From contig NZ_JAFBBY010000001.1 in NCBI RefSeq assembly GCF_016907515.1, forward strand, positions 558,001 to 622,000: a stretch of DNA of 64,000 bases. The letters are read 5' to 3'. Position numbers and translations under genes: made by a program. The stretch comes from Nocardioides nitrophenolicus (GTDB taxonomy: Bacteria > Actinomycetota > Actinomycetes > Propionibacteriales > Nocardioidaceae). Positions 1 to 64,000 of this stretch are shown here, piece by piece. Below the pieces are notes generated by a model. The model made no database searches. It was not told where the DNA came from and worked only from the letters and a program-made list of their open reading frames with translations. The first letter of the stretch is position 1, and every line of letters starts with the position of its first letter.

Positions 1-259
1 GCTTGAGCTCCTCGCCGCGCCGGCTGTCGGAGAGCCCTGGGTCGGTCTTGACCCGGGCCCGCTCCTCGCGCGCCAGCAGCGCCACGACCTGGAACTTCGC
101 GCGCACCTCCGGCATCGCCGAGCGCCGGGCCACGGCCGCCTCGACCTCGCGCACCGCGCGGGCGAGCTGCGGGATGATGCCCTCTTCGTTGCGACGCGTC
201 CGCGTCGACTGCGAGTTGCGGCGCTGCTGCGTCGCTCCCCGCTGGCCTCCTCGAGCCAC
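1..259 (-). CDS. Uncharacterised protein, N-terminal fragment
   Basis: This is the first 86 residues of a gene that runs off the left edge. The GTG start at 259 was chosen because a GGGAAGGA-type ribosome-binding sequence lies about six bases upstream. The visible part begins with a basic Arg/Gln/Thr-rich stretch (roughly residues 1-28). It continues as a charged helical segment containing QLARAVREVEAAVARR and KFQVVALLAREERARVKTD. No signal peptide, membrane segment or catalytic motif is visible. I do not recognise the family; it reads like the N-terminal extension of a longer cytoplasmic protein, and the missing C-terminus would decide. Confidence 0.6.
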   Translation of the reverse strand, partial: MARGGQRGATQQRRNSQSTRTRRNEEGIIPQLARAVREVEAAVARRSAMPEVRAKFQVVALLAREERARVKTDPGLSDSRRGEELK

Positions 260-517
260 AGGTGTCCTTCCCAGCGGCCGCCGCCATACGACGACCCCGG
301 TTCATCAGCAGGTTCGACCGGCGGCTCGCGCTGCTGCGGGAGGGCACCGATCGGCGTACGTCACCGGGTGCCCGTCGAGGACGGCGTCCGGTGGTGCGCT
401 CAGCGTAGCGCACCCGACTCACAGGCTCCTGCCAGCGCCACCGCAGCGCGGCCCCAGCCGCCGCCCGGAGGGTCGAGCCAGGCCCGCACCGACGCGGGCC
501 GGACGAGAGGAGCACCG

Positions 518-1069
518 ATGAGCAAGTACCGCATGCGCGCCGCCGCCCTGCTGGCGGCCGGCGCCGTCGCCGGCGGCGTCACGGCCACCGCCCTGGCGGC
601 CACCGCCGACGACACGACCGGCACGTCCGGCTCCGCCGTCGCCCCGGACCGCCCCGGCGGGCACGGCGGCCCCGGCGGGCACGGCCCGGGCCTGGACTCC
701 GCGGCGCTGGCGAAGGCGCTGGGCGTGAGCGAGGACGAGGTGAAGGACGCCTTCGACGCCGTGCGCGACCAGCTGAAGCCCGACGACGCCGACCGGCCCG
801 CGGCGGGCACCGCGCCCACGCCCCCGACCGAGGCGGAGCGGGCCGAGCGCGAGGCGGCGCTCGCGAAGGCACTCGCCGAGAAGCTGGGGGTGAGCGAGGC
901 GAAGGTGACCGCGGCACTCGACGAGGTGCGCGCGGCCGGCGCCGCCGAGCGCCGTCAGGACCTGTCGGACCGTCTCGACGAGGCGGTCGCCGCCGGCACC
1001 CTGAGCGCCGACGACAAGGCATCCGTGCTCAAGGCGTACGACGCGGGGGTGCTCGGCGGGCCGCGCTGA
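518..1069 (+). CDS. Secreted or periplasm-facing protein with two helical repeats
   Basis: A 183-residue protein of unknown function. The ATG at 518 follows a GAGAGGAG ribosome-binding sequence. Residues 1-28 form a Sec signal peptide: a basic start, an Ala/Val/Gly-rich core and an Ala-x-Ala site near TALAATADD. A Gly/His/Pro-rich linker (about residues 45-57) follows. Two related helical units then appear: LAKALGVSEDEVKDAFD near residue 65 and LAEKLGVSEAKVTAALDEV near residue 120. The C-terminus is a short hydrophilic helix. The repeat looks like the small helical modules seen in many exported actinobacterial hypothetical proteins. It diverges from the fragment at 1-259, with about 258 bp of shared upstream DNA. 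Export is well supported; the role is unknown. Confidence 0.75.
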   Translation: MSKYRMRAAALLAAGAVAGGVTATALAATADDTTGTSGSAVAPDRPGGHGGPGGHGPGLDSAALAKALGVSEDEVKDAFDAVRDQLKPDDADRPAAGTAPTPPTEAERAEREAALAKALAEKLGVSEAKVTAALDEVRAAGAAERRQDLSDRLDEAVAAGTLSADDKASVLKAYDAGVLGGPR

Positions 1070-1076
1070 GAGACGC

Positions 1077-2237
1077 CTACGACTCCGTGATCGGCACCGG
1101 CTCGCCCAGCGCGTCGGCGCCGAGGTGCACCAGGGTCTGCTCGGGCGAGAAGGGATGGAACTTCGCGGCCCGGATGTCGCGGTAGCACCGCTCGATCACC
1201 GAGCCCCGGAAGTACGCCGGCCCGCCCACGACCTCCATCGCGAGGTCGCAGACCTCGACGCCGGCCCGGGCGACCTCCGCCTTGGCGGTCATCACCGCCA
1301 GCACCGTCGCCCGGGACGGCACCGGGTCGTCGCCGACGAGCGCGAGCGCGCCGTCGAGCGCCCAGCCGGCGACCCGCAGCCGCGACCGCATCACGCCGAC
1401 CTGGCGCTGCACGGCCACATCACCGGACCGGCGTACGGCGGCCGCCACCGCGGCGTCGTACGCCGCCTCGGCGACGCCGAGGTAGGCACCGCAGATGATC
1501 GGGAAGGCGATGCTCGAGATGACCTGCAGCGGCGGGTCGACCACGCCCCACGGGCGGTTCGCGAGCACCTTGTCGTCGGGGACGAACACGTCGACCAGGT
1601 CGATGTCGTGGCTCGCGGTGCCGCGCATCCCCAGGGTGTCCCAGTTGTCGGCGACGGTGACACCTTCGGCACCGACCGGGACGGCCAGGTTGAGGACCCG
1701 CCGGCCCTGCTCGGGATCGTCGTAGCAGGCCATGGTCGCGATGACGGCTCCGTGCCGCGACTGGCTGGCGAACCGCTTGCGACCGGTGACCCGGAAGCCG
1801 CCGTCGACCCGCACCGCCTCCCCCTGCGGCTGGGTGTAGTCGCCGCCGCCGGTCGAGACGAGCAGGATCTGCTCCTCCGCGACCCGGCGCAAGGTGGCCT
1901 CGGCGCCCGGCAGGCCGCGACGGTAGCGCCACGCGGTGAACGCGACGACGTGCTGGTGCATGGCGCTGGCCAGGGCGGTGGCGCCGCAGTGGTGGCCGAG
2001 CTCGCGCTGGAGCGCGACGAGCTCGCGGACCGTGGCGCCGTCGCCGCCGAGCTCGACGGGGACGGCGGCGCGGAGCAGGCCCGCGGCGCGCAGCTCGTCG
2101 TACGCCTCGGACACGAAGCTGCCCTCGGCGTCGTGCCGCGCTGCGTGGGCGGCGATGCGGGCGCCGACCTGGGCGGCCCGGTCGGCGGGAGTGGGACGGG
2201 TGGCCGACGCGCCGGTCGGCTGGAGGGTGGTGGTCAT
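1077..2237 (-). CDS. Acyl-CoA dehydrogenase superfamily protein
   Basis: A 386-residue flavoprotein of the acyl-CoA dehydrogenase fold. The N-terminal helical domain (about residues 15-115) is followed by the beta domain with TGRKRFASQSRHG near residue 155. The C-terminal helical domain ends in AMEVVGGPAYFRGSVIERC. Length and domain order are typical. The usual EGT-type segment carrying the catalytic glutamate of canonical enzymes is not visible; the region reads AKFHPFSPEQTLVHLG instead. The substrate could therefore be an unusual acyl-CoA, or the protein could be a flavin monooxygenase-like relative. The ATG at 2237 was preferred over a start 14 codons upstream because the conserved fold begins after it. 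It is divergent from the HxlR regulator at 2347, which may control it. Confidence 0.8.
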   Translation of the reverse strand: MTTTLQPTGASATRPTPADRAAQVGARIAAHAARHDAEGSFVSEAYDELRAAGLLRAAVPVELGGDGATVRELVALQRELGHHCGATALASAMHQHVVAFTAWRYRRGLPGAEATLRRVAEEQILLVSTGGGDYTQPQGEAVRVDGGFRVTGRKRFASQSRHGAVIATMACYDDPEQGRRVLNLAVPVGAEGVTVADNWDTLGMRGTASHDIDLVDVFVPDDKVLANRPWGVVDPPLQVISSIAFPIICGAYLGVAEAAYDAAVAAAVRRSGDVAVQRQVGVMRSRLRVAGWALDGALALVGDDPVPSRATVLAVMTAKAEVARAGVEVCDLAMEVVGGPAYFRGSVIERCYRDIRAAKFHPFSPEQTLVHLGADALGEPVPITES

Positions 2238-2346
2238 GGATCCACGGTCCGCCCGGGCGCACCGCCCTCTCCAGTCCACGAAGACGACCTCGCCGGTACA
2301 GGTTCTGGACTACCGCGGCCCGGCGTCGCGGGCGCACCATGGGCAG

Positions 2347-3045
2347 ATGCCCGAGTACGGCAACTACTGCCCCGTCTCGATGGCGTCCGAGGTGGTCGCG
2401 GACCGGTGGACGCCGCTGATCATCCGCGAGCTGGTGCTCGGCAACACCCGGTTCAACGACATCGCCCGGGCGCTGCCCGGGATCTCCCGCTCACTGCTGG
2501 TCCAGCGGCTGCGCCATCTCGAGCGCCGCGGCGTGCTCGAGACCTGGCCGGCGCCGACGGGACGCGGCAGCGAGTACCACCTCACCCCGGCCGGGCGCGA
2601 TCTCGAGCGGGTGATCGACAGCCTCGGGCGCTGGGCGATCGAGTGGCTCTTCGAGGAGCTGCGGCCCCAGGACGTCGCGCCGACCACGCTGATGTGGTGG
2701 ATGCACCGCCGGGTCGCCCTGGACCGCCTGCCCCCGGGCCGCACCGTCGTGGAGTTCCGGCACACCGCCCCCGACGCCGTCACCATCTGGCTGGTCATGG
2801 AGCGCACCGAGGTGTCGGTCTGCCTCCAGCACCCCGGGTTCACGGTCGACGTCGAGGTCACCGCGACCACGCCGAGCCTCGCCGACGTGTTCCAGGGCTA
2901 CTGCTCCTGGTCCGAGGCGCTCGACGCGGGACGCATCCAGGTCGTGGGGCTCCCCCGTCTGGTCACCGCGCTGCCGCGCTGGTTCCTGTGGAGTCCCTGG
3001 GCGGAGGTGACCCGGGAACGCGCGGATCGCGCCCTCGCCAACTAG
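2347..3045 (+). CDS. HxlR-family transcriptional regulator
   Basis: A 232-residue regulator. Residues 1-95 carry the HxlR winged helix: CPVSMASEVVADRWTPLIIREL, then a recognition region around GISRSLLVQRLRHLERRGVL. The remaining ~130 residues form a second domain with WSPW at the end, resembling the SCP2-like ligand pocket found behind some actinobacterial HxlR domains (inference). It is divergent from the acyl-CoA dehydrogenase-like gene across about 109 bp and is followed after only 22 bp by the steroid-dehydrogenase-like SDR. It may regulate either. The stop codon lies inside the KstR-like box at 3043-3056. ATG 2347 is the only sensible start for this domain. Confidence 0.85.
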   Translation: MPEYGNYCPVSMASEVVADRWTPLIIRELVLGNTRFNDIARALPGISRSLLVQRLRHLERRGVLETWPAPTGRGSEYHLTPAGRDLERVIDSLGRWAIEWLFEELRPQDVAPTTLMWWMHRRVALDRLPPGRTVVEFRHTAPDAVTIWLVMERTEVSVCLQHPGFTVDVEVTATTPSLADVFQGYCSWSEALDAGRIQVVGLPRLVTALPRWFLWSPWAEVTRERADRALAN

Positions 3046-3056
3046 AACCTGTTCTA
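3043..3056. promoter_or_regulatory. KstR-type operator (exact consensus match)
   Basis: TAGAACCTGTTCTA matches every fixed base of the mycobacterial KstR consensus TNNAACNNGTTNNA. Its symmetry extends to 3042-3057 (CTAGAAC, two bases, GTTCTAG). It overlaps the stop codon of the HxlR gene and ends 11 bp before the GTG of the SDR at 3068, a position suited to repression of that gene. Confidence 0.6.
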
Positions 3057-3067
3057 GAGTCGGTCGG

Positions 3068-3922
3068 GTGGGTACCTATGCAGTCACCGGCTCCGCCTCC
3101 GGCATGGGCGCGGCGGTCGTCGCGCGCCTGGTCGCCGACGGCCACACCGTCATCGGCGTCGACCTCGCGGAGGCCGACGTCGTGGCCGACCTCTCCACTC
3201 CGGACGGCCGGCGTACGGCGGCCGCCGCCGTGCTCGAGCGGGCCGGCGGCTTCCTCGACGGCGCGGTGCTCGCCGCCGGGCTCGGCCCCGCACCGGGCCG
3301 GGACCGCGCGCGGCTGATCGCGCAGGTCAACTACCTCGGCGTCGTCGAGCTGCTCGACGCCTGGCGCCCCGCCCTGGCCGCCGCGGAGCGGGCCAAGGTC
3401 GTCGTGTTCTCCAGCAACTCCACGACGACCATGCCGATGGTGCCGCGCCGGGCCGTGCGCGCACTGCTGGACCGCGACGTACCGCGGGCGCTCGGCACGC
3501 TGCGCCGCTTCGGACGGATGGCGCCGTCCTTTGCCTACGGCGCCAGCAAGATCGCGGTCAGCCAGTGGGTGCGCCGCGAGGCCGTCAGCCCGGAGTGGGC
3601 CGGCGCCGGCATCCGGCTCAACGCCCTCGCTCCCGGCGCGATCCGCACCCCCCTGCTCGAGCAGCAGCTCGCGACGCCCGCGGAGGCCAGGCGGATCAAG
3701 GCCTTCCCGGTGCCGATCGGCGGCTTCGGCGATCCCGGCCAGCTCGCCGCCTGGGTGGTGTTCATGCTGTCCGACGCGGCCGACTTCCTGTGCGGCAGCG
3801 TGGTGTTCGTCGATGGCGGCTCGGACGCCTGGTTCCGCGCGGCCGACTGGCCGCGCCCGGTCCCAGCACTCCGGCTGCGCGGCTACCTGCGGCGGATGCG
3901 GGAGTTCCGCGCCGGGACTTGA
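3068..3922 (+). CDS. SDR, 3-alpha-hydroxysteroid dehydrogenase-like
   Basis: A 284-residue NAD(P)-dependent short-chain dehydrogenase/reductase. The Rossmann motif is TGSASGMG at residues 6-13. An ADLSTPDGR segment follows at about residue 40, and the catalytic motif is Tyr-Gly-Ala-Ser-Lys at about 156-160 with Ser near 118. The C-terminal half carries APGAIRTPLL. The unusual order ADLST, AGLGP, a long insertion, then YGASK and LAPGA resembles the 3-alpha-hydroxysteroid dehydrogenase/carbonyl reductase (HsdA) of Comamonas testosteroni, which oxidises 3-alpha-hydroxyl groups of steroids and bile acids. The start is GTG at 3068. The KstR-type box just upstream independently points to steroid metabolism. 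The exact substrate is inferred. Confidence 0.75.
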   Translation: MGTYAVTGSASGMGAAVVARLVADGHTVIGVDLAEADVVADLSTPDGRRTAAAAVLERAGGFLDGAVLAAGLGPAPGRDRARLIAQVNYLGVVELLDAWRPALAAAERAKVVVFSSNSTTTMPMVPRRAVRALLDRDVPRALGTLRRFGRMAPSFAYGASKIAVSQWVRREAVSPEWAGAGIRLNALAPGAIRTPLLEQQLATPAEARRIKAFPVPIGGFGDPGQLAAWVVFMLSDAADFLCGSVVFVDGGSDAWFRAADWPRPVPALRLRGYLRRMREFRAGT

Positions 3923-3929
3923 CGGGCAG

Positions 3930-3999
3930 TTCCTGCACTTGTCGGGCGTTGCAACGGCCGACAAGCGCAGGAATCACCGGTCGACCGGCGATTCCTGCG
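3930..3999. repeat. Two overlapping long palindromes sharing an arm (REP-like)
   Basis: Palindrome A covers 3930-3973. Its arms TTCCTGCACTTGTCGG and CCGACAAGCGCAGGAA differ at one base pair, and its centre CGTTGCAACG is itself symmetric. Palindrome B covers 3966-3999. Its arms CGCAGGAATC and GATTCCTGCG are perfect around the symmetric core CCGGTCGACCGG. The segment 3966-3973 belongs to both, so as RNA the two hairpins exclude each other. They start seven bases after the SDR stop and have no T-run. They could act as a bidirectional terminator or switch, or be a copy of a dispersed extragenic palindrome. Confidence 0.8.
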
Positions 4000-4016
4000 T
4001 CCCGCGCCTGAAACGA

Positions 4017-4033
4017 GTTGCGCAACTAGTTGC
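4017..4033. promoter_or_regulatory. Probable PadR operator
   Basis: Two interlocked palindromes, GTTGCGCAAC (4017-4026) and GCAACTAGTTGC (4022-4033), lie 31 bp before the PadR start codon. PadR regulators commonly autoregulate from such short dyads. Assignment to the adjacent gene is by position only. Confidence 0.5.
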
Positions 4034-4064
4034 ATAGCCGCCGCGGCTGGGGCATCCTCGTGCC

Positions 4065-4610
4065 ATGGCCCTCGAGCACGCGATCCTCGTGTCGCTGAGT
4101 GAGCGCGCCGCGTCGGGCTCCGACCTGGTGCGGCGCTTCGACGCGTCGATCGGCTTCTTCTGGTCCGCCACCCACCAGCAGATCTACCGCGTCCTGGGCC
4201 GGATGGAGGGCGACGGCTGGATCACCTCCGAGGCGGTCGCCCAGGCCGACCGCCCCACCAAGAAGGTGTACGCCGTCACCGACGCCGGCCGCGCCGAGCT
4301 GGCCCGCTGGATCGGGGAGCCCACGACGCCGGACGCGATGCGGAGCAGCGTCAGCGTCAAGATGCGCGGCGCGTCGTACGGCGACCGCGCGGCCCTGCTC
4401 GACGACCTGCGCCGCCAGCTCGACGAGCACGCCAAGCGGCACTCCCTCTACGAGTACCTCGCCGCGCGCGACTTCCCCGACCCCGGCGCGCTGAGCGACG
4501 CCGACCTCGACATCTACCTCGTGCTGCGGGGCGGGCTCCTCATGGAGGAGTTCTGGATCCGCTGGCTGACCGAGTACCTCGACGCCCACACCCAGGAGAG
4601 CCCGCGATGA
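4065..4610 (+). CDS. PadR-family transcriptional regulator
   Basis: A 181-residue PadR regulator. The N-terminal winged helix covers residues 1-80, starting MALEHAILVSLSE and including HQQIYRVLGRMEGDGWI and the wing VYAVTDAGRAELARWI. The C-terminal Vir-like helical dimerisation domain (about 90-175) contains Asp/Arg-rich helices. Family length is about 180, so it is complete. It heads an operon: its stop overlaps the fadH start by four bases (ATGA), and fadH overlaps the NTF2 gene the same way. The dyad at 4017-4033 is the likely autoregulatory site. Probable role: ligand-responsive repressor of fadH; the ligand is unknown. Confidence 0.9.
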   Translation: MALEHAILVSLSERAASGSDLVRRFDASIGFFWSATHQQIYRVLGRMEGDGWITSEAVAQADRPTKKVYAVTDAGRAELARWIGEPTTPDAMRSSVSVKMRGASYGDRAALLDDLRRQLDEHAKRHSLYEYLAARDFPDPGALSDADLDIYLVLRGGLLMEEFWIRWLTEYLDAHTQESPR

Positions 4611-6613
4611 GCACCCCCTATCCCCTCCTCACGACGCCCGCCACCATCGGTGGCCTGGAGCTCCAGTCCCGCGCGGTGATGGGCTCGATGCACACCGGGC
4701 TCGAGGACCGGCCCTGGCACGTCGACGAGCTCGCGGCCTACTTCGCCGAGCGCGCGGCCGGCGGCGTCGGTCTCATCGTGACCGGCGGCTACTCCCCCAA
4801 CATCCGCGGCTGGCTGCTGCCGTTCGGCTCGCAGATGACGACCCGGCTCAACGCCCACCGGCACCAGCGGGTGACCGAGGCGGTGCACGCGAACGGCGGC
4901 CGGATCGCGCTCCAGATCCTGCACGCCGGCCGCTACGGCTACACGCCGTTCAGCGTCTCGGCGAGCGCCACCAAGTCGCCGATCACGCCGTTCAAGGCTT
5001 CCGCGCTGTCGGCCCGGGCGGTCGAGCGGACGATCGACGACTTCGTCGCCAGCGCCAGGCTCGCCCGGAAGGCCGGGTACGACGGCATCGAGATCATGGG
5101 CTCCGAGGGCTACCTGATCAACCAGTTCCTCGCGGCCCGCACGAACCGTCGTACTGACAGGTGGGGCGGGTCGGCCGAGAGGCGGATGCGCTTCCCCGTC
5201 GAGATCGTGCGCCGGATCCGCCAAGAGCTGCCCGACTTCTTCGTGATGTACCGGATGTCCCTGCTCGACCTCGTCCCCGACGGCCAGACCTGGGCCGAGA
5301 CCGTCGACCTGGCGCACGAGATCGAGCAGGCCGGCGCGAGCGTCATCAACACCGGCATCGGCTGGCACGAGGCGCGCGTCCCCACGATCGTCACCAGCGT
5401 CCCGCGCGGTGCCTGGGTCGACAGCACGCTGCGACTCAAGGCGGAGGTCTCGATCCCGGTCTGCGCGAGCAACCGGATCAACACCCCCGACGTGGCGGAG
5501 TCCGTGCTGGCGCAGGGCGTCGACCTGGTCTCGATGGCGCGCCCCTTCCTCGCCGACGCCGACCTCGTCGCCAAGGCGCGCGACGGGCGCGCCGACGAGA
5601 TCAACACCTGCATCGGCTGCAACCAGGCCTGCCTCGACCACACCTTCCAGGCCAAGCGGGCGTCCTGCCTGGTCAATCCGCGCGCCTGCCACGAGACCAC
5701 GCTCGTGCTCAGCCCCACCCGCCGGGCCCGGCGGGTCGCCGTCGTCGGCGGCGGTCCGGCGGGGCTCGCGACCGCCGTCAGCGCCGCCGAGCGCGGCCAC
5801 GACGTGACCCTGTTCGAGGCGGCCGACGAGCTCGGCGGGCAGTTCCGGCTGGCGATGCAGATCCCCGGCAAGGAGGAGTTCGCCGAGACGCTGCGCTACT
5901 ACCGCCGCCGGATGGAGGTGCTCGGCGTCAACGTCAAGCTCGCCACCCGGGCCACCCCCGACCTGCTCACCGGGTACGACGACGTGGTCGTCGCCACCGG
6001 CGTCGCCCCGCGCACGCCGGCCATCCCCGGCATCGACCACCCCAAGGTCGTCTCGTACCCCGACGCGATCACCGGCAAGGTCGCCGTCGGCGCGAAGGTC
6101 GCGGTCATCGGCGCCGGCGGGATCGGCTTCGACGTCACCGAGCTGCTGACCCACACCCCCGAGACGCTCGAGGAGTGGAAGGCCCACTGGGGCGTCGCCG
6201 ACCCGGCCGTCGTCCGCGGCGGCGTCACCGACAAGGCGCCGCGGACCCCCGCCCGCGAGGTGTGGCTGCTGCAGCGCAAGGAGTCCACGCAGGGCAAGGG
6301 CCTCGGCAAGACCTCGGGCTGGGTGCACCGCGCGGTCGTCAAGGACCTCGGCGTCCACCAGCTCAGCGGCGTCGCCTACGACCGGATCGACGACGCCGGG
6401 CTGCACGTCACCGTCGACGGATCCCCGCAGGTGCTCGACGTCGACCACGTCGTCGTGTGCGCCGGGCAGGAGTCGGTCCGTGGGCTCTACGACGGGCTGC
6501 TGGCGTCGTCGTACGCCGGGACGGTGCACCTGATCGGGGGTGCCGACGTCGCCGCCGAGCTGGACGCCAAGCGCGCGATCAAGCAGGGCACCGAGCTGGC
6601 GGCCGCGCTGTGA
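4607..6613 (+). CDS. fadH: 2,4-dienoyl-CoA reductase (NADPH), FadH
   Basis: A 668-residue multidomain flavo-iron-sulfur enzyme that reduces 2,4-dienoyl-CoA during beta-oxidation of unsaturated fatty acids. Residues 1-330 form the FMN-binding TIM barrel of old yellow enzyme type, with GIEIMGSEGYLINQF and NTGIGWHEARVPTIVTSVP. The 4Fe-4S ligands are in CIGCNQACLDH near residue 335, with the last cysteine in SCLVNPRACHE. An FAD/NADPH module starts at VAVVGGGPAGLA near 379 and contains a second dinucleotide motif VIGAGGIGFD. Length and order match E. coli FadH throughout, including GKEEFAETLRYYRRRMEVLGV. It is translationally coupled to padR upstream and to the NTF2 gene downstream. Confidence 0.93.
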   Translation: MSTPYPLLTTPATIGGLELQSRAVMGSMHTGLEDRPWHVDELAAYFAERAAGGVGLIVTGGYSPNIRGWLLPFGSQMTTRLNAHRHQRVTEAVHANGGRIALQILHAGRYGYTPFSVSASATKSPITPFKASALSARAVERTIDDFVASARLARKAGYDGIEIMGSEGYLINQFLAARTNRRTDRWGGSAERRMRFPVEIVRRIRQELPDFFVMYRMSLLDLVPDGQTWAETVDLAHEIEQAGASVINTGIGWHEARVPTIVTSVPRGAWVDSTLRLKAEVSIPVCASNRINTPDVAESVLAQGVDLVSMARPFLADADLVAKARDGRADEINTCIGCNQACLDHTFQAKRASCLVNPRACHETTLVLSPTRRARRVAVVGGGPAGLATAVSAAERGHDVTLFEAADELGGQFRLAMQIPGKEEFAETLRYYRRRMEVLGVNVKLATRATPDLLTGYDDVVVATGVAPRTPAIPGIDHPKVVSYPDAITGKVAVGAKVAVIGAGGIGFDVTELLTHTPETLEEWKAHWGVADPAVVRGGVTDKAPRTPAREVWLLQRKESTQGKGLGKTSGWVHRAVVKDLGVHQLSGVAYDRIDDAGLHVTVDGSPQVLDVDHVVVCAGQESVRGLYDGLLASSYAGTVHLIGGADVAAELDAKRAIKQGTELAAAL

Positions 6614-7011
6614 GCGCCGCGGTGTCGAGCTTCCGGGCCGCCGTCGAGGCGCGCGACGTGGCCGCGATGCGCGCCTGCCTGGCCGACGACGTCGTCTTTC
6701 GCAGCCCGGTCGCCCACCAGCCCTATCCGGGCAAGGCGATCACCGGCGCGATCCTCGCCCACGTGATCGAGGTCTTCGAGGACTTCCGCTACGTCCGTGA
6801 GCTCCACGACGACAGCGGTCACGCCCTCGTCTTCGAGGCGACCGTCGACGGCCTGGAGCTCACCGGCTGCGACTTCCTGGTGCTCGACGAGGAGGGCCTG
6901 ATCACCGACTTCATGGTGATGGTCCGCCCGCTGAAGGCGGCCCAGGCGCTGGCCGCGCAGATGGCCGCGCGGTTCGACTCGATCGTGGCCCAGGCGGGCG
7001 GCGAGGGCTGA
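6610..7011 (+). CDS. NTF2-like (SnoaL/KSI fold) protein
   Basis: A 133-residue protein with the NTF2-like cone fold. FRAAVEARDVAAMRACLADDVVF at the start and LTGCDFLVLDEEGLITDFMVMVRP near the end are typical of the SnoaL/ketosteroid-isomerase superfamily. The GTG start at 6610 overlaps the fadH stop (GTGA). Aligned by eye to ketosteroid isomerase, the catalytic Tyr14 is Phe and Asp38 is Ser; only the third acidic position is kept. It is therefore unlikely to be a true delta5-3-ketosteroid isomerase. It may be an accessory hydratase/isomerase or a binding protein for the FadH substrate. Confidence 0.75.
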   Translation: MSAAVSSFRAAVEARDVAAMRACLADDVVFRSPVAHQPYPGKAITGAILAHVIEVFEDFRYVRELHDDSGHALVFEATVDGLELTGCDFLVLDEEGLITDFMVMVRPLKAAQALAAQMAARFDSIVAQAGGEG

Positions 7012-7034
7012 GCCCCCGCCGCCCGCCCGCCGCC

Positions 7035-7514
7035 TCACAGTGCCGGGTTGTCCGCGTCTCCCGGCCGGACCTCGCCGCGCCAGCCTCCGGTCTCGGCGCC
7101 GCGCGCCTCGATGAAGGTCTTGAACCGCTCCAGGTCGCCCTCGGTACGCCGATCGACCACCTTCAACAGGTCGCCCGCCTTCTCGACGATCCCCTCGGGC
7201 TCGAACTCCATCCGCAGCGTCACCCGGGTCGACTGCCCCAGCGCGTCGGGGGCGAAGGAGACGGTGCCGTCGTTCTTGGTGCCGTCCAGGGCGCGCCAGG
7301 TGATCCGCTCGTCGGGCGTCTGGTCGACGATCTCGGCGTCCCACTCGCGGCGTACGCCAGCGATGTCGGCCCGCCAGTGCAGGTGGGTGTCGTCGAGCTG
7401 GCGCACCTCCTCGACGCCCTCCATGAAGGACGGGAAGGTCTCGAACTGGGTCCACTGGTCGTAGGCCGTGCTGACCGGGACGTCGACGGTCACGGACTTC
7501 TCGATCGTGCTCAT
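7035..7514 (-). CDS. SRPBCC-family (polyketide cyclase/dehydrase-like) protein
   Basis: A 159-residue START-like protein. MSTIEKSVTVDVPVSTAYDQW begins the fold. It continues with FPSFMEGVEEV and the conserved ERITWRALDGTKNDGTVSF, and ends with the long C-terminal helix DRRTEGDLERFKTFIEARG. Such proteins bind hydrophobic ligands in a deep cavity; in actinobacteria this subgroup (coenzyme-Q-binding-like) is usually stand-alone and its ligand is unknown. The ATG at 7514 is preceded by GAGAGGAGC. It is convergent with the fadH operon and divergent from the OpuC importer operon. Confidence 0.85.
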   Translation of the reverse strand: MSTIEKSVTVDVPVSTAYDQWTQFETFPSFMEGVEEVRQLDDTHLHWRADIAGVRREWDAEIVDQTPDERITWRALDGTKNDGTVSFAPDALGQSTRVTLRMEFEPEGIVEKAGDLLKVVDRRTEGDLERFKTFIEARGAETGGWRGEVRPGDADNPAL

Positions 7515-7667
7515 GGATCGTGCTCCTCTCGTCGGTTCACCGGGCAATACCCGGGCCCCGGAGGCGGAACCGGGCGGATCGGGCCGGTCCGGGCCTGTCA
7601 CCGTGCCCGGCCCCGGCTGGCGCGCGGGTCCTCCCCGTTGTCCCCGCGGCACCGTAGGGTTCCCCGC

Positions 7668-8480
7668 ATGGGGATCGAGTTCCGAGACGTCGGCAAGACC
7701 TACCCCGACGGCACCGTCGCGGTGACCGGCTTCTCCTGCGCCGTCCCGTCCCACCGCACCCTCGCCCTCGTGGGGACCTCGGGGTCCGGCAAGACCACGC
7801 TGATGCGGATGGTCAACCGGATGGTCGAGCCCACCACCGGCACGGTCCTCATCGACGACCGCGACGTCCTCGACCTCGACCGGGTCGAGCTGCGCCGCTC
7901 GATCGGCTACGTCCCCCAGGCCGGGGGGCTGCTCCCCCACCGGCGGGTGGTCGACAACGTGGCGACGGTGCCCCTCCTCACCGGCACGCCCAAGCGCGCG
8001 GCCCACACGGCCGCCCTCGCCCTGCTGGAGCGGGTCGGTCTCGACCCCGCGCTGGGGAAGCGCTATCCCGCGCAGCTCTCCGGCGGCCAGCAGCAGCGGG
8101 TGGCCGTGGCGCGCGCGCTCGCGGCCGATCCCAACGTCCTGCTCATGGACGAGCCCTTCGGCGCCGTCGACCCGATCGTGCGGCGCGGGCTGCAGGACCA
8201 GCTGCTCCAGCTCCAGGCCGAGCTCGGCAAGACCATCGTGCTGGTCACCCACGACATCGAGGAGGCCTTCCGGCTCGGCGACGAGGTGGTGATCCTGCGC
8301 ACCGGCGGCATCGTCGCCCAGGCCGGCACGCCCAAGGAGATCGTCGCCGCGCCCGCCGACGACTTCGTGCGCGACTTCATCGGCGCCGACCGCGCCGAGC
8401 GCGCCCTGCGCACCCTCGAGGTCGAGGGCCGCAGCGTCGTGGTCGACGGCGACGGCCGGCCGTTGGGTGTGCTCGAGTGA
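7668..8480 (+). CDS. opuCA: Osmoprotectant ABC importer, ATP-binding subunit
   Basis: A 270-residue ATPase of the glycine betaine/carnitine/choline importer family. Walker A is GTSGSGKTT near residue 37, the Q-loop is YVPQAGGLLPH, the signature is LSGGQQQRVAVARAL, Walker B is VLLMDEPFG and the H-loop is VTHD. Compared with longer OpuCA proteins it has only a short C-terminal tail (ending VDGDGRPLGVLE) and no full CBS pair. It is the first of four genes linked by 4-bp overlaps with two permeases and a lipoprotein. Together they would import quaternary-amine compatible solutes. No clear ribosome-binding site precedes ATG 7668, so it may be read from a leaderless or near-leaderless transcript (inference). 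Confidence 0.9.
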   Translation: MGIEFRDVGKTYPDGTVAVTGFSCAVPSHRTLALVGTSGSGKTTLMRMVNRMVEPTTGTVLIDDRDVLDLDRVELRRSIGYVPQAGGLLPHRRVVDNVATVPLLTGTPKRAAHTAALALLERVGLDPALGKRYPAQLSGGQQQRVAVARALAADPNVLLMDEPFGAVDPIVRRGLQDQLLQLQAELGKTIVLVTHDIEEAFRLGDEVVILRTGGIVAQAGTPKEIVAAPADDFVRDFIGADRAERALRTLEVEGRSVVVDGDGRPLGVLE

Positions 8481-9130
8481 GCTGGCTGGAGGCCAACCGC
8501 GCCTACGTGCTCGACATGCTGGTCCAGCACGTCCGCCTCTCCGTGCCGGCCATCGTGATCAGCGTGCTGGTGGCGGTCCTGCTCGGCCGGGTCGCCTGGC
8601 GCTGGCCGCGCGCCGGCACGCTCGTCCTCGGCACCGCCAGCCTGCTCTACTCCGTGCCCGCGCTGCCGCTGCTGATCGTGATCCCGGTCCTGCTCGGCAT
8701 CCCGCTGCGCTCCGGGCTGACCCTGATCGTGGCGCTGGCGGTCTACGGCACCGCCCTGCTCGCCGGCACCGCCGCCGACGCCTTCCGCTCGGTCGACGCG
8801 CGGGTGCGCGAGGCGGCCGAGGCGATGGGCTACTCCCGCGCGGGGCTGTTCTGGAAGGTCGACCTGCCGCTCGCCGTACCCGTGCTGCTGTCGGGAGTCC
8901 GGGTGATCACGGTCAGCACCGTCAGCCTGGTCACGATCGGCGCCCTGGTCGGCATCCCGAGTCTCGGCAACCTGCTCACCGACGGCTTCCAGCGCGACAT
9001 CCGGGCCGAGATCGTCACCGGCGTGGTCGGCACCATGCTGCTCGCGGTGCTCCTCGACGGGCTGCTCGTCGCGCTGGGCCGGCTCGCGACCCCCTGGCGG
9101 GCCGCCACTCCCACGGGAGCGGCGCGATGA
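8477..9130 (+). CDS. opuCB: Osmoprotectant ABC importer, permease subunit 1
   Basis: A 217-residue membrane permease with about five to six transmembrane helices. The EAA loop that docks onto the ATPase reads VREAAEAMGYSRAGLFWKVDLPLAVP (about residues 115-140; key residues EAA...G). The GTG start at 8477 overlaps the ATPase stop, indicating coupling. Family members in OpuC/OsmVWXY systems are 210-230 residues, so it is full length. It pairs with the second permease at 9127 to form the heterodimeric channel. Confidence 0.88.
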   Translation: MSWLEANRAYVLDMLVQHVRLSVPAIVISVLVAVLLGRVAWRWPRAGTLVLGTASLLYSVPALPLLIVIPVLLGIPLRSGLTLIVALAVYGTALLAGTAADAFRSVDARVREAAEAMGYSRAGLFWKVDLPLAVPVLLSGVRVITVSTVSLVTIGALVGIPSLGNLLTDGFQRDIRAEIVTGVVGTMLLAVLLDGLLVALGRLATPWRAATPTGAAR

Positions 9131-9795
9131 GCCTGTTCGGCGACGCCCTCGCCTGGATCACCGACGGCGCCCACTGGGGCGGGTCGACCGGCATCGACCA
9201 CCGGATCCTCCAGCACCTGCTGGTCACCTTCGCCGCGGTCGCGATCGCGGCCGTGCTCGCGCTCCCCCTCGGCATCCTGATCGGCCACACCGGTCGCGGC
9301 CGGCTGGTCGTGGTCGCGCTCGCCGGCGCGGTGCGGGCGGTCCCGACCCTCGGGCTGCTCACCCTGCTCGGGCTGGCGCTCGGCATCGGGCTGCAGGCGC
9401 CCCTGCTGGCGCTGGTCGCGCTCGCCTTCCCGTCCCTGCTGGCCGGGGCGTACGCCGGGATCGAGGCCGCCGACCGCGGCGCGGTCGACGCCGCCCGCGC
9501 CATCGGGATGAGCGAGTGGCAGCTGGTCACCCGCGTGGAGGTGCCGCTCGGCGCCGACGTGATCCTCGGCGGCGTCCGCGCGGCGCTGCTCCAGGTCGTC
9601 GCGACGGCCACCCTCGCGGCGTACATCTCCGACACCGGCCTGGGGCGCTATCTCTTCGCCGGCCTCAAGTCCCGCCAGTACGACGAGATGCTCGCCGGGG
9701 CGCTCCTCGTCGCCGCCCTGGCCCTCGTGCTCGACCTCACCATGGCTGCCCTCCAACGGGCCAGCCGCCCCACCACAGGAAAGGTTCCCTCATGA
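9127..9795 (+). CDS. opuCD: Osmoprotectant ABC importer, permease subunit 2
   Basis: A 222-residue membrane permease, paralogous to the previous one, with five to six transmembrane helices. It starts with a short amphipathic segment, ITDGAHWGGSTGIDHRIL, before the first helix. The EAA loop is VDAARAIGMSEWQLVTRVEVPL. Its ATG overlaps the preceding stop (ATGA) and its stop overlaps the start of the binding protein. Two distinct permease genes distinguish OpuC/OsmU-type importers from OpuA/ProU, which have one. Confidence 0.88.
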   Translation: MSLFGDALAWITDGAHWGGSTGIDHRILQHLLVTFAAVAIAAVLALPLGILIGHTGRGRLVVVALAGAVRAVPTLGLLTLLGLALGIGLQAPLLALVALAFPSLLAGAYAGIEAADRGAVDAARAIGMSEWQLVTRVEVPLGADVILGGVRAALLQVVATATLAAYISDTGLGRYLFAGLKSRQYDEMLAGALLVAALALVLDLTMAALQRASRPTTGKVPS

Positions 9796-10700
9796 CCCGC
9801 ACCCCTCGGTTCGGTCTCGCCCTGGTCGCGGCCGCCGCGCTCTCCCTCACCGCGTGCGGCAGCGACGACCCGCTCAGCTCCGGTGGCGACAAGGGCGGCG
9901 ACACGATCGTGATCGGCTCCCAGGACTACTACTCCAACGAGATCATCGCGGAGGCCTACGCCCAGGCCCTGGAGGCCGCCGACATCAAGGTCCAGCGCGA
10001 CTTCAAGATCGGGCAGCGCGAGGCCTACCTCCCCGAGATCGAGAACGGCTCGATCGACCTCTTCCCCGAGTACACCGGCCCGCTGCTGCAGGTCTGGGAG
10101 CCCGACACCACCGCCCGCCTCGCCGACGACGTCTACGCCGAGCTCGAGAAGGCCGCCGCCGACAAGGGCCTGGAGGTGCTCGACGAGTCGCCGGCCACCG
10201 ACCAGGACTCCTACGTCGTGACCCGCGCGTTCGCCGAGAAGTACGGCCTGTCGACCATCGAGGACCTCACCAAGGTCACCGAGAAGATGACCTTCGGCGC
10301 CAACTCCGAGGCCGAGAGCCGGCCCAACGGGCCGAAGGGCCTCAAGGACACCTACGGCGTCGACGTGGCCTTCACGCCGATCGAGGACGGCGGCGGGCCG
10401 CTCACGGTCAAGGCGCTCAAGGACGGCGACATCCAGCTCGCGATCATCTACACCGGCGACCCGTCGATCAAGAAGAACGACCTGGTCACCCTCGAGGACA
10501 CCAAGGGCCTGTTCCTCGCCTCCCACGTCGTCCCGGTCGCCAGCAAGGACCTGAGCGACGAGGCCGCGGGCATCATCAACAAGGTCAGCGCGGCGATGTC
10601 GCCCGAGGACCTGGTCGACCTCGACGCCCGCAGCGTCGACGAGCAGCTGCCGGCCGCGACCATCGCGAAGGACTGGCTCACCAAGGAAGGGCTGCTGTGA
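9792..10700 (+). CDS. opuCC: Osmoprotectant ABC importer, substrate-binding lipoprotein
   Basis: A 302-residue extracellular binding protein. The lipobox LTAC places the lipidated cysteine at residue 22, followed by a Ser/Gly/Asp-rich linker. The mature domain (from about DTIVIGSQDYYSN) is of the OpuAC type and contains NGSIDLFPEYTGPLL. LAIIYTGDPSIKKNDLVTLE occurs near residue 215. It would capture glycine betaine, carnitine or a related ligand; the aromatic box residues cannot be assigned by eye. It ends the operon, five bases before the NmrA-like gene, which could be read from the same transcript. Confidence 0.9.
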   Translation: MTRTPRFGLALVAAAALSLTACGSDDPLSSGGDKGGDTIVIGSQDYYSNEIIAEAYAQALEAADIKVQRDFKIGQREAYLPEIENGSIDLFPEYTGPLLQVWEPDTTARLADDVYAELEKAAADKGLEVLDESPATDQDSYVVTRAFAEKYGLSTIEDLTKVTEKMTFGANSEAESRPNGPKGLKDTYGVDVAFTPIEDGGGPLTVKALKDGDIQLAIIYTGDPSIKKNDLVTLEDTKGLFLASHVVPVASKDLSDEAAGIINKVSAAMSPEDLVDLDARSVDEQLPAATIAKDWLTKEGLL

Positions 10701-10704
10701 CGAC

Positions 10705-11550
10705 ATGGCCGAGCTAGCCGTCACCGGTGCGACGGGAGGGCTCGGGGGACGCGTCGCCCGGGCCCTCGCGGCGCGGGGGGTCGCGCAGCGCCTGCTGGTG
10801 CGCGACCCCTCCCGTGCGCCCGAGCTCCCCGGCGCGAGCGTGGTCCGCTCGACCTACGCCGCGGGCGACCCGGAGCCGATGCGCGGCGTGCGCACCCTGC
10901 TCATGGTCTCGGCCGCCGAGTCCGCCGACCGCCTCGAGCAGCACCTCGCGTTCGTCGACGCCGCCGCCGAGGCGGGCGTCGAGCACGTCGTCTACACCTC
11001 GTTCTACGGCGCGGCGCCCGACGCCACCTTCACCCTGGCCCGCGACCACTGGGCGACCGAGCAGCACCTGCGTGCCTCCGGGATGGGGTTCACCTTCCTG
11101 CGCGACAACCTCTACCTCGACTTCCTGCCCGACCTGGTCGGCGAGGACGGCGTGATCCGCGGACCGGCCGGCGCGGGCCGGGTCGCGGCCGTGACCCGCG
11201 ACGACGTGGCCGCGAGCGCGGTCGCGGTGCTGCTCGACATCGCGCCCCACGCCGGCGCGACCTACGACCTCACCGGTCCGACGGCGCCCACGTTGACCGA
11301 GGTCGCCGAGATCCTGAGCGCCCACCTCGGCCGGCCGGTGCGCTACCACGACGAGACCGTCGAGGAGGCCTACGCGTCGCGACGGCGGTGGGAGGCCCCG
11401 CAGTGGCAGTACGACGCCTGGGTGTCCACCTACACCGCGATCGCCCGCGGCGAGCTGGCCGGCGTGACCGACCACGTCGAGCGGCTCACCGGCCGCGCGG
11501 CGACGGGGCTGGCGGCGTACCTCTCCCGCACGCCACAATCGCCCGCATGA
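10705..11550 (+). CDS. NmrA-like NAD(P)-binding protein (QOR2 type)
   Basis: A 281-residue atypical SDR. The dinucleotide motif is TGATGGLGGRVARAL at the N-terminus. HVVYTSFYGA sits at the position of the catalytic Ser/Thr, and the sequence TFLRDNLYLDFLPDLVGEDG is typical of the QOR2/YtfG group, which reduces quinones or azo-type substrates with NADPH. The classic Tyr-x3-Lys pair is absent, as usual in this group. It starts five bases after the importer operon and overlaps the DUF1304 gene by four bases. Confidence 0.82.
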   Translation: MAELAVTGATGGLGGRVARALAARGVAQRLLVRDPSRAPELPGASVVRSTYAAGDPEPMRGVRTLLMVSAAESADRLEQHLAFVDAAAEAGVEHVVYTSFYGAAPDATFTLARDHWATEQHLRASGMGFTFLRDNLYLDFLPDLVGEDGVIRGPAGAGRVAAVTRDDVAASAVAVLLDIAPHAGATYDLTGPTAPTLTEVAEILSAHLGRPVRYHDETVEEAYASRRRWEAPQWQYDAWVSTYTAIARGELAGVTDHVERLTGRAATGLAAYLSRTPQSPA

Positions 11551-11930
11551 CCGCTGTCGCGCTGGTGTTCGCCGGCCTCGCCGCCCTGCTCCACGGCTAC
11601 ATCTGGGTGATGGAGTCGCTGACCTGGACCAGCCCCCGCACCCGCGCCACCTTCGGCACCAGCCAGGCCGAGGCGGAGGCCACCAAGGAGCTGGCCTTCA
11701 ACCAGGGCTTCTACAACCTCTTCCTGGCCCTGGTCACCGCCGGCGGCATCATCGCGTTCGCGGCCGACGACGACCGGGTCGGCGCCACCCTTGTGTTCAC
11801 CGGCGCCGGGTCGATGGTCGCGGCCGGCCTTGTGCTGCTGCTGTCCTCGCCCGACAAGGCGCGGGCGGCGCTCACCCAGCTCGCCTTCCCGGCCGTCGCC
11901 GTGGTGCTGCTGGCGATCGCGCTGGCCTGA
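11547..11930 (+). CDS. DUF1304 membrane protein
   Basis: A 127-residue integral membrane protein with four predicted helices (about residues 3-22, 53-72, 77-97 and 106-126). The family hallmark is visible: HGYIWVMESLTW in helix 1 and ELAFNQGFYNLFLA before helix 2. DUF1304 proteins are widespread, have no established function and are usually this length. ATG 11547 overlaps the stop of the NmrA-like gene, so the two are probably co-translated, which suggests a shared redox or stress role (inference). Confidence 0.88.
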   Translation: MTAVALVFAGLAALLHGYIWVMESLTWTSPRTRATFGTSQAEAEATKELAFNQGFYNLFLALVTAGGIIAFAADDDRVGATLVFTGAGSMVAAGLVLLLSSPDKARAALTQLAFPAVAVVLLAIALA

Positions 11931-11967
11931 CCCGGCTCACCGCTCCGGGCCCGGGTACCGCCCGCGG

Positions 11968-12594
11968 ATGGACGACTCCGAGAACACCCGACCGTTGCGC
12001 GCCCTCGTGCTCTGCTGCACGCTCAAGCCGACGCCGGCGCCGTCCAGCTCCGAGCTGCTCGGTCGCCGCGTGCTGGCGGCGCTGGCCGACCACGAGGTGC
12101 AGGGCACCCTGGTGCGCGTCGTCGACCACCACGTCGCCTTCGGCGTGAGCACCGACGAGGGCGACGGCGACGCCTGGCCGACGATCCGCCAGCAGGTGCT
12201 CGACGCCGACATCCTCCTCCTCGCGACCCCGATCTGGATGGGCCAGCCCGCGTCGGTCTGCAAGGTGGTGCTCGAGCGCCTCGACGCCGAGCTGAGCGAG
12301 ACCGACGACGAGGGGCGGCTGCTCACCGCCGGCAAGGTCGCGGGCGTCGCCGTCGTCGGCAACGAGGACGGCGCCCACCACGTCTCGGCCGAGGTCTACC
12401 AGGCGCTCAGCGACGTCGGCTTCACCATCCCCGCCAACGGGGTCACCTACTGGGTCGGCGAGGCGATGCAGTCGACCGACTACCGCGATCTCGATCCCGA
12501 GCCGGAGAAGACCGCCACGACGACCGCGACGCTCGCGGCCAACGCCGCCCACCTGGCGCGGCTGCTGCGCGGGTCGCCGTATCCCGCCGCCTGA
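11968..12594 (+). CDS. Flavodoxin-fold NAD(P)H:FMN reductase
   Basis: A 208-residue flavodoxin-like protein. ALVLCCTLKPTPAPSSSELL is the phosphate-binding loop region, LLLATPIWMGQPASVCK contacts the isoalloxazine ring, and GVAVVGNEDGAHH is the second flavin loop. The family includes NADPH-dependent FMN reductases and WrbA-like quinone reductases; the substrate here is not determinable. It is 37 bp downstream of the DUF1304 gene, so possibly the same operon, and converges on the DUF4334 gene with an 8-bp gap. Confidence 0.85.
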   Translation: MDDSENTRPLRALVLCCTLKPTPAPSSSELLGRRVLAALADHEVQGTLVRVVDHHVAFGVSTDEGDGDAWPTIRQQVLDADILLLATPIWMGQPASVCKVVLERLDAELSETDDEGRLLTAGKVAGVAVVGNEDGAHHVSAEVYQALSDVGFTIPANGVTYWVGEAMQSTDYRDLDPEPEKTATTTATLAANAAHLARLLRGSPYPAA

Positions 12595-12602
12595 CGGGCG
12601 GA

Positions 12603-13157
12603 TCAGTCGCGCGCGAGCACGAAGAAGTACGGCGGCGCGTCGCGCAGGTCCATGCAGCCCAGCAGGGTGTCGTCGTCGACCCGGCGGAACAGGTCGATGA
12701 TCGGCAGGTGGTCGTAGCTCATCCCGGCCGTGACCACGCCGCGGTACTCGACCGGGCGCACCCGGGCGCGCGGCTTCCGGGTCCGCAGCACGGGCAGCGC
12801 CGCGCCCATGACCGCGCGTCCCCGGGCGACCACGCCGGACGGGATCTTGTCGACGATGCCGAACGGGATCCGGCGCGGATCCACCGACACGATGGCGCCG
12901 GAGGGCGCGCGGAACAGCAGCGGGTGCACGTCGTCGGCCGAGTCGAACTGCTTGCCGTACCAGCCCGAGGCCTCGAGCAGCCCGTCCATCGGGTGCCCGG
13001 TCGCCAGCTCACGGCCGTGCCAGCGGCCGGTGAGCTCCTCGGCACGCACGGCCGGGAGGCTGTCGAAGAGCGCGAGCGCGTCATGGAGCGCGCAGGCCGG
13101 CTCGAGGGCGGCGAGCCGGTCACTGGGAATGACAGTCATGCTGTCATTCTCGCTCAT
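12603..13157 (-). CDS. GXWXG/DUF4334 domain protein
   Basis: A 184-residue protein with the two linked domains of this family. The GXWXG part is LTGRWHGRELATGHPMDGLL near residue 43. The DUF4334 part contains RGVVTAGMSYDHLPIIDLFRR, with YFFVLARD at the C-terminus. Function is unknown. The start was set at 13157 because it overlaps the preceding stop as ATGA; an alternative ATG at 13139 lies inside the palindrome at 13128-13148. It is the second gene of a two-gene operon with the homing-endonuclease-repeat protein. Confidence 0.85.
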   Translation of the reverse strand: MSENDSMTVIPSDRLAALEPACALHDALALFDSLPAVRAEELTGRWHGRELATGHPMDGLLEASGWYGKQFDSADDVHPLLFRAPSGAIVSVDPRRIPFGIVDKIPSGVVARGRAVMGAALPVLRTRKPRARVRPVEYRGVVTAGMSYDHLPIIDLFRRVDDDTLLGCMDLRDAPPYFFVLARD

Positions 13158-13162
13158 GACAG
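13128..13162. promoter_or_regulatory. Triple half-site operator over a start region
   Basis: The half-site ATGACAG occurs at 13129-13135 and 13156-13162, and its reverse complement CTGTCAT at 13141-13147. The first pair forms AATGACAG, five bases, CTGTCATT. The second pair forms CTGTCAT, eight bases, ATGACAG. All lie across the 5' end of the DUF4334 gene and the 3' end of its upstream neighbour. Spacing suits a dimeric repressor of TetR type, but no such gene is adjacent. Confidence 0.5.
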
Positions 13163-13552
13163 CTCGGTCGCGCGTTTCTTGACCTCGGCCCACGAGAACC
13201 GCTGCCGCAGGGTCGCGCCGCTCGGCACGCCGTCCTCCGCCTTGGCCCAGGCGGTGTAGTCGGCGAAGGAGCCGGTGCTCCCGGGCGCGGCGAGATAGCG
13301 CGCCACGATCGCCACCACGTCCTCGTCGCTCCACCGCCGACTGGTCGACCGGGTCTTGTTCGTGGCCACCCCGGCGTGGCCGCACGCGGCGTTCCACGAC
13401 CCGAAGCGGCGGATCAGCAGCGCGGGCGAGGCCGCGACGCGCCGGCGCTGCCACCCGTCGTACGCCGCCGCTGTGAGCGGCTCGCCGAGCTCGGCGGCAG
13501 CCGCGGCGAGGTCGGCGGCGATCTGCTCGTCGGAGAACTCGGGGACCCGCAT
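13154..13552 (-). CDS. Homing-endonuclease-associated repeat protein
   Basis: A 132-residue protein made of two copies of the homing-endonuclease-associated (HNH_repeat) module, without a nuclease domain. Copy one runs from about 5 to 62 and ends RRFGSWNAACGHAGV. Copy two runs from about 68 to 131 with RWSDEDVVAIVARYLAAPG and RQRFSWAEVKKRA. These modules are thought to bind DNA. The ATG at 13552 was chosen because the first repeat begins right after it. Its stop overlaps the DUF4334 start (ATGA). It could be the regulator of the pair, acting on the half-sites at 13128-13162 (inference). Confidence 0.75.
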   Translation of the reverse strand: MRVPEFSDEQIAADLAAAAAELGEPLTAAAYDGWQRRRVAASPALLIRRFGSWNAACGHAGVATNKTRSTSRRWSDEDVVAIVARYLAAPGSTGSFADYTAWAKAEDGVPSGATLRQRFSWAEVKKRATELS

Positions 13553-13702
13553 GAGCCCCACCGTAGCCACCCCGGCGGCCGTTGTCCGTCGGGGACGAAG
13601 ACGCCCCGGATCTTCGGTCGCCGTGGCCGTGACCGTCGACACACCCGCGTCCCTACCTTCGAGGCATCCGCCACGGCGACCAGTCACCAAGGAGCCCGAC
13701 CG

Positions 13703-15511
13703 ATGCCCTTCCTCACCCCCGATGCCCCACCCGTCGACCCGGCGGAGCTGCTCGCCCGCCCCCGTCAGGAGCGGATCCGCCTGCTCGCCACGTTCTGGGC
13801 CGAGTACGGCTTCGGCACGCCGAAGCTGGTGCACACGATCTACATCGTGAAGCTGCTCGTGCTCTATGTCGTCGGCGGCGTCGCGCTCGCGACCCTCACC
13901 TCCGGAGTCGGCGGTCCGCTCGACGTCGCCCAGTGGTGGGACCAGCCGGTGATCTACCAGAAGCTGGTGCTCTGGACGCTCTTCCTCGAGCTGTTCGGGA
14001 TCGGCGGGACCTGGGGCCCGCTCGCCGCGCACTTCAAGCCGATGACCGGCGGCATCGCCTACTGGGCGCGACCGGACACGATCCGGCTGCCACCGTGGCC
14101 AGGCAAGGTGCCGTTCACCGCGGGCGACAACCGCGGCGTCCTCGACGTGCTGCTCTACCTCGCCACCCTGGCGAGCTTCCTGCTCGCCGTCGTCGCCGGC
14201 AGCAGCACGACCATCGAGGGCCTCGGCGGGGTCGAGCTGGTCGACCCGCGGCTGATGGCCCTCTCTGCCGGGCTGCTGGTGCTCTGCGGCCTGCGCGACA
14301 AGATCCTCTTCCTCGCCGCCCGCGGCGAGCAGTACCTGCCGATCCTGATCGTCTCGAGCCTCGCCGGCAGCGTGCTCACCCTGGTCGACCTGATCGTCGC
14401 CGCCAAGCTCGTCATCGTCATCGTCTGGGTGGGCGCGGCCCTGTCCAAGATGAACGCGCACTTCGAGAACGTCGTCCCGCCGATGGTCTCCAACGCGCCC
14501 TTCGCTCCCCGGTTCGTCAAGCGCGCCCACTACCGCTCGCTGCCCGACGACCTCAAGCCGTCCCGGCTCGCCTGGTTCATGGCCCACGTCCTCGGTACGA
14601 CCGCCGAGCTCGTCGTCCCGCTGGTCCTGCTGTTCAGCACCAACTGGACGCTCACCCTGCTCGCGGTGGGCGCGATGGTGCTCTTCCACCTGTTCATCAC
14701 CCAGACCTTCCCTCTCGCCGTACCGCTGGAGTGGAACATCCTGTTCGCCTACATCACGGTGTTCCTGTTCGCCGGCCACTTCGCGGGCGACGGCTACGGC
14801 GTCGCCGACCTCAGCCGGCCGTGGCTGCTCCCGGTCCTCGTCGCGGCGCTCTCCCTGTTCCCGGTCCTCGGCAACCTGCGTCCGGACCTGGTCTCCTTCC
14901 TGCCCTCGATGCGGCAGTACGCCGGCAACTGGGCCTCGGCCACCTGGGCGTTCGCGCCGGGCGCGGAGGCCAGGCTCAACCAGCTGAAGAAGCCGGCGAA
15001 GAACCAGATCGACCAGCTCGTCGAGGGCATGGGCTATCCCGAGGACGTCGCGGAGGTGACCATGCAGATGACGCTGGCGTGGCGCTCGATGCACAGCCAG
15101 GGTCGCGGCCTGTTCTCGGTGATGCAGAACTATCTCGGCGCCGAGTACGAGACCTACTCGCTGCGCGAGGCCGAGTTCTGCTGCAACTCGGTGATCGGCT
15201 GGAACTTCGGTGACGGCCACCTGCACGACGACCAGCTCATCGACGCGATCCAGCGCCGGATCGGCTTCGCGCCCGGCGAGTTCGTGGTGGTCTGGGTCGA
15301 GTCGCAGCCGATCCACAAGCCCACCCAGGCGTACTTCGTGATGGACGCGGCCCTCGGCATCGTCGAACGCGGCACCTGGCTGGTCGCCGACTGCGTCCGG
15401 GAGCAGCCATGGCTGCCCAACGGCCCGGTGCCGACCACCGTCACCTGGCGACACCCGCAGCACCACCCGGACCGGCGCGCCCCGGAGCGCACCCCGGAGG
15501 TGACGGCGTGA
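13703..15511 (+). CDS. DUF3556 transmembrane protein
   Basis: A 602-residue membrane protein of the actinobacterial DUF3556 family. ATG 13703 follows AAGGAG by eight bases. The N-terminal 380 residues hold roughly eight to nine hydrophobic helices with long polar loops (for example FLELFGIGGTWGPLAAHF and FSTNWTLTLLAVGAMVLFH). The C-terminal ~200 residues are soluble, including AEFCCNSVIGWNFGDGHLHD and QRRIGFAPGEFVVVWVES. Function is unknown. The GTGA overlap with an acyl-CoA ligase gene, followed by a PucR regulator, suggests a part in lipid or fatty acid handling at the membrane (inference). Confidence 0.88.
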   Translation: MPFLTPDAPPVDPAELLARPRQERIRLLATFWAEYGFGTPKLVHTIYIVKLLVLYVVGGVALATLTSGVGGPLDVAQWWDQPVIYQKLVLWTLFLELFGIGGTWGPLAAHFKPMTGGIAYWARPDTIRLPPWPGKVPFTAGDNRGVLDVLLYLATLASFLLAVVAGSSTTIEGLGGVELVDPRLMALSAGLLVLCGLRDKILFLAARGEQYLPILIVSSLAGSVLTLVDLIVAAKLVIVIVWVGAALSKMNAHFENVVPPMVSNAPFAPRFVKRAHYRSLPDDLKPSRLAWFMAHVLGTTAELVVPLVLLFSTNWTLTLLAVGAMVLFHLFITQTFPLAVPLEWNILFAYITVFLFAGHFAGDGYGVADLSRPWLLPVLVAALSLFPVLGNLRPDLVSFLPSMRQYAGNWASATWAFAPGAEARLNQLKKPAKNQIDQLVEGMGYPEDVAEVTMQMTLAWRSMHSQGRGLFSVMQNYLGAEYETYSLREAEFCCNSVIGWNFGDGHLHDDQLIDAIQRRIGFAPGEFVVVWVESQPIHKPTQAYFVMDAALGIVERGTWLVADCVREQPWLPNGPVPTTVTWRHPQHHPDRRAPERTPEVTA

Positions 15512-16977
15512 GCCCGCTGGCCGCGATCCCCTTCGCCCGCGCGGAGCAGGACCCCGCCGGCCGCTGCCTTCGCGACGATGGACGGACCTTCGACAACGCC
15601 GGCTTCGCGGCCGACGTACGACGGCTCGCGCAGCGGCTCGGCAGGCTCGGGATCGCCCCCGGCGACACCGTCGCGGTGATGCTGCCGAACTGCGCGGAGA
15701 TCGTCACCACGATGTTCGCCGCCTGGTACCGCGGATCCGCGCTGACCCCGGTCAACGCGGCCCTCACCGACGACGAGGCCCGCTACCAGCTCCAGGACTC
15801 GGCGGCCGCGGTGCTCGTGGGCGACGAGCGCGCCCGCGAGCTGGCCGCGTCGGTCGGGATCGCCTGGTTGGACGCCGCCTCGATCCATGCCGACACCCGT
15901 CCTCCGGAGCCCGACGCGGGCCCGGTGGCGGCTGCCGACGACTTCGCGCTGATCATCTACACCAGCGGCACGACCGGCCGGCCGAAGGGCGTGCTGCTCG
16001 ACCACGCCAACCTGGACGCGATGAGCGGCTCCCTGGTCGAGCACTTCGCGCTGACCGCCGCCGACACCAGCCTGCTCGTCCTGCCGCTGTTCCACGCGAA
16101 CGGCCTGATCGCGGGCACGCTGGCGCCGCTGCGGGCGGGCGGCGACGTGGTGGTCGCGCCACGGTTCTCCCCCGACACCCTCTGGGACCTGGTCGAGACC
16201 CAGCGGCCGACCTACTTCTCGGCGGTGCCGACGATCTACGCCGTGCTCGACGCCCGCACCGCGCGGGAGGTGGACACGTCCTCGCTGCGCTTCCTGGTGT
16301 GCGGCGCGGCGCCGATGCCGGCCGAGCTGATCGTGCGCTTCGAGCAGCGCTTCGGCGTACCCGTGGTCGAGGGCTACGGCCTCTCGGAGGGCAGCGTCGC
16401 CTCGACCATCAACCCGCTGGACGGGCCCCGCCGGCCGGGAACCGTCGGCGTCGCACTGCCCGGGCAGGAGGTCGCGGTGGTCTCGCCGTCCGGTGAGCGG
16501 CTGCCACCCGGCAGCCGGGGCGAGGTGGTGATCCGCGGCGCGAACGTGATGCGCGGCTACCTCGGCCGGCCCGAGGAGACCGCGACGGTGATCCGCGACG
16601 GCTGGCTGCACACGGGCGACGTCGGGATCCTCGACGAGGACGGCTACCTGCGCATCGTCGACCGGATCAAGGACCTGATCATCCGCGGCGGCGAGAACAT
16701 CTACCCCAAGGAGATCGAGGAGTGCCTCTACGCGCACCCCGCCGTGCTGGAGGCCGCCGTCGTGGGCCGGCCGCACCCGGTGCTCGGCGAGGTCCCGGTG
16801 GCGTACGTCGCGCCCCGGCCCGGTCACGTGGTGACGCCCGAGCAGCTGCACGCCCACTGCGCGGCCGGATTGGCGCGCTACAAGGTCCCCGACGCCTTCG
16901 AGGTGCGCACCGAGCTGCCCAAGAACTCCGTCGGCAAGCTGGTCAAGGGGCTGCTGCGTGAGCCGAGCACGGTCTGA
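15508..16977 (+). CDS. Acyl-CoA synthetase (AMP-binding, FadD-like)
   Basis: A 489-residue adenylate-forming ligase that would activate a carboxylic acid to its CoA thioester using ATP. The P-loop is IIYTSGTTGRPKG near residue 150, motif A5 is EGYGLSEGS, motif A7 is GWLHTGDVG, the hinge is DRIKDLIIRGGENIYPKEIE, and the catalytic lysine of A10 lies in PKNSVGKLVK. It is complete at the usual length. The GTG start overlaps the DUF3556 stop. Substrate class is not resolvable by eye; medium- to long-chain fatty or aryl acids are the common choices. Confidence 0.9.
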   Translation: MSPLAAIPFARAEQDPAGRCLRDDGRTFDNAGFAADVRRLAQRLGRLGIAPGDTVAVMLPNCAEIVTTMFAAWYRGSALTPVNAALTDDEARYQLQDSAAAVLVGDERARELAASVGIAWLDAASIHADTRPPEPDAGPVAAADDFALIIYTSGTTGRPKGVLLDHANLDAMSGSLVEHFALTAADTSLLVLPLFHANGLIAGTLAPLRAGGDVVVAPRFSPDTLWDLVETQRPTYFSAVPTIYAVLDARTAREVDTSSLRFLVCGAAPMPAELIVRFEQRFGVPVVEGYGLSEGSVASTINPLDGPRRPGTVGVALPGQEVAVVSPSGERLPPGSRGEVVIRGANVMRGYLGRPEETATVIRDGWLHTGDVGILDEDGYLRIVDRIKDLIIRGGENIYPKEIEECLYAHPAVLEAAVVGRPHPVLGEVPVAYVAPRPGHVVTPEQLHAHCAAGLARYKVPDAFEVRTELPKNSVGKLVKGLLREPSTV

Positions 16978-16999
16978 GCCGGTCTGCGAGGATGCCGGG

Positions 17000-18268
17000 A
17001 TGGCGCAGCGCTCCGGGACCGATCTCGTCGAGGTGGTCGCGGCCGCGCTGCAGGCCCGCCTCGCCGACCTCACCGGCGCGCTCCGCGACCGGCTCTCGAG
17101 CCGGATCTCCGAGCTCGACGGCGACGCGGCGATCATCGACCTGCTCCACGCGAGCATCGAGGGCAACGTCGAGAACATCCTCAACGCGCTGCGCCACGAC
17201 ATCCCGCTCGACAAGATCGAGCCTCCGTCGGCGGCCTACGAGTACGCGCGCCGACTCGCGCAGCGCGGGGTCCCCGTCAGCGCACTGGTGCGGGCCTACC
17301 GGCTGGGCCAGCAGAACCTGCTGGAGCTGGTCTTCGCCGAGTGCGACCGGATGGACGCGCCGCCGCCCGCCCGGGCCGCGGCGTACGAGAGGGTCGTCGC
17401 GGTCACCTTCGACTACATCGACTGGATCTCGCAGCGGGTGATCACCGTCTACGAGGACGAGCGCGAGCGCTGGCTGGCCGAGCGCAACAGTGCCCGCGTC
17501 GGCCGGGTCGACGAGCTGGTCGCGGGCACGGTGACCGACGTCGACGGCGCCGAGCGGGTGCTCGGCTACCGGCTGCGGGTCAGCCACCTCGGTGCCGTGC
17601 TGTGGGTGCACGAGACCGGCACCCAGCAGGACCAGCTGACCCGGTTCACCCGGACCGCCACGGCCGTCGCGGAGGCCCTGGGCGCGCGCGGCACGCCGCT
17701 GCTGGTGCCGCACGACCGGGCCACCGCGTGGGCGTGGTTCGCCGTCCCCGAGGACGTCGTGCCCGATCTCGGCGCGCTCGCGGTCCGGCTGCGCGCCGTG
17801 GGCGAGCCACCGCTGCCCCGCCTGGCGCTGGGGCGACCGGCCTCGGGGGTGGAGGGCTTCCGACGCACCCATCTCGAGGCGGTGCAGGCGCAGCAGGTCG
17901 CCACCGTCGGGGACGACCCACGCCGCGCCGTGACCGGCTTCGACGAGCCGGGGCTCAAGGTCGCCGCGCTGCTCACCCACGACCTCGACACCACCCGGAC
18001 CTGGGTGCGCGAGACGCTGGGCGAGCTGGCCCGCGACGACGAGCAGCACGAGCGGCTGCGCCACACCCTGCTCTTGTTCTTCCAGCACGACAGCAGCTAC
18101 ACCGCGACCGCCGAGGCGATGCTGATGCACAAGAACTCGGTGAAGTACCGGATCGCGTCCGCCGCCAAGGCGCTGGGCCGGCCGATCGGCTCGGACCGGC
18201 AGGCGATCGAGCTGGCCCTCACCGCGTGCCACTGGCTGGGGCGCGCGGTGCTGGCCGAGGCGGGCTGA
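17000..18268 (+). CDS. PucR-family transcriptional regulator
   Basis: A 422-residue regulator. The N-terminal half is helical (EVVAAALQARLADLTGALRD, then a region around GVPVSALVRAYRLGQQNLLE). The middle is a GGDEF-like CdaR fold. The C-terminus carries the PucR helix-turn-helix with FFQHDSSYTATAEAMLMHKN and SVKYRIASAAKALGR. The ATG at 17000 has GAGG upstream; a GTG at 16958 overlapping the ligase is also possible. It probably controls the upstream ligase/DUF3556 operon or the flavoprotein gene 104 bp downstream. It is a paralogue of the PucR protein at 20684-21907. Confidence 0.85.
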   Translation: MAQRSGTDLVEVVAAALQARLADLTGALRDRLSSRISELDGDAAIIDLLHASIEGNVENILNALRHDIPLDKIEPPSAAYEYARRLAQRGVPVSALVRAYRLGQQNLLELVFAECDRMDAPPPARAAAYERVVAVTFDYIDWISQRVITVYEDERERWLAERNSARVGRVDELVAGTVTDVDGAERVLGYRLRVSHLGAVLWVHETGTQQDQLTRFTRTATAVAEALGARGTPLLVPHDRATAWAWFAVPEDVVPDLGALAVRLRAVGEPPLPRLALGRPASGVEGFRRTHLEAVQAQQVATVGDDPRRAVTGFDEPGLKVAALLTHDLDTTRTWVRETLGELARDDEQHERLRHTLLLFFQHDSSYTATAEAMLMHKNSVKYRIASAAKALGRPIGSDRQAIELALTACHWLGRAVLAEAG

Positions 18269-18372
18269 CCCGTGGCGGCGGCGGCTCTTGTGCGCTGGAA
18301 CCAAGGCGCGCCCGCGAAGTCCGGCCTCCCGAGACATGGGAGCCGGGGCCCTCGCCGCCGTACGGTCGAGCC

Positions 18373-19809
18373 ATGACGGACGCCCTCGTGATCGGCAGCG
18401 GTCCCAACGGCCTGGCCGCCGCGCTGACCCTGGCCCGCGCCGGCGCGCGGGTGACCGTGCTCGAGGCCGAGAACGAGATCGGCGGCGGCACCCGCACCGG
18501 CCAGCCGTTCGGCGAGGGCATCCTGGTCGACCACTGCGCCGCCTTCCACCCGATGGCGGTGGGCTCCCCCGCGCTCGCCGGCCTCGACGCGTACGGCCTG
18601 CGCTGGGCGTGGCCCGAGATCGACGCGGCCCACCCCCTCGACGACGCCGCGCCCGCGCTGCTGCACCGCTCGGTGACGGCGACCGCCGCCGGCCTCGGCG
18701 CCGACGCCCGCCGCTGGAAGCTGCTCTTCGGCGGGCCGTCGCGGGCCTACGGCCGGCTGGCCGCCGACATCCTCGGCCCGGTCGTCCACCTGCCCCGCCA
18801 CCCGCTGCTGCTCGGCCGCTTCGGCACGCCCACCGTGCTGCCGGCCGCCCTGCTCGCCCGGCTCTTCCGCACCGAGCAGGCCCGCGCCCTGTTCCTCGGT
18901 ACGACGGCCCACGCCATGCGCCCGCTCACCGAGGTCGTCTCCGCGGCGATCGGCACCGGCATCCTCACCGCCGGCCACCACGCCGGCTGGCCGGTCGTCG
19001 TCGGCGGCACCCAGGCGCTCACCGAGGCGCTCGCCAAGGCACTGCTCGACCACGGCGGCCGGATCGAGACCGGCGTCCGCGTCACCTCGCTGGACCAGCT
19101 GCCGCCCGCGGCCGCCGTCCTGCTCAACCTGTCGCCCACCGCCGCCCTGGACCTGTACGGCGACCGGCTCCCCGCCGGCACCCGCCGCGCCTACCGCCGC
19201 CACCGCTACGGCCCGGCCGCCTTCAAGATCGACTTCGCCGTCGAGCAGGGCGTGCCCTGGCGCGACGCCGACGTCGGCCGCGCCGGCACCGTGCACCTCG
19301 CCGGCGGACCGGCCGAGATCATCGCCAACGAGCGAGCGGTCGCCGACGGCCGGATGCCCGAGCGTCCGTTCGTGCTCCTCGGCCAGCAGTACCTCGCCGA
19401 CCCGTCCCGCTCCCGCGGCGACGTGCACCCCGTCTACAGCTACGCCCACGTCCCCGCCGGCTACGCCGGCGACGCCACCGAGGCGATCACCGCCCAGATC
19501 GAGCGCTTCGCCCCCGGCTTCCGGGAGCGGATCGTCGGCGTCCACGTCACCGCTCCGGGTCGGTTCGCGAGCGGCAACGCCAACTACGTCGGTGGCGACA
19601 TCCTCACCGGCGCCAAGTCGCCGGGCGCCCTGCTGCTCGGGCCGCGTCCGGGCCGCAACCCCTACCGCACCGGCGCCCGCGGGGTGTACCTGTGCTCCGC
19701 GGCAGCCCCGCCCGGCCCCGGTGCGCACGGCATGGCCGGCTACCACGCGGCGCGGCTCGCGATCCGGGACCTGGGGCTGGGAGCCCCCTCACAACGGGGC
19801 GGCGCGTAG
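18373..19809 (+). CDS. Phytoene-dehydrogenase-like FAD oxidoreductase
   Basis: A 478-residue flavoprotein of the CrtI/amine oxidase superfamily. The FAD Rossmann motif is VIGSGPNGLAAALTLARAG at residues 5-23, followed by the acidic LEAENEIGGGTRTG. The C-terminal FAD segment reads GVYLCSAAAPPGPGAHGMAGYHA. This NAD(P)/FAD-dependent subgroup is common in actinobacteria and is not tied to carotenoid synthesis; no carotenoid genes are nearby. The natural substrate is unknown. The stop codon lies within the 16-bp palindrome that precedes the XRE gene. Confidence 0.85.
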   Translation: MTDALVIGSGPNGLAAALTLARAGARVTVLEAENEIGGGTRTGQPFGEGILVDHCAAFHPMAVGSPALAGLDAYGLRWAWPEIDAAHPLDDAAPALLHRSVTATAAGLGADARRWKLLFGGPSRAYGRLAADILGPVVHLPRHPLLLGRFGTPTVLPAALLARLFRTEQARALFLGTTAHAMRPLTEVVSAAIGTGILTAGHHAGWPVVVGGTQALTEALAKALLDHGGRIETGVRVTSLDQLPPAAAVLLNLSPTAALDLYGDRLPAGTRRAYRRHRYGPAAFKIDFAVEQGVPWRDADVGRAGTVHLAGGPAEIIANERAVADGRMPERPFVLLGQQYLADPSRSRGDVHPVYSYAHVPAGYAGDATEAITAQIERFAPGFRERIVGVHVTAPGRFASGNANYVGGDILTGAKSPGALLLGPRPGRNPYRTGARGVYLCSAAAPPGPGAHGMAGYHAARLAIRDLGLGAPSQRGGA

Positions 19810-19821
19810 CGGATCCGCTAC
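19806..19821. promoter_or_regulatory. Perfect 16-bp palindrome before the XRE gene
   Basis: GTAGCGGATCCGCTAC is its own reverse complement. It covers the stop codon of the flavoprotein gene and ends nine bases before the ATG of the XRE-type regulator. This is the expected position and size for the autoregulatory operator of a toxin-antitoxin or similar two-gene module. Confidence 0.6.
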
Positions 19822-19830
19822 CATCGAGGC

Positions 19831-20193
19831 ATGGCGCGCAAGAGCCTCGAGGAGCTCGCCGGCCCCACCACCGCCGGCTACATCCGCCGCACCGCGGCGA
19901 ACCTGCTGAAGGATGCCCGCATCCGCACCGGTCTCACCCAGCAGCAGGTCGCCGACGCCGCCGGCGTACCCCGGTCCACCATCGCCCGGATCGAGACCGG
20001 CCGCATGCAGCCCAGCATCCCCACGCTGAGCGCCATCCTGATCGCGATCGGGCTCGACATCCGGATGCGGCTGGACCTGTTCGACGACCACGACCGGGTG
20101 CTCGATCGGCGAGCCGCAGCCGACCCGGACCTCCAGGCCGAGCGCGAGGCCGCCCTCGACGAGTTCTTCTCCGAGTACGGGTTCACGGCATGA
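19831..20193 (+). CDS. XRE-family DNA-binding protein, candidate antitoxin
   Basis: A 120-residue protein. The Cro/C1-type helix-turn-helix lies at about residues 28-82: RTGLTQQQVADAAGVPRSTI, then RIETGRMQPSIPTLSAILIA. An acidic C-terminal tail of about 35 residues (DRRAAADPDLQAEREAALDEFF) could bind a partner protein. Its stop overlaps the start of the nucleotidyltransferase gene by four bases. The palindrome at 19806-19821 is the likely operator. Size, order and coupling fit an antitoxin-first type II module; this function is inferred. Confidence 0.82.
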   Translation: MARKSLEELAGPTTAGYIRRTAANLLKDARIRTGLTQQQVADAAGVPRSTIARIETGRMQPSIPTLSAILIAIGLDIRMRLDLFDDHDRVLDRRAAADPDLQAEREAALDEFFSEYGFTA

Positions 20194-20687
20194 GCGAGTT
20201 CCGGCCCAGCGCCATCCTCGACATCCTCACTGATCATGGCGTCGAGTTCGTGGTCATCGGCGGCTACGCGGCGCGCCTCCACGGCGCGAGCCGTCCGACC
20301 TTCGACGTCGACGTGACCCCCGAGCGGAGCCACGACAATCTCGAACGACTCGCGACCGCCCTCACCGCGCTGAGCGCCCGCATCCGCGTCGACGGCATCG
20401 ACGAGGGTCTCCCGTTCTCGACCGATGCGACCGCCCTCGCCGGCATGGCGATGCTCAACCTCACCACGCCTCATGGCGACCTCGACATCTCCATGACCCC
20501 GGCCGGCACCTCGGGATTCGACGACCTCGTCCGCGACGCACGTCCGCAGCGCACCGGCGAGAACGACTCGCGCATCGCGAGCCTCGCCGACGTGATCAGG
20601 TCCAAGGAGCATGCCGGCCGCCGCAAGGACCTGGAGGCCCTGCCCGAGCTCCGGCGCCTGGCCATCACCCTCCGAGAAGGGCACTAG
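20190..20687 (+). CDS. Nucleotidyltransferase-fold protein, candidate toxin
   Basis: A 165-residue protein of the polymerase-beta-like nucleotidyltransferase superfamily. The motif IGGYAARLHGASRPTFDVDV holds the glycine pair, the HG turn and the DxD metal site. The third acidic position is in HGDLDISMTP. Near the end, RSKEHAGRRKDLEAL gives the Lys/Arg-rich signature of AbiEii/DUF6036-like proteins. All catalytic acids are present. It is coupled to the XRE gene upstream. Its TAG stop shares the tetranucleotide CTAG with the stop of the convergent PucR gene. Probably a nucleotidylating toxin (inference). Confidence 0.82.
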   Translation: MSEFRPSAILDILTDHGVEFVVIGGYAARLHGASRPTFDVDVTPERSHDNLERLATALTALSARIRVDGIDEGLPFSTDATALAGMAMLNLTTPHGDLDISMTPAGTSGFDDLVRDARPQRTGENDSRIASLADVIRSKEHAGRRKDLEALPELRRLAITLREGH

Positions 20688-21907
20688 ACCAGGCCCTCCC
20701 CGCCGTACACCTCCACCCACGCCAGGCACGCCTCCAGCCGGGCGGCGTCCTGGGTGATCCGGTGGCCGAGCAGGTCCTCGAGCCGGGCGACCCGGTAGCG
20801 CACCGTGTTGGGGTGGACGAAGAGCTGCTCGGCGGTGGCGTCGACGTTCTGGCCGGCGCGCAGGTAGGTGAGCGCGGTGGCGCGCAGCGCGTCGTCGCCC
20901 TTGCCGCGGCCGAGCAGCGGGCCGGCGACGCGGCGGACCATGGCGCGGGTGAGCTCGCCGTCGCCGAGCAGGCTGACCAGCTCGACGGCTCGGTAGTCGT
21001 GGCAGGGCGCGGCGGCGCGCAGGCCGATCCGCTGGGCGGCGACGGCCTGCAGGTGGCTGGCCCGGAAGGCCGCCGGGCCGTGGGTGGGGCGGCCGACGGC
21101 GAGGTGCAGGCCGAGCGTGGCGACGGTGTCCGCCACCCGGTCGAGGTCGTACGCCGGCTCGTCGGGTGTGGCGACCCAGCCCCACAGCTCGCGGCTGCCG
21201 GTGAGATGGGTGAGCGGGCGCGGGAGGCCGAGCTGCTGGCACAGCTGCACGGCGACGTCGAAGAAGGGCACGTCGCCGGCGCCCTCCGGGGGCGCCGAGA
21301 GCACGAAGGCGGTCTGCCAGAGCATCAGCTTGTGACCGAGGGTCTGCTCCGCGGCGGTCGTCGGCTCGGCGCCGGAGACGAGCGCCTCGATGGTCTCGGC
21401 CCGGCGGGCGTGCGCGCCCTCGGCGAGCAGGGCGCGCTCGCCCGTGTAGTGGTCGATGAGCTGCTCGATCGACTCGTCGATCCAGCGCTCGGCCCGCAGC
21501 CAGAGCAGGATCAGGGTCTCGTCGCGCGGCACGCCCTCGGGGAACGCGTCGGCCCGGGTGTGCTCGGTGAGATAGCGGAAGACGCTCTTGTTGGCGACCC
21601 GGTAGACCTTGAGCAGCACGTTGATGTCGAGGTGCCGGCGCGCGATCGACAGGCTCAGCGCGATCGCCGAGGGCGGCAGCGCGAGCCGGAACTCGTCGCA
21701 GACGCCGACCAGGAAGTTGCGCCAGTGCGCCCGGGTCGAGGCGTGCAGGTCCTCGATCAGCGCCGGGTCGCCGGCGATCTCGGGGATCGCGGCGATGATC
21801 TCGTCGTCGACGCTGCGCACGAACTCCTCGACCTCGGCCGGCTGGAGCGCCGCCTCGGCGAACTGCGCCAACCAGGTCTCGATCGCCTCGGCGACCTCGG
21901 TCGTCAT
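20684..21907 (-). CDS. PucR-family transcriptional regulator
   Basis: A 407-residue regulator. The N-terminal helical domain includes RRHLDINVLLKVYRVANKSV. The central part has the CdaR-like fold, and the C-terminus carries the PucR helix-turn-helix with YLRAGQNVDATAEQLFVHPN and TVRYRVARLEDLLGHRI. ATG 21907 has a GGGGG-containing ribosome-binding region. It is divergent from the GMC oxidoreductase gene across about 166 bp, which is the usual arrangement for a regulator and its target; expected effectors are alcohols, aldehydes or amino-alcohols related to the enzyme substrate. Confidence 0.87.
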   Translation of the reverse strand: MTTEVAEAIETWLAQFAEAALQPAEVEEFVRSVDDEIIAAIPEIAGDPALIEDLHASTRAHWRNFLVGVCDEFRLALPPSAIALSLSIARRHLDINVLLKVYRVANKSVFRYLTEHTRADAFPEGVPRDETLILLWLRAERWIDESIEQLIDHYTGERALLAEGAHARRAETIEALVSGAEPTTAAEQTLGHKLMLWQTAFVLSAPPEGAGDVPFFDVAVQLCQQLGLPRPLTHLTGSRELWGWVATPDEPAYDLDRVADTVATLGLHLAVGRPTHGPAAFRASHLQAVAAQRIGLRAAAPCHDYRAVELVSLLGDGELTRAMVRRVAGPLLGRGKGDDALRATALTYLRAGQNVDATAEQLFVHPNTVRYRVARLEDLLGHRITQDAARLEACLAWVEVYGGEGLV

Positions 21908-22073
21908 GCCACCCCCTTTGGTGCCAGGTACATCGAGAACCAGTAGAAGCCGGATCCGCCCCGCCGCTCTTGGACTCTGCCACAAATCCCCCGCCGACGT
22001 GTGGTGCCGGTCACAAGCGCCGCGCGGGCGCCCGGACGCAGGCTGGACCCACGGCACGAGCGAGAGGAAAGCG

Positions 22074-23663
22074 ATGAGCGAGTACGACTACGTGGTAGTG
22101 GGCAGCGGGTCGGGCGGGGCGGTGCTCGCCGGCCGGCTGAGCGAGGACCCCGGGGTCTCCGTCCTCGTTCTCGAGGCGGGCGGCCGGAGCCGGCCCCACC
22201 TGAACGTGCAGATCCCGGCGGCCTTCGCCAAGCAGTTCCACACCGCGCTCGACTGGGACTACGAGTCCGAGCCCGAGCCGCACCTCGACGGACGCCGGAT
22301 CTACCAGCCCCGCGGCCGGATGCTCGGCGGCACCAGCGGCATGAACGCAATGATCTACATCCGCGGCAACCGCGCCGACTACGACGGCTGGGCCAAGGCC
22401 GGCGCCACCGGCTGGTCCTACGACGAGGTGCTCCCCCTGTTCCGCCGGATGGAGACCAACAGCCGCGGCGCGAGCGAGTTCCACGGCGCCTCCGGCCCGC
22501 AGTACGTCGAGGACGCGCCCGACCCCCGCGAGGGCTCGCGCCGCCTGGTCGAGGCGATGGTGGAGGTCGGCCTGGGCCGCACCGACGACTTCAACGGCGC
22601 CCAGCAGGAGGGCGCCTCGCTCTACCAGCGGTTCACCCACCGCGGCAGCCGCTGGACGACGTACGACGGCTACCTCGCGCCCCATCGCAAACGGCCCAAC
22701 CTCACCATCAGGCCGCGGGCGCTGGTCCACAGGGTCACCATCGAGAACGGCCGCGCCACCGGCGTCCTCGCCAAGGTCGACGGCACCCTCCAGACCATCC
22801 GCGCCCGGCGCGAGGTGATCCTCGCCGCCGGCGCCTACAACACCCCGCAGCTGCTGATGCTGTCCGGCATCGGGCCCGCCGACCACCTCGCGGAGCACGG
22901 CATCACCACCCTCGTGGACAACCCGCACGTCGGCGCGCACCTGATGGACCACCCGATGTACCTGGTGAACTGGGACAGCAGCCACCCCGACAACCTGGCG
23001 TCCGCGGAGAAGCCGGCCGAGCTGGTCAGGTACCTGCTGCGGCACCGGGGCATGCTCACCTCCAACATCGGCGAGGCGGGCGCCTTCTTCCACTCCAGCG
23101 TGGCCGACGACGCGCCCGCACTGCAGCTGATCGGCGCACCGGTCTACTTCTGGCAGCACGGCGCCGCGACCTACCACGGCAAGGCGATCGCGATCGGCGT
23201 CTCCCTGGTCGGCGCCCGCTCGGAGGGCACCGTGCGGCTCGCCTCGGCGGACCCGGAGCGCAAGGTGCGGATCCGCAACGACTACTTCGCGCATCCCGAC
23301 GACCTGACCTCGATGGTCGAGGGCATCGAGCGGGCCCGCGAGGTGCTGGCCGCGCCGGCGCTGAAGGACTTCGCCAACCACGAGATCCACCCCGGCCCGC
23401 GGTTCGGCAGCGCCCGCGCGGACCTGGAGCAGGCCGTGCGCGAGGGCGTCGAGCACACCTACCACCCCAGCTGCACGGCCCGGATGGGCACCGAGAGCGG
23501 TGCTGCCGGGGGCGTGCTCGACGCCGCCCTGCGCGTGTACGGCGTCGCCGGGCTCCGCGTCGCGGACGCCTCGGCGATGCCGCGGGTCACCCACGGCAAC
23601 ACCCATGCCCCGACGATGCTGATCGGCGAGAAGGCCGCCGACCTCCTGACCGCCGGGTCCTGA
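22074..23663 (+). CDS. GMC-family alcohol/choline dehydrogenase
   Basis: A 529-residue FAD-dependent glucose-methanol-choline oxidoreductase. The FAD motif is VVVGSGSGGAVLAGRLSE near residue 7, followed by LEAGG. GMC signature 1 is RGRMLGGTSGMNAMIYIRGN near 80. Signature 2 lies near GAYNTPQLLMLSGIGP (about 260). The active-site pair is in TYHPSCTARMG and THGNTHAPTMLIGEKAADL. It is close to BetA choline dehydrogenase and AlkJ-type alkanol dehydrogenase; an alcohol-to-aldehyde oxidation is safe, the exact alcohol is not. GAGAGGAAAGCG precedes ATG 22074. Probably regulated by the divergent PucR protein. Confidence 0.9.
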   Translation: MSEYDYVVVGSGSGGAVLAGRLSEDPGVSVLVLEAGGRSRPHLNVQIPAAFAKQFHTALDWDYESEPEPHLDGRRIYQPRGRMLGGTSGMNAMIYIRGNRADYDGWAKAGATGWSYDEVLPLFRRMETNSRGASEFHGASGPQYVEDAPDPREGSRRLVEAMVEVGLGRTDDFNGAQQEGASLYQRFTHRGSRWTTYDGYLAPHRKRPNLTIRPRALVHRVTIENGRATGVLAKVDGTLQTIRARREVILAAGAYNTPQLLMLSGIGPADHLAEHGITTLVDNPHVGAHLMDHPMYLVNWDSSHPDNLASAEKPAELVRYLLRHRGMLTSNIGEAGAFFHSSVADDAPALQLIGAPVYFWQHGAATYHGKAIAIGVSLVGARSEGTVRLASADPERKVRIRNDYFAHPDDLTSMVEGIERAREVLAAPALKDFANHEIHPGPRFGSARADLEQAVREGVEHTYHPSCTARMGTESGAAGGVLDAALRVYGVAGLRVADASAMPRVTHGNTHAPTMLIGEKAADLLTAGS

Positions 23664-23687
23664 GGACCCGTCTGCCAGCATGGCGGG

Positions 23688-24998
23688 GTGACGCCGAGCA
23701 TCCTCTGGTTCCGCCGCGACCTGCGCCTCGGCGACCACCCCGCCCTGCTGGCCGCGGCCGCGGACGGCCCGGTGCTGCCGCTGTTCGTCCTCGACCCGGT
23801 GCTCTGGGGCGCGTCCGGCGACGTGCGCCGCGCCTTCCTGCTGCGCACCCTGCGCGCCCTCGACGCCGACCTGCGCCGCCACGGCCCGGGCCTGGTGGTC
23901 CGCGCCGGACGCCCCGAGACGGTGCTGCCGGCGCTCGTCGCGGAGGTCGGGGCGCGCGCGGTGCACGTCAGTGCCGACTTCGCTCCCTACGGCGCCGCGC
24001 GGGACGCCCGCGTGGAGGAGGCGTTGGGCGAGCTGCCGCTGGTCCGCACCGGGTCGCCGTACGCCATCGCTCCGGGCCGGGTGCTGACCGGCGCCGGCAA
24101 GCCCTACCAGGTGTTCACCCCCTTCCACCGGGCGTGGGTCGAGCACGGCTGGCGCCCGCCCGCCGCGTCCGATCCCGCCGCCGTGGAGTGGGTCGGCGCG
24201 CCCGGCGACGAGCTGCCGGACGAGCCGGACGTCTCCGCGGTCGACCTCCCGGAGCCGGGCGAGGCGGCCGCGCTCGCGCGCTGGGACGCCTGGCGCGGGA
24301 CGGCGTACGACGACGTCCGCGACCGCCCCGACCTCGACGCCACCTCGCGGCTCTCCCCCGACCTGCGCTGGGGCACGATCCACCCGCGCACCGTCCTCGC
24401 CGACCTCGATGCGCGCAACCCGCACGCGGCCACCTTCCGCAAGGAGCTGGCCTGGCGGGAGTTCTACGCGCACGTGCTGCACCACTGGCCGGCGTCCGCG
24501 CGGGAGTACTTCCGCCCCGAGCTGCGCGGCCTGCCCTATATCACCGGGGCGGAGCTGCGCCGGCGGCTGGACGCCTGGACGGCGGGACGCACCGGCTACC
24601 CGATCGTCGACGCCGGGATGCGACAGCTGCTCGCCGAGGGCTGGATGCACAACCGGGTCCGGATGATCGTGGCGTCCTTCCTGGTCAAGGACCTGCACGT
24701 CGAGTGGCAGCACGGCGCCCGGCACTTCATGACCCACCTGGTCGACGGCGACCTGGCGAGCAACCAGCACAACTGGCAGTGGGTGGCCGGCTGCGGGACC
24801 GACGCGGCGCCGTACTTCCGGGTGTTCAACCCGACCACGCAGGCCAAGAAGTTCGACCCCGACGGGGCGTACGTGCGGCGCTGGGTGCCCGAGCTCGCCG
24901 ACCCGGACCAGGGTGGGTATCCCGAGCCGATCGTCGACCACGCGGAGCAGCGCGCGGCGACCCTGGAGGCCTACCAGCTGCTCCGGAGGCACGGCTGA
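23688..24998 (+). CDS. phr: Deoxyribodipyrimidine photolyase
   Basis: A 436-residue DNA repair flavoprotein that splits UV-induced pyrimidine dimers using light. The N-terminal antenna-binding alpha/beta domain starts ILWFRRDLRLGDHPALL. The C-terminal FAD domain (from about residue 230) carries RTGYPIVDAGMRQLLAEGW, MHNRVRMIVASFLVKDL, and SNQHNWQWVAGCGTDAAPYF, the class I CPD photolyase signatures with the tryptophans of the electron chain. Length is slightly short but complete. GTG start at 23688. It overlaps the downstream hydrolase by one base (TGATG). Confidence 0.93.
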   Translation: MTPSILWFRRDLRLGDHPALLAAAADGPVLPLFVLDPVLWGASGDVRRAFLLRTLRALDADLRRHGPGLVVRAGRPETVLPALVAEVGARAVHVSADFAPYGAARDARVEEALGELPLVRTGSPYAIAPGRVLTGAGKPYQVFTPFHRAWVEHGWRPPAASDPAAVEWVGAPGDELPDEPDVSAVDLPEPGEAAALARWDAWRGTAYDDVRDRPDLDATSRLSPDLRWGTIHPRTVLADLDARNPHAATFRKELAWREFYAHVLHHWPASAREYFRPELRGLPYITGAELRRRLDAWTAGRTGYPIVDAGMRQLLAEGWMHNRVRMIVASFLVKDLHVEWQHGARHFMTHLVDGDLASNQHNWQWVAGCGTDAAPYFRVFNPTTQAKKFDPDGAYVRRWVPELADPDQGGYPEPIVDHAEQRAATLEAYQLLRRHG

Positions 24999-25621
24999 TG
25001 ACGCCGTCGATCACCGACAGCTGGCTCCCGGCGCGGCCGCGGGCGATCGCGCTGGTGCTGCACGGCGGCGCCGAGCACGGCACCGACCCCCTCGACGGCC
25101 GCAGCCTGCCGTGGCGCCGCGGCCGCACCCTGGCCCGCCATCTCGCCGCGGCCGTGACGCGCGACGACATCGGCGTGCTGCTGCTGCGCTACCGGGTCAA
25201 GGGCTGGAACGCCGGGCACGACGCGGTGCCGCCGCCTGTCGCCGACGCCCGCTGGGCGCTCGACGAGATCGCCCGCACCCACGACCTCCCCGTCGCGGTC
25301 CTCGGCCACTCGATGGGCGCCCGCACCGGCGTCGCCGTCGCCGACCACCCGTCGATGCGCGGCGTGGTCGCGCTCGCCCCCTGGCTTCCGCCCGACGACC
25401 CGGTCGCGCCGCTGACCGGCAAGCTGCTCCGCGCCGCCCACGGCCGCCGCGACCGGATCACCTCGCCCCGCGCCACCCGGGCCTTCGTCGCCCGGGCGGC
25501 CGCGGTCGCCGACGCGGAGTTCACCGACATGGGCGCCGTCGGGCACTACCTGCTCCGGCGGATGGCGCTGTGGGACGCGTACGCCGCGGCAAGCGTGCGG
25601 GAGGTGCTCGCGCCGGGCTAA
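24998..25621 (+). CDS. Alpha/beta hydrolase
   Basis: A 207-residue alpha/beta-hydrolase fold protein. The oxyanion region is VLHGGAEHGTD near residue 20, the nucleophile elbow is GHSMGAR near residue 103, and a late histidine is in GHYLLRR. An acidic partner is not certain by eye. Its ATG overlaps the photolyase stop, so translation is coupled. Such pairs probably reflect shared transcription rather than shared function. Substrate unknown. Confidence 0.83.
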   Translation: MTPSITDSWLPARPRAIALVLHGGAEHGTDPLDGRSLPWRRGRTLARHLAAAVTRDDIGVLLLRYRVKGWNAGHDAVPPPVADARWALDEIARTHDLPVAVLGHSMGARTGVAVADHPSMRGVVALAPWLPPDDPVAPLTGKLLRAAHGRRDRITSPRATRAFVARAAAVADAEFTDMGAVGHYLLRRMALWDAYAAASVREVLAPG

Positions 25622-25647
25622 GCCTGGGTGCGTGCCGCCCACCCGGG

Positions 25648-26832
25648 TCAGGACGGCCAGCCGGTGTACCCCTCCGCCAGGTAGGTCGACCCGGCCGTCG
25701 AGGTGACCAGCGAGGTCAGCTCGCCGACCTGCCGGCGTACGTCGAAGTCGCTCGCCTCGGGCAGCCGGTGCAGCATCGTGGTCATCCAGTAGGAGAAGTG
25801 CTGCGCCTTCCAGACCCGCCGCAGGGCCCGTTCGGCGTACCGGTCGAGGGCCGTCTCGTCGCCACGAAGGTGCAGCTCGAGCTCCTCGGCGAGCACCCGG
25901 ACGTCGGCCAGCGCCAGGTTGAGGCCCTTGGCGCCGGTCGGTGGCACGGTGTGGGCGGCGTCGCCGGCGAGCACCAGGTTGCCGTGACGCATCGGCTCCT
26001 GGACGAAGCTGCGGAACGGCAGCACCACCTTCGAGGTGATCGGCCCCTCCTTCAGCACGTAGCCGTTGGCGCCGACCCGGGCCTGGAGCTCGGCCCAGAT
26101 CCGGTCGTCGGACCAGGCGGCGACGTCCTCGGCCGGGTCGCACTGGAAGTACATCCGCTGCAGGCTCTCGGTGCGCTGGCTGATCAGCGCGAAGCCGCGC
26201 TCGGAGTGGCTGTAGATCAGCTCCTCGCTGCTGGGCGGCGCCTCGCAGAGGATGCCGAACCAGGCGAAGGGGTACTCGCGGAAGAACTGCCGGCGCAGCG
26301 ACTCCGGGAACTCGTGGCGGCAGATGCTGCGCGAGCCGTCGGAGCCGACCAGGGTCCGGGCCGCGACCTCGTGGCGTACGCCGTCGGCGTCGGTGAACCT
26401 CATCAGCGGCCGGTCGCCGGTGATGTCGGCGACCGACACCTCGCTCACCCCGAACCGGACGTCCCCGCCGTCGCGCGCGCGGGCGTCGGCGAGGTCGATG
26501 AACACGTCGGTCTGCGGGTAGAGCTGCACGGACGCGCCGACCAGCGCCTCGAAGTCGATCCGGTGCCCGCCGCCACCGAAGGCGAGGTCGATCCCGGCAT
26601 GCCGGTAGCCGTCGCGCAGCACCCGGTCGGAGACGCCGCTGTCGGTGAGCAGCCGCACGCTGTCCTGCTCCAGGATCCCGGCCCGGTGGGTGTTCTCGAT
26701 CTCGACGCGGCTGCGGACGTCGATCGCGACCGATTCGATCCCGGCGCGCTGCAGCAGGTGCGCGAGCATCAGGCCCGCCGGCCCGGCGCCGACGATGGCG
26801 ACCTCGGTGGTGGTGGGGGTCGGGGCGGTCAT
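25648..26832 (-). CDS. pobA: 4-hydroxybenzoate 3-monooxygenase
   Basis: A 394-residue flavoprotein hydroxylase converting 4-hydroxybenzoate, NADPH and O2 to protocatechuate. The FAD motif is VAIVGAGPAGLMLAHLLQRA, the DG motif is LVGSDGSRS, and the second FAD motif is LAGDAAHTVPPTGAKGLNLA. RAGILEQDSVRLL, typical of PobA, follows the first strand. Length equals that of the classical Pseudomonas enzyme. It is the last gene of the pcaHGBDC-pobA operon, overlapping pcaC by four bases, and feeds protocatechuate to the PcaHG dioxygenase encoded by the same transcript. It also links the neighbouring cre cluster, which ends in 4-hydroxybenzoate, to ring cleavage. Confidence 0.95.
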   Translation of the reverse strand: MTAPTPTTTEVAIVGAGPAGLMLAHLLQRAGIESVAIDVRSRVEIENTHRAGILEQDSVRLLTDSGVSDRVLRDGYRHAGIDLAFGGGGHRIDFEALVGASVQLYPQTDVFIDLADARARDGGDVRFGVSEVSVADITGDRPLMRFTDADGVRHEVAARTLVGSDGSRSICRHEFPESLRRQFFREYPFAWFGILCEAPPSSEELIYSHSERGFALISQRTESLQRMYFQCDPAEDVAAWSDDRIWAELQARVGANGYVLKEGPITSKVVLPFRSFVQEPMRHGNLVLAGDAAHTVPPTGAKGLNLALADVRVLAEELELHLRGDETALDRYAERALRRVWKAQHFSYWMTTMLHRLPEASDFDVRRQVGELTSLVTSTAGSTYLAEGYTGWPS

Positions 26833-27209
26833 CGGTCCAGCTCCTCGAGGACGCCCTTCGCGACGGCGAAGGCGTGGTTGGCAGCGGGGACGCCGCAGTA
26901 GACGCCGGCCTGCAGGATCACCTCGGCGATCTCGTCGTCGCCGAGCCCGTTGGTGCGCGCGGCACGCACGTGCATCGCGAACTCCTCCCAGTGCCCGAGC
27001 GCGATCATCGCGGTCAGGACGGCGACCGAGCGGGTCCGGCGGTCCAGGCCGGGGCGGGTCCACACGCTGCCCCAGGCGTAGCGGGTGATCAGCTCCTGGA
27101 AGTCCTGGGTGAACGGGGTCTTCGCGGCTTCCGCGCGGTCGACGTGCGCGTCGCCGAGCACCTCGCGGCGAACCGTCATGCCGGCGTCGAAGGGGTCGTC
27201 GTAGGTCAT
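26829..27209 (-). CDS. pcaC: 4-carboxymuconolactone decarboxylase
   Basis: A 126-residue decarboxylase that turns gamma-carboxymuconolactone into 3-oxoadipate enol-lactone. Signatures: RREVLGDAHVDRAEAAKTPF at residues 14-33, YAWGSVWTRPGLDRRTRS, and the AhpD-like stretch with EEFAMHVRAARTNGLGDDEI. It is a separate gene here; in many actinobacteria this domain is fused to PcaD as PcaL. It overlaps pcaD upstream and pobA downstream by four bases each. Confidence 0.95.
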   Translation of the reverse strand: MTYDDPFDAGMTVRREVLGDAHVDRAEAAKTPFTQDFQELITRYAWGSVWTRPGLDRRTRSVAVLTAMIALGHWEEFAMHVRAARTNGLGDDEIAEVILQAGVYCGVPAANHAFAVAKGVLEELDR

Positions 27210-27958
27210 CGGTCGGTCTCCAGGAAGCGGGTGATCAGGGCCGCGGTCGCGGCCGGGTCCTCGGCGGGGGGCAGGTGGGCGACGTCGTCGAGCACGACCT
27301 CGACCTGGTCGGGGGTGACCACGACGTCGTGCGCGCCGCCGGCCACCAGCAGCGGCACCGGCGCGAACGCGATCCGGTCGCGGACGTCGTAGGTCGCGAG
27401 CGCCTCGCAGGCCAGGGCGTAGGACTCGTCGTCGACGGACTGCAACGCGAGCAGCAGCCCGCTGCCGGTCGCCGGGTCGCGCTCGAGGAAGCCGGGCGCG
27501 AACCAGCGCGCCGCGGACCCCTCGACCATGGCGGCGGTCCCGGCCGCGCGGACGTACGCCGCCCGCTCGTGCCAGCCCTCCGGCGTACCGATCCGCGGGG
27601 CGGACGCCAGGGTCACCACCGCGTCGAAGGGCCCCGGCTCGACGGCGATCGTGAAGCCGACGGCGCCACCGAGCGAGACGCCGGCGTAGGCCACCGGGCG
27701 CCCGGCGGCGATCCCCGCGGCCCGGTCGCGGACGGCGGCGGCCAGGTCGGCGACGGTGAACGCCGACGTCGTGGGCGCACCGGCACCATGGCCGGGCAGG
27801 TCCCAGCCGACGACCTGCCAGGTCGCCGGGAGCAGGGCGGCGCAGCGCGACCAGAGGTCGGCGACCCCGGTGCCGAGGGAGGGACCCACGACGAGGACCC
27901 GCTCGGCGTCCGCGCCTCGCTCGGCACCGGTGAGCTGGGTGCAGGTCAGCTCAACCAC
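27206..27958 (-). CDS. pcaD: 3-oxoadipate enol-lactonase
   Basis: A 250-residue alpha/beta hydrolase that opens 3-oxoadipate enol-lactone to 3-oxoadipate. VLVVGPSLGTGVADLW is the oxyanion region, YAGVSLGGAVGF the nucleophile elbow with Ser, and AGGAHDVVVTPDQ the acidic segment. The catalytic His is probably in VAHLPPAEDP. The GTG start at 27958 was chosen because the fold begins immediately after it; it overlaps the pcaB stop by eight bases (GTGGTTGA). Not fused to PcaC. Confidence 0.93.
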   Translation of the reverse strand: MVELTCTQLTGAERGADAERVLVVGPSLGTGVADLWSRCAALLPATWQVVGWDLPGHGAGAPTTSAFTVADLAAAVRDRAAGIAAGRPVAYAGVSLGGAVGFTIAVEPGPFDAVVTLASAPRIGTPEGWHERAAYVRAAGTAAMVEGSAARWFAPGFLERDPATGSGLLLALQSVDDESYALACEALATYDVRDRIAFAPVPLLVAGGAHDVVVTPDQVEVVLDDVAHLPPAEDPAATAALITRFLETDR

Positions 27959-29096
27959 GGGTCTCCTCCCAGCGGGCGACGGCGAGGTCGACGAGGCGGC
28001 CGGCCGCGCCGGTCCCGCCCCGGTCGTCGAGGCTGCCGGTCGCGGTGGCCGCATCGACGCGGGCGGCCATCGCGGAGGTGTCGACCTGCAGGCCGGCGAC
28101 GACCTCGGCAGCCTGGCTCGCCGCGGTGACGGCGAGCTCCAGGAGCCGGGTCAGGACGGGCCACTCGGCGTGCCAGGCTCCGTCGGGCCGCTCGTCGACG
28201 GCGCCGGCCGCGGACAGGTGGAGCTGGGCGGCGAGGCCCGGTGCCTGCTGCGCGGCGGCGTGCACGAGGACGGACAGGACCGGGTTCTGCTTGTGCGGCA
28301 TCGTCGAGGAGCCACCGCGCCCGGCGACGGCGCCCTCGCGGACCTCGGCGACCTCGGGGCGGCCGAGCAGCAGCACGTCGGCCGCGACGACACCGAGGGC
28401 GTCGGTGGCGGTGGTGAGCGCGTCGCCGATCGCCGTGACCGTCGCGCGCCGGGTGTGCCACGGCAGCACGGCCGCATCGAGACCGAGAGCGGCGGCGAGC
28501 GCGGGCAGCGCCTCGGGCTCGGCCAACAGCGCGCGGGTGCCCGCCGCGCCGCCGTACTGCACCGGGAAGGTCAGCGCGTCCAGCCGCGTGACGGCGTCGT
28601 CGACGCCGGCCAGCCACTGGGCCACCCGCAGCCCGAAGGTGGTCGGGACCGCCCACTGGGTGAGCGTCCGCGCCACCGCGATGTCGTCGCGGTGGGTCCG
28701 GGCGAGAGTCGCGAGGGCGTCGCCGGTGGCGACCAGGTCCGCACGCACGCGGGCCACGGCGTCGCGGGCGAGCAGGACCAGCGCGGTGTCGACGACGTCC
28801 TGGCTGGTGAGCCCGCGGTGCACGGCACCCGAGGCGTCGCCGGCGGCAGCGCGCAGCGACTCGACCAGGGGGACCACGGGGTTGCCGGCGGTCTCGGCCG
28901 CGACCGCCAATGCGGTCAGGTCGACGTCGAGCCCGGCCGCCGCCTCGGCGACCTCCGCGGCCTCGGCGTCGGTCGCGACCCCGGCGGCGACGAGCGCCCG
29001 GGCCCAGGCGGTCTCGACCCGCAGCAGCGCCGCCAGCACCGCCGTGTCGTCGGCGATCCCGGCGGCCCGGTGCGCGCCGGGACGCAGCAGGCTCAT
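27951..29096 (-). CDS. pcaB: 3-carboxy-cis,cis-muconate cycloisomerase
   Basis: A 381-residue member of the fumarase/aspartase superfamily that cyclises 3-carboxymuconate to gamma-carboxymuconolactone. The family signature GSSTMPHKQNPVLS lies near residue 265. TSQDVVDTALVLLARD near 97 and QWAVPTTFGLRVAQWLAGVD near 148 are typical conserved regions. It is shorter than the ~450-residue proteobacterial enzyme because the C-terminal domain is reduced, as in other actinobacteria. It is coupled to pcaG (ATGA) and pcaD. Confidence 0.93.
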   Translation of the reverse strand: MSLLRPGAHRAAGIADDTAVLAALLRVETAWARALVAAGVATDAEAAEVAEAAAGLDVDLTALAVAAETAGNPVVPLVESLRAAAGDASGAVHRGLTSQDVVDTALVLLARDAVARVRADLVATGDALATLARTHRDDIAVARTLTQWAVPTTFGLRVAQWLAGVDDAVTRLDALTFPVQYGGAAGTRALLAEPEALPALAAALGLDAAVLPWHTRRATVTAIGDALTTATDALGVVAADVLLLGRPEVAEVREGAVAGRGGSSTMPHKQNPVLSVLVHAAAQQAPGLAAQLHLSAAGAVDERPDGAWHAEWPVLTRLLELAVTAASQAAEVVAGLQVDTSAMAARVDAATATGSLDDRGGTGAAGRLVDLAVARWEETRG

Positions 29097-29641
29097 GACC
29101 GGTGCCGCGGGTAGCTCAGGAAGACCGTCTCGCGGTCCCCCTGCAGGTGGACGTCGAACCGCAGGCTGCCGTCGGCCTCGCGCTCGACCCGCAGTGTCGC
29201 GGCGTCCTCGGCCGGCAGGCCGGCGAGGAGGTCGTCGGACTCCCCCGGCAGGTAGGCGCGGGTGAACAGCCGGTCGAGCAGGCCGCGGGCGAAGACGGTC
29301 ACGGCGAAGAAGGCCGCTCCCCCGTCGACACCGGCGGGCTCCACCGTCGTGAAGGCGTAGCGCCCGGACGCGTCGGTCGCCGCCCGGCCCCAGCCGGTGA
29401 ACCGGCCGTCGCGGCGCAGCGAGCCCTCGACCCGCGGCACCCGGCCGGCCGGGTCGGCCTGCCGGAGCTCGAGGAGCGCGTCGGGGACGGGGGCTCCGGC
29501 GCCGTCGTAGACGGTGCCGTGGAGGCGGACCGCGCCGACCGTGCCGGCGGGGACCAGGAACGGACCGCCGGCGTACGGCAGCGCGTAGTGGAAGAACGGG
29601 CCGATGGTCTGCCCGGGGGTGGGCGCGAGGGTCTCACTCAT
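29093..29641 (-). CDS. pcaG: Protocatechuate 3,4-dioxygenase, alpha subunit
   Basis: A 182-residue alpha subunit of the intradiol ring-cleavage enzyme. TPGQTIGPFFHYALPY near the N-terminus and the barrel segment VRLHGTVYDGAGAPVPDALL are typical. The alpha subunit lacks the metal-binding Tyr/His set but shapes the active site together with PcaH. ATG 29641 overlaps the pcaH stop by eight bases (ATGAGTGA); an upstream GTG at 29650 is less likely. Confidence 0.95.
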   Translation of the reverse strand: MSETLAPTPGQTIGPFFHYALPYAGGPFLVPAGTVGAVRLHGTVYDGAGAPVPDALLELRQADPAGRVPRVEGSLRRDGRFTGWGRAATDASGRYAFTTVEPAGVDGGAAFFAVTVFARGLLDRLFTRAYLPGESDDLLAGLPAEDAATLRVEREADGSLRFDVHLQGDRETVFLSYPRHRS

Positions 29642-30410
29642 GGTCGGCACGCTCCAACGGGGTCGCGTGGGTGCCGGTCAGCACGATGTCCCAGCGGTAG
29701 CCGGTCGCCCACTCGTGGGTGGTCAGGTCATGGTCGTAGGTGGCGACCAGGCGCTCGCGCACCGACGGCTCGGTGATCGACTGGTAGATCGGGTCGAGCG
29801 CGAACAGCGGATCGCCGGGGAAGTACATCTGGGTGACCAGGCGCTGGGTGAACTCGGTGCCGAACAGCGAGAAGTGGATGTGCGCGGGCCGCCAGGCGTT
29901 GAGGTGGTTGCGCCACGGGTACGGGCCCGGCTTGATGGTGGTGAACCGGTAGACCCCGTCGCCGTCGGTCAGGCAGCGCCCGACGCCGGTGAAGTTGGGG
30001 TCGACCGGCGCGGGGTGCTGGTCGCGCTTGTGGATGTAGCGTCCGCCCGCGTTGGCCTGCCAGATCTCGACCAGCTGGTGGCGCACCGGGCGCCCGTCGC
30101 CGTCGAGGACCTGCCCGGTGACCAGCATCCGCTCGCCGATCGGCTCGCCGCCGTGCTGGATGGTGAGGTCGGCCTCGACCGGGTCGAGGTCGGAGTGCCC
30201 GAACACCGGCGCCACCAGCTCGATCCCCTCGGGGTCGGCGTGGCGCGGGTCCTTGGTGGGGTGGCGCAGCACGGAGCTGCGGTACGGCGGGAAGTCGATC
30301 CGCGGCTGCGGCGCACCCGGTGCGGTCGCGGCCTGCGCCTCGGCGATCTCGGCGGTGATGCGCGCCTGGGTCTCCAGTGCCGGCGTGGCGGTGGTCGTGG
30401 TCACGGTCAC
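29634..30410 (-). CDS. pcaH: Protocatechuate 3,4-dioxygenase, beta subunit
   Basis: A 258-residue beta subunit carrying the non-haem Fe(III) site that cleaves protocatechuate to 3-carboxy-cis,cis-muconate. Iron ligands are recognisable: Tyr in NAGGRYIHKRDQ, and Tyr plus two His in GPYPWRNHLNAWRPAHIHFS. The N-terminal arm PPYRSSVLRHPTKDP is characteristic of the beta chain. GTG start at 30410; other GTGs nearby make the exact start uncertain by a few codons. First gene of the pca-pob operon, divergent from pcaR across 62 bp that hold an IclR-like site. Confidence 0.95.
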   Translation of the reverse strand: MTVTTTTATPALETQARITAEIAEAQAATAPGAPQPRIDFPPYRSSVLRHPTKDPRHADPEGIELVAPVFGHSDLDPVEADLTIQHGGEPIGERMLVTGQVLDGDGRPVRHQLVEIWQANAGGRYIHKRDQHPAPVDPNFTGVGRCLTDGDGVYRFTTIKPGPYPWRNHLNAWRPAHIHFSLFGTEFTQRLVTQMYFPGDPLFALDPIYQSITEPSVRERLVATYDHDLTTHEWATGYRWDIVLTGTHATPLERADHE

Positions 30411-30447
30411 ACGCTAGGCGGCGGGGCGCGATCCGCGCGATAGAGTT

Positions 30448-30464
30448 CTTCCACTGAGCGAAAG
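30448..30464. promoter_or_regulatory. Probable IclR-type operator between pcaH and pcaR
   Basis: CTTCCACTGAGCGAAAG in the pcaH-pcaR intergenic region agrees with the repeated cre operator CTTCCGGTGGACGGAAG at 12 of 17 positions and keeps an imperfect dyad (CTTCC and GAAAG). It ends eight bases before the pcaR start, where an autoregulating PcaR-type protein would bind. Confidence 0.4.
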
Positions 30465-30472
30465 GCCCTGCG

Positions 30473-31219
30473 TTGGCTGGCAACACGTCCGTCCCGGGCG
30501 CGACCGTCGTGTCGCGTAGTCTCGCGCTGCTCTTCGCCTTCGACGAGACCCATCGCCGGCTGACGCTGTCCGAGCTGGCCCGCCGGGCCGGGCTGCCCCT
30601 CCCCACCACCCACCGGCTGGTCGGCGAGCTGGTCGCCGGGGGCGCACTGGTGCGCCGGCCCACCGGGGAGTACGTCGTCGCCCGGCGGCTGTGGCAGGTC
30701 GGCCTGCTCGCCCCCGTCGAGACCGGGCTGCGCGAGGTCGCCGCGCCGTTCATGAACGACCTGCACGCCGCCACCCGCGCGACCGTCCACCTCGCCGTTC
30801 GCGAGGGCACCGAGGTGCTCTACCTCGAGCGCCTCTCCGGCCGCGCGTCGGTCCCGGTCGTCAGCACCGTCGGCTCACGACTCCCGCTCCACGCCACCGG
30901 GGTCGGCAAGGTGCTGCTCGCCCACGCACCCGAGGACGTCGTGACCGCCTCGCTCGCGCGGCTGGCCCGGGTCACGCCGTTCACCATCACCCAGCCGGCC
31001 CGGATGCGCGAGCAGCTCGACCAGATCCGCCACGACGGCTATGCCACCACCGTCGAGGAGATGACGCTGGGCGCCTGCTCGGTCGCGGTCCCCGTCTCCG
31101 CCGGCAGCCGTGTCGTCGCCGCCCTCGGCGTCGTCGTACCGTCGCTCAAGCGGGACCGGGCCCGCCTGGTCGCGGCGCTCCAGGTCGCGGCGCAGGGCGT
31201 CGGTCGCTCGGTGGGCTGA
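30473..31219 (+). CDS. pcaR: IclR-family regulator of the pca operon
   Basis: A 248-residue IclR regulator. The N-terminal winged helix (about 12-70) reads TLSELARRAGLPLPTTHRLV and GELVAGGALVRRPTGEYVV. The effector domain (about 85-240) has SRLPLHATGVGKVLLAHAPE and GACSVAVPVSAGSRVVAALG. The start is TTG at 30473, with GAAAGG eight to nine bases upstream. Divergent from pcaH, the standard position for the PcaR/PcaU group, which responds to protocatechuate or 3-oxoadipate. It is a paralogue of the IclR protein at 40965-41756. The symbol is given by position and family. Confidence 0.85.
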   Translation: MAGNTSVPGATVVSRSLALLFAFDETHRRLTLSELARRAGLPLPTTHRLVGELVAGGALVRRPTGEYVVARRLWQVGLLAPVETGLREVAAPFMNDLHAATRATVHLAVREGTEVLYLERLSGRASVPVVSTVGSRLPLHATGVGKVLLAHAPEDVVTASLARLARVTPFTITQPARMREQLDQIRHDGYATTVEEMTLGACSVAVPVSAGSRVVAALGVVVPSLKRDRARLVAALQVAAQGVGRSVG

Positions 31220-31227
31220 GCCCGCGC

Positions 31228-32688
31228 TCACACCTTCCGGTGGATCGACTTGAAGGCGAGGTACGCCGAGAGCCCCTCCACGCCGTACTCGACGCCGAGA
31301 CCCGAGTCGTGCCGGCCGCCGAACGGCGCGGCGTGGTTGGACGCGAAGAAGTTGAGCCCGACCGAGCCGGTGTCCATCCGCTCGGCGACCTCCAGCGCCC
31401 GCGCCGGGTCCGCGGAGAACACCAGACCGCCGAGACCGAACGAGGTGTCGTTCGCCAGCGCGATCGCGTCGTCGAGGGTCTCGTAGCGGAGCACCGAGAG
31501 CACCGGCCCGAAGACCTCCTCGCGGGCGACGGTCATCGACGGCGTCACGTCGGCGAGCACCGTCGGCCGCACGAAGTAGCCCGGGCCGTCGACGGCGGCA
31601 CCGCCGGTCGTGACCCTCGCGCCCTCGGCCTTCGCGCCGTCGAGGTAGCCGAGCACGACATCGCGCTGCCGCGCGGTCGCGAGCGGGCCGAAGACGGTGT
31701 CGGGGTCGAACGGGTCGCCGAGCCTGCCCGCGGCGATGGTCGCGGTGACCATCGCGACGACCTCGTCGTAGCGCGCCGCGGGCGCGAGGATCCGGGTGGA
31801 GATGTAGCAGGTCTGGCCGGTGTTGCGCATCGACGAGCGCACCAGGACCCGCGCCATGGCGTCGAGGTCGGCGTCCTCCAGCACGATGGCCGACGACTTG
31901 CCGCCGAGCTCGAGGGTCACCGGCCTGAGCAGCTCGCCGCAGGCCGCGCCGATCCGTCGCCCCACCGGCGTCGAGCCGGTGAAGGCGACCTTGGCGGTGT
32001 CGGGGTGGCGCACCAGCGCCTCGCCGACGGCTCCCCCGCCGGTGACCAGGTTGACCACGCCCGGAGGTACGCCGGCCGCCTCCGCCGCCTCGACCACGAA
32101 CCGGATCGACAGCGGGGTCGACTCGGCCGGCTTCATCACGACGGTGCAGCCCGCGAGCAGCGCGGGCGCGAGCTTGATCACCATCAGGTTGATCGGGAAG
32201 TTCCACGGAGCGATCAGCACGCACGGCCCGACCGGCTCCCGTCGGACGACGGTCTCCGCGCCGCCCGCAGGGAACGGCCGCACGTCCTCGGTCTCCAGCC
32301 ACGACGCCAGCGACGCGACCTGGCGCAGGATCCCCGCCGCGTTGGCGGCGGCGCCGGAGGTCTCCGCGATCGGCGAGCCGTTCTCGCGGGTGTTGGTCCA
32401 GGAGAGCGGCTCGGCCCGCTTCTCCAGCTCGTCGGCCATCCGCAGCAGCACCTCGGCCCGCTCCGACGGCGTCATCCGCGGCCACGGCCCGGTCCGGAAG
32501 GCGCGCGCCGCGGCGGCCATCGCGCTGTCCACGTCCTGGCGCGAGGCATCGGGCACGCTGCCCCAGGTCTCCTCCGTCGCCGGATCGACGACGGGCAACC
32601 GGCCGGTCCCCCGAGCGGGACGCCACGCGCCGTCGACGTAGAGGTCCGAGACGTGGGTCCACGGCAGGGCGAGCCGAGGGCGCGTCAC
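31228..32688 (-). CDS. creC: Aldehyde dehydrogenase of the cre cluster (CreC)
   Basis: A 486-residue NAD(P)-dependent aldehyde dehydrogenase. The cofactor region is APWNFPINLMVIKLAPALLA, the catalytic Glu lies in VTLELGGKS and the catalytic Cys (residue 294) in MRNTGQTCYIS. By position it corresponds to CreC of C. glutamicum, oxidising 4-hydroxybenzaldehyde (free or as its phosphate) to the carboxylate that PobA uses. GTG start overlaps the creD stop (GTGA). It is the last gene of the cre operon and converges on pcaR with an 8-bp gap and no terminator. Confidence 0.9.
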   Translation of the reverse strand: MTRPRLALPWTHVSDLYVDGAWRPARGTGRLPVVDPATEETWGSVPDASRQDVDSAMAAAARAFRTGPWPRMTPSERAEVLLRMADELEKRAEPLSWTNTRENGSPIAETSGAAANAAGILRQVASLASWLETEDVRPFPAGGAETVVRREPVGPCVLIAPWNFPINLMVIKLAPALLAGCTVVMKPAESTPLSIRFVVEAAEAAGVPPGVVNLVTGGGAVGEALVRHPDTAKVAFTGSTPVGRRIGAACGELLRPVTLELGGKSSAIVLEDADLDAMARVLVRSSMRNTGQTCYISTRILAPAARYDEVVAMVTATIAAGRLGDPFDPDTVFGPLATARQRDVVLGYLDGAKAEGARVTTGGAAVDGPGYFVRPTVLADVTPSMTVAREEVFGPVLSVLRYETLDDAIALANDTSFGLGGLVFSADPARALEVAERMDTGSVGLNFFASNHAAPFGGRHDSGLGVEYGVEGLSAYLAFKSIHRKV

Positions 32689-33377
32689 GGCGCCACCTCG
32701 CCGGCGTCGTCGCGCAGCACGTCGGTCCTGAGCAGCCGGTTGGATCGGCTCAGGTCGGCGTGGGCCATCGCGACCGCGGCCTCGGTCAGCAGCTCCGGGA
32801 CGATCTCGCGGGCGAGCCGGTCGCAGTAGGTCGCCGGGTCCAGCCCGAACCAGCCCGAGGCGAGCGCGATCCCGGCGTGGTCGAAGCGCCACAGCCGGTC
32901 GGCGTCGCGGACCAGCGCGTCCTCCAGGGAGTAGGCCTCCTTGCGGGTGTCGTGCCCGTCGACGATGGCGCACACGGCCGCGACGAACTCCTCCGCATAG
33001 CCCAGCGGCGGCAGCACCTCCCGCGCGATCAGGCAGCCCTGCCGCTCGTGCTCGAACCGGATCTCGGCCTTGCGCCAGTCGCCGGAGAAGCCCTCGGCGA
33101 TGATCCGGCTCTCGTCGACCCGGCCCCAGCCGGTGTCGTGGAGCAGGATCGCGACCCGCACCAGCTCCGCGTCGGCCTCGGGGTAGGCCCGGCACAGCCG
33201 CTCGGCGTACGCCAGCGAGATCGGCAGGTGGATGTCGTTGCTGCGCGCCCGGGTCTCCGGTACGACGCCGCGCCACACCGGGTCGAGGTCCAGCCCGGCG
33301 GCCGGCGTGAGCGAGATCGGCGAGGTGTCGACCGGCCCGGACGGCGGGACGGGGGTCGGCGGCAGGGGCTGGGTCAT
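32685..33377 (-). CDS. creD: HD-domain phosphohydrolase (CreD)
   Basis: A 230-residue metal-dependent phosphohydrolase. Metal ligands are visible in order: His in SNDIHLPISL, the HD pair in LLHDTGWG, His in FEHERQG, the pair in VDGHDTRKEA and Asp in RDADRLWRF. In the C. glutamicum system CreD removes the phosphate that CreHI placed on the phenol, after or between the oxidation steps. A proline-rich leader of about 35 residues precedes the domain. ATGA overlap with creE. A second protein of the same family and length lies at 41766-42452. Confidence 0.88.
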   Translation of the reverse strand: MTQPLPPTPVPPSGPVDTSPISLTPAAGLDLDPVWRGVVPETRARSNDIHLPISLAYAERLCRAYPEADAELVRVAILLHDTGWGRVDESRIIAEGFSGDWRKAEIRFEHERQGCLIAREVLPPLGYAEEFVAAVCAIVDGHDTRKEAYSLEDALVRDADRLWRFDHAGIALASGWFGLDPATYCDRLAREIVPELLTEAAVAMAHADLSRSNRLLRTDVLRDDAGEVAP

Positions 33378-34642
33378 GACGGCTTCCTCGAGATCGACTT
33401 GAGCGGGACCGCGGGGTCGGCGGCCTCGTCGGGCGGGATCGACGCTCCGCTCGCGATGGCGGCCTTGACGGCCATGAAGTCCAGGGGTGCGTTGACGCAG
33501 TCGGCGGCGATGATCGCGTCGCCGCGGTAGTAGAGCACCGCGTGCCTGCCCTTCGCCGGGTCGCCGCGGACCACGGTCCGGTCGTGCCCGGCGGACAGGC
33601 CGGCGATCTGCAGCTTGAGGTCGGCCTGGTTCGACCAGAACCACGGGACGCCGGCGTACTCCTCGGGCCGCCCGGTGATCGCGTACGCCGCCACCTTGGC
33701 CTGCTCCACCGCGTTGTTGACGCTCTCGAACCGCATCCGGTCCTGCGTCGGCGCGCCCGGGACCGGGTTCGGCAGGTTGGCGACGTCGCCGACCGCGACG
33801 GTCACCCCGTCGGAGGCGACCGCGTGCTCGTCGACCCGGATCCCGTTGTCGCAGGCGAGCCCGATCGACTCGGCCAGCTCGGTGTTGGGGATCACCCCGA
33901 CGCCGATCAGCACCAGGTCCGCGCGGATCAGCCGGCCGTCGGCGAGCTCGACCCCGGACACCCGGTCCCCCGAGCCGGTGATCCGACGCACCTGCGCGTC
34001 CAGGACCACGTCGATGCCGTGCTGCCGGTGGTGGTCGAGCAGGTACGCCGACGTCTCGGCCCCCACCGCGCGCCCGACCAGGCGCGGCCCGGCCTCCAGC
34101 AGCGTGACCGTGCGGCCCATCTTGTTGAGGCTGGCCGCGGCCTCGATGCCGATGAAGCCGCCGCCGATCACGACGACGTCCTTGACCATCGGCACCCGCG
34201 CCTTGAGCTCGAGCGCGTCGTCGGCGTTGCGCAGGTAGAGCACGCCGGGCAGGTCCACGCCCTCGACCAGGAGCCGCCTCGCCCGGGCGCCGACGGTCAG
34301 CGCGAGCCGGTCGAACGGGATCTCCGCGCCCGACAGGGAGTGCGCGACCCCGCCGCCGTCGGCGCGCTTGTCGATCCGGATGATGCGCTCGTTGCGCACG
34401 ACTCGGATCCGGTGCTCGTCCCAGTACTCCTGGGTGCGGTAGATCAGCGACTCCTTGGTGATCGCGCCCTGCAGGAACTCCTTCGACAGCGCCGGACGCT
34501 GGTAGGGACGGTGGTTCTCGTCCCCGAGGAGCGTGATGGGCGGCTCGTACCCGAGGGCGCGCAGGGACACCGCGAGCTGCACCCCCGCCTGGGAGGAGCC
34601 GATGATGAGCAGGCCGGCCGAGCCCTCGGGATCAGTGCTCAT
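33374..34642 (-). CDS. creE: Ferredoxin reductase of the P450 system (CreE)
   Basis: A 422-residue FAD protein of the putidaredoxin-reductase type that passes electrons from NAD(P)H to the ferredoxin CreF. The first dinucleotide motif is LLIIGSSQAGVQLA, with Ser where Gly is usual. The second is VVVIGGGFIGIEAAASL, and the FAD segment GVTVAVGDVANLPNP follows. The C-terminal domain contains PWFWSNQADLKLQIAG, diagnostic of this group. It lies three bases downstream of creF and overlaps creD by four. Confidence 0.92.
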   Translation of the reverse strand: MSTDPEGSAGLLIIGSSQAGVQLAVSLRALGYEPPITLLGDENHRPYQRPALSKEFLQGAITKESLIYRTQEYWDEHRIRVVRNERIIRIDKRADGGGVAHSLSGAEIPFDRLALTVGARARRLLVEGVDLPGVLYLRNADDALELKARVPMVKDVVVIGGGFIGIEAAASLNKMGRTVTLLEAGPRLVGRAVGAETSAYLLDHHRQHGIDVVLDAQVRRITGSGDRVSGVELADGRLIRADLVLIGVGVIPNTELAESIGLACDNGIRVDEHAVASDGVTVAVGDVANLPNPVPGAPTQDRMRFESVNNAVEQAKVAAYAITGRPEEYAGVPWFWSNQADLKLQIAGLSAGHDRTVVRGDPAKGRHAVLYYRGDAIIAADCVNAPLDFMAVKAAIASGASIPPDEAADPAVPLKSISRKPS

Positions 34643-34645
34643 GGC

Positions 34646-34966
34646 TCAGACCTGCGTCTCCGGCGTGGTCACGTGCAGGTCCATGCCCTCGGTGACCTTG
34701 ATCTGGCAGCACAGCCGGGAGGTGTCGCGCCGGTCGACGGCGGCGCCCCACAGCATCTCGTCCTCCATCTCCTCCATCGGCGGCAGCGCGGCGTAGTCGG
34801 CCGGGTCGACGAAGACGTGGCAGGTCGCGCAGGACAGCGAGCCGCCGCACTCCGCGACGATGCCGGGGACGCCGTTGCGCACGGCGGTCTCCATCACGGA
34901 GTCGCCGACGCCGGCCTCGACGGCGTGGGCCGTCCCGGTGGCGTCGGTGTAGGTGATCGTGGGCAT
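34646..34966 (-). CDS. creF: [2Fe-2S] ferredoxin (CreF)
   Basis: A 106-residue adrenodoxin/putidaredoxin-type ferredoxin. The cluster ligands are Cys-x5-Cys-x2-Cys in CGGSLSCATC and a later Cys in SRLCCQIKV. The acidic helix PPMEEMEDEML is the usual docking site for the P450 and reductase. The ATG at 34966 follows GGAGGGACCGAC. It shuttles electrons from CreE to CreJ. Confidence 0.94.
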   Translation of the reverse strand: MPTITYTDATGTAHAVEAGVGDSVMETAVRNGVPGIVAECGGSLSCATCHVFVDPADYAALPPMEEMEDEMLWGAAVDRRDTSRLCCQIKVTEGMDLHVTTPETQV

Positions 34967-34985
34967 GTCGGTCCCTCCAGGAGAC

Positions 34986-35753
34986 TCAGATGAACTGGCG
35001 GCCACCGTCGACGACGACGGTCTGGCCGGTGACGAAGCCGGCGTCGGGGCCGGCGAGGAAGAGGGCGACGCCGACGACGTCGTCGGGCCGGCTGGCGCGG
35101 CGCAGCGCGCCCCGGTCGACGCCGTACGACGCGGCGTCGTCCATCAGGCCGAGGCTGGCGTCGGTGAGGGTGAAGCCGGGCGCGATCGCGTTGACGTTGA
35201 TCGAGCGCCGGCCCAGCTCCTTGGCCATCACCCGGGTCAGGGCGATCACGCCGCCCTTGGAGGCGACGTAGTGCAGCCAGTTCTCCGAGCCGCTGTAGAC
35301 CGTGGCCGAGGAGAGGTTGACCACGCGTGCACCCTCGGGCAGGAACGGGCTGCAGGCCCGCACCATCAGCCACGGTCCCTTGAGGTTGACCCCCAGCACC
35401 AGGTCCCAGTCCGCGGGGTCGATGTCCTCGAGCGGGGATCGGGTGACGGTGCCGTAGATGGCGGCGTTGTTGACCAGCACGTCGATCCGTCCGCTACCGA
35501 AGTCGGCCACCGCCTCCGCGAGCGCCGCCGTCGACGTCGCCGAGGTGACGTCGACCGGGCCGTGCCAGGCCTCGGCGCCCGCGTCGACGACGAGCTTCGC
35601 GGTCTCCGCGACGCCGGCCTCGTCGATGTCGGCGACCGCGACCCGGTAGCCCCGACCGGCGAAGCCGAGCGCGAACGCCCGGCCCAGCCCGCCGGCGGCG
35701 CCGGTGACGAGCACGGTCCGGCCGCGGCCCTCGTCGCTCCTCGGATCGGACAC
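34986..35753 (-). CDS. creG: SDR alcohol dehydrogenase of the cre cluster (CreG)
   Basis: A 255-residue short-chain dehydrogenase. The cofactor motif is VTGAAGGLGRAFALGFAGRG, the structural motif NNAAIYG, the catalytic residues Ser in NLSSATVYS and Tyr-x3-Lys in HYVASKGG, and the C-terminus GFVTGQTVVVDGG. By position and family it corresponds to CreG, which oxidises the benzylic alcohol made by P450 CreJ to the aldehyde. GTG start four bases after the creH stop. Confidence 0.88.
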   Translation of the reverse strand: MSDPRSDEGRGRTVLVTGAAGGLGRAFALGFAGRGYRVAVADIDEAGVAETAKLVVDAGAEAWHGPVDVTSATSTAALAEAVADFGSGRIDVLVNNAAIYGTVTRSPLEDIDPADWDLVLGVNLKGPWLMVRACSPFLPEGARVVNLSSATVYSGSENWLHYVASKGGVIALTRVMAKELGRRSINVNAIAPGFTLTDASLGLMDDAASYGVDRGALRRASRPDDVVGVALFLAGPDAGFVTGQTVVVDGGRQFI

Positions 35754-35757
35754 GGCG

Positions 35758-37608
35758 TCAGTCCAGGATCTCGACGCGACCGGTGCCGCCGTCGACCCGG
35801 ATCCGCTGCCCGGTCCGGATCGTCGTCGACGCGCTGCCGGTGCCGGTGACGGCGGGGAGGCCGTACTCGCGGCACACGATCGCCGCGTGGCTCATCATCC
35901 CGCCGATGTCGGTGACGGTCGCCTTGATCTTGCCGAAGATCGGCCCCCACGACGGCGCGGTGATCGTCGCGACGAGGATCTCGTCCTGCTGCACCTCGCC
36001 CAGCTGGTCGGCGCTGTGCACCACGCGGGCGAGCCCCTCGACCACGCCCGGCGAGGCGGCCATGCCGGTGATCACGCCCTCGTCGCCACCCTCGTCGCCG
36101 GCCAGCCACTGCTGCACCTGCTCGGTGGTGATGCCGTAGAGCATCATCGTGAACGGCTCGGTGATCTCGGCCGGCGGGGTGTTCAGTGCCGGCTGCGGGC
36201 GCTGCGTCGCGAGCGCCTCGAAGATCCCGCGCCGGCGCTCGATCTCGGCCGGCCAGTAGTGCGGCCCGGTCGCCTCGGCGCCGACCGCCCAGCCGGTGAC
36301 CAGGTCGAAGATCGCGTCGCGGACCTCGCCGCGGGTCAGGTAGAGCAGGTCCGACTCGTCGGCCCAGAAGCCGGCCGCCGCGAACACCCGGCCGAGCTCG
36401 CGGACCTTGCGCCAGAAGACGCCCATGGTCCAGTGCTCGATGTAGAAGTTGTGGTTCTCGACGTACGGGTAGGCCGTCGCGGCCAGGCCGCGCTTGGCGT
36501 CGAAGGTGGCGAGCGCCTCTCCGTCGAGCAGGTCGCGGTACTCCTCGACGATCCGGTCCTTCTCGGCCGTCAGCTCCGCGACCGGCCGCATGATCTGCTG
36601 GCCCTCGTCGAGCCGGCGGACGTAGTCCTTGATGTAGCCGAGCGGGATCTCCTGGTGCTCGAGCCAGTACTTGTCGTGGCCGTAGAAGCCGTTGCCGACG
36701 GTGAAGTTGAACCACGGGTCCTGCGCCGCCTCGTACGCCGCCAGCCAGGCCGCGCCGCCGTCGTACTCCCCGATCCGGGCCAGGGTGCCGGCCACGTCGT
36801 CGGTGTCGGCGAAGGCCGCCTGCAGGCCGCTCTCGACGGCCAGGGTGGCCAGCTTCTTGAGCTCGTCGTCGGGACGGAAGAGCTCCATGTCGACGCCCTG
36901 GACCATCTTCGCGATCGCCTGGTCCGGGATGCCGGGGAAGGCCTCCTTGCAGAAGCCGAAGAAGTCGAGATAGGCCAGGTAGCCGAGGTTGAGGAACTCG
37001 AAGTGGTACTGCCAGTTCTGGTAGCACAGCTGGATCAGCCGGTCGTAGCTCTCCATCAGCACCTCGGAGCCGTCCTTGGCCACGCCCGCGACGATGTCGT
37101 CGAAGGGCACCATGTCGGGCAGCGACTCGAAGCGCAGCGCCTCCATCTCGTCGATCGTCCCGCGCACCTTGACCCGCCACGCGTCGAGCAGCTCGTTCCA
37201 GTTCTGGAAGTAGTGCCCGGCCCGGCGCTCGAACTCCGGCACCCGCGCCGGGATCTGGTCCTCGGGGACCGGCACCGGTGACATGTAGAGGTAGCCGAGG
37301 TGGATCTTGAACTCGATGCCGTTGGCCGGCGGGATCAGCAGGTGCCGGGTGTTGTACTGCCCGAGGCACTTGACCGCGAACTCGCCGCCGATCGTCTCGA
37401 ACGGCTTGAACACCGTCGGCCAGTGCTGGCTGTCGCAGAACCAGAACTTCTCGTCCTCGGCGCCGCTGAGGTTCTGGAAGACCAGGTTGTAGGGATAGAG
37501 CCTCTCCCAGCCCTCGGCCCCCTCGGGCACGGGCAGCTGGGACGGCTTGGGGAAGGACTTCATCGCGGGCGCGGTGCTGGTGCCCGGAGTCGGCTCGGTG
37601 ACGGTCAT
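35758..37608 (-). CDS. creH: Alkylphenol phosphorylating enzyme, PEP-utilising subunit (CreH)
   Basis: A 616-residue protein. Most of it is a large specific domain of unclear fold (aromatic-rich, for example FWFCDSQHWPTVFKPFETIG and FLNLGYLAYLDFFGFCKEAF). The last ~80 residues are the PEP-synthase phosphohistidine swivel domain with the catalytic His in GGMMSHAAIVCREYGLPAVT. With CreI it would form the ATP-dependent 4-methylphenyl-phosphate synthase: CreI charges the histidine and CreH delivers the phosphate to the phenol. The ATG at 37608 overlaps creI. The split arrangement resembles phenylphosphate synthase. Confidence 0.88.
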   Translation of the reverse strand: MTVTEPTPGTSTAPAMKSFPKPSQLPVPEGAEGWERLYPYNLVFQNLSGAEDEKFWFCDSQHWPTVFKPFETIGGEFAVKCLGQYNTRHLLIPPANGIEFKIHLGYLYMSPVPVPEDQIPARVPEFERRAGHYFQNWNELLDAWRVKVRGTIDEMEALRFESLPDMVPFDDIVAGVAKDGSEVLMESYDRLIQLCYQNWQYHFEFLNLGYLAYLDFFGFCKEAFPGIPDQAIAKMVQGVDMELFRPDDELKKLATLAVESGLQAAFADTDDVAGTLARIGEYDGGAAWLAAYEAAQDPWFNFTVGNGFYGHDKYWLEHQEIPLGYIKDYVRRLDEGQQIMRPVAELTAEKDRIVEEYRDLLDGEALATFDAKRGLAATAYPYVENHNFYIEHWTMGVFWRKVRELGRVFAAAGFWADESDLLYLTRGEVRDAIFDLVTGWAVGAEATGPHYWPAEIERRRGIFEALATQRPQPALNTPPAEITEPFTMMLYGITTEQVQQWLAGDEGGDEGVITGMAASPGVVEGLARVVHSADQLGEVQQDEILVATITAPSWGPIFGKIKATVTDIGGMMSHAAIVCREYGLPAVTGTGSASTTIRTGQRIRVDGGTGRVEILD

Positions 37609-38687
37609 CGGTTGTTCCTTGGGGTGAGAGAGCTGGTGAGTCCGGACATGAAGCCGGTCATCCCGCCCGAGGCAGGAGGCGTAGGCGTGGTGGTGGCCGC
37701 GACCGAGTGGACGGTCTCGGGGCGCGCCTGGAGCAGCAGGAGGTTCTCCCCCGCCGGCAGGTCGCTGTCGAAGGCCCACTCGATGTCCTGCGGGCATCCG
37801 TAGTGCTTCTCGGCGCGCTTCGCGAGCTGGGCGACGGCGACGAGCTCGTCGGGCTCGAGGCAGAGCCGGTCGCGCCGGTCCGGCTCGACCTCACGCTCGA
37901 CGAGGCTCCCGGCCGCGGCGTCGGGGACCAGCTCGGCGTGCTTGGCGCCGCGATGCTCCTGGACCACGCTGAGCATCACCTTGTCGAGCAGCAGGTTGTC
38001 GGGGGTGACCTGGCCGGAGACGACCATCTCGCCGACGCCGTACGACGCGTCGATGGCGATCTTCGAGCGGTCACCCGTCGTCGGGTTGAGGGTGATCGCG
38101 ACGCCGGCGACCCGGGCGTTGACCATCTTCTGCACCGCCACCGCCATCGACAGGCCCTCGTCGGGGATGCCGTTCTTGAGCCGGTAGAGGATCGCGCGGC
38201 TGGTGTAGATCGAGGCCCAGCAGCGGCGGATGTGCTCGCGCACGTCGGCCCAGCCGCGCAGCCACAGGTAGGTGTCCTGCTGGCCGGCGAAGCTCGCGTC
38301 CGGCAGGTCCTCGGCGGTGGCCGACGACCGGACCGCGACCGGCACGTCCGCACCGATCCGGGCCGTCAGCTCGTCGTACGCCGTTTTGGTGGCGTCCCGG
38401 ACCGCGGCCGGGACGGGGCAGCCCAGCAGCAGCTCGCGGATCCGCGCCGACACCTCGTCGACCCGCACGACGTCCTCGGGGTCGAGCCCGGCGAGGAGCT
38501 CGTGGATCCGGTCGGCGATGCCGGACTCGCGCACGAACGCGTCGTACGCCGCCGTGGTGACCGCGAAGCCCGGCGGGACGGGCATCCCGGCGGCAGTCAT
38601 GGTGACCAGCGAGGCGCACTTGCCCCCGAGCAGGTCGTGCTCGGGGGGCTCCCCGGCGTCGAAGAACTGGACGAAACGCTCAGTCAT
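37605..38687 (-). CDS. creI: Alkylphenol phosphorylating enzyme, ATP-binding subunit (CreI)
   Basis: A 360-residue PEP synthase/pyruvate phosphate dikinase ATP-grasp domain. The N-terminal part has LGGKCASLVTMTAAGMPVPP and the ATP-site ADVPVAVRSSATAEDLPDAS. It continues with FAGQQDTYLWLRG and ends the domain with QDIEWAFDSDLPAGENLLLL and QARPETVHS. A Pro/Thr/Ser-rich tail of about 30 residues follows. It would bind ATP and phosphorylate the CreH histidine. It overlaps creJ by eight bases and creH by four. Confidence 0.9.
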   Translation of the reverse strand: MTERFVQFFDAGEPPEHDLLGGKCASLVTMTAAGMPVPPGFAVTTAAYDAFVRESGIADRIHELLAGLDPEDVVRVDEVSARIRELLLGCPVPAAVRDATKTAYDELTARIGADVPVAVRSSATAEDLPDASFAGQQDTYLWLRGWADVREHIRRCWASIYTSRAILYRLKNGIPDEGLSMAVAVQKMVNARVAGVAITLNPTTGDRSKIAIDASYGVGEMVVSGQVTPDNLLLDKVMLSVVQEHRGAKHAELVPDAAAGSLVEREVEPDRRDRLCLEPDELVAVAQLAKRAEKHYGCPQDIEWAFDSDLPAGENLLLLQARPETVHSVAATTTPTPPASGGMTGFMSGLTSSLTPRNNR

Positions 38688-39942
38688 CGGAGCTCTCCCA
38701 GGTGACGGGCACCGCGAGCGGTGCGCGGAAGGACAGGTTGTCGCCGAACCGGATCGCGTCCGCGTCGACCAGGCGCAGGTCGGGCGCGAGTCGGGCGATC
38801 TCCTCCAGGCAGACCCTGGCCTGCAGCTTGGCCAGCATGTTGCCGAGGCAGTAGTGGATGCCGAACCCGAAGGCGAGATGCTCGCGGGCGTTGGCACGGG
38901 TGACGTCGAAGCGGTCGGCTTCCTCGAAGCGCGTCTCGTCGCGGTTGGCCGAGCCCATCAGCAGGAGCAGCTCGCTGCCGGACGGGATCGGGACCCCGCC
39001 GACGGTGGTGTCCTTCAGCGCCTTGCGCCGCCAGCCGACGATCGAGGGGCTGACCCGGAGCACCTCGTCGACCGCGCCCGGGATCAGGCTCGGGTCGTCG
39101 ACGATCCGCCGCCACTGGTCGGGATGCTCGAGGAGCACGCGTACCGCGTTGGAGATCAGCGTCGTGGTGGTCTCGTGACCGGCGAAGAGCAGGCTGTAGC
39201 AGATCGACGCGATCTCGTGGTCGGTGATCGGGTCGCCCTCGGCCTGCACCCGGACCAGGTCACCGACGAGCGAGTCGCGCTCCTCGGCGTGCGCCTCGGC
39301 GACGAGTCGCCGGCACTCGGTCCAGTAGTCGACCAGGTGGTGCGCGTGCGGCACCTGCTCCTCGTCGGACAGGTCGCCCCACGTCATCGCGGCGCGGGAG
39401 TCCGACCACTTCTTGAACAGCTCGACCTGGCCGGTGTCGGCGCCGATCAGGGTGAGGATGGTGACCGTCGGGACGTCGTACGCCAGGTCGCGGACGATGT
39501 CGCCGACCCGCCCGGGTCGCTCGCGCATCGCGGTCAGCAGGTCGACGACGTGGGCGCGGATCGCCGGCTCCAGCGCCTTGTACCGCCGCGGCGTGAACGC
39601 CTTCGCGGTCACCTTGCGGATCCGGGTGTGCTCGGGGGGAACCCGCGCGGACAGGCCGGAGTAGGCCGTGAAGCCGCCCTCCTCCATGATCCGGCGGGCC
39701 TCGGGGCCACGCTCGCGGACCGGCGCCTGGGCGTTCTCGCTGCTGAAGGTCTCCCAGTCCTCGAAGACCGCCTTCACGTCCTCGTAGCGGCTGACGACCC
39801 AGTAGCCGACGCGCTCGTCGTACATCACCGGCTCCTCGGCCCGCAGCGCGGCGTACGACGGGAACGGGTCGTCCATCGCGAACGGCCGGTAGCCGTGGTG
39901 GGCCACCGGACAACCGGTGCCGGGCTCGTGCGTCGTGGTCAT
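38680..39942 (-). CDS. creJ: Cytochrome P450, alkylphenyl-phosphate hydroxylase (CreJ)
   Basis: A 420-residue soluble P450. The I-helix oxygen-binding motif is LLFAGHETTTTLISN, the ExxR motif lies in VDEVLRVSPSIVGWRRKALK, and the haem-binding loop is FGFGIHYCLGNMLAKLQ with the ligand Cys near residue 365. It would hydroxylate the alkyl side chain of the phosphorylated phenol with electrons from CreE and CreF. First gene of an eight-gene operon. The start is the ATG at 39942, with AAGGGTGCGAG upstream. The 17-bp inverted repeat 94 bp upstream is the likely control site. Confidence 0.92.
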   Translation of the reverse strand: MTTTHEPGTGCPVAHHGYRPFAMDDPFPSYAALRAEEPVMYDERVGYWVVSRYEDVKAVFEDWETFSSENAQAPVRERGPEARRIMEEGGFTAYSGLSARVPPEHTRIRKVTAKAFTPRRYKALEPAIRAHVVDLLTAMRERPGRVGDIVRDLAYDVPTVTILTLIGADTGQVELFKKWSDSRAAMTWGDLSDEEQVPHAHHLVDYWTECRRLVAEAHAEERDSLVGDLVRVQAEGDPITDHEIASICYSLLFAGHETTTTLISNAVRVLLEHPDQWRRIVDDPSLIPGAVDEVLRVSPSIVGWRRKALKDTTVGGVPIPSGSELLLLMGSANRDETRFEEADRFDVTRANAREHLAFGFGIHYCLGNMLAKLQARVCLEEIARLAPDLRLVDADAIRFGDNLSFRAPLAVPVTWESSDD

Positions 39943-40036
39943 CTCGCACCCTTCTGGGACTGCTGGTCCGGGCTGCCGAGTGGCGCCGGTCACAAGGTCA
40001 ACCTTGGCCCTCGGGCGGAGCGCTCACAATGGCCGT

Positions 40037-40053
40037 CTTCCGGTGGACGGAAG
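40037..40053. promoter_or_regulatory. Inverted repeat upstream of creJ, candidate IclR operator
   Basis: CTTCCGGTGGACGGAAG is a perfect 6-bp dyad (CTTCCG and CGGAAG) with the spacer GTGGA. The identical 17 bases, including the asymmetric spacer and in the same orientation relative to the gene, recur at 42496-42512 before the HD/IclR gene pair. It lies between the aqpZ terminator and creJ. Confidence 0.65.
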
Positions 40054-40071
40054 TCGGTGTGGGCGGGAACG

Positions 40072-40107
40072 CAACGACTCCCGGCCGGGTGCGGCCGGGA
40101 GTCGTTG
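40072..40107 (-). terminator. Strong hairpin after aqpZ
   Basis: A perfect 16-bp stem, CAACGACTCCCGGCCG with CGGCCGGGAGTCGTTG, and a four-base loop. It begins 25 bp past the aqpZ stop and precedes the creJ control region, so it separates the two transcripts. No T-run follows, as is common in GC-rich actinobacteria. Confidence 0.85.
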
Positions 40108-40131
40108 GCGGTGCCGGTAGGGCGGTGGGGC

Positions 40132-40863
40132 TCAGGCCTCCATCGCGTCGGCCAGCGCGACGGCGTCGTCGCTGCCCAGCAGGAAGGCGTAGGAGAAGCC
40201 GGCGACGAGGCCGCCGACGACCGGCGCCACGATGAACAGCCAGAGCTGGCCGATCGCGTCGCCGCCCGCGAACAGGCCGACGCCGATCGAGCGCGCCGGG
40301 TTCACCGAGGTGTTGGTGACCGGGATGCTGATCAGGTGGATCAGGGTCAGGGAGAGGCCGATCGCCAGCGGCGCGAAGCCCTTGGGCGCGCGCGAGTCGG
40401 TGGCGCCGAGGATCACCCACAGGAAGATCGCGGTCAGCAGCACCTCGATCACCAGGCAGGCCAGCAGGCTGTAGCCCAGCGGCGAGCGGTCGTCGTACCC
40501 GTTGGAGGCGAAGCCGCTCTTGACGGCGTCGAAGCCGTCGGTGCCGCTGGCCACGACGAGCAGCACGGCGCCCGCGACGATGCCGGCCACGACCTGGGTG
40601 CCGATGTAGACCGGGGTGTCCTTCCAGGCGATCCGGCCACCGGCCGCCGCGCCCAGCGTGACGGCGGGGTTGAAGTGTCCGCCCGAGATGTGGCCGACGG
40701 CGTAGGCCATCACCACGACGGTGAGGCCGAAGGCGAGCGCGACGCCGGCGAAGCCGACCTCCTTGCCCGCGAGGACGGCCGTTCCGCAGCCGCCGAAGAC
40801 GAGGACGAAGGTGCCGAGGAACTCCGCGGCGACGACCTTGGGTACATCAGGTTGAGTGGACAT
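40132..40863 (-). CDS. aqpZ: Aquaporin Z-type water channel
   Basis: A 243-residue major intrinsic protein with six transmembrane helices and both pore motifs: NPA in [16 protein letters not shown] and NPA in [15 protein letters not shown]. The N-terminus [21 protein letters not shown] is typical of aquaporins. The selectivity-filter Arg follows the second NPA. Loop lengths favour the water-specific AqpZ type over the glycerol facilitators. It lies between the regulator pair and the cre operon. Whether it has any tie to alkylphenol catabolism is unclear; it may simply be a neighbour. Confidence 0.92.
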
Positions 40864-40964
40864 CGTGCCTCCTGGGGAAGAGGGCCCGGGAGCGGGCCTG
40901 GAGGCAGTATCACGCCGACGGGACTGTGACCTGGGTCACCGCGCCGTGGCTGCGGCCGCGCGGA

Positions 40965-41756
40965 TCAGCGAGCTCGGCCGGGCCCGGGGCCGGCCCAACG
41001 GCTCACCGACGGCGCGATCCGGGCCGCGATCCCGCGCAGCGTCGGCAGGTGCCGGGGCATCTGGTCGGCCTGCGCGGAGTGCATGACCAGGCCGATCGAG
41101 GCCGGCGCCCGGCCTTCGGGCGTCAGCACCGGCACGGCGACCGAGCAGCTCCCCACCCGGACCTCCTCGTAGGTCGTGGCGAACCCGCGCTCGCGGATCG
41201 CCGCCAGCTCCTCGAGCAGCCGCTGCGGGTGTACGTGGGTGCGGGCGGTCACCGGGTCCAGCCGTTCGGCGACGTACGCCTCCTGCAGCCAGCGGTCCTC
41301 GTAGGCCAGCAGCACCTTGCCCACGGCGGTCGCGTGCAACGGCAGCCGGCCGCCGACCCGGCTGGCGCGCGGCACCCGCTTGGAGCCGTAGATCCGGTCG
41401 ATGTAGAGCGCCTCGTGGCCCTCGCGGATGGCGAGGTGGGCGGTCTCCTGGGTCAGCGAGAAGAGGTCCTGGAGGTACGGGCGCGCGGCATCGCGCAGCT
41501 GACGGCCGGCGTGCTGGGCGACCTCCCACAGCCGCAGCCCGACGACGTACCGGCCCTCCGGGGTGCGCTCCAGCGCACCCCAGGCGACCAGCTCGGCCGC
41601 GAGTCGGTGGGCCGTCGGCAGCGGCAGGTCGGCATGGGCGGCGAGCTCGCTGAGCGACTGCGCGCTCGGGCCGTGCTCGAACGCGGCCAGCAGGCCCAGC
41701 ACCTTCGAGGTGACGGTGCGTCCGCCGCCGTCGCCCCTGCCCCCGCCGTCGGTCAC
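40965..41756 (-). CDS. IclR-family regulator, candidate cre regulator
   Basis: A 263-residue IclR protein. The winged helix covers about residues 14-75 (SLSELAAHADLPLPTAHRLA). The effector domain has GRLPLHATAVGKVLLAYEDR and VGSCSVAVPVLTPEGRAPAS. It is a clear paralogue of PcaR in this window. GTG start at 41756, nine bases after the HD-protein stop, so the two form an operon headed by the inverted repeat at 42495-42513. Because the same repeat precedes creJ, this protein is the most likely sensor of alkylphenols or their phosphates. The Ala/Arg/Pro-rich C-terminal tail (SRWAGPGPGRAR) is unlikely to matter. Confidence 0.87.
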   Translation of the reverse strand: MTDGGGRGDGGGRTVTSKVLGLLAAFEHGPSAQSLSELAAHADLPLPTAHRLAAELVAWGALERTPEGRYVVGLRLWEVAQHAGRQLRDAARPYLQDLFSLTQETAHLAIREGHEALYIDRIYGSKRVPRASRVGGRLPLHATAVGKVLLAYEDRWLQEAYVAERLDPVTARTHVHPQRLLEELAAIRERGFATTYEEVRVGSCSVAVPVLTPEGRAPASIGLVMHSAQADQMPRHLPTLRGIAARIAPSVSRWAGPGPGRAR

Positions 41757-41765
41757 GGGCCGAGG

Positions 41766-42452
41766 CTACGCCAGCGCGATCCGCTGCGGCGTGACGTCGA
41801 TCGACGCCACCGCGGCCAGGCCTAGCGCGAGGACGCGGCCCGGCTCGCTGAGCAGGTGGTCGTGCACCCGGCTCGCGATCAGCCGGTGCGCCTGCTCCCG
41901 GGTCAGGCCGAACCAGCCCATCACCGTGTCGACGCCGTGGGGCGTGAGCCGCCAGAGCTTGTCGGCGTCCTTCATCAGCGCGTCGTCGAGGGAGATCGCC
42001 TCGCGCCGGCTGTCGTGACCGTCGACGATGGCGACGATCCGCTCGGTCCGCTCGGCGTCCCAGCCGACGTCGGCCAGCACCTCGCTCGCGATCCGGGCGC
42101 CCTCCTTCTCGTGGCGGAGCACCAGGTCGGGACGGCCGCCGCCGGGCGCGATCGCCTCCAGGATCTCCGGCTCGGGCACCTGGGACCAGCCGGTGTCGTG
42201 CAGCAGGATGGCCGGCAGCACCACCTCCGGGTCGGCCTGCGGCGTCAGGTCGAGCAGGGCCCGGCCCAGGCCGTAGGCGTAGATCGTGTGCGCGTCGTTG
42301 TCCCGCACCCGCAGGTACGGCACGGCACGCTCCCAGATCGCGGCGTGCCGCTCGTCGAGCACGTAGACCCCGGGCAGCCCCTCCGCCGCGGGGAGGTGCC
42401 CGGTCACGTCGCGGCCGAGGTCGTTGCGGGTCGGCGTGAGGTGGGGCAGCAC
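41766..42452 (-). CDS. Second CreD-like HD-domain phosphohydrolase
   Basis: A protein of 228 residues if started at GTG 42452, or up to 240 from TTG 42488. The metal site matches creD: His in DNDAHTIYAYG, HD in LLHDTGWSQ, His in LRHEKEGARIASEVL, the pair in VDGHDSRREAISLDDAL, and Asp in KDADKLWRL, then MGWFGLT. Length and motif spacing equal CreD. The GTG start was preferred because a promoter must fit downstream of the operator at 42495-42513. It is co-transcribed with the IclR gene. It may remove phosphate from other alkylphenyl phosphates or from the regulator's ligand (inference). Confidence 0.8.
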   Translation of the reverse strand: MLPHLTPTRNDLGRDVTGHLPAAEGLPGVYVLDERHAAIWERAVPYLRVRDNDAHTIYAYGLGRALLDLTPQADPEVVLPAILLHDTGWSQVPEPEILEAIAPGGGRPDLVLRHEKEGARIASEVLADVGWDAERTERIVAIVDGHDSRREAISLDDALMKDADKLWRLTPHGVDTVMGWFGLTREQAHRLIASRVHDHLLSEPGRVLALGLAAVASIDVTPQRIALA

Positions 42453-42494
42453 CCCTGCAGCGAACCGCCCGCCGGCCCGTCCCGGCAAGCCGCT

Positions 42495-42513
42495 GCTTCC
42501 GGTGGACGGAAGC
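42495..42513. promoter_or_regulatory. Inverted repeat upstream of HD/IclR pair, candidate IclR operator
   Basis: The same 17-bp element as at 40037-40053, here extended to seven-base arms: GCTTCCG, GTGGA, CGGAAGC. It fills the short gap between the RDD gene stop (42517) and the HD gene. It could double as a weak transcription stop for the RDD gene, but identity with the creJ copy favours an operator. Confidence 0.65.
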
Positions 42514-42516
42514 GGC

Positions 42517-43020
42517 TCAGGCCGCGTCGTGCGCCCGCAGGTACGCCGTCAGCGGGCCCGGCAGCTGCGCCTGTCGGTCTCCCCAGTCGTAGACCACCGC
42601 CGTCCGGGCGATCAGGTCGTGCAGCGCCCGGTGGTCGCGGCGCAGCGCCACCAGCGCCAGGCCCAGCCCGAACACCGACGTGCTCAACGGGAACGCGAGC
42701 ACCCGCACCACCGCCGCGGCCGGCCAGACCGGGCGGCCTTCGCGGGACACCACCTTGAGCCCGACGATCGCCTTGCCGACGGTCCGGCCGGCGACCGCGG
42801 TGCCGACGGCGACGTACAGCGCCGCCCAGCCGACGAGCACGATCGAGGCCACCGCACCCGTGCCGTCCTCGAGCGACGCGTCGAAGATCGCGTCGAGCAG
42901 GAAGCCGGTCAGCGCCACCCCGACCGAGTACGACGCCAGAACGACCGCCACGTCGATCGCCGCCGCGGCCGCCCGGCTCACCGGTCCGGCGTACCGACCG
43001 GTGACGCTCGCCCGGCTCAC
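42517..43020 (-). CDS. RDD-family membrane protein
   Basis: A 167-residue integral membrane protein with the RDD fold. The charged Arg/Asp signature appears in the first helix (SRAAAAAIDVAVVLASYSVG) and the last segment (RRDHRALHDLIARTAVVYDW). Three to four transmembrane helices are predicted. The central GRTVGKAIVGLKVVS is typical. Transport function is often proposed but not established. GTG start overlaps the stop of the repeat protein upstream (GTGA). Confidence 0.87.
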   Translation of the reverse strand: MSRASVTGRYAGPVSRAAAAAIDVAVVLASYSVGVALTGFLLDAIFDASLEDGTGAVASIVLVGWAALYVAVGTAVAGRTVGKAIVGLKVVSREGRPVWPAAAVVRVLAFPLSTSVFGLGLALVALRRDHRALHDLIARTAVVYDWGDRQAQLPGPLTAYLRAHDAA

Positions 43021-43436
43021 CCGCGCTCCGCGGGGGCCGCCACCAGCAGCACCGGGCCCAACGGCGCGGGGCCGCGCCGGCGCAGGACCCGGTCGACGAT
43101 GCCCGTGACGATGGTGTCCAGCCCGGCGACCTGGCTGCGCGCGACGTCGAGGGTGCGCCCGGCCAGGTTGCCGGTCGTCTCGGCGACGAGATCGGGGATC
43201 CCGGCACGCTGCACCAGCGCCTCGACGTCCGCACGGGCCAGCAGTCGGTCGACGTCGACCCGGTCCAGCAGCCGGTTGACGTCGACCCGCTCGAGCAGGT
43301 GGTTGACATCGATCTGGTCGAGCACGGCGTCGATGTCGACATGCTCGAGGATCTCCTCGACCGGCATCGCGTCCACCACCTTGCCGGTGACCGCGCCGGC
43401 GACACGGCTGAGCAAACCCGGTTCTGAGGGCGTCAT
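43017..43436 (-). CDS. Nonapeptide-repeat protein coupled to RDD protein
   Basis: A 139-residue protein. Residues about 33-78 consist of five consecutive nine-residue units of the form Asp-Val-Asn/Asp-x-Leu-Leu-x-Arg-Val, for example DVNHLLERV, DVNRLLDRV and DVDRLLARA. The C-terminal part is helical and basic (LDTIVTGIVDRVLRRRG). Similar repeats often precede RDD domains in a single polypeptide in actinobacteria; here the two are separate genes with a GTGA overlap. The repeat probably forms a membrane-surface or coiled assembly (inference). Divergent from cls. Confidence 0.82.
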   Translation of the reverse strand: MTPSEPGLLSRVAGAVTGKVVDAMPVEEILEHVDIDAVLDQIDVNHLLERVDVNRLLDRVDVDRLLARADVEALVQRAGIPDLVAETTGNLAGRTLDVARSQVAGLDTIVTGIVDRVLRRRGPAPLGPVLLVAAPAERG

Positions 43437-43463
43437 GTGGTCAGGATTCCATAGGGTTCCCCC

Positions 43464-44936
43464 ATGAATCTGCTGGTTCCGACGTCGACGCTCGGGTGGA
43501 TCGTGTTCGGCCTCGACATGGTGCTCCGCCTCGTCGCGCTCGGCGTGATCCCCGGCAACCGCAAGCCGTCGACCGGCATGGCCTGGTTGCTGCTCATCCT
43601 GATCGAGCCGATCATCGGGTTCTCGGTCTTCCTGCTCTTCGGCCGGATCCGGCTCGGCAACCGGCGGATCACCCGCCAGCGCACGGCGATCGCGACCATC
43701 CGGGAGCGCAGCGAGCAACTGCCGCTGTCGTTCGACTCCACCCGGCTGCCGCGGGCGATGGCCGGCGTGGCGATGCTCAACCAGAACCTCGGCGCACTGC
43801 CACTCACCGGCGGCAACGAGGTCGAGCTGTGGCCGGACTACCGGGCGCTGATGACCGAGATGGCCCGCGAGATCGACCGGGCCCGCAGCCATGTGCACGT
43901 GCAGTTCTACATCACCGCCTGGGACGACGTGACCGACCCGGTGTTCCAGGCGCTGATCCGCGCGACCGAGCGCGGGGTCGACGTACGGCTGCTGTTCGAC
44001 CACATCGGCTCGCGCCGCATCCCCGGCTACCGGGCCATGGTCAAGCGGCTGCGCCGCACCCAGATCGCCTGGCACCCGATGCTCCCGATCAAGCCGTTGC
44101 GGGGCCGATTCCGCCGCCCCGACCTGCGCAACCACCGCAAGATCCTGGTCGTCGACGGCAGCGTCGGCTTCACCGGCTCGCTCAACCTCACCGAGCCCGG
44201 CTACAACAAGCCCGCCAACCACCGTCTCGGCCGCGAGTGGGTCGAGCTGATGGTGCGCCTCGAAGGCCCCGTCGTCGGCGCGCTCAACGCCGTCTTCGCC
44301 TCGGACTGGTACGTCGAGACCGGCCACGTCGTCGACCTCGTCGCCGTCCACGGCGAGCCGGACCGCCGCCCGGAGGAGGTCTTCGACGTCCCCTGCCAGG
44401 TCGTCCCCAGCGGCCCCGGCATCGTCGCCGAGAACAACCTGCGGATGTTCACCACGCTGCTCTACGCCGCCACCGAGCGGATCTCGCTGACCTCGCCCTA
44501 CTTCGTGCCCGACGAGTCGCTGCTGTACGCCGTCACCACCGCCGCCGAGCGCGGCATCGACGTGGAGCTGTTCGTCAGCGAGGTGTCCGACCAGTTCCTC
44601 GTCGGGCACGCCCAGGCGTCGTACTACAAGGCGCTGCTGGAGGCCGGAGTCCGGATCTACCAGTACCCGGCGCCGTACATCCTCCACTCGAAGCACTTCA
44701 CCATCGACGACCAGGTCGCCGTGGTCGGCTCCAGCAACATGGACATGCGCTCGTTCGCGCTCAACTACGAGGTGTCGCTGATGATGCCCGACCCCGCCGT
44801 CGTGGCGAAGATGCGACGCGTCGAGGACACCTACCGCGCCCTGTCGAAGGAGCTCACCCTCGACGCGTGGCAGGAGCGCTCCCCGGGCGCGAAGTACGTC
44901 GACAACGTGGCCCGCTTGACCGCCGCCCTGCAGTGA
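43464..44936 (+). CDS. cls: Cardiolipin synthase
   Basis: A 490-residue phospholipase D-superfamily enzyme joining two phosphatidylglycerol molecules. Two N-terminal transmembrane helices (about 5-25 and 35-58) anchor it. The first HKD motif is NHRKILVVDGSVGFTGSLNL near residue 225, and the second is HSKHFTIDDQVAVVGSSNMD near 410. Length and order match bacterial Cls. ATG 43464 lies 27 bp from the divergent repeat-protein gene. A hairpin at 44977-44995 follows. Confidence 0.94.
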   Translation: MNLLVPTSTLGWIVFGLDMVLRLVALGVIPGNRKPSTGMAWLLLILIEPIIGFSVFLLFGRIRLGNRRITRQRTAIATIRERSEQLPLSFDSTRLPRAMAGVAMLNQNLGALPLTGGNEVELWPDYRALMTEMAREIDRARSHVHVQFYITAWDDVTDPVFQALIRATERGVDVRLLFDHIGSRRIPGYRAMVKRLRRTQIAWHPMLPIKPLRGRFRRPDLRNHRKILVVDGSVGFTGSLNLTEPGYNKPANHRLGREWVELMVRLEGPVVGALNAVFASDWYVETGHVVDLVAVHGEPDRRPEEVFDVPCQVVPSGPGIVAENNLRMFTTLLYAATERISLTSPYFVPDESLLYAVTTAAERGIDVELFVSEVSDQFLVGHAQASYYKALLEAGVRIYQYPAPYILHSKHFTIDDQVAVVGSSNMDMRSFALNYEVSLMMPDPAVVAKMRRVEDTYRALSKELTLDAWQERSPGAKYVDNVARLTAALQ

Positions 44937-44976
44937 GGACCCCCGGTCCCTGCCCGCTGGCCCGAACGGACCAGCC

Positions 44977-44995
44977 CCGGCCGGCGACCGGCCGG
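44977..44995 (+). terminator. Hairpin after cls
   Basis: Arms CCGGCCGG and CCGGCCGG around the loop CGA, 40 bp past the cls stop. Fully GC stem, no T-run. Each arm is itself palindromic, so alternative pairings exist. Confidence 0.5.
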
Positions 44996-45079
44996 ACCTT
45001 CGCCCCACCCGTTGCCCGCGCGCTCGCCGCCCCCGATCCTCGAAGGACCACGGAGTCTCGGCAGGACCTGGGAGGACCC

Positions 45080-45283
45080 ATGAGCGCACTCGAAGCCACC
45101 GTCGTCGAGCCCGACGGCCGGCACGCACCGGGGCTGCTCTCCCCCGACCTCGAGGCGGCGATCCTCGAGATCGCGGCCTCGGAGCGCGCGCTGGACGACC
45201 TCCTGCTCCGTGCGTCCCGGCTGCACGAGAGCCACCTCCAGCACGACCCGCGGTCCTGCCTGGTCTGCTTCACCCAGCGCTGA
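45080..45283 (+). CDS. Small uncharacterised protein with C-terminal CxxC
   Basis: A 67-residue protein. ATG 45080 has a strong GGGAGG sequence seven bases upstream, the main support for it being real. The sequence is mostly helical and acidic (LSPDLEAAILEIAASERALD). It ends HDPRSCLVCFTQR, with a CxxC pair that could bind a metal or form a disulfide. No family recognised. It is 143 bp after cls, beyond the hairpin, so probably an independent transcript. Confidence 0.65.
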   Translation: MSALEATVVEPDGRHAPGLLSPDLEAAILEIAASERALDDLLLRASRLHESHLQHDPRSCLVCFTQR

Positions 45284-45342
45284 CCCCCACCGATCCGCCG
45301 ACGCACCCGTCTGCCGCGGCCGTTTCCGGGCATCTCCCTGCC

Positions 45343-45549
45343 ATGTACATCGGACTCGGCATCCTCCTCCTCGTCGCCGGCCTCGTCCTCGCTCTCGACG
45401 TGGTGACCGTCGACATCAAGTACGTGAACGACGACGCACTCGGCACCATCCTGATCGTCGCCGGCGTCCTCGCGATCGTGCTGTCGTTGATCGTCGCGCC
45501 GCCGTGGCGCCGCGACCGCGTGGTGCACCGGTACGACGACCGTCCCTGA
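45343..45549 (+). CDS. Small DUF6458-like membrane protein
   Basis: A 68-residue protein with two transmembrane helices (about residues 1-20 and 33-53). The middle turn VDIKYVNDDALGTILIVAG resembles the small actinobacterial DUF6458 family. The C-terminus is polar and basic (PPWRRDRVVHRYDDRP). Function unknown. ATG 45343 follows a weak ribosome-binding region. It converges on the HNH gene with a six-base gap. Confidence 0.72.
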   Translation: MYIGLGILLLVAGLVLALDVVTVDIKYVNDDALGTILIVAGVLAIVLSLIVAPPWRRDRVVHRYDDRP

Positions 45550-45555
45550 GCCTCC

Positions 45556-46827
45556 TCACGTGCGTCGGTGGAACCGGACGTCGCCGCTCGCCAACCGCTC
45601 CGCACGGTAGGCCCGGTCATGGATGCGGTGATGGTGGTGCGAACACAGACTGACCGCGTTGCCCAGATCGGTCCGCCCACCCCACGACCACGGCTGAAGA
45701 TGATGAGCCTCGGTCCACACCGCCGGGATCGTGCACCCCTCGGCCCGACACCGCCGATCCCGCACCCGCAACGCCCGCCGCTGCGCCCGCGAGAACAACC
45801 GCCGACGCCGCCCCAGGTCGAGCACCTCACCCCGACCACCCAACACCACCGGCACGATCCCCGCCCCACACGCCAACCGCCGCGCCTGCCCCGCCGAGAT
45901 CGACTCCACCCCATCACCGCCGATCACCTCGGCCACCGCCAGGTCGGCCCGCAGCGCGGCCAGGTCGATGGTGACCAGCACCGTCGTCGCGTCCCCACCA
46001 TGCTCGGGCAACCGCGCCGGATCGAGCCGCTCCAACAACGCCGCGAACGCATCCGCGTAGGCACGATGCCGCGGCAGCCGCTCAACACCGCCCCCAACAC
46101 CAGGGCCGTCACCAGGGCCGTCACGGCCGGTCCGGCGCGGTGAGGTGAACGCCTGCAGGTAGTGCTCCAGCCGCTGGGTCACCGGCGTCGGCAACACTCC
46201 CGCGACCCGGGTCCGGCCATCACCCAGATCATGGAACCGCAACGACGCCGTCTCCCGCGCCCGACGCTCCTCATCCTCCAACCGGCGCCCCTCCTCGGCC
46301 TCCACCACCTCCGGCGCCACCACCTCCAGGATCCGACGCCCCAGACGCTTCAACTCCCGCGGCGAATGCTGCGCGGCATAGCCCACCAACGTCGCCTCCG
46401 CCCGCGTAGCCAGCTCGGGACCCAGACCCGCCGGCAGGTCCGCGACCGCCCGGGCGATCACCCGCGCCTGCGCGGGCGACACCTCACCCGACCGCATCCC
46501 CGCCGCCACCACCACACGCTGCTCGAGCGCCCGCGCCAGACGAAGCTCCGCGCGCACGGGGGCCGGATCAGAGCGGGTCGCCTGGGCCAGCCAGGCCGCC
46601 ACGTCCCGAGCCCCGTGAGCCACCGCGACATCCTCACCCGCCGCCAAAACCCGGGCCTTGAGCTCGGCCACCTGCGCCTCGACCCGAGCCAGACCCACCA
46701 GCGCGGACTCCTTGTCCGCCACCGACATGAACACCGGCTGCACCTGCCCCACCCGGGCCAACACCGCGCTCAACTCAGCAGCACACCCCACGATCGGGTG
46801 CGGTGCGGTGAGAACAGCGGCAGACAT
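45556..46827 (-). CDS. DUF222/HNH endonuclease (13E12-repeat family)
   Basis: A 423-residue protein. The N-terminal DUF222 domain (about 1-300) is helical, with ARVEAQVAELKARVLAAGED and AARSGEVSPAQARVIARAV-like helices. The C-terminal HNH nuclease has the zinc pair CRAEGC, then EAHHLQPWSWGGRTDLGNAV and SLCSHHHHRIHD. This is the 13E12-repeat family of M. tuberculosis, often multicopy in actinobacteria; whether it cuts DNA in vivo is unknown. A perfect SOS box lies 173 bp upstream. GGGAG precedes ATG 46827. Confidence 0.92.
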   Translation of the reverse strand: MSAAVLTAPHPIVGCAAELSAVLARVGQVQPVFMSVADKESALVGLARVEAQVAELKARVLAAGEDVAVAHGARDVAAWLAQATRSDPAPVRAELRLARALEQRVVVAAGMRSGEVSPAQARVIARAVADLPAGLGPELATRAEATLVGYAAQHSPRELKRLGRRILEVVAPEVVEAEEGRRLEDEERRARETASLRFHDLGDGRTRVAGVLPTPVTQRLEHYLQAFTSPRRTGRDGPGDGPGVGGGVERLPRHRAYADAFAALLERLDPARLPEHGGDATTVLVTIDLAALRADLAVAEVIGGDGVESISAGQARRLACGAGIVPVVLGGRGEVLDLGRRRRLFSRAQRRALRVRDRRCRAEGCTIPAVWTEAHHLQPWSWGGRTDLGNAVSLCSHHHHRIHDRAYRAERLASGDVRFHRRT

Positions 46828-46999
46828 TGAAACTCCCAGGGCGCGACAACACGGTCTCGCCCTGCACGGAGGAACCCCTCGGGCTCAGCGGTCGTGACGC
46901 ACCACACAGGTGCGCGCCATGTCCGGCAACGCTCGGCCTCAGGTCCCCGGAACCACTCGAAGCATCCCGCCGTACGGCCTGGACCCACCCTACACCACT

Positions 47000-47015
47000 T
47001 CGAACAGAAGTTCGA
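47000..47015. promoter_or_regulatory. LexA (SOS) box
   Basis: TCGAACAGAAGTTCGA fits the Gram-positive/actinobacterial LexA consensus TCGAAC-N4-GTTCGA at every fixed base, and the symmetry extends by one base each side. It lies upstream of the DUF222-HNH gene, in the gap after the prepilin peptidase stop. Confidence 0.75.
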
Positions 47016-47032
47016 ATCGTTCCACAGGTGGC

Positions 47033-47072
47033 GTCACAGGCTGTCACAGGCCGTCACAGGCTGTCACAGGCC
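47033..47072. repeat. Four tandem 10-bp repeats
   Basis: Units GTCACAGGCT and GTCACAGGCC alternate twice, without interruption. The last two units cover the stop codon of the prepilin peptidase gene, and the array abuts the SOS-box region. Copy number may vary between strains by slippage. Confidence 0.9.
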
Positions 47073-47873
47073 GATCGACCTCAGGTAGGCGTCACCCAGG
47101 TATCCGGCCCCCAGGATCGCGCTCCACGCGCCCAGCACCAGGAACGGCCCGAACGGCACCGCGGTCCGGCGCCCTGCCTTCCCACCGGCCATCAGGAGCA
47201 GCCCGGCCACCGCACCGAGCACGAACGCGAGGAAGGCCCCCGTCAGGAAGGTCCCCCACGTCAGGTACGCCGTCATCGCGCCCACCAGGCCCGACAGCTT
47301 CACGTCGCCGAAGCCCATCCCGCCGGGCGCGACGTACCAGACGACGAAGAAGAACGCCCCGAGGACCACCGCCCCCTCGGCCGCCCGGAGCAGCGCGGGA
47401 CCGTCCCCGCCGAGCGCCAGCAGCACCCCCAGCACCGGGTACGACGGCAGCACGATCGCGTCCGGCAGGCGGCGTACGTCGACGTCGATCAGCGCGAGGA
47501 CGATCGCGATCGCCGCGAAGGCGAGGTACGCCGGTAGCAACCGCCACTCGTCCACCCCGAACCGCGCGGCGACCCCGGCGAACGCGATGCCGGTTCCCGC
47601 CTCCACCAGCGGGTAGCGCACGCTGATCGGCTCCCCGCAGTCGAAGCACCGCCCCCGCAGCACCAGCCAGCCGAGCACGGGGACGTTGTGCCGGTTGCGG
47701 ATCGGGTGCCCGCACCGGGGGCACGCCGACGGCGGGCTGACCACCGACTCCCCCGCCGGCACCCGGTGCGCCACGACGTTGAGGAACGACCCGATCGCCA
47801 GCCCGAGGACGCCGGCGAGGACGGGGACGAGGACGTCGAGTGCCTGGTGCTCGCTCAGCGTGTGTGGTTCCAA
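47064..47873 (-). CDS. pilD: Type IV prepilin peptidase
   Basis: A 269-residue integral membrane aspartyl protease that cleaves and N-methylates prepilins. The N-terminal cytoplasmic domain carries the zinc site CPRC...CFDC (CPRCGHPIRNRHNVPVLGWL, then GRCFDCGEPISVRYP). The catalytic Asp residues are in ALIDVDVRRLPD and GMGFGDVKLSG. Eight hydrophobic segments are visible. The start is probably TTG at 47873, overlapping the upstream gene by 19 bases; no ATG or GTG fits. The last gene of the pil operon. Confidence 0.9.
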   Translation of the reverse strand: MEPHTLSEHQALDVLVPVLAGVLGLAIGSFLNVVAHRVPAGESVVSPPSACPRCGHPIRNRHNVPVLGWLVLRGRCFDCGEPISVRYPLVEAGTGIAFAGVAARFGVDEWRLLPAYLAFAAIAIVLALIDVDVRRLPDAIVLPSYPVLGVLLALGGDGPALLRAAEGAVVLGAFFFVVWYVAPGGMGFGDVKLSGLVGAMTAYLTWGTFLTGAFLAFVLGAVAGLLLMAGGKAGRRTAVPFGPFLVLGAWSAILGAGYLGDAYLRSIGL

Positions 47874-50572
47874 CTCAGTGGAGTCACCTGTCGGGCGAAC
47901 GGCACCGGAACCCCCGTGGGGTCGTAGAACTGCACGCGCGAGGTGAGCGCCGGCGCTCTCGCCTTGCAGTCGGTGCTCACCGTCGACTCCCCGAGACACA
48001 GATGCACCTCGAGCTGGACGACGCTGCTGACGAATCCGGTGGTGAAGGTGTTGTCCGGGATCTGGAACACCGGCCCGGTGTAGCGCGGGTTGCCGTTGTT
48101 GATGTTGAACTCCATCTGGCGCGCGATCAGCCCGAACTTCAGCACCTGCGCACCGAAGTTGCTGAGGGTCAGGTTCACGTCTGCCTTGGGGACGTAGGTC
48201 GTGCCCTGCATGTACAAGGAGACCTTGTTGTTGCCGTGGTCGGAGTCGGTCCAGAGGAAGGAGCATCCACCGCCAGCCAACGGAGCGGTGACGCAGCCAC
48301 TCTGCGCCCGGAGTACGGGGAGGTAGTACTTCAGCTCGAGCGTGATCGACTTGAGCGTGGTGGTCGTGCCGGCGGCTGCCTTCGCCGTGTACGCCACACT
48401 CGCCTTGGTGTAGCCGTTGGCGTGGATCTGGCTCTGCAAGGCGTTCAGGCTGGCGACCGGGACGACCAGGTTCTCGGTCGTGAGTGACGTGCTCGGCGTG
48501 ATCGTCGGACTGGTGTACGACCAGCCGCCGACGCCGAGGGTGACCGACCCCGACGACCCGGCGGTCACACTCTCGGAGTGGTCGACATGGACCGTCGCGC
48601 CGGTGAGGATCGCGCCCGCCGGGACCGACGTGCTCGGAGCGAATCCGTCGACCTTCAGCGTCGTCGTCCCGCCGGTGGTGTCCCCGGACTGGCCGTCCCA
48701 GGCGAGGGACAGCTCGAGCTTGACCTGGCCGACCCGGTACGGGTCGGCGGCTGCCGTGCCGCCCCGGAGGGAGTAGGTGACGGTGGCCTTGGTGTAGCCG
48801 TTGGCCCTGATGAAGGCCTGCAGACTCGTGAGGTCGGCGCCGGTGATGGAGATCTGGTTGCTCGCCGGCGTCTGGCCGGAGGGCCACGACGGCGGCGTCC
48901 AGGTAGCGGTGCCGCTGCCGGAGACGACCAGCCGGACCGACGCGCTCCCACCGACCGGCTCGTAGTGAGCCATCGAGAGCTTCGCGGACGAGACGGTCAG
49001 ACTCGGATCGCTAGGAACCGCGGCGCTCGGGGCGAACCCCTCCAGCAGGAGACTGCCCGTCTTCGAGGCCCCGCTGTTTCCCGTGGACCACAGCACGCTT
49101 CCGGTGCCGTTCGCCCGAAGGATCGGCAGTGCCGCGGCCTTGGTGCCGGGCGTGAACGTCCCGTCTCCCTTGGTCAACGTCACGTCAGACGCGTCCAGCG
49201 TGCCGCAGCAGGTGCCGGGGGGCGTGCCGGTGGTACCGCCGCGCGTCCAGGTCGCGCCCGCGCCACCCGGCCTGAGGTGCGCGACGTCCGCGTTGACGAA
49301 GGCACCCGATGAGATGACCGAGCCGCCATGGCTGATGTCCCGGGTCTCGCTGGTCAGGCTGGGCGTGCTCACTCCCGGGGTGCTGGCCTGGAGGCCGAAG
49401 AGCTCGATCGGCGCCTTGTCGGTGTGGTAGCTGCCGCACAGCTCCATCGAGGCCGTCTTCTCCAGGTGCATCTGGCTGTCGGCGCCGAAGATGAACTGCA
49501 CGCCGAGCGCGGAGGTGTCGGTGAGCGGGCTGACGCAGTTGCCCGGCCCCATGTAGTCGTTGCCGTTGACCTCGGTCATCACCACCTGCGAGCTGGTGGC
49601 GAAGACGCCCGCGCGCTGGCCGCCGATCACCGGCTTGCCGTCGGGGATGACCCAGACGTTCGCGTCGTTGCCGCTTCGGCCGGGGAAGACGTTGGCCGGG
49701 CAGTAGTCCGCCGATCCGACGCAGCCGTTGTGGAAGTCGAAGTAGTAGGTACCCGGCTTGAACCAGGACGCGCTGCACAGCCTGACGGCGGCGTTCAACG
49801 CCACGACGTCGTCGTAGTAGCCCGGCGAGAACACCGCGACGTTGCCGGTGCAGCTCGTGGGCAGCGGGACCAGAGCCGGCGCCGAGGCGATGTCGGCGGC
49901 GTAGTTCGGGTCGACGTACGGCGTGTGGTTGTTGCAGTCCTTGACCGCCGGCGCGACCACCGTCGTGTCCGTGCAGGAGTTCACGGCATGGGCGTCGCCC
50001 AGGTCGAGGGCGACCGGGCCGGTGATCGCGTTGTTGGAGTAGACGCCGCCGTGCACCTTTAACGGGGAGCCCGCCGTGTTGGTGATCGAGCCACCGAGGG
50101 TGATGAGGGCGTAGGCAGCCTTGTTGTCCTTGGTGATCGTGACCGCCGGTCCTTGCTGCCCGGTGCCGCCCTGGGCGGAGCAGTGGACGTACGCGGAGCT
50201 CGGGCCGAACGAGCCGGCAGCGGGATAGAAGCCGTTGAGGATCAGGTTGTCGGTGTCGCCCGTGACGCCGCTGTTGTGGCCGAAGCAGCCCAGGCCGTCG
50301 CTCGGGTTGTTGTTGAACGCGAGCTGCGCGTCTGCCGGGGAGAAGCCGTAGCCGTTGCGCAGGTTGTTGATCGCGATGTTGGCGGCCGAGTCCGCGGCGT
50401 ACGACGCGCCGGCCACGCCACGCAGCGCGACCGTGGCCTTGAGGCTCCCTCCACCGCGGGTCAGCACGACTCCGACGACGAGCGCGACCGTGGTGACGAT
50501 GATCAGCGCGAACACGAGGATCGCGCCGCGGTCCCCCCTCGCCCGGAGGCGGCGATCGATCCAGCCGGTCAT
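47855..50572 (-). CDS. Large PilX-like pilus-associated protein with duplicated domain
   Basis: A 905-residue protein. The N-terminus RARGDRGAILVFALIIVTTV is a PilX-type signal/anchor helix that lacks the usual Phe-Thr-Leu-x-Glu prepilin motif. About 35-500 is a cysteine-containing, Gly/Asn-rich extracellular region with GGVYSNNAITGPVALDLGDA. Two related beta-rich units follow, about residues 505-632 and 635-755. Both start near EGFAPS or DGFAPS and contain RANGYTKATVTYSL or HANGYTKASVAYTA. A further C-terminal domain contains GCVTAPLAGGGCSFLW. It is likely surface-exposed on or near the pilus, perhaps an adhesin. ATGA overlap with the minor pilin upstream. Confidence 0.8.
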   Translation of the reverse strand: MTGWIDRRLRARGDRGAILVFALIIVTTVALVVGVVLTRGGGSLKATVALRGVAGASYAADSAANIAINNLRNGYGFSPADAQLAFNNNPSDGLGCFGHNSGVTGDTDNLILNGFYPAAGSFGPSSAYVHCSAQGGTGQQGPAVTITKDNKAAYALITLGGSITNTAGSPLKVHGGVYSNNAITGPVALDLGDAHAVNSCTDTTVVAPAVKDCNNHTPYVDPNYAADIASAPALVPLPTSCTGNVAVFSPGYYDDVVALNAAVRLCSASWFKPGTYYFDFHNGCVGSADYCPANVFPGRSGNDANVWVIPDGKPVIGGQRAGVFATSSQVVMTEVNGNDYMGPGNCVSPLTDTSALGVQFIFGADSQMHLEKTASMELCGSYHTDKAPIELFGLQASTPGVSTPSLTSETRDISHGGSVISSGAFVNADVAHLRPGGAGATWTRGGTTGTPPGTCCGTLDASDVTLTKGDGTFTPGTKAAALPILRANGTGSVLWSTGNSGASKTGSLLLEGFAPSAAVPSDPSLTVSSAKLSMAHYEPVGGSASVRLVVSGSGTATWTPPSWPSGQTPASNQISITGADLTSLQAFIRANGYTKATVTYSLRGGTAAADPYRVGQVKLELSLAWDGQSGDTTGGTTTLKVDGFAPSTSVPAGAILTGATVHVDHSESVTAGSSGSVTLGVGGWSYTSPTITPSTSLTTENLVVPVASLNALQSQIHANGYTKASVAYTAKAAAGTTTTLKSITLELKYYLPVLRAQSGCVTAPLAGGGCSFLWTDSDHGNNKVSLYMQGTTYVPKADVNLTLSNFGAQVLKFGLIARQMEFNINNGNPRYTGPVFQIPDNTFTTGFVSSVVQLEVHLCLGESTVSTDCKARAPALTSRVQFYDPTGVPVPFARQVTPLSWNHTR

Positions 50573-51276
50573 GTCTGTCTCCGTTCACCGGTCAAGGTGG
50601 CTGTGTAGGTGGAGCCGTCCTTGTTGTCCTGGTCGGTCGCGACGAGCTCCAGGGTGACCACCGCCGGAACGTCGTCGCCGGCTCCCGAGCAGGTGCCGAG
50701 CTTGGTGCCGTTCGCCTTCCAGCACGAGACCGTCGTCGGCCCCAGGATCGCCGGGGTGAGGTTGCGCGCGACGACGATCGACGAGTCCGGTGTCGTGGCC
50801 GTTCCGGTGCACCGCACCCGGAGCAGCTGGTAGACCGCGCCGGAGGGCTGGGCCACATAGGTGACGGTCACCTTGGTCGGGACGTCCGCGGCTGCGGTGT
50901 AGGAGTTCCAGGCCAAGGTGACGATGGGCGTGCCCGAGGGCAGGCCGCACCGCGCCAGGGTCGGGCCCGAGGTATCGGGTGCGGCGACCGACTGCATCAG
51001 AGGATAGGTGTGCGTGCCGCCCAGGCTGTTGTCGTACACCGTCGATCGCACGCCGAGACTGGCGACGTCGCTCTGCCAGTAGGCCGCCGCGAACTGGACG
51101 TCGTGCGACTCGGTCATCCTGGCGTTCGCGCTGACCGTCGTCTTCAGGTACATCATCACGACGCCGGTCAGTGCGGAGACGATGACGCCCATGATCGCGA
51201 TCGTGACGACCAACTCGACGAGCGTGAACCCGGCGTCGTCATGCCGACGGGTGCGGAGGCGATCGGCTACGCGCAT
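50569..51276 (-). CDS. Minor pilin (PilW/PulJ-like)
   Basis: A 235-residue prepilin-like protein. The class III-type leader is cleaved at GFTLVELVVTIAIMGVIVSA, with Glu at position +5 of the mature chain. The soluble domain holds two Cys pairs (LARCGLPSG, LRVRCTGTA, VSCWKANGTKLGTCSG), suggesting disulfides. ATG 51276 has GGTGA upstream. It overlaps the previous pilin by ten bases and the PilX-like gene by four. Expected role: part of the priming complex at the pilus tip. Confidence 0.85.
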   Translation of the reverse strand: MRVADRLRTRRHDDAGFTLVELVVTIAIMGVIVSALTGVVMMYLKTTVSANARMTESHDVQFAAAYWQSDVASLGVRSTVYDNSLGGTHTYPLMQSVAAPDTSGPTLARCGLPSGTPIVTLAWNSYTAAADVPTKVTVTYVAQPSGAVYQLLRVRCTGTATTPDSSIVVARNLTPAILGPTTVSCWKANGTKLGTCSGAGDDVPAVVTLELVATDQDNKDGSTYTATLTGERRQT

Positions 51277-51740
51277 CGACTCACCGCCGAAGGGTCCTGG
51301 GCGCCGCTGCACGGCCTGCGCAGCACGAAGGCCAGCTTCTCGACGGCTCGGTCGTCGCCGCTCGAGACCGTCAAGATGACCAGCTGGGCCGTGTTCGCCG
51401 TACAGGCGGCGGCGCCGCCCGCCGGGTCCACCGCGCTGACCGTGAAGGACGTCGTATAGCCGTTGGGGACCGGAAAGCCCACGACCCCCGGCCGGTAGTC
51501 GGGCGAGCAGGTGAAGGCGGACTGGTGGGTCTCGACGTAGTTCTGGATCGCCTCCGCGTAGCTCTTCACGTAGGCGCCGCTGGTGGTCTCCTTGCGGTGG
51601 ATGTCGGAGGTCTTCACCGCGAGCATCAGACCGGTCATGATCGCGACTCCCGCGATGCCCAGGATCACCACGGCAGCGAGAACCTCGACCAGACTCTCGC
51701 CCCGGTCGGCGTCTCCACGCTTCATGGCGATCCGCAGCAT
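51267..51740 (-). CDS. Minor pilin (PilV-like)
   Basis: A 157-residue prepilin-like protein. The leader motif is GESLVEVLAAVVILGIAGVA, with Glu +5 in place. The mature globular part has Cys in TCSPDYRPG, AACTANTAQ and RRPCSGAQ. The ATG at 51740 overlaps the pilC stop; an internal ATG at 51725 is also plausible. Probably assembles with the neighbouring PilW-like protein. Confidence 0.83.
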   Translation of the reverse strand: MLRIAMKRGDADRGESLVEVLAAVVILGIAGVAIMTGLMLAVKTSDIHRKETTSGAYVKSYAEAIQNYVETHQSAFTCSPDYRPGVVGFPVPNGYTTSFTVSAVDPAGGAAACTANTAQLVILTVSSGDDRAVEKLAFVLRRPCSGAQDPSAVSRCA

Positions 51741-52945
51741 CAGACCTGGACCTGGTTGAAGATGCCGTACATCGCCGACACCAACGCCACGGCGACGAAG
51801 CCGACGATGCCGCCCATCACGACGATGACGATCGGCTCGAACAGCGCCGTGAGCTTGGCGATCTTGTAGTCGAGCTCGGACTCGTAGTACTCGGCCGTGA
51901 CCTCGAGCTGGGTGTCCATCGACCCGGTCTCCTCACCGACACGCAACATCGACGTGGCCGTGCCGGGGAACAGCCGGGTCCGGGCGAGCGGGCCGGCGAG
52001 GCCCTGGCCCTCCAGCATCTGCTCGGTCACCCCCGTGAGTCGCGCGATGAAGACCCGGTTGCGCAAGGAGTCGGTCGCCACGCGGATCGCCTCGGGGAGG
52101 TTGACGCCCGCCGAGACCATCGAGGCCATCACCCGGCAGAAGCGCTCCACGAGCGCGTACTGGATCGTCTCCCCCAGGACGGGGACCTTGAGCAGGAAGC
52201 CGTGCCAGAGGTACTTGCCCCGCTCGAAGCGCTGCGAGATCACGAACAGGAGCGCCCAGGCCACGATCGCCGCGAGGATGACCCACCACCAGCCGGCGAG
52301 AAAGTCGGTGAAGCCCATCAGCATGCGGGTCGGCAGGGGCAGCTCCGCATCGAGGTCGGCGAAGAAGTCCCGGAACTTCGGCAGCACGTAGACCGACAGC
52401 ACCAGGACGGTGACCACGGACATCACCGCCACGGCGATCGGGTAGATGAGGGCCGACTTGATCTTGCGCCGCGCCTCGAGATCCCGCTCGATGTAGACCG
52501 CCAAGCGGGACAGCACGGCGTCGAGCTCGCCGGTCAGCTCAGCAGAGCGGACGATGCCGCGGTAGAACTCCGGGAACACCTTCGGGTACCGCTCGAGCGT
52601 GTCGGAGAACCGCTCACCGGCACGGAGCCGGTCCTCGACGTCGTGCATCATCCGTCGTACCGAGGAGTTCTCACTCTCGGTACCGATCGAGTGCACCGCA
52701 TCGAGGATCGGCAGCCCGGCCCTGAGGAAGGCCGCGATCTGCCGCGACAGGTGCATGACGTGCTCGCGCTTGATCCGCGGACCCGAGATCTCGTACTGCA
52801 GGATGCTCTTCTTCTCGGTGACGCGGAGGTCACGCAGGTCACGCTGGTAGAGCGCGATCTCGGCGTCGCCGCGGCTGGCCGCCTTCTCGGTGCCCTTGAC
52901 CTGCCTGCCCTCGAGGTCGACCCCGGCGAATGCGTACTTCGGCAT
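51740..52945 (-). CDS. pilC: Type IV pilus platform protein
   Basis: A 401-residue inner-membrane assembly platform with two GspF domains. The first is about residues 65-190 (HLSRQIAAFLRAGLPILDAV) and the second about 265-390 (VERFCRVMASMVSAGVNLPE). Three transmembrane helices lie near 165-190, 215-240 and 370-395. Length and order are standard for PilC. Located between pilB and the minor pilins, one base apart from each in effect. Confidence 0.93.
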   Translation of the reverse strand: MPKYAFAGVDLEGRQVKGTEKAASRGDAEIALYQRDLRDLRVTEKKSILQYEISGPRIKREHVMHLSRQIAAFLRAGLPILDAVHSIGTESENSSVRRMMHDVEDRLRAGERFSDTLERYPKVFPEFYRGIVRSAELTGELDAVLSRLAVYIERDLEARRKIKSALIYPIAVAVMSVVTVLVLSVYVLPKFRDFFADLDAELPLPTRMLMGFTDFLAGWWWVILAAIVAWALLFVISQRFERGKYLWHGFLLKVPVLGETIQYALVERFCRVMASMVSAGVNLPEAIRVATDSLRNRVFIARLTGVTEQMLEGQGLAGPLARTRLFPGTATSMLRVGEETGSMDTQLEVTAEYYESELDYKIAKLTALFEPIVIVVMGGIVGFVAVALVSAMYGIFNQVQV

Positions 52946-52947
52946 CT

Positions 52948-54681
52948 TCAGACCCCCGCGACGTAGATCGAACGCATGACTTCGGCGGCCGTCGTGGTGC
53001 CGTCGCTGACCAGCCGGACCGCCTGCTCCTGCAGGGTGCGCATCCCCTGGCTTCGGGCGAGCTTGCGCATCTGGTCGTGTGGCGCCCGGTCGACGATCAG
53101 CTCACGGACCTCGTCGGTGACGACCAGCATCTCGTAGACGCCGATCCGCTCCAGGTAGCCGGTGTGGGCGCAGAAGTGGCAGCCGGTGCCGTGCCGCCAG
53201 CCGGCGATCGGCTCCGTGCCGCCGAACTGCTGCACGAAGGCCAGCTCCTCCGGCGAGGGCTGGTAGGGCTCCAGGCACGACGTGCAGCTGCGCCGGACCA
53301 GGCGCTGGGCGACCACGGCGGTCACCGACGAGGCGATGAGGAAGGCCTCGATGCCCATGTCGAGCAGCCGGTAGAGAGCCGAGACGGCCTCGGTCGCGTG
53401 CAGCGAGGAGAGCACGAAGTGACCGGTGAGCGCCGACTGGACGGCGATCCGCGCGGTGTCGACGTCGCGGATCTCGCCGACGAGGATCACGTCCGGGTCC
53501 TGGCGCAGGATCGACTTGAGCCCGCCGGCGAAGGTGATGCCGGCCTGCTCGTTGATCTGGATCTGGTTGATCGAGTCGAAGGTGTACTCGACCGGGTCCT
53601 CGATCGTCATCAGGTTCTTCTCGGGGCTGTTCAGCTCGCCGAGGGAGGCGTACAGAGTCGTGGTCTTGCCCCCACCGGTCGGGCCGGCGCAGATGACCAT
53701 GCCGAACGGCGAGTGGATCAGCTGGGTGTACCGGGCGGCGGTGTCCGCGGGCATGCCGAGCTGCTCGAGCTGGAACAGCGGACGGCTCTTGTCGAGCACC
53801 CGCATCACGACCTTCTCGCCGCCGACGACGGCGGTCGTCGAGACCCGGATGTCGACCTCGCGACCGTCGATCTCCATGGAGATCTGGCCGTCCTGGGGCC
53901 GGCGCCGCTCGACGATGTTCATCCCGCCGAGGATCTTGACCCGGCTGACGATCGCCGGTCCGATCGACGCCGGGAGGTCGAGCACCTCGGTGAGGGCGCC
54001 GTCGATGCGGTACCGCACCCGGACCCGGTCCCCCGTCGGCTCGACGTGGATGTCGGACGCGCGGTCGCGCAACGCCTGGGTGATGACCGACTGGACCACG
54101 CGGACGACCGGTGCCTCCTCGTTGGCGCTCACCGCCTCCAGCTCGGACGCCTCCCTGCGCAGCACGTCCCGGGCCTCGAACGCCTGGACCTGGCCGCCGA
54201 CCTCCTGGGTGGCGCGGTACGACGTCGCGAGGCCCCGCTCGAGATCGCGGCGGGTCACGACGAGCGGGCGCACCGGCCGCTCCAGCACCGCCGCGATCGC
54301 CTGCACCCGTTCCGGCGCGGGGTCCAGCACCGCCACCACCACGCCCGTGTCGTCGAGCGAGATCGGCAGCGCGTCGAGGGTCAGTGCCTGCTCGCGGGTC
54401 AGCAGCGACAGTGCCTCCGCCTCGGGCGCGAGGGTGCGGAAGTCCGCGACGGCGACCTGGTGGTGCTCGGCCAGGGCGTGGGCCAGCGCGTCCTCGGTGA
54501 TGGCGCCGCTCGCGACCAGCTTCTGGCCGAGCGTGCCGTCATGCTCGCGCACCGCGTCCAGCTGGTAGGGCTGGACCCGGCCGGCCGCCACCAGGATCCG
54601 GCCGAGCCGGTCGTCGTCCTCGTCGGTGCGGCCGACCGCGACCGGCGCCTCGGCCCTGCTGTGCTTGCCCTTGAGCCTCAT
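52948..54681 (-). CDS. pilB: Type IV pilus extension ATPase
   Basis: A 577-residue GspE/PilB ATPase. The N-terminal MshEN-type domain (about 25-150; GRILVAAGRVQPYQLDAVRE, GQKLVASGAITEDALAHAL) may bind cyclic di-GMP, as in other PilB proteins. Walker A is AGPTGGGKTTTLYASL near 330, followed by the Asp box and Walker B DPDVILVGEIRD. The zinc tetracysteine comprises CTSC near 463 and CHFC near 500. ATG 54681 was preferred over a GTG at 54711 because AGGA lies nine bases upstream. Confidence 0.93.
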   Translation of the reverse strand: MRLKGKHSRAEAPVAVGRTDEDDDRLGRILVAAGRVQPYQLDAVREHDGTLGQKLVASGAITEDALAHALAEHHQVAVADFRTLAPEAEALSLLTREQALTLDALPISLDDTGVVVAVLDPAPERVQAIAAVLERPVRPLVVTRRDLERGLATSYRATQEVGGQVQAFEARDVLRREASELEAVSANEEAPVVRVVQSVITQALRDRASDIHVEPTGDRVRVRYRIDGALTEVLDLPASIGPAIVSRVKILGGMNIVERRRPQDGQISMEIDGREVDIRVSTTAVVGGEKVVMRVLDKSRPLFQLEQLGMPADTAARYTQLIHSPFGMVICAGPTGGGKTTTLYASLGELNSPEKNLMTIEDPVEYTFDSINQIQINEQAGITFAGGLKSILRQDPDVILVGEIRDVDTARIAVQSALTGHFVLSSLHATEAVSALYRLLDMGIEAFLIASSVTAVVAQRLVRRSCTSCLEPYQPSPEELAFVQQFGGTEPIAGWRHGTGCHFCAHTGYLERIGVYEMLVVTDEVRELIVDRAPHDQMRKLARSQGMRTLQEQAVRLVSDGTTTAAEVMRSIYVAGV

Positions 54682-54697
54682 CCGCGGCTGTCCTGCC

Positions 54698-55798
54698 TCA
54701 CCGCACCGCACCCGCGGCGTACCGCGGACGGGCGTCGATGTCCTTCGGGTAGAGGCTGCGGGCGACCGCCTCCTCCTCGCTCACGATCCCGTTCTGGATG
54801 AGGTGCGACATCGACTTCTCGAGGGTCACCATGCCGTCCTGCGCACCGGTCACGAGGGAGTTGCGCAGCTGGTGCGTCTTGCCCTCCTTGATCAGGTTCC
54901 GGACGGCCGGCGTGGCGGTGAGCACCTCGTACGCCGCGATCATCCCGCCGCCGATCCGCGGGATCAGCCGCTGGTAGACGACGCACGACAGCGCCGCCGC
55001 GAGCTGGACGCGGATCTGCGCCTGCTGCTCGGCGGGGAAGACGTCGATCATGCGGCCCAGGGACTGCGCGGTGTCGTTGGTGTGCAGGGTCGCGAAGACC
55101 AGGTGGCCGGTCTCCGCGACGGTGAGCGCGAACTGGATCGACTCGAGGTCGCGCATCTCGCCGACCAGGAGGACGTCGGGATCCTCGCGCAGGACCGAGC
55201 GCAGCGCGTTGTGGAAGCTCTCGGTGTCGGTGCCGACCTCGCGCTGGTTGACCGCCGCCATCTTGTGGTCGTGGACGTACTCGATCGGGTCCTCGACGGT
55301 GATGATGTGGCAGCCCCGGTTGGTGTTGATCAGGTCGACCAGCGACGCGAGGGTGGTCGACTTTCCGGAGCCGGTCGGGCCGGTCATCAGGATCAGGCCC
55401 TGGTGCCGCATCGCCAGGTCGCGCAGCACCGGCGGCAGGCCGAGCTCGTCGGGCGTCGGGACGCTGCGCGGGATCATCCGCAGCGCGACCGCGGTGAGCC
55501 CACGCTGGGTGAAGGCGTTGCCGCGGATCCGGGCGTGCTCGCGCCAGGAGAAGGAGAAGTCGTACTCGTGGCTGGACTCCCAGACCTCGCGCTGCTCGCC
55601 GGTGAGCACCTCGGCCAGCAGCGCATCGGTGTCGTCGCGGGTGAGCACCGACTCCGACGGGATCGGGGCGAGCGTGCCGTCGACCCGGACCATGGGCGGC
55701 AGGCCGACGGTGAGCATCAGGTCGGTGCCGCGGACGTTCCACAGCGCCTCGAGCATCTGGTCGACGCGAGGTCCGATGCGGTGGGGGTGGTGGAACAC
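54698..55798 (-). CDS. pilT: Type IV pilus retraction ATPase
   Basis: A 366-residue PilT ATPase. Walker A is LMTGPTGSGKSTTLASL near residue 137, the Asp box HIITVEDPIEYVHDHK, Walker B DPDVLLVGEMRDLESI, the His box HLVFATLHTNDTAQS, and the PilT signature-like region MIAAYEVLTATPAVRNLI. Its presence suggests retractile pili and possibly twitching or DNA uptake. GTG start at 55798. It lies 83 bp downstream of pilA with a stable hairpin between. Confidence 0.93.
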   Translation of the reverse strand: MFHHPHRIGPRVDQMLEALWNVRGTDLMLTVGLPPMVRVDGTLAPIPSESVLTRDDTDALLAEVLTGEQREVWESSHEYDFSFSWREHARIRGNAFTQRGLTAVALRMIPRSVPTPDELGLPPVLRDLAMRHQGLILMTGPTGSGKSTTLASLVDLINTNRGCHIITVEDPIEYVHDHKMAAVNQREVGTDTESFHNALRSVLREDPDVLLVGEMRDLESIQFALTVAETGHLVFATLHTNDTAQSLGRMIDVFPAEQQAQIRVQLAAALSCVVYQRLIPRIGGGMIAAYEVLTATPAVRNLIKEGKTHQLRNSLVTGAQDGMVTLEKSMSHLIQNGIVSEEEAVARSLYPKDIDARPRYAAGAVR

Positions 55799-55832
55799 GA
55801 GGATGCCTCTCGGGGTCGGGGCCGGTGCTGCG

Positions 55833-55866
55833 GAGGAGGGCCGCCGCCTCGGCGGCGGCCCTCCTC
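55833..55866 (-). terminator. Hairpin between pilA and pilT
   Basis: A perfect 16-bp GC-rich stem, GAGGAGGGCCGCCGCC with GGCGGCGGCCCTCCTC, around two bases. It begins 15 bp after the pilA stop. As the rest of the pil operon lies downstream with little promoter space, it may act as an attenuator or mRNA stabiliser giving more pilin than machinery. Confidence 0.75.
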
Positions 55867-55881
55867 GACGGGCGAAGTCGA

Positions 55882-56250
55882 CTAGCAGGCGGCGTTGTCG
55901 ACGTCGTCGACGGTCGTGACGGCCGGGTCGACGGTCACGTTGCCGATCGAGTCTCCGTCGAGGTCGCTGTGCAGCCAGTCAGGGTAGAGCGTCCCGATCG
56001 TCGTGGCCGTCGGCGCAGGCGCCGTGTTCGGGTTGGGCTGCGACGCCACGTAGGCCTCGTAGGCCGTCGCGACGGTCGCCTTCGATGTCTTGCAGGCCGA
56101 CGTCTGGCCCTTGTCCGTGATCCCGCGCACGGAGAAGACGACGATGGCGGCGAGGACGCCGAGGATGATGATGACGATCAGGAGCTCGATGAGCGTGAAG
56201 CCGCCGTCGTTGCGGCGGGCCGCGGAGACGCGGTCGGTGAGTCGGCGCAT
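55882..56250 (-). CDS. pilA: Major type IV pilin
   Basis: A 122-residue pilin. The leader MRRLTDRVSAARRNDGG precedes the mature N-terminus FTLIELLIVIIILGVLAAIV with Glu +5. The globular domain has only two Cys (SACKTSKATV and the C-terminal Cys), which can form the typical disulfide. Short, like Gram-positive pilins. ATG 56250 follows GGAGG by seven bases, the best ribosome-binding site of the cluster, consistent with high expression. Confidence 0.93.
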   Translation of the reverse strand: MRRLTDRVSAARRNDGGFTLIELLIVIIILGVLAAIVVFSVRGITDKGQTSACKTSKATVATAYEAYVASQPNPNTAPAPTATTIGTLYPDWLHSDLDGDSIGNVTVDPAVTTVDDVDNAAC

Positions 56251-56417
56251 GCCAAAGCCTCCGGAAGGAGAGAGGGTTGATGAGAAAGGAGCAGCCCCCG
56301 AGCGCTGATGACAAGCAAACGCTGACCGTGACGCGCCGTCATGGCTTTTCCGGATTCTTTACCGCCGTTTGGGTACACCCGCCGAAACCCCGGACTTTCG
56401 TGACGAGTCGTGCTACG

Positions 56418-57197
56418 TCACGTCGATGACGTCGGCCTGCGCAGCGCCCGGTCCACCACGAACGGCAGGTGCCGGATGGCGACGGCGGCGAGCCGGCTGT
56501 CACGGCCGGGTACGACGAGGAAGCCGCGCCGGCGCCGGAGCGCCCCGACGAGCGTGTCGGCGACCTGCTCCGCGGTCAGCGTGGCGACGCTCTCCTCCGC
56601 GGCGAGGACCTCCGCCGGCTTGTGGCGGTTCTCCTCCTCGAAGCCGGGCGTGAGCGTGTTGGGCGGGCACAGGACCAGCACCCGCAGGCCGTAGGGCCGG
56701 ACCTCGCGACGCAGCGCCTCGGCGAAGCCGATCACGCCGAATTTCGACGCACTGTAGACGGTGTAGCCGAACACCCCCGCCAGTCCGGCCATCGAGGAGG
56801 TGGTCACGATCGTGCCGGTCCCGGCACGCCGCAGGTGCGGGAGCACCGCGCGGCAGACGTGGATGGTGCCGAGCAGGTTGATGGCGACCATGCCGGTGAC
56901 GTCGTCGGCGGGCAGGTCCTCGAGGTACCCCGGCCGCGCGTAGCCCGCGGTCGTCACCACCAGGTCCGGTACGCCGACCTCCGCGACCAGTGCGTCGACG
57001 ACGGCACTCGTCGCGGCCGCGTCGGTCACGTCCACCGACCGCGCGAGCGCACCGGCGCCCAGCTCGGCGAGCGCCGCGTCCAGCTTGGCCGCCGATCGCG
57101 ACAGCACCACGACCTCCCGCCCCTCGGCGACGAGGCGCCGGGCGACCGCGAGGCCGATCCCCTCCGAACCACCGAACACGAACGCGAGCCCAGGCAT
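56418..57197 (-). CDS. SDR oxidoreductase (3-ketodihydrosphingosine-reductase-like)
   Basis: A 259-residue classical short-chain dehydrogenase. Motifs: FGGSEGIGLAVARRLVAEGR, the variant TTAGYARPGY, the catalytic Ser in VTTSSMAGLAG and Tyr-x3-Lys in VYSASKFGVIGFAEALRRE. CPPNTLTPGFEEENRHKP is typical of the KDSR-like group acting on long-chain 3-keto lipids; the real substrate is unknown. It precedes the T4P cluster on the same strand but is separated from pilA by 167 bp, so probably an independent unit. Confidence 0.82.
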   Translation of the reverse strand: MPGLAFVFGGSEGIGLAVARRLVAEGREVVVLSRSAAKLDAALAELGAGALARSVDVTDAAATSAVVDALVAEVGVPDLVVTTAGYARPGYLEDLPADDVTGMVAINLLGTIHVCRAVLPHLRRAGTGTIVTTSSMAGLAGVFGYTVYSASKFGVIGFAEALRREVRPYGLRVLVLCPPNTLTPGFEEENRHKPAEVLAAEESVATLTAEQVADTLVGALRRRRGFLVVPGRDSRLAAVAIRHLPFVVDRALRRPTSST

Positions 57198-57214
57198 GCG
57201 CCCAGGCTGGCAGA

Positions 57215-57643
57215 TCACTGGCCGACGTGCTCCTCGAACACCAGCACCGTCTGGGTGGCGACCACCTCGGGCAGCGACTGGATCCGCTCGAGCACCAGCT
57301 CGCGCAGGTGCTCGGCGTCGCGGGCGCGGACCAGGATCACGCAGTCGAAGTCGCCGGCCACGAGCGCGATGTGCGCCGCCTCCTCCAACGCCCACACCTT
57401 GGTGCGGAAGGACTTCCAGGTGTTCTGCTTGATCCGGACGTGGATGTACGCCGGCAGCCCGAGTCCCAGCGCCGCATGGTCGACGTCGATGGTGAAGCCG
57501 CGGATCACACCGGTGTCGACGAGCCGCCTGACCCGGGCGTAGGCGCTGGCCCGGCTGATGCCGAGGCGCTCGGCGACCTCGCGGATCGAGGTCCGCGAGT
57601 CGGCGCGCAGGATGTCCAGGATTCCACGGTCGACACCGTCCAT
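57215..57643 (-). CDS. Lrp/AsnC-family regulator
   Basis: A 142-residue feast/famine regulator. The helix-turn-helix is at residues 1-55 (DRGILDILRADSRTSIREVA, then LGISRASAYARVRRLVDTGV). The RAM/effector domain follows, with HIALVAGDFDCVILVRARDA and the C-terminal strand TQTVLVFEEHVG. Divergent from phhA across 90 bp, so it very likely senses phenylalanine or another aromatic amino acid and controls phhA. Its stop is 17 bp from the downstream SDR start, with which it may be co-transcribed. Confidence 0.9.
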   Translation of the reverse strand: MDGVDRGILDILRADSRTSIREVAERLGISRASAYARVRRLVDTGVIRGFTIDVDHAALGLGLPAYIHVRIKQNTWKSFRTKVWALEEAAHIALVAGDFDCVILVRARDAEHLRELVLERIQSLPEVVATQTVLVFEEHVGQ

Positions 57644-57733
57644 GCCGGACAGATTGCCACGTCGGGCGGGTCGATGACAGCCAAACGTCTGACCGGACTC
57701 GCCATCGGATGGACCAGGTCCGAGACTGCAGGC

Positions 57734-58630
57734 ATGTTCGAGGAAGCCCAGTACTTCGCCCCCGTGACCGCCGACGAGGACGGATCGCTCAAGGTCCACC
57801 TCGGCGCCGACCATCCGGGCTTCGCCGACCCGGCGTACCGGGCCCGGCGCGACGCCCTCGCCACCCTCGCCAGCAGCTGGCGGCCGGGCGAGCCCTGCCC
57901 GCGCGCGGAGTACACCGACGACGAGCACGAGGTGTGGCGGGTGGTCAGCGAGGCGCTGGTGACCAAGCACCGCGCCTACGGCTGCCGCGAGTTCCTCGAC
58001 GGCAAGGAGTCGCTGGGGCTGCCGATCGACCGGATCCCCCAGCTCGCCGAGGTCAGCGAGTGGCTCGCGCCGCTGACCGGGTTCAGCTACCGCCCGGCCG
58101 CGGGGCTGGTGCCGCTGCGCGACTTCTACGGCTCGCTGGCCGACAAGGCGTTCTGGTCCACGCAGTACGTGCGGCACCACTCGGTGCCGCTCTACACCCC
58201 CGAGCCCGACGTGCTGCATGAGGTCGTGGGCCACGGCAACACCCTCGCGAACCCGCGCTTCACCGCGCTCTACGAGCTCGCCGGACAGGCCTCGCGGCGG
58301 GTCCGAGGCACCGAGGCGCTGGAGTTCGTGAGCAAGGTCTTCTGGTTCACCCTGGAGTTCGGCGTGCTGTGGGAGGCGGGCGAGCTGAAGGCGTACGGCG
58401 CCGGCATCCTGTCCTCCCCCGGCGAGATCGAGGCGTTCCGCGGGATGACCATCCGGCCACTCGACATCGCCGCGATGGGCACCCAGCTCTACGACATCAC
58501 CGACTACCAGGACGTGCTCTACGTCGCGGACTCGTTCACCCAGCTCGAGGACGTCGTGGGCGGCTTCTGGGCCGAGTGCACCGACGACTCGATCGCCGAG
58601 ATCCTGGCCCGGACCCCGGCGCACGCCTGA
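57734..58630 (+). CDS. phhA: Phenylalanine 4-monooxygenase
   Basis: A 298-residue pterin-dependent aromatic amino acid hydroxylase converting phenylalanine to tyrosine. Iron ligands: two His in VLHEVVGHGNTLANPRF and Glu in FWFTLEFGVLWEAGELKAYG. VRHHSVPLYTPEPD is the segment just before. Length is normal for the bacterial enzyme. ATG 57734 was chosen because the conserved start MFEEAQYFAPVTADEDGS begins there; an in-frame ATG at 57674 would add 20 residues of no family resemblance. Product tyrosine would enter homogentisate breakdown, whose genes are not in the window. Confidence 0.93.
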   Translation: MFEEAQYFAPVTADEDGSLKVHLGADHPGFADPAYRARRDALATLASSWRPGEPCPRAEYTDDEHEVWRVVSEALVTKHRAYGCREFLDGKESLGLPIDRIPQLAEVSEWLAPLTGFSYRPAAGLVPLRDFYGSLADKAFWSTQYVRHHSVPLYTPEPDVLHEVVGHGNTLANPRFTALYELAGQASRRVRGTEALEFVSKVFWFTLEFGVLWEAGELKAYGAGILSSPGEIEAFRGMTIRPLDIAAMGTQLYDITDYQDVLYVADSFTQLEDVVGGFWAECTDDSIAEILARTPAHA

Positions 58631-58632
58631 CC

Positions 58633-59559
58633 TCAGGGCCGCCGCGCCGCCCAGGCCACCAGCTCGCGGGCCGGCCCCTCGGGCGGGTGCGGCCCGCCCT
58701 GCCACACGGCGTGCAGCCGGCGGGTGAGGTCGAGCCCGGTCACGGTGATCCGCACCAGCCGGCCGGTGGCCAGGTCGTCGCGCACGGCGTGGGCGCCGAC
58801 GGCGGCGGGACCGGCGCCCGCGGCGACGGCGGCGCGGACCGCCGCCGTGCTGGACAGCTCCAGGACCGGGGTCGCGCGCGGCAGGTCGGCGAGCGCCCGC
58901 TCGAGGACGGTGCGGGTGCCCGAGCCCGCCTCTCGTACGACGAGGGGCGTGGCCGCGAGCGTCTCGGCGCTCACCCGGCGCCGCGCGCGCAGCGCCCACG
59001 GATGCTGTGGCCCGACCACGACGAGCAGCTCGTCGGTGCCGACCAGGCGCCGGCGCAGGCCACGCGGGGCCTCCGGGCCCTCGACGAAGCCCAGCGCGAC
59101 CTCGCCCGCCTCGACCAGCTCGACGACGCGGGCGGTGTTGGTGGCGGTCATCGTGACCTCGGTCGGCTGCTGGCCGCGCTGCACCTGATGGGCGCGCAGG
59201 CCGACCAGCCAGCCGGGGAGCAGGTGCTCGGCGATGGTGAGGCTGGCGGCGATGTCGAGGTGACCCCGGCGGTCGGCGCGCAGCGCGGCGATCCCGGCGT
59301 CGAGCTCCTGGGCGGCGTCGAGCACCCGGTCGGCCCACTGGACGACCAGCTCGCCGGTCGGGGTGAGCTCCGAGCCACGCTTGCTGCGGGCCACCAGCGG
59401 CTCGCCGACCAGCGCCTCCATCGTCCGCACCCGCGAGGACGCGGCCTGCTGGCTGATCCCGAGCTCGGCCGCGGCGGCGCCGAGCGATCCGGTCCGCGCG
59501 ACCACGACGAGCAGCTCGAGCGCCCGCAGGTCGGGGACGTGAGAACCGAGCATGCTCAC
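58633..59559 (-). CDS. LysR-family regulator
   Basis: A 308-residue LysR-type regulator. The winged helix covers residues 9-68 (LRALELLVVVARTGSLGAAA, then LGISQQAASSRVRTMEALVG). The periplasmic-binding-like effector domain (about 98-300) includes VALGFVEGPEAPRGLRRRLV. Related to CynR/YtlI-like actinobacterial regulators. The GTG at 59559 overlaps the stop of the histidine kinase (GTGA), so the two are translated from one mRNA, an odd pairing; an ATG at 59553 is the alternative start. Converges on phhA with a two-base gap. Confidence 0.87.
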   Translation of the reverse strand: MSMLGSHVPDLRALELLVVVARTGSLGAAAAELGISQQAASSRVRTMEALVGEPLVARSKRGSELTPTGELVVQWADRVLDAAQELDAGIAALRADRRGHLDIAASLTIAEHLLPGWLVGLRAHQVQRGQQPTEVTMTATNTARVVELVEAGEVALGFVEGPEAPRGLRRRLVGTDELLVVVGPQHPWALRARRRVSAETLAATPLVVREAGSGTRTVLERALADLPRATPVLELSSTAAVRAAVAAGAGPAAVGAHAVRDDLATGRLVRITVTGLDLTRRLHAVWQGGPHPPEGPARELVAWAARRP

Positions 59560-59574
59560 AACGATACGTTGTGA
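59556..59574. promoter_or_regulatory. 19-bp dyad over the kinase/LysR junction
   Basis: TCACAACG and CGTTGTGA flank ATA with perfect symmetry. The site covers the kinase stop and the LysR GTG start. A LysR protein could bind here to control its own synthesis; it could also be an RNA hairpin that modulates translational coupling. Confidence 0.45.
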
Positions 59575-60857
59575 GAGTCGTCGAGGGCTGCCGGGAGCAC
59601 CACCCGGAACCGGGCGCCGCTCCCCCGCGCCGCCACCACTTCGACCGATCCGCCGACCGTGGCGGCGATCCGCCGGCTCAGCGGGAGGCCCAGACCGGTG
59701 CCGCCGCGGCCCGAGAAGCCGGGCTCGAACGCGCGCTCCCGGGCCGCCGGGTCGAGGCCGGGGCCGTCGTCCTCGACCTCGACGATCACCGAGCCGGCGT
59801 CCCGGCGTACGTCGAGGGTGACCACCGAGCGGGCGAAGCGCGCGGCGTTGTCGACCACCGGGGCGAGCACCCGCACCAGCACCGGCGCCGGTACGACGAC
59901 CGCCGCCGCGGGGTCGACGTCGGCCATCAGCTCGACCGACCCGCCGACGACCTCCCGCAGCTCGTCGAGCACCGCGGCGACGGGCGTCACCTCGCCGTAC
60001 GCCGCGCGCTGGCGGGCCATCGCCAGCAGGGTCGCGATGGTCTCGGTCATCGACCGCGCCAGGGCGAGCACCCGGTCCAGGTCGGCGTGCCGCTCCGGGG
60101 GCTCCGGGTCCCGCAGCTGCAGCAGCTCGACGGTGCCGATGATCCCGGTGAGCGGGGTCCGCAGCTCGTGGGCGAGCTCGGAGGTCAGCCGCTGCTCCGA
60201 CTCCAGGGCCCGGGCCACCCGGTCGAGCAGGCCGTCGAGAGTGGTCGCGAGGTGCGCGAGCTCGGGCCCGTCGGTGACCTCACCGAACCGCTTCCCGGGG
60301 TCGTGCGCGCTCCACTCGGCCGCCCGGTCGGCCATGGTGGCGACCGGCCGCAGCGCCTGCGAGGTGATCCGGCTCGCCAGCAGCGCACTCGCCAGCAGGA
60401 CGACGGCCCCGACCACCACCGTCGCCAACAGCGCGTACCGCTCCGCGCGCTCGTAGGGCTCGGTGGGCTCGGCGACCACGACGACGCCGTGCCACCCGGC
60501 GGGCGTGCGGAACGGGGTCGCCCGCAGCCGCACCCGCTCGTTCGGTGCGAGGTCGCGCACCGACGTCACCCGCGCCAGCCGGTCGGCTCCGGCGCGCTCG
60601 GACGAGGCGAGGGTGTCGACCACGATCGAGCCGCCGGCGTCGTAGACCCGCACGCCGGGCTCCACCCGCCCGGCCAGCGCCGTCGCCGGCGTCTCCCCGG
60701 CGCGGGCGACGGCGATCACCGTGTCGGCGCGGGCGTCGAGGACCCGGCCGATGTCGCGCTCGGCGGTGAGGCTGAGCACGATCTGGACGCCGCAGCCGAC
60801 AGCCACCATGACGGCGACCATCAGCAGCACCGTCGAGACCACGATCCGTCTCCGCAC
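59556..60857 (-). CDS. Two-component sensor histidine kinase
   Basis: A 433-residue membrane kinase. An N-terminal helix (about 5-27), an extracellular sensor of about 110 residues and a second helix (about 145-168) lead into HAMP. The phosphoacceptor His is in TSELAHELRTPLTGIIGTVE. The ATPase domain has the N box VVDNAARFARSVV, and the G boxes VEDDGPGLDPAARER and GRGGTGLGLPLSRRIAATVG. The start is GTG at 60857, with a weak ribosome-binding site. Divergent from its likely response regulator across 48 bp instead of being in one operon. Confidence 0.88.
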   Translation of the reverse strand: MRRRIVVSTVLLMVAVMVAVGCGVQIVLSLTAERDIGRVLDARADTVIAVARAGETPATALAGRVEPGVRVYDAGGSIVVDTLASSERAGADRLARVTSVRDLAPNERVRLRATPFRTPAGWHGVVVVAEPTEPYERAERYALLATVVVGAVVLLASALLASRITSQALRPVATMADRAAEWSAHDPGKRFGEVTDGPELAHLATTLDGLLDRVARALESEQRLTSELAHELRTPLTGIIGTVELLQLRDPEPPERHADLDRVLALARSMTETIATLLAMARQRAAYGEVTPVAAVLDELREVVGGSVELMADVDPAAAVVVPAPVLVRVLAPVVDNAARFARSVVTLDVRRDAGSVIVEVEDDGPGLDPAARERAFEPGFSGRGGTGLGLPLSRRIAATVGGSVEVVAARGSGARFRVVLPAALDDSHNVSL

Positions 60858-60905
60858 GCCGCCAGCATGGCAGGCTGGGCGGTCCAGGGACCGGAGGGAG
60901 GGGCG

Positions 60906-61589
60906 ATGGCACGGGTGGGCGTGTGCGAGGACGACCCGGCGATCCGCCGGGTGGTGACCGACGCGCTGCGGCTCGCGGGCCACGAGCCGCTCGTCGCCCA
61001 TGACGCGGGAGAGGCGATGCGGCTCTTCGCCGCCCCCGGCGCCCCCGCCGAGCTCGCCGCGCTGGTGCTCGACATCGGCCTGCCCGACGGCGACGGCCGC
61101 GACCTGTGCCAGGCGCTGCGTGCCGCCGGACAGGACGCGCCGGTCCTCTTCCTGACCGCGCTGGACGCGCTGCACGACCGGCTGGCCGGCTTCGGCGCCG
61201 GTGCGGACGACTACCTGGTCAAGCCGTTCGCGGTGAAGGAGCTGCTCGCCCGGGTCGAGGTGCTGGCCCGCCGTGGGACGCAGGCGGGCGCGCGCGACCA
61301 CGAGATCCGCCTCGACCCGACCCGGCACGCGCTCGTCGACGGCTCCGGCGAGGTGGCGCTGAGCCCCACGGAGTTCCGGATCCTGGCGGCGCTGATGGCC
61401 CGGCCCGGCGAGGTGGTCCGACGCTCCGCGCTGGTCGCCGCCGCGTGGCCGGACGGCGCGATGGTCAGCGAGAACGCGCTCGACTCCTACCTGCGCCGGG
61501 TCCGGCGCAAGCTCGCCGACGTCGACCCGGGCGCCGCGATCACCACGGCCCGGGGCGTGGGCTACCGCTTCGAGCAGTCAGGTTCCTGA
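60906..61589 (+). CDS. OmpR-family response regulator
   Basis: A 227-residue response regulator. The receiver domain (1-115) has the acidic pair CEDD, the phospho-Asp in LVLDIGLPDGDG, the Thr in LFLTALDALHD and the Lys in DDYLVKPFAVKELL. The C-terminal winged helix (130-224) reads LSPTEFRILAALMARPGEVV and YLRRVRRKL. ATG 60906 follows GGAGGGAGGGG. Partner of the divergent kinase by position. The downstream membrane-protein gene 26 bp away is a likely target or operon member. Confidence 0.92.
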   Translation: MARVGVCEDDPAIRRVVTDALRLAGHEPLVAHDAGEAMRLFAAPGAPAELAALVLDIGLPDGDGRDLCQALRAAGQDAPVLFLTALDALHDRLAGFGAGADDYLVKPFAVKELLARVEVLARRGTQAGARDHEIRLDPTRHALVDGSGEVALSPTEFRILAALMARPGEVVRRSALVAAAWPDGAMVSENALDSYLRRVRRKLADVDPGAAITTARGVGYRFEQSGS

Positions 61590-61615
61590 CAGGTTCGGGC
61601 CGCCACCCTCGGCCC

Positions 61616-62893
61616 ATGTCCACGACAACCTCGACGACACCGTCCCGCTCGACGCGGGCCCTGCTGCTGAACAAGGTCCCGGAGGTCACCGCCTGGTTCT
61701 GGATCATCAAGATCCTGTGCACCACGGTCGGAGAGAGCTTCGCCGACTGGATCAACGTCAACCTCGGGGTGGGCCTGGTGCGCACCGCCGTGATCTTCAC
61801 CGCCGTCTTCGCGGTCACCCTGGCCGTGCAGATGCGAGCCCGCCGCTACGTGCCCGCGCTCTACTGGCTGACCGTCGTGGTCGTCAGCGTGACCGGAACG
61901 CTGTACACCGACATCCTGACCGACCAGCTCGGCGTGCCGCTCTGGGTCAGCACCACCGTCTTCTCGCTCGCCCTCGCGGCGGTCTTCGGCATCTGGTGGG
62001 CCCGGGAGCGCACACTGTCGATCCACAGCATCGTCACCACGCCGCGCGAGGCTTTCTACTGGCTCGCGGTCCTGGTCACCTTCGCCCTCGGCACCGCCAC
62101 CGGCGACTGGACCCTCGAGCTCACGGGCTGGGGTCCCGGTCGCTCCGTGCTGCTGCCACTGGGCCTGATCGCCGCGGTCACGGCGCTGTGGCGCTTCGGG
62201 GCGAACCCGGTGCTGGCCTTCTGGGTCGCCTACATCCTGACCCGCCCCCTGGGCGCCAACATCGGCGACTGGCTCGCCTCGCCCAAGTCGGAGCAGGGCC
62301 TGGGGCTCGGCACCTTCGGCACCAGCGCGGTGTTCCTCGGCACCATCCTGGCCACGGTCGTGCTGCTCACGGTGACCCGCAGCGACGTGACCGAGCGCCG
62401 GGCGCACGCCGCCGACGAGCCGTCGTACGACGCGGGACCGGCCCGCGAGCGGGTGGCCCTCGCCGGGTTCGGCGCCCTCGCCGCCCTGACCGTCGGCCTG
62501 CTCGCCTACACCAACAGCCAGCCGCACGTCAGCGCGCTGGACGCCGAGGAGGGCAAGGCGCCGTCGTGCGCCGCCGGCGCGATCAGCGCCGGGGAGGCCC
62601 ACACCCGCGCCGGTGCGGCGTTCCCGGCGACGAAGACGGCGAGCTACCGCACCATCGTCGAGGACACCCGCCAGCTGGTGGCGAGCGGCGACCAGAGCGG
62701 CGCCGCGAAGCGGATCACCGACCTGGAGACGGCGTGGGACCAGGACCAGGCGGACCTGCAGCCGGCCGACTGCGCGACCTGGAACGTGCTCGACCACCAG
62801 ATCGACGACGTGCTCACCTCGGTCCGGGCGAGCCGGCCCCAGGCCGGAGCCGAGAAGTCGGCGCTGGACACCCTCCTCACGACCCTGCCGTGA
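61616..62893 (+). CDS. COG4705-type multi-pass membrane protein
   Basis: A 425-residue membrane protein. About nine transmembrane helices cover residues 20-270. They include four imperfect repeats of a helix-loop motif ending Gly/Thr-x2-Asp: LCTTVGESFADWI, TGTLYTDILTDQLG, TFALGTATGDWTLE and ILTRPLGANIGDWLASP. This is the hallmark of the COG4705 group, commonly next to two-component systems. A further helix (about 280-297) leads to a soluble ~125-residue C-terminal domain, probably extracellular, which is unusual for the group. Function unknown. Confidence 0.85.
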   Translation: MSTTTSTTPSRSTRALLLNKVPEVTAWFWIIKILCTTVGESFADWINVNLGVGLVRTAVIFTAVFAVTLAVQMRARRYVPALYWLTVVVVSVTGTLYTDILTDQLGVPLWVSTTVFSLALAAVFGIWWARERTLSIHSIVTTPREAFYWLAVLVTFALGTATGDWTLELTGWGPGRSVLLPLGLIAAVTALWRFGANPVLAFWVAYILTRPLGANIGDWLASPKSEQGLGLGTFGTSAVFLGTILATVVLLTVTRSDVTERRAHAADEPSYDAGPARERVALAGFGALAALTVGLLAYTNSQPHVSALDAEEGKAPSCAAGAISAGEAHTRAGAAFPATKTASYRTIVEDTRQLVASGDQSGAAKRITDLETAWDQDQADLQPADCATWNVLDHQIDDVLTSVRASRPQAGAEKSALDTLLTTLP

Positions 62894-62918
62894 CTCGGCC
62901 GTGACGGGGATCACCGCA

Positions 62919-62939
62919 CTCACAAGATGACCTTGTGAG
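62919..62939. terminator. Dyad between COG4705 gene and fprA
   Basis: Arms CTCACAAG and CTTGTGAG flank ATGAC with perfect pairing, 25 bp after the membrane-protein stop and 54 bp before fprA. The stem is short and not very GC-rich, with no T-run, so it may be an operator rather than a terminator. Confidence 0.45.
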
Positions 62940-62993
62940 CACCCAACCACAACCTCGTTCTGTGAGCCGGCGCCGCCGTCCAGACTCGTCAGC

Positions 62994-64000
62994 ATGACTC
63001 TTCGTGTTGCGATCGTGGGCGGCGGCCCCGCCGGCATCTACGCCGCCGACATCCTCACCAAGGCAGACGCCGACGTGTCCGTCGACATCCTCGAGCGGCT
63101 CCCCGCGCCCTTCGGCCTGGTCCGGTACGGCGTCGCGCCGGACCACCCGCGGATCAAGGAGATCATCAAGGCGCTGCAGCGGGTGATCGCGAAGCCGGAG
63201 GTCCGCTTCCTCGGCAACGTGGAGTACGGCGTCGACGTCAAGCTCGAGGACCTGCGCGAGTTCTACGACGCGGTCGTCGTCTCGACCGGCGCGATGGCCG
63301 ACCGCGACCTCGGCATCCCCGGCGAGGAGCACTCGTTCGGCGCCGCCGACTTCGTCTCGTGGTACGACGCCCACCCCGACGTGCCGCAGACCTGGCCGCT
63401 CGACGCCACCAGCGTCGCGGTCCTCGGCGTCGGCAACGTGGCGCTCGACGTGGCGCGGGTGCTGGCCAAGACCGGCGACGAGATGCTCGTCACCGACATC
63501 CCCGCCCACGTCCACGCGGGCCTGAAGGCCAAGACCGTCACCGACGTGCACGTCTTCGCGCGCCGCGGGCCGGCGTACGCCAAGTTCTCGCCGCTCGAGC
63601 TGCGCGAGCTCAACCACTCGCCCAACGTCGAGGTGATCGTGCACCCCGAGGGATTCGACGTGGACGAGCACGGCATGGCCCACATCGCCGAGCACAAGTC
63701 GCAGAAGATGGTGCTCAACACGCTGACCAGCTGGGTCGGCGCGGACCCGGTCGGCAAGCCGCACCGGATCCACCTGCACTTCGCCGAGGCGCCGGTCGAG
63801 ATCGTCGCGGACGCCGACGGCCGGGTCACCACCCTGCGCACCGAGCGCACCCACTCGCCCGGTGCCGACGGCCGGGTCGAGGGCACCGGCGAGGTGACCG
63901 ACTGGGAGGTCCAGCAGGTCTACCGCGCCATCGGCTACCGCAGCAGCGCCCTGCCCGGCCTGCCCTTCGACGAGCAGGCCGCCGTGATCCCCAACGACGG
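62994..64000 (+). CDS. fprA: Ferredoxin/adrenodoxin-type NADP+ reductase (partial)
   Basis: The first 335 residues of an FprA-type reductase, cut by the right edge; the family is about 450 residues. The FAD motif VAIVGGGPAGIYAADILTKA is followed by LERLPAPFGLVRYGVAPDHP, diagnostic of the adrenodoxin-reductase group. The NADP motif is VLGVGNVALDVARVLAKT and ARRGPAYAKFSPLELREL supplies the NADP-phosphate arginines. It transfers electrons between NADPH and ferredoxins and could serve P450s, although the CreJ system has its own reductase. ATG at 62994. Confidence 0.92.
   Translation, partial: MTLRVAIVGGGPAGIYAADILTKADADVSVDILERLPAPFGLVRYGVAPDHPRIKEIIKALQRVIAKPEVRFLGNVEYGVDVKLEDLREFYDAVVVSTGAMADRDLGIPGEEHSFGAADFVSWYDAHPDVPQTWPLDATSVAVLGVGNVALDVARVLAKTGDEMLVTDIPAHVHAGLKAKTVTDVHVFARRGPAYAKFSPLELRELNHSPNVEVIVHPEGFDVDEHGMAHIAEHKSQKMVLNTLTSWVGADPVGKPHRIHLHFAEAPVEIVADADGRVTTLRTERTHSPGADGRVEGTGEVTDWEVQQVYRAIGYRSSALPGLPFDEQAAVIPND

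Follow-up and report, generated by a model that had tools for sequence, protein, structure and literature searches.

Genes and features at the locus

Within the window, the 64,000-nt stretch of DNA analysed as a whole, eight open cre-type genes follow one another on the minus strand from 39942 to 31228, encoding a P450, a PPDK_N ATP-grasp protein, a phosphohistidine swivel protein, an SDR, a ferredoxin, a ferredoxin reductase, an HD hydrolase and an aldehyde dehydrogenase (Table 1). This order, and the Pfam domain of each product, agree with the first-pass annotation. Its description of the genes as overlapping holds for four of the seven junctions: with the chosen starts, J/I overlap by 8 nt and I/H, E/D and D/C by 4 nt each, whereas H/G, G/F and F/E are separated by gaps of 4, 19 and 3 nt, respectively. 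The catalytic residues that it had reported could be recognized by eye in the translations; we take these to be the heme Cys in FGFGIHYCLG, the swivel His in GGMMSHAAIVCREYG, the YVASK motif of the SDR, CX5CX2C of the ferredoxin, the HD motifs, and the aldehyde dehydrogenase Cys in NTGQTCY. In an alignment, the HD motif residues of CreD are intact and invariant or nearly so. Structure searches with single sequences recovered no solved relative for CreD or for D2, the second HD hydrolase of the locus, and a profile search gave weak matches only (best 2pq7, E-value 0.0014 for CreD and 0.054 for D2).

Table 1. Coordinates of genes and sites in the window
Feature	Position	Strand	Description
pobA	25648..27063	-	4-hydroxybenzoate 3-monooxygenase; NF006091 512 bits, above cut-off
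pcaC	26838..27197	-	TIGR02425 171 bits, above cut-off; genome 584838-585197
pcaD	27206..28054	-	TIGR02427 147 bits, below cut-off 255.85
pcaB	27951..29096	-	TIGR02426 325 bits, below cut-off 355.75
pcaG	29093..29650	-	TIGR02423 156 bits, above cut-off
pcaH	29634..30410	-	TIGR02422 354 bits, above cut-off
Operator-like site	30449..30463		one mismatch; between iclR and pcaH
iclR	30473..31219	+	IclR-family regulator nearest PcaR/PcaU/PobR model; TIGR02431 139.5 bits, below cut-off 284.75
creC	31228..32688	-	aldehyde dehydrogenase; Aldedh 525 bits
creD	32685..33377	-	predicted HD-domain aryl-phosphate phosphohydrolase; HD 44 bits
creE	33374..34642	-	ferredoxin reductase; Pyr_redox_2 200 bits, Reductase_C 109 bits
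creF	34646..34966	-	[2Fe-2S] ferredoxin; Fer2 37 bits
creG	34986..35753	-	SDR, predicted 4-hydroxybenzyl alcohol dehydrogenase; adh_short_C2 193 bits
creH	35758..37608	-	substrate-binding and phosphohistidine swivel subunit; PEP-utilizers 80 bits
creI	37605..38687	-	ATP-grasp subunit of phenol kinase; PPDK_N 359 bits
creJ	38680..39942	-	class I cytochrome P450, 420 aa, ATG start; p450 101 bits
Putative operator	40038..40052		palindrome TTCCGTCCACCGGAA (operon strand), 96-110 nt upstream of creJ ATG
Aquaporin-like gene	40132..40863	-	between iclU and creJ; family by eye from NPA motifs
iclU	40965..41756	-	IclR-family regulator linked to creJ; IclR_C, HTH_IclR
D2	41766..42407	-	second HD-domain hydrolase, creD paralogue; HD; ORF open to 42488
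Putative operator	42497..42511		identical palindrome, 90-104 nt upstream of likely D2 start (GTG 42407)

Downstream of the operon, pcaHGBDC and pobA follow closely, with a single regulator gene in between; this bears out the earlier placement of the operon beside genes that would consume its product. PobA scores 408 bits against TIGR02360, below the cut-off of 538.7; the pobA family models start about 85 residues into the reading frame, which makes a later true start probable. On the other side, we considered the aquaporin-like gene as the operon's alkylphenol channel and rejected the idea. The gene is absent from this site in loci L030 and L031 and has a 93% orthologue in genome G286 more than 2 Mb from cre; it is a lineage-specific insertion and thus not part of the cre system. 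A hairpin with 15-nt arms (40073-40106) was noticed by eye after this gene; a terminator scan called two sites, where chance alone would give 1.6, and this hairpin was not one of them. A sigma-70 promoter scan of 30300-43200 found none.

Relationship to the Corynebacterium glutamicum system

The C. glutamicum cre operon, tabulated as creC-creJ, cg0637-cg0645, in the available part of PMC7764795, matches this locus gene for gene, in both the eight types and their order, and the first-pass assignment to this system thus stands. CreJ shares 70.5% identity with the P450 of PDB entry 5xjn across 404 aa, and its best solved relatives (5xjn, 5gwe and 7ccf) score 679 bits, the next one 252 bits. We take these three structures to be C. 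glutamicum CreJ, the structure entry itself being named just ‘Cytochrome P450’. The names creA and creB also occur in the cre literature. While CreJ was compared with the solved P450, the other seven Cre proteins were compared with a Corynebacterium copy whose CreJ is 96% identical to it; across 201 Corynebacterium genomes and 61 relatives of G384, it was G384 that came nearest to the solved CreJ (96%). Identities to the copy in locus L142 are 70% for CreG, 79% for CreF, 61% for CreE, 65% for CreD and 63% for CreC. We did not use the active-site residues Arg193 and Thr81 given in the available part of a docking paper (PMC10879549), as they could not be located in the 5xjn sequence.

The Nocardioides locus differs from the Corynebacterium ones in having D2 ahead of the IclR gene, the insertion before creJ and the pob/pca genes nearby, whereas the Corynebacterium copy in L142 and L146 sits, as judged by eye, among apparent ribosomal-protein genes. 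D2 was not seen in L142 or L143, nor in the named Corynebacterium loci L097, L102 and L110. Downstream of creC in L146, an uncharacterised, co-directional ORF of 152 aa precedes the apparent ribosomal-protein genes. The host shares its genus with Nocardioides sp. SLBN-35 and N. terrigena, as had been guessed from the letters.

Of 80 named CreJ loci, 74 have the complete J-to-C order, and the remaining six are interrupted by contig ends. Such recurrence is far beyond chance: the cre operon is ordinary and widespread, and it is intact in many actinobacterial genera. The first-pass annotation mentioned neither this commonness nor the second HD hydrolase, the linked regulator and the operator.

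The palindrome before creJ and the linked IclR gene

The pattern TTCC-N7-GGAA, to which the putative operators conform, precedes creJ in 58 of 82 loci, a count that was not blind, the pattern having been read from the same loci. When windows before the other operon genes were scanned with the same fixed pattern, it occurred in none of the 79-84 windows each for I, H, G, F, E and C and in 1/80 for D; these windows are mostly coding DNA and therefore not a pure intergenic control. Random windows gave a mean of 1.8 per 84 (maximum 7). No such palindrome precedes J in 24/82 loci, including every Cryobacterium (eight) and Georgenia (three) locus; before D2 it is present in 17 of 42 D2 loci. A whole-genome scan of the 5.8-Mb host found the pattern twice, once upstream of creJ and once upstream of D2; this count was likewise not blind, since the pattern was chosen after seeing the window's site, and about two chance occurrences are expected from base composition in a genome of this size (hand calculation), so that the weight lies in the location of the two sites. 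An earlier, stricter pattern had no occurrences in the host genome.

In 66 of 73 loci, iclU lies no more than 2.5 kb upstream of J and in the same orientation; none was found within 5 kb upstream in five others (L079, L112, L116, L117 and L128, the last with only 4.7 kb). This adjacency suggests that IclU binds the palindromes before creJ and before D2-iclU. Alternatively, the palindrome could be the target of another IclR protein, PcaR- or GenR-like, whose gene lies elsewhere, with iclU having another role. The C. glutamicum GenR operator, ATTCC-N7(5)-GGAAT, shares its half-sites with the cre palindrome and, as N7, also the spacing (PMC8222616, Table 1), although it is listed for 3-hydroxybenzoate and gentisate genes and not for cre (PMC8222616). 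Palindrome sites also occur at pcaH in two of eight loci, and L116, L117 and L128 carry the palindrome before creJ while an upstream iclU was not found. The available part of PMC7764795 calls the cre inducer unknown and suggests Cg3388 as possibly involved in cre regulation; that of PMC13413800 contains nothing on cre regulation. Against a regulator encoded elsewhere stand the position of the genome's only two sites, before D2-iclU and creJ, and the frequent linkage of iclU to creJ, and we consider it unlikely.

Proposed pathway, substrate and kinase

We consider it very probable that the cre operon directs phosphate-tagged oxidation of p-cresol or another 4-alkylphenol to 4-hydroxybenzoate and is switched by IclU through the palindromes. 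The genes, their order and conservation, the clade membership of the kinase and the conservation of the palindrome are observed here; the reactions and the substrate are transferred from C. glutamicum. By this analogy, CreI and CreH would transfer phosphate from ATP, via the swivel histidine, to the hydroxyl group of p-cresol (or another 4-alkylphenol of this kind), and CreJ, with electrons from CreE and CreF, would hydroxylate the resulting aryl phosphate at its methyl group. CreD would then take the phosphate off to give 4-hydroxybenzyl alcohol, which CreG and CreC would convert into 4-hydroxybenzoate, a predicted entrant to the beta-ketoadipate pathway via the neighbouring pobA and pcaHGBDC. 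The iclU protein, as its adjacency suggests, may act as the switch on TTCC-N7-GGAA before both creJ and D2-iclU.

The system could be tuned not to p-cresol but to another 4-alkylphenol (e.g. 4-ethylphenol) or to 3-alkylphenols. A range of p- and m-alkylphenols is oxidised by the C. glutamicum-derived system according to the available part of PMC9549646, CreJ differs from the solved P450 at about 30% of positions, and D2 is extra relative to Corynebacterium copies. Such tuning has a low probability in our view, for a benzyl alcohol and aldehyde would suit CreG and CreC, just as 4-hydroxybenzoate, the direct outcome of a methyl group, would suit pobA and pca.

D2, present in 39 of 73 loci, has intact HD motifs whose residues are common to CreD. 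We met no mention of a D2-type second hydrolase in the available parts of the cre literature, which was not searched for D2 specifically. A quite speculative and doubtful possibility is that D2-iclU and creJ-C form a two-operon regulon conserved in many actinobacteria, in which IclU would sense the phosphorylated phenol (or an oxidised product) and D2 would be a dedicated aryl-phosphate phosphatase that sets or resets this signal or clears dead-end phosphates, with CreD acting on the main route.

As to the kinase, CreH scores 1166 bits against NF006150 (cut-off 650), a threshold passed in one of 14 control genomes (G384 among the 14). In a tree built without the characterised HpeH or PpsA, CreH fell into a P450-linked clade (82/82 members, support 0.998), with 15 unlinked kinases separate; its identity is 65-97% to P450-linked copies (81 loci) versus 44-58% to the unlinked ones. 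Placement of the kinase in an unrelated cluster, named by the first-pass annotation as the outcome that would speak against the assignment, was thus not seen in this tree, which lacks HpeHI and PpsAB. A rifampicin phosphotransferase or PEP synthase was rejected: the kinase consists of two chains, scoring 264 and 107 bits against a RIF_Ptrans_rph cut-off of 999. To our knowledge, the phenylphosphate synthase PpsAB has no P450 partner. The swivel His574 of CreH is preceded by Ser573, and both are invariant in 18/18 aligned kinases, unlinked ones included, so that the pair cannot separate the clades; in HpeHI the preceding residue is Cys (PMC12167813). The second-best solved relative of CreI is 9goj, which is HpeI (PMC12167813). 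HpeHI of Rhodococcus rhodochrous GD02 is likewise a two-component dikinase with ATP-grasp and swivel subunits, and PpsAB of Thauera and Aromatoleum is a homologous phenol dikinase but begins anaerobic phenol catabolism (PMC12167813). The HpeHI genes are followed by those for a biotin carboxylase and a NagD-like phosphatase (PMC9618137), where cre has a P450 and an HD hydrolase instead. We regard it as extremely improbable that the operon's kinase serves a different phenol pathway that starts with phosphorylation, such as that of HpeHI (hydroxyphenylethanone) or of phenylphosphate synthase, and that the P450 acts on something else. In favour of this reading, CreHI is homologous to both HpeHI and PpsAB, cresol is also phosphorylated by HpeHI (PMC12167813), and same-family relatives have kinases 53-58% identical. 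Against it, the P450-linked clade stands apart, and the 20 proteins scanned around the operon include the P450, its redox partners and pob/pca products and no biotin carboxylase, HAD phosphatase or CoA ligase.

The chemistry of the cre system is known and in use in biocatalysis (PMC9549646, available part); what is new here is the detail of the regulon, namely the linked IclR gene, D2 and the palindrome. A second HD hydrolase is present, the need for which is unexplained. Intact in many actinobacterial genera, the operon is a source of CreJ, CreHI and CreD variants, and with a concrete candidate operator and a candidate regulator the cre inducer becomes testable.

The cre operon and its C. glutamicum counterpart

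The window, bases 558001-622000 of the 5.8-Mb single-contig host genome, carries eight minus-strand open reading frames with the Pfam domains expected for the complete set of cre genes (P450, PPDK_N, PEP-utilizers swivel, SDR, Fer2, pyridine-nucleotide reductase, HD and aldehyde dehydrogenase). The eight genes named in the first-pass annotation are real; its description of them as overlapping holds for four junctions, while the other three are gaps of 3-19 nt. Their order, claimed to be that of C. glutamicum creC-creJ, is exactly the one in the gene table of PMC7764795 (creC cg0637, creD cg0638, creE cg0639, creF cg0640, creG cg0641, creH cg0642, creI cg0644, creJ cg0645). Among solved structures, the window P450 scored 679 bits with PDB 5xjn, 5gwe and 7ccf versus 252 bits for the next P450, with 70.5% identity to the 5xjn-group enzyme over 404 residues. 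These three entries, titled just 'Cytochrome P450', are presumably C. glutamicum CreJ. All eight proteins were compared with those of L142, the nearest Corynebacterium locus, whose CreJ is 96% identical to the solved P450; identities over the aligned parts were 61-79% (C 63, D 65, E 61, F 79, G 70, H 73, I 66, J 69).

According to the relevant passages of PMC7764795, PMC9549646 and PMC12167813, in C. glutamicum CreHI is the kinase that acts on the phenol, oxidation of the alkyl group is the task of CreJ together with CreEF, CreD takes the phosphate off, and CreG and CreC oxidise 4-hydroxybenzyl alcohol and the aldehyde, respectively. By analogy, we infer the same reaction series for the window operon. 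In the host, CreHI would phosphorylate the phenol and CreJ with CreEF would oxidise the alkyl group of the phosphorylated compound; CreD, whose step falls between alkyl and alcohol oxidation, would remove the phosphate, leaving 4-hydroxybenzyl alcohol to be oxidised by CreG and the aldehyde by CreC. The cre identity and pathway originally proposed are upheld, and the genes said to consume the product do adjoin the operon: pcaH, pcaG, pcaB, pcaD, pcaC and pobA were found beyond one opposite-strand regulator gene. pcaB, pcaD and this regulator score under their family cut-offs, and pobA scores over one family model's cut-off and under another's. No pcaF equivalog above the cut-off was found in the host (best thiolase 434 bits versus 597), nor did any of 14 control genomes reach the cut-off of this model.

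A second stretch of the host genome (L003, G000:C1:4923458-4924976) matches the creE-creF portion of the operon at 65% nucleotide identity and is perhaps another ferredoxin/reductase pair.

Features of the cre region and of a related kinase cluster
Feature	Position	Strand	Remarks
creJ-creC operon	creJ ATG 39942 to creC stop 31228	minus	ORF translation
Candidate operator before creJ	window 40038-40052		pattern search of host genome
Candidate operator before D2-iclU	window 42497-42511		pattern search of host genome; letters same as creJ site
Operator-like site	30449-30463		one mismatch allowed; between iclR and pcaH
Operator-like site	22440		one mismatch allowed; inside coding frame
Insertion carrying aquaporin-like gene	window 40057-40989		about 930 bp; comparison with L030, L031
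Hairpin, 15-nt arms	40073-40106		after aquaporin-like gene; by eye
Unlinked-kinase cluster	L034 4342-16632		also L035-L047

Genes upstream of creJ

Upstream of creJ, the same strand encodes an IclR-family regulator (iclU) and another HD hydrolase (D2). Of the named loci, 73 extend more than 3 kb upstream of creJ, and in 66 of these iclU occurs on the same strand at most 2.5 kb upstream; the seven lacking it in that range are L079, L086, L092, L112, L116, L117 and L128, with an IclR match farther off (4.0-4.6 kb) in L086 and L092. D2 is present in 39 of the 73 loci (34 upstream on the same strand, 2 upstream on the opposite strand, 3 downstream of creC) and absent from 34; the search for it came up empty in L142 and L143 and in the named Corynebacterium loci L097, L102 and L110. 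Alignment of 80 CreD and 45 D2 sequences (79 and 44 from the loci plus the window's two) revealed ten distinguishing positions, and HD motif residues common to both at 95% or more: N47, D48, H50, H80, D81, H110, E111, H142, D143, D158 and D160 in creD numbering, which we take to be the metal site. With these residues kept, D2 looks, from its sequence, like a working paralogue and not a relic. Directly upstream of D2 is a small membrane-protein gene (42517-43020), RDD-like by eye, with 86-88% identical counterparts in L030 and L031, the two loci most closely related to this one.

The stretch separating iclU from creJ holds a gene named aquaporin-like by eye from its NPA motifs. The insertion site is continuous in L030 and L031, where homology ends near 40990 and restarts near 40056. 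In the compared genome G286 a 93% orthologue lies at 4.52 Mb and the cre operon at 2.16 Mb. The gene is a local insertion, and the creJ operator downstream of it is intact.

A candidate operator

The TTCC and GGAA arms before the window creJ were first spotted by eye. A loose pattern was present before creJ in 62 of 86 upstream stretches (a set including three duplicate loci and the window), versus 0.36 (maximum 3) in mononucleotide shuffles. The symmetric pattern, TTCCRNYNRNYGGAA, was run on 84 non-duplicate loci and found before J in 58/82, D2 in 17/42, pcaH in 2/8 and iclU in 0/76. Before pobA the count was 0/16 when starts were projected from the window ORF, which is too long, and 8/17 when the aligned part defined the start. 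For comparison, windows before I, H, G, F, E and C, mainly coding DNA, had it in 0 of 79-84 loci each and those before D in 1/80; random windows gave a mean of 1.8/84 (maximum 7). In total, 96 sites were found in 1.6 Mb, 19 of them elsewhere, including the eight pobA sites.

The host genome has the symmetric pattern at two places only (see table). Since about two sites are expected there by chance (a hand estimate from base composition), the weight rests on both falling at the creJ and D2-iclU promoters. When a single mismatch to a somewhat stricter pattern was tolerated, the window had four matches versus 0.2 in shuffles: the creJ and D2-iclU sites, one between iclR and pcaH, and one inside a coding frame that is probably due to chance. 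Of the motifs listed in Table 1 of PMC8222616, the C. glutamicum GenR one, ATTCC-N7(5)-GGAAT, comes closest. Because iclU adjoins the palindrome, its product may be what binds it. The TTCC-N7-GGAA pattern is absent before creJ in Cryobacterium loci L115, L118, L119, L122-L125 and L129 and Georgenia loci L093, L096 and L108, all with a complete cre operon and an IclR gene upstream; the operator may have diverged there.

Distribution of cre and of its kinase family

CreH relatives at E 1e-60 or better occur in 21 of 294 Nocardioidaceae genomes. The close kind is rare in the host's own family: five genomes (host included) at 84-100% identity, the others being 14 at 53-58% and two partial at 44-52%. 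In a tree of 97 CreH sequences, built without HpeH and PpsA themselves and leaving out three duplicate loci and four with CreH missing or shorter than 500 residues, all 82 CreJ-linked sequences group together (support 0.998), separate from 15 unlinked ones.

Kinases of this family without linkage to a P450 lie in a conserved cluster in 12 (L034-L045) of the 16 Nocardioidaceae loci; of the remaining four, L046 and L047 contain the kinase and a Rieske gene, and L048 and L049 end at contig ends. The cluster comprises two extradiol dioxygenases, a His-phosphatase, kinases I and H, a Rieske oxygenase, a HAD hydrolase and a reductase, assigned by Pfam for L034 and by tblastn for the remaining loci. 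This content suggests phosphate-assisted ring oxygenation by the Rieske enzyme, then meta-cleavage, and may merit separate study.

Named genomes were scanned with the window P450, and the best 80 of 131 relatives were used. A complete J-I-H-G-F-E-D-C series on one strand was found in 74 of these 80; the other six offer just 2.2-7.6 kb of DNA past the creJ start before a contig end. Hosts include Nocardia, Streptomyces, Amycolatopsis, Kribbella, Rhodococcus, Arthrobacter, Brevibacterium, Cryobacterium, Georgenia and Corynebacterium. The cre system itself is already known; what is added here is a second HD hydrolase, a candidate operator, a conserved regulator gene and the breadth of cre. Given the number of complete loci and the many host genera, the cre operon is a standard actinobacterial module, and its occurrence in the window is unsurprising.
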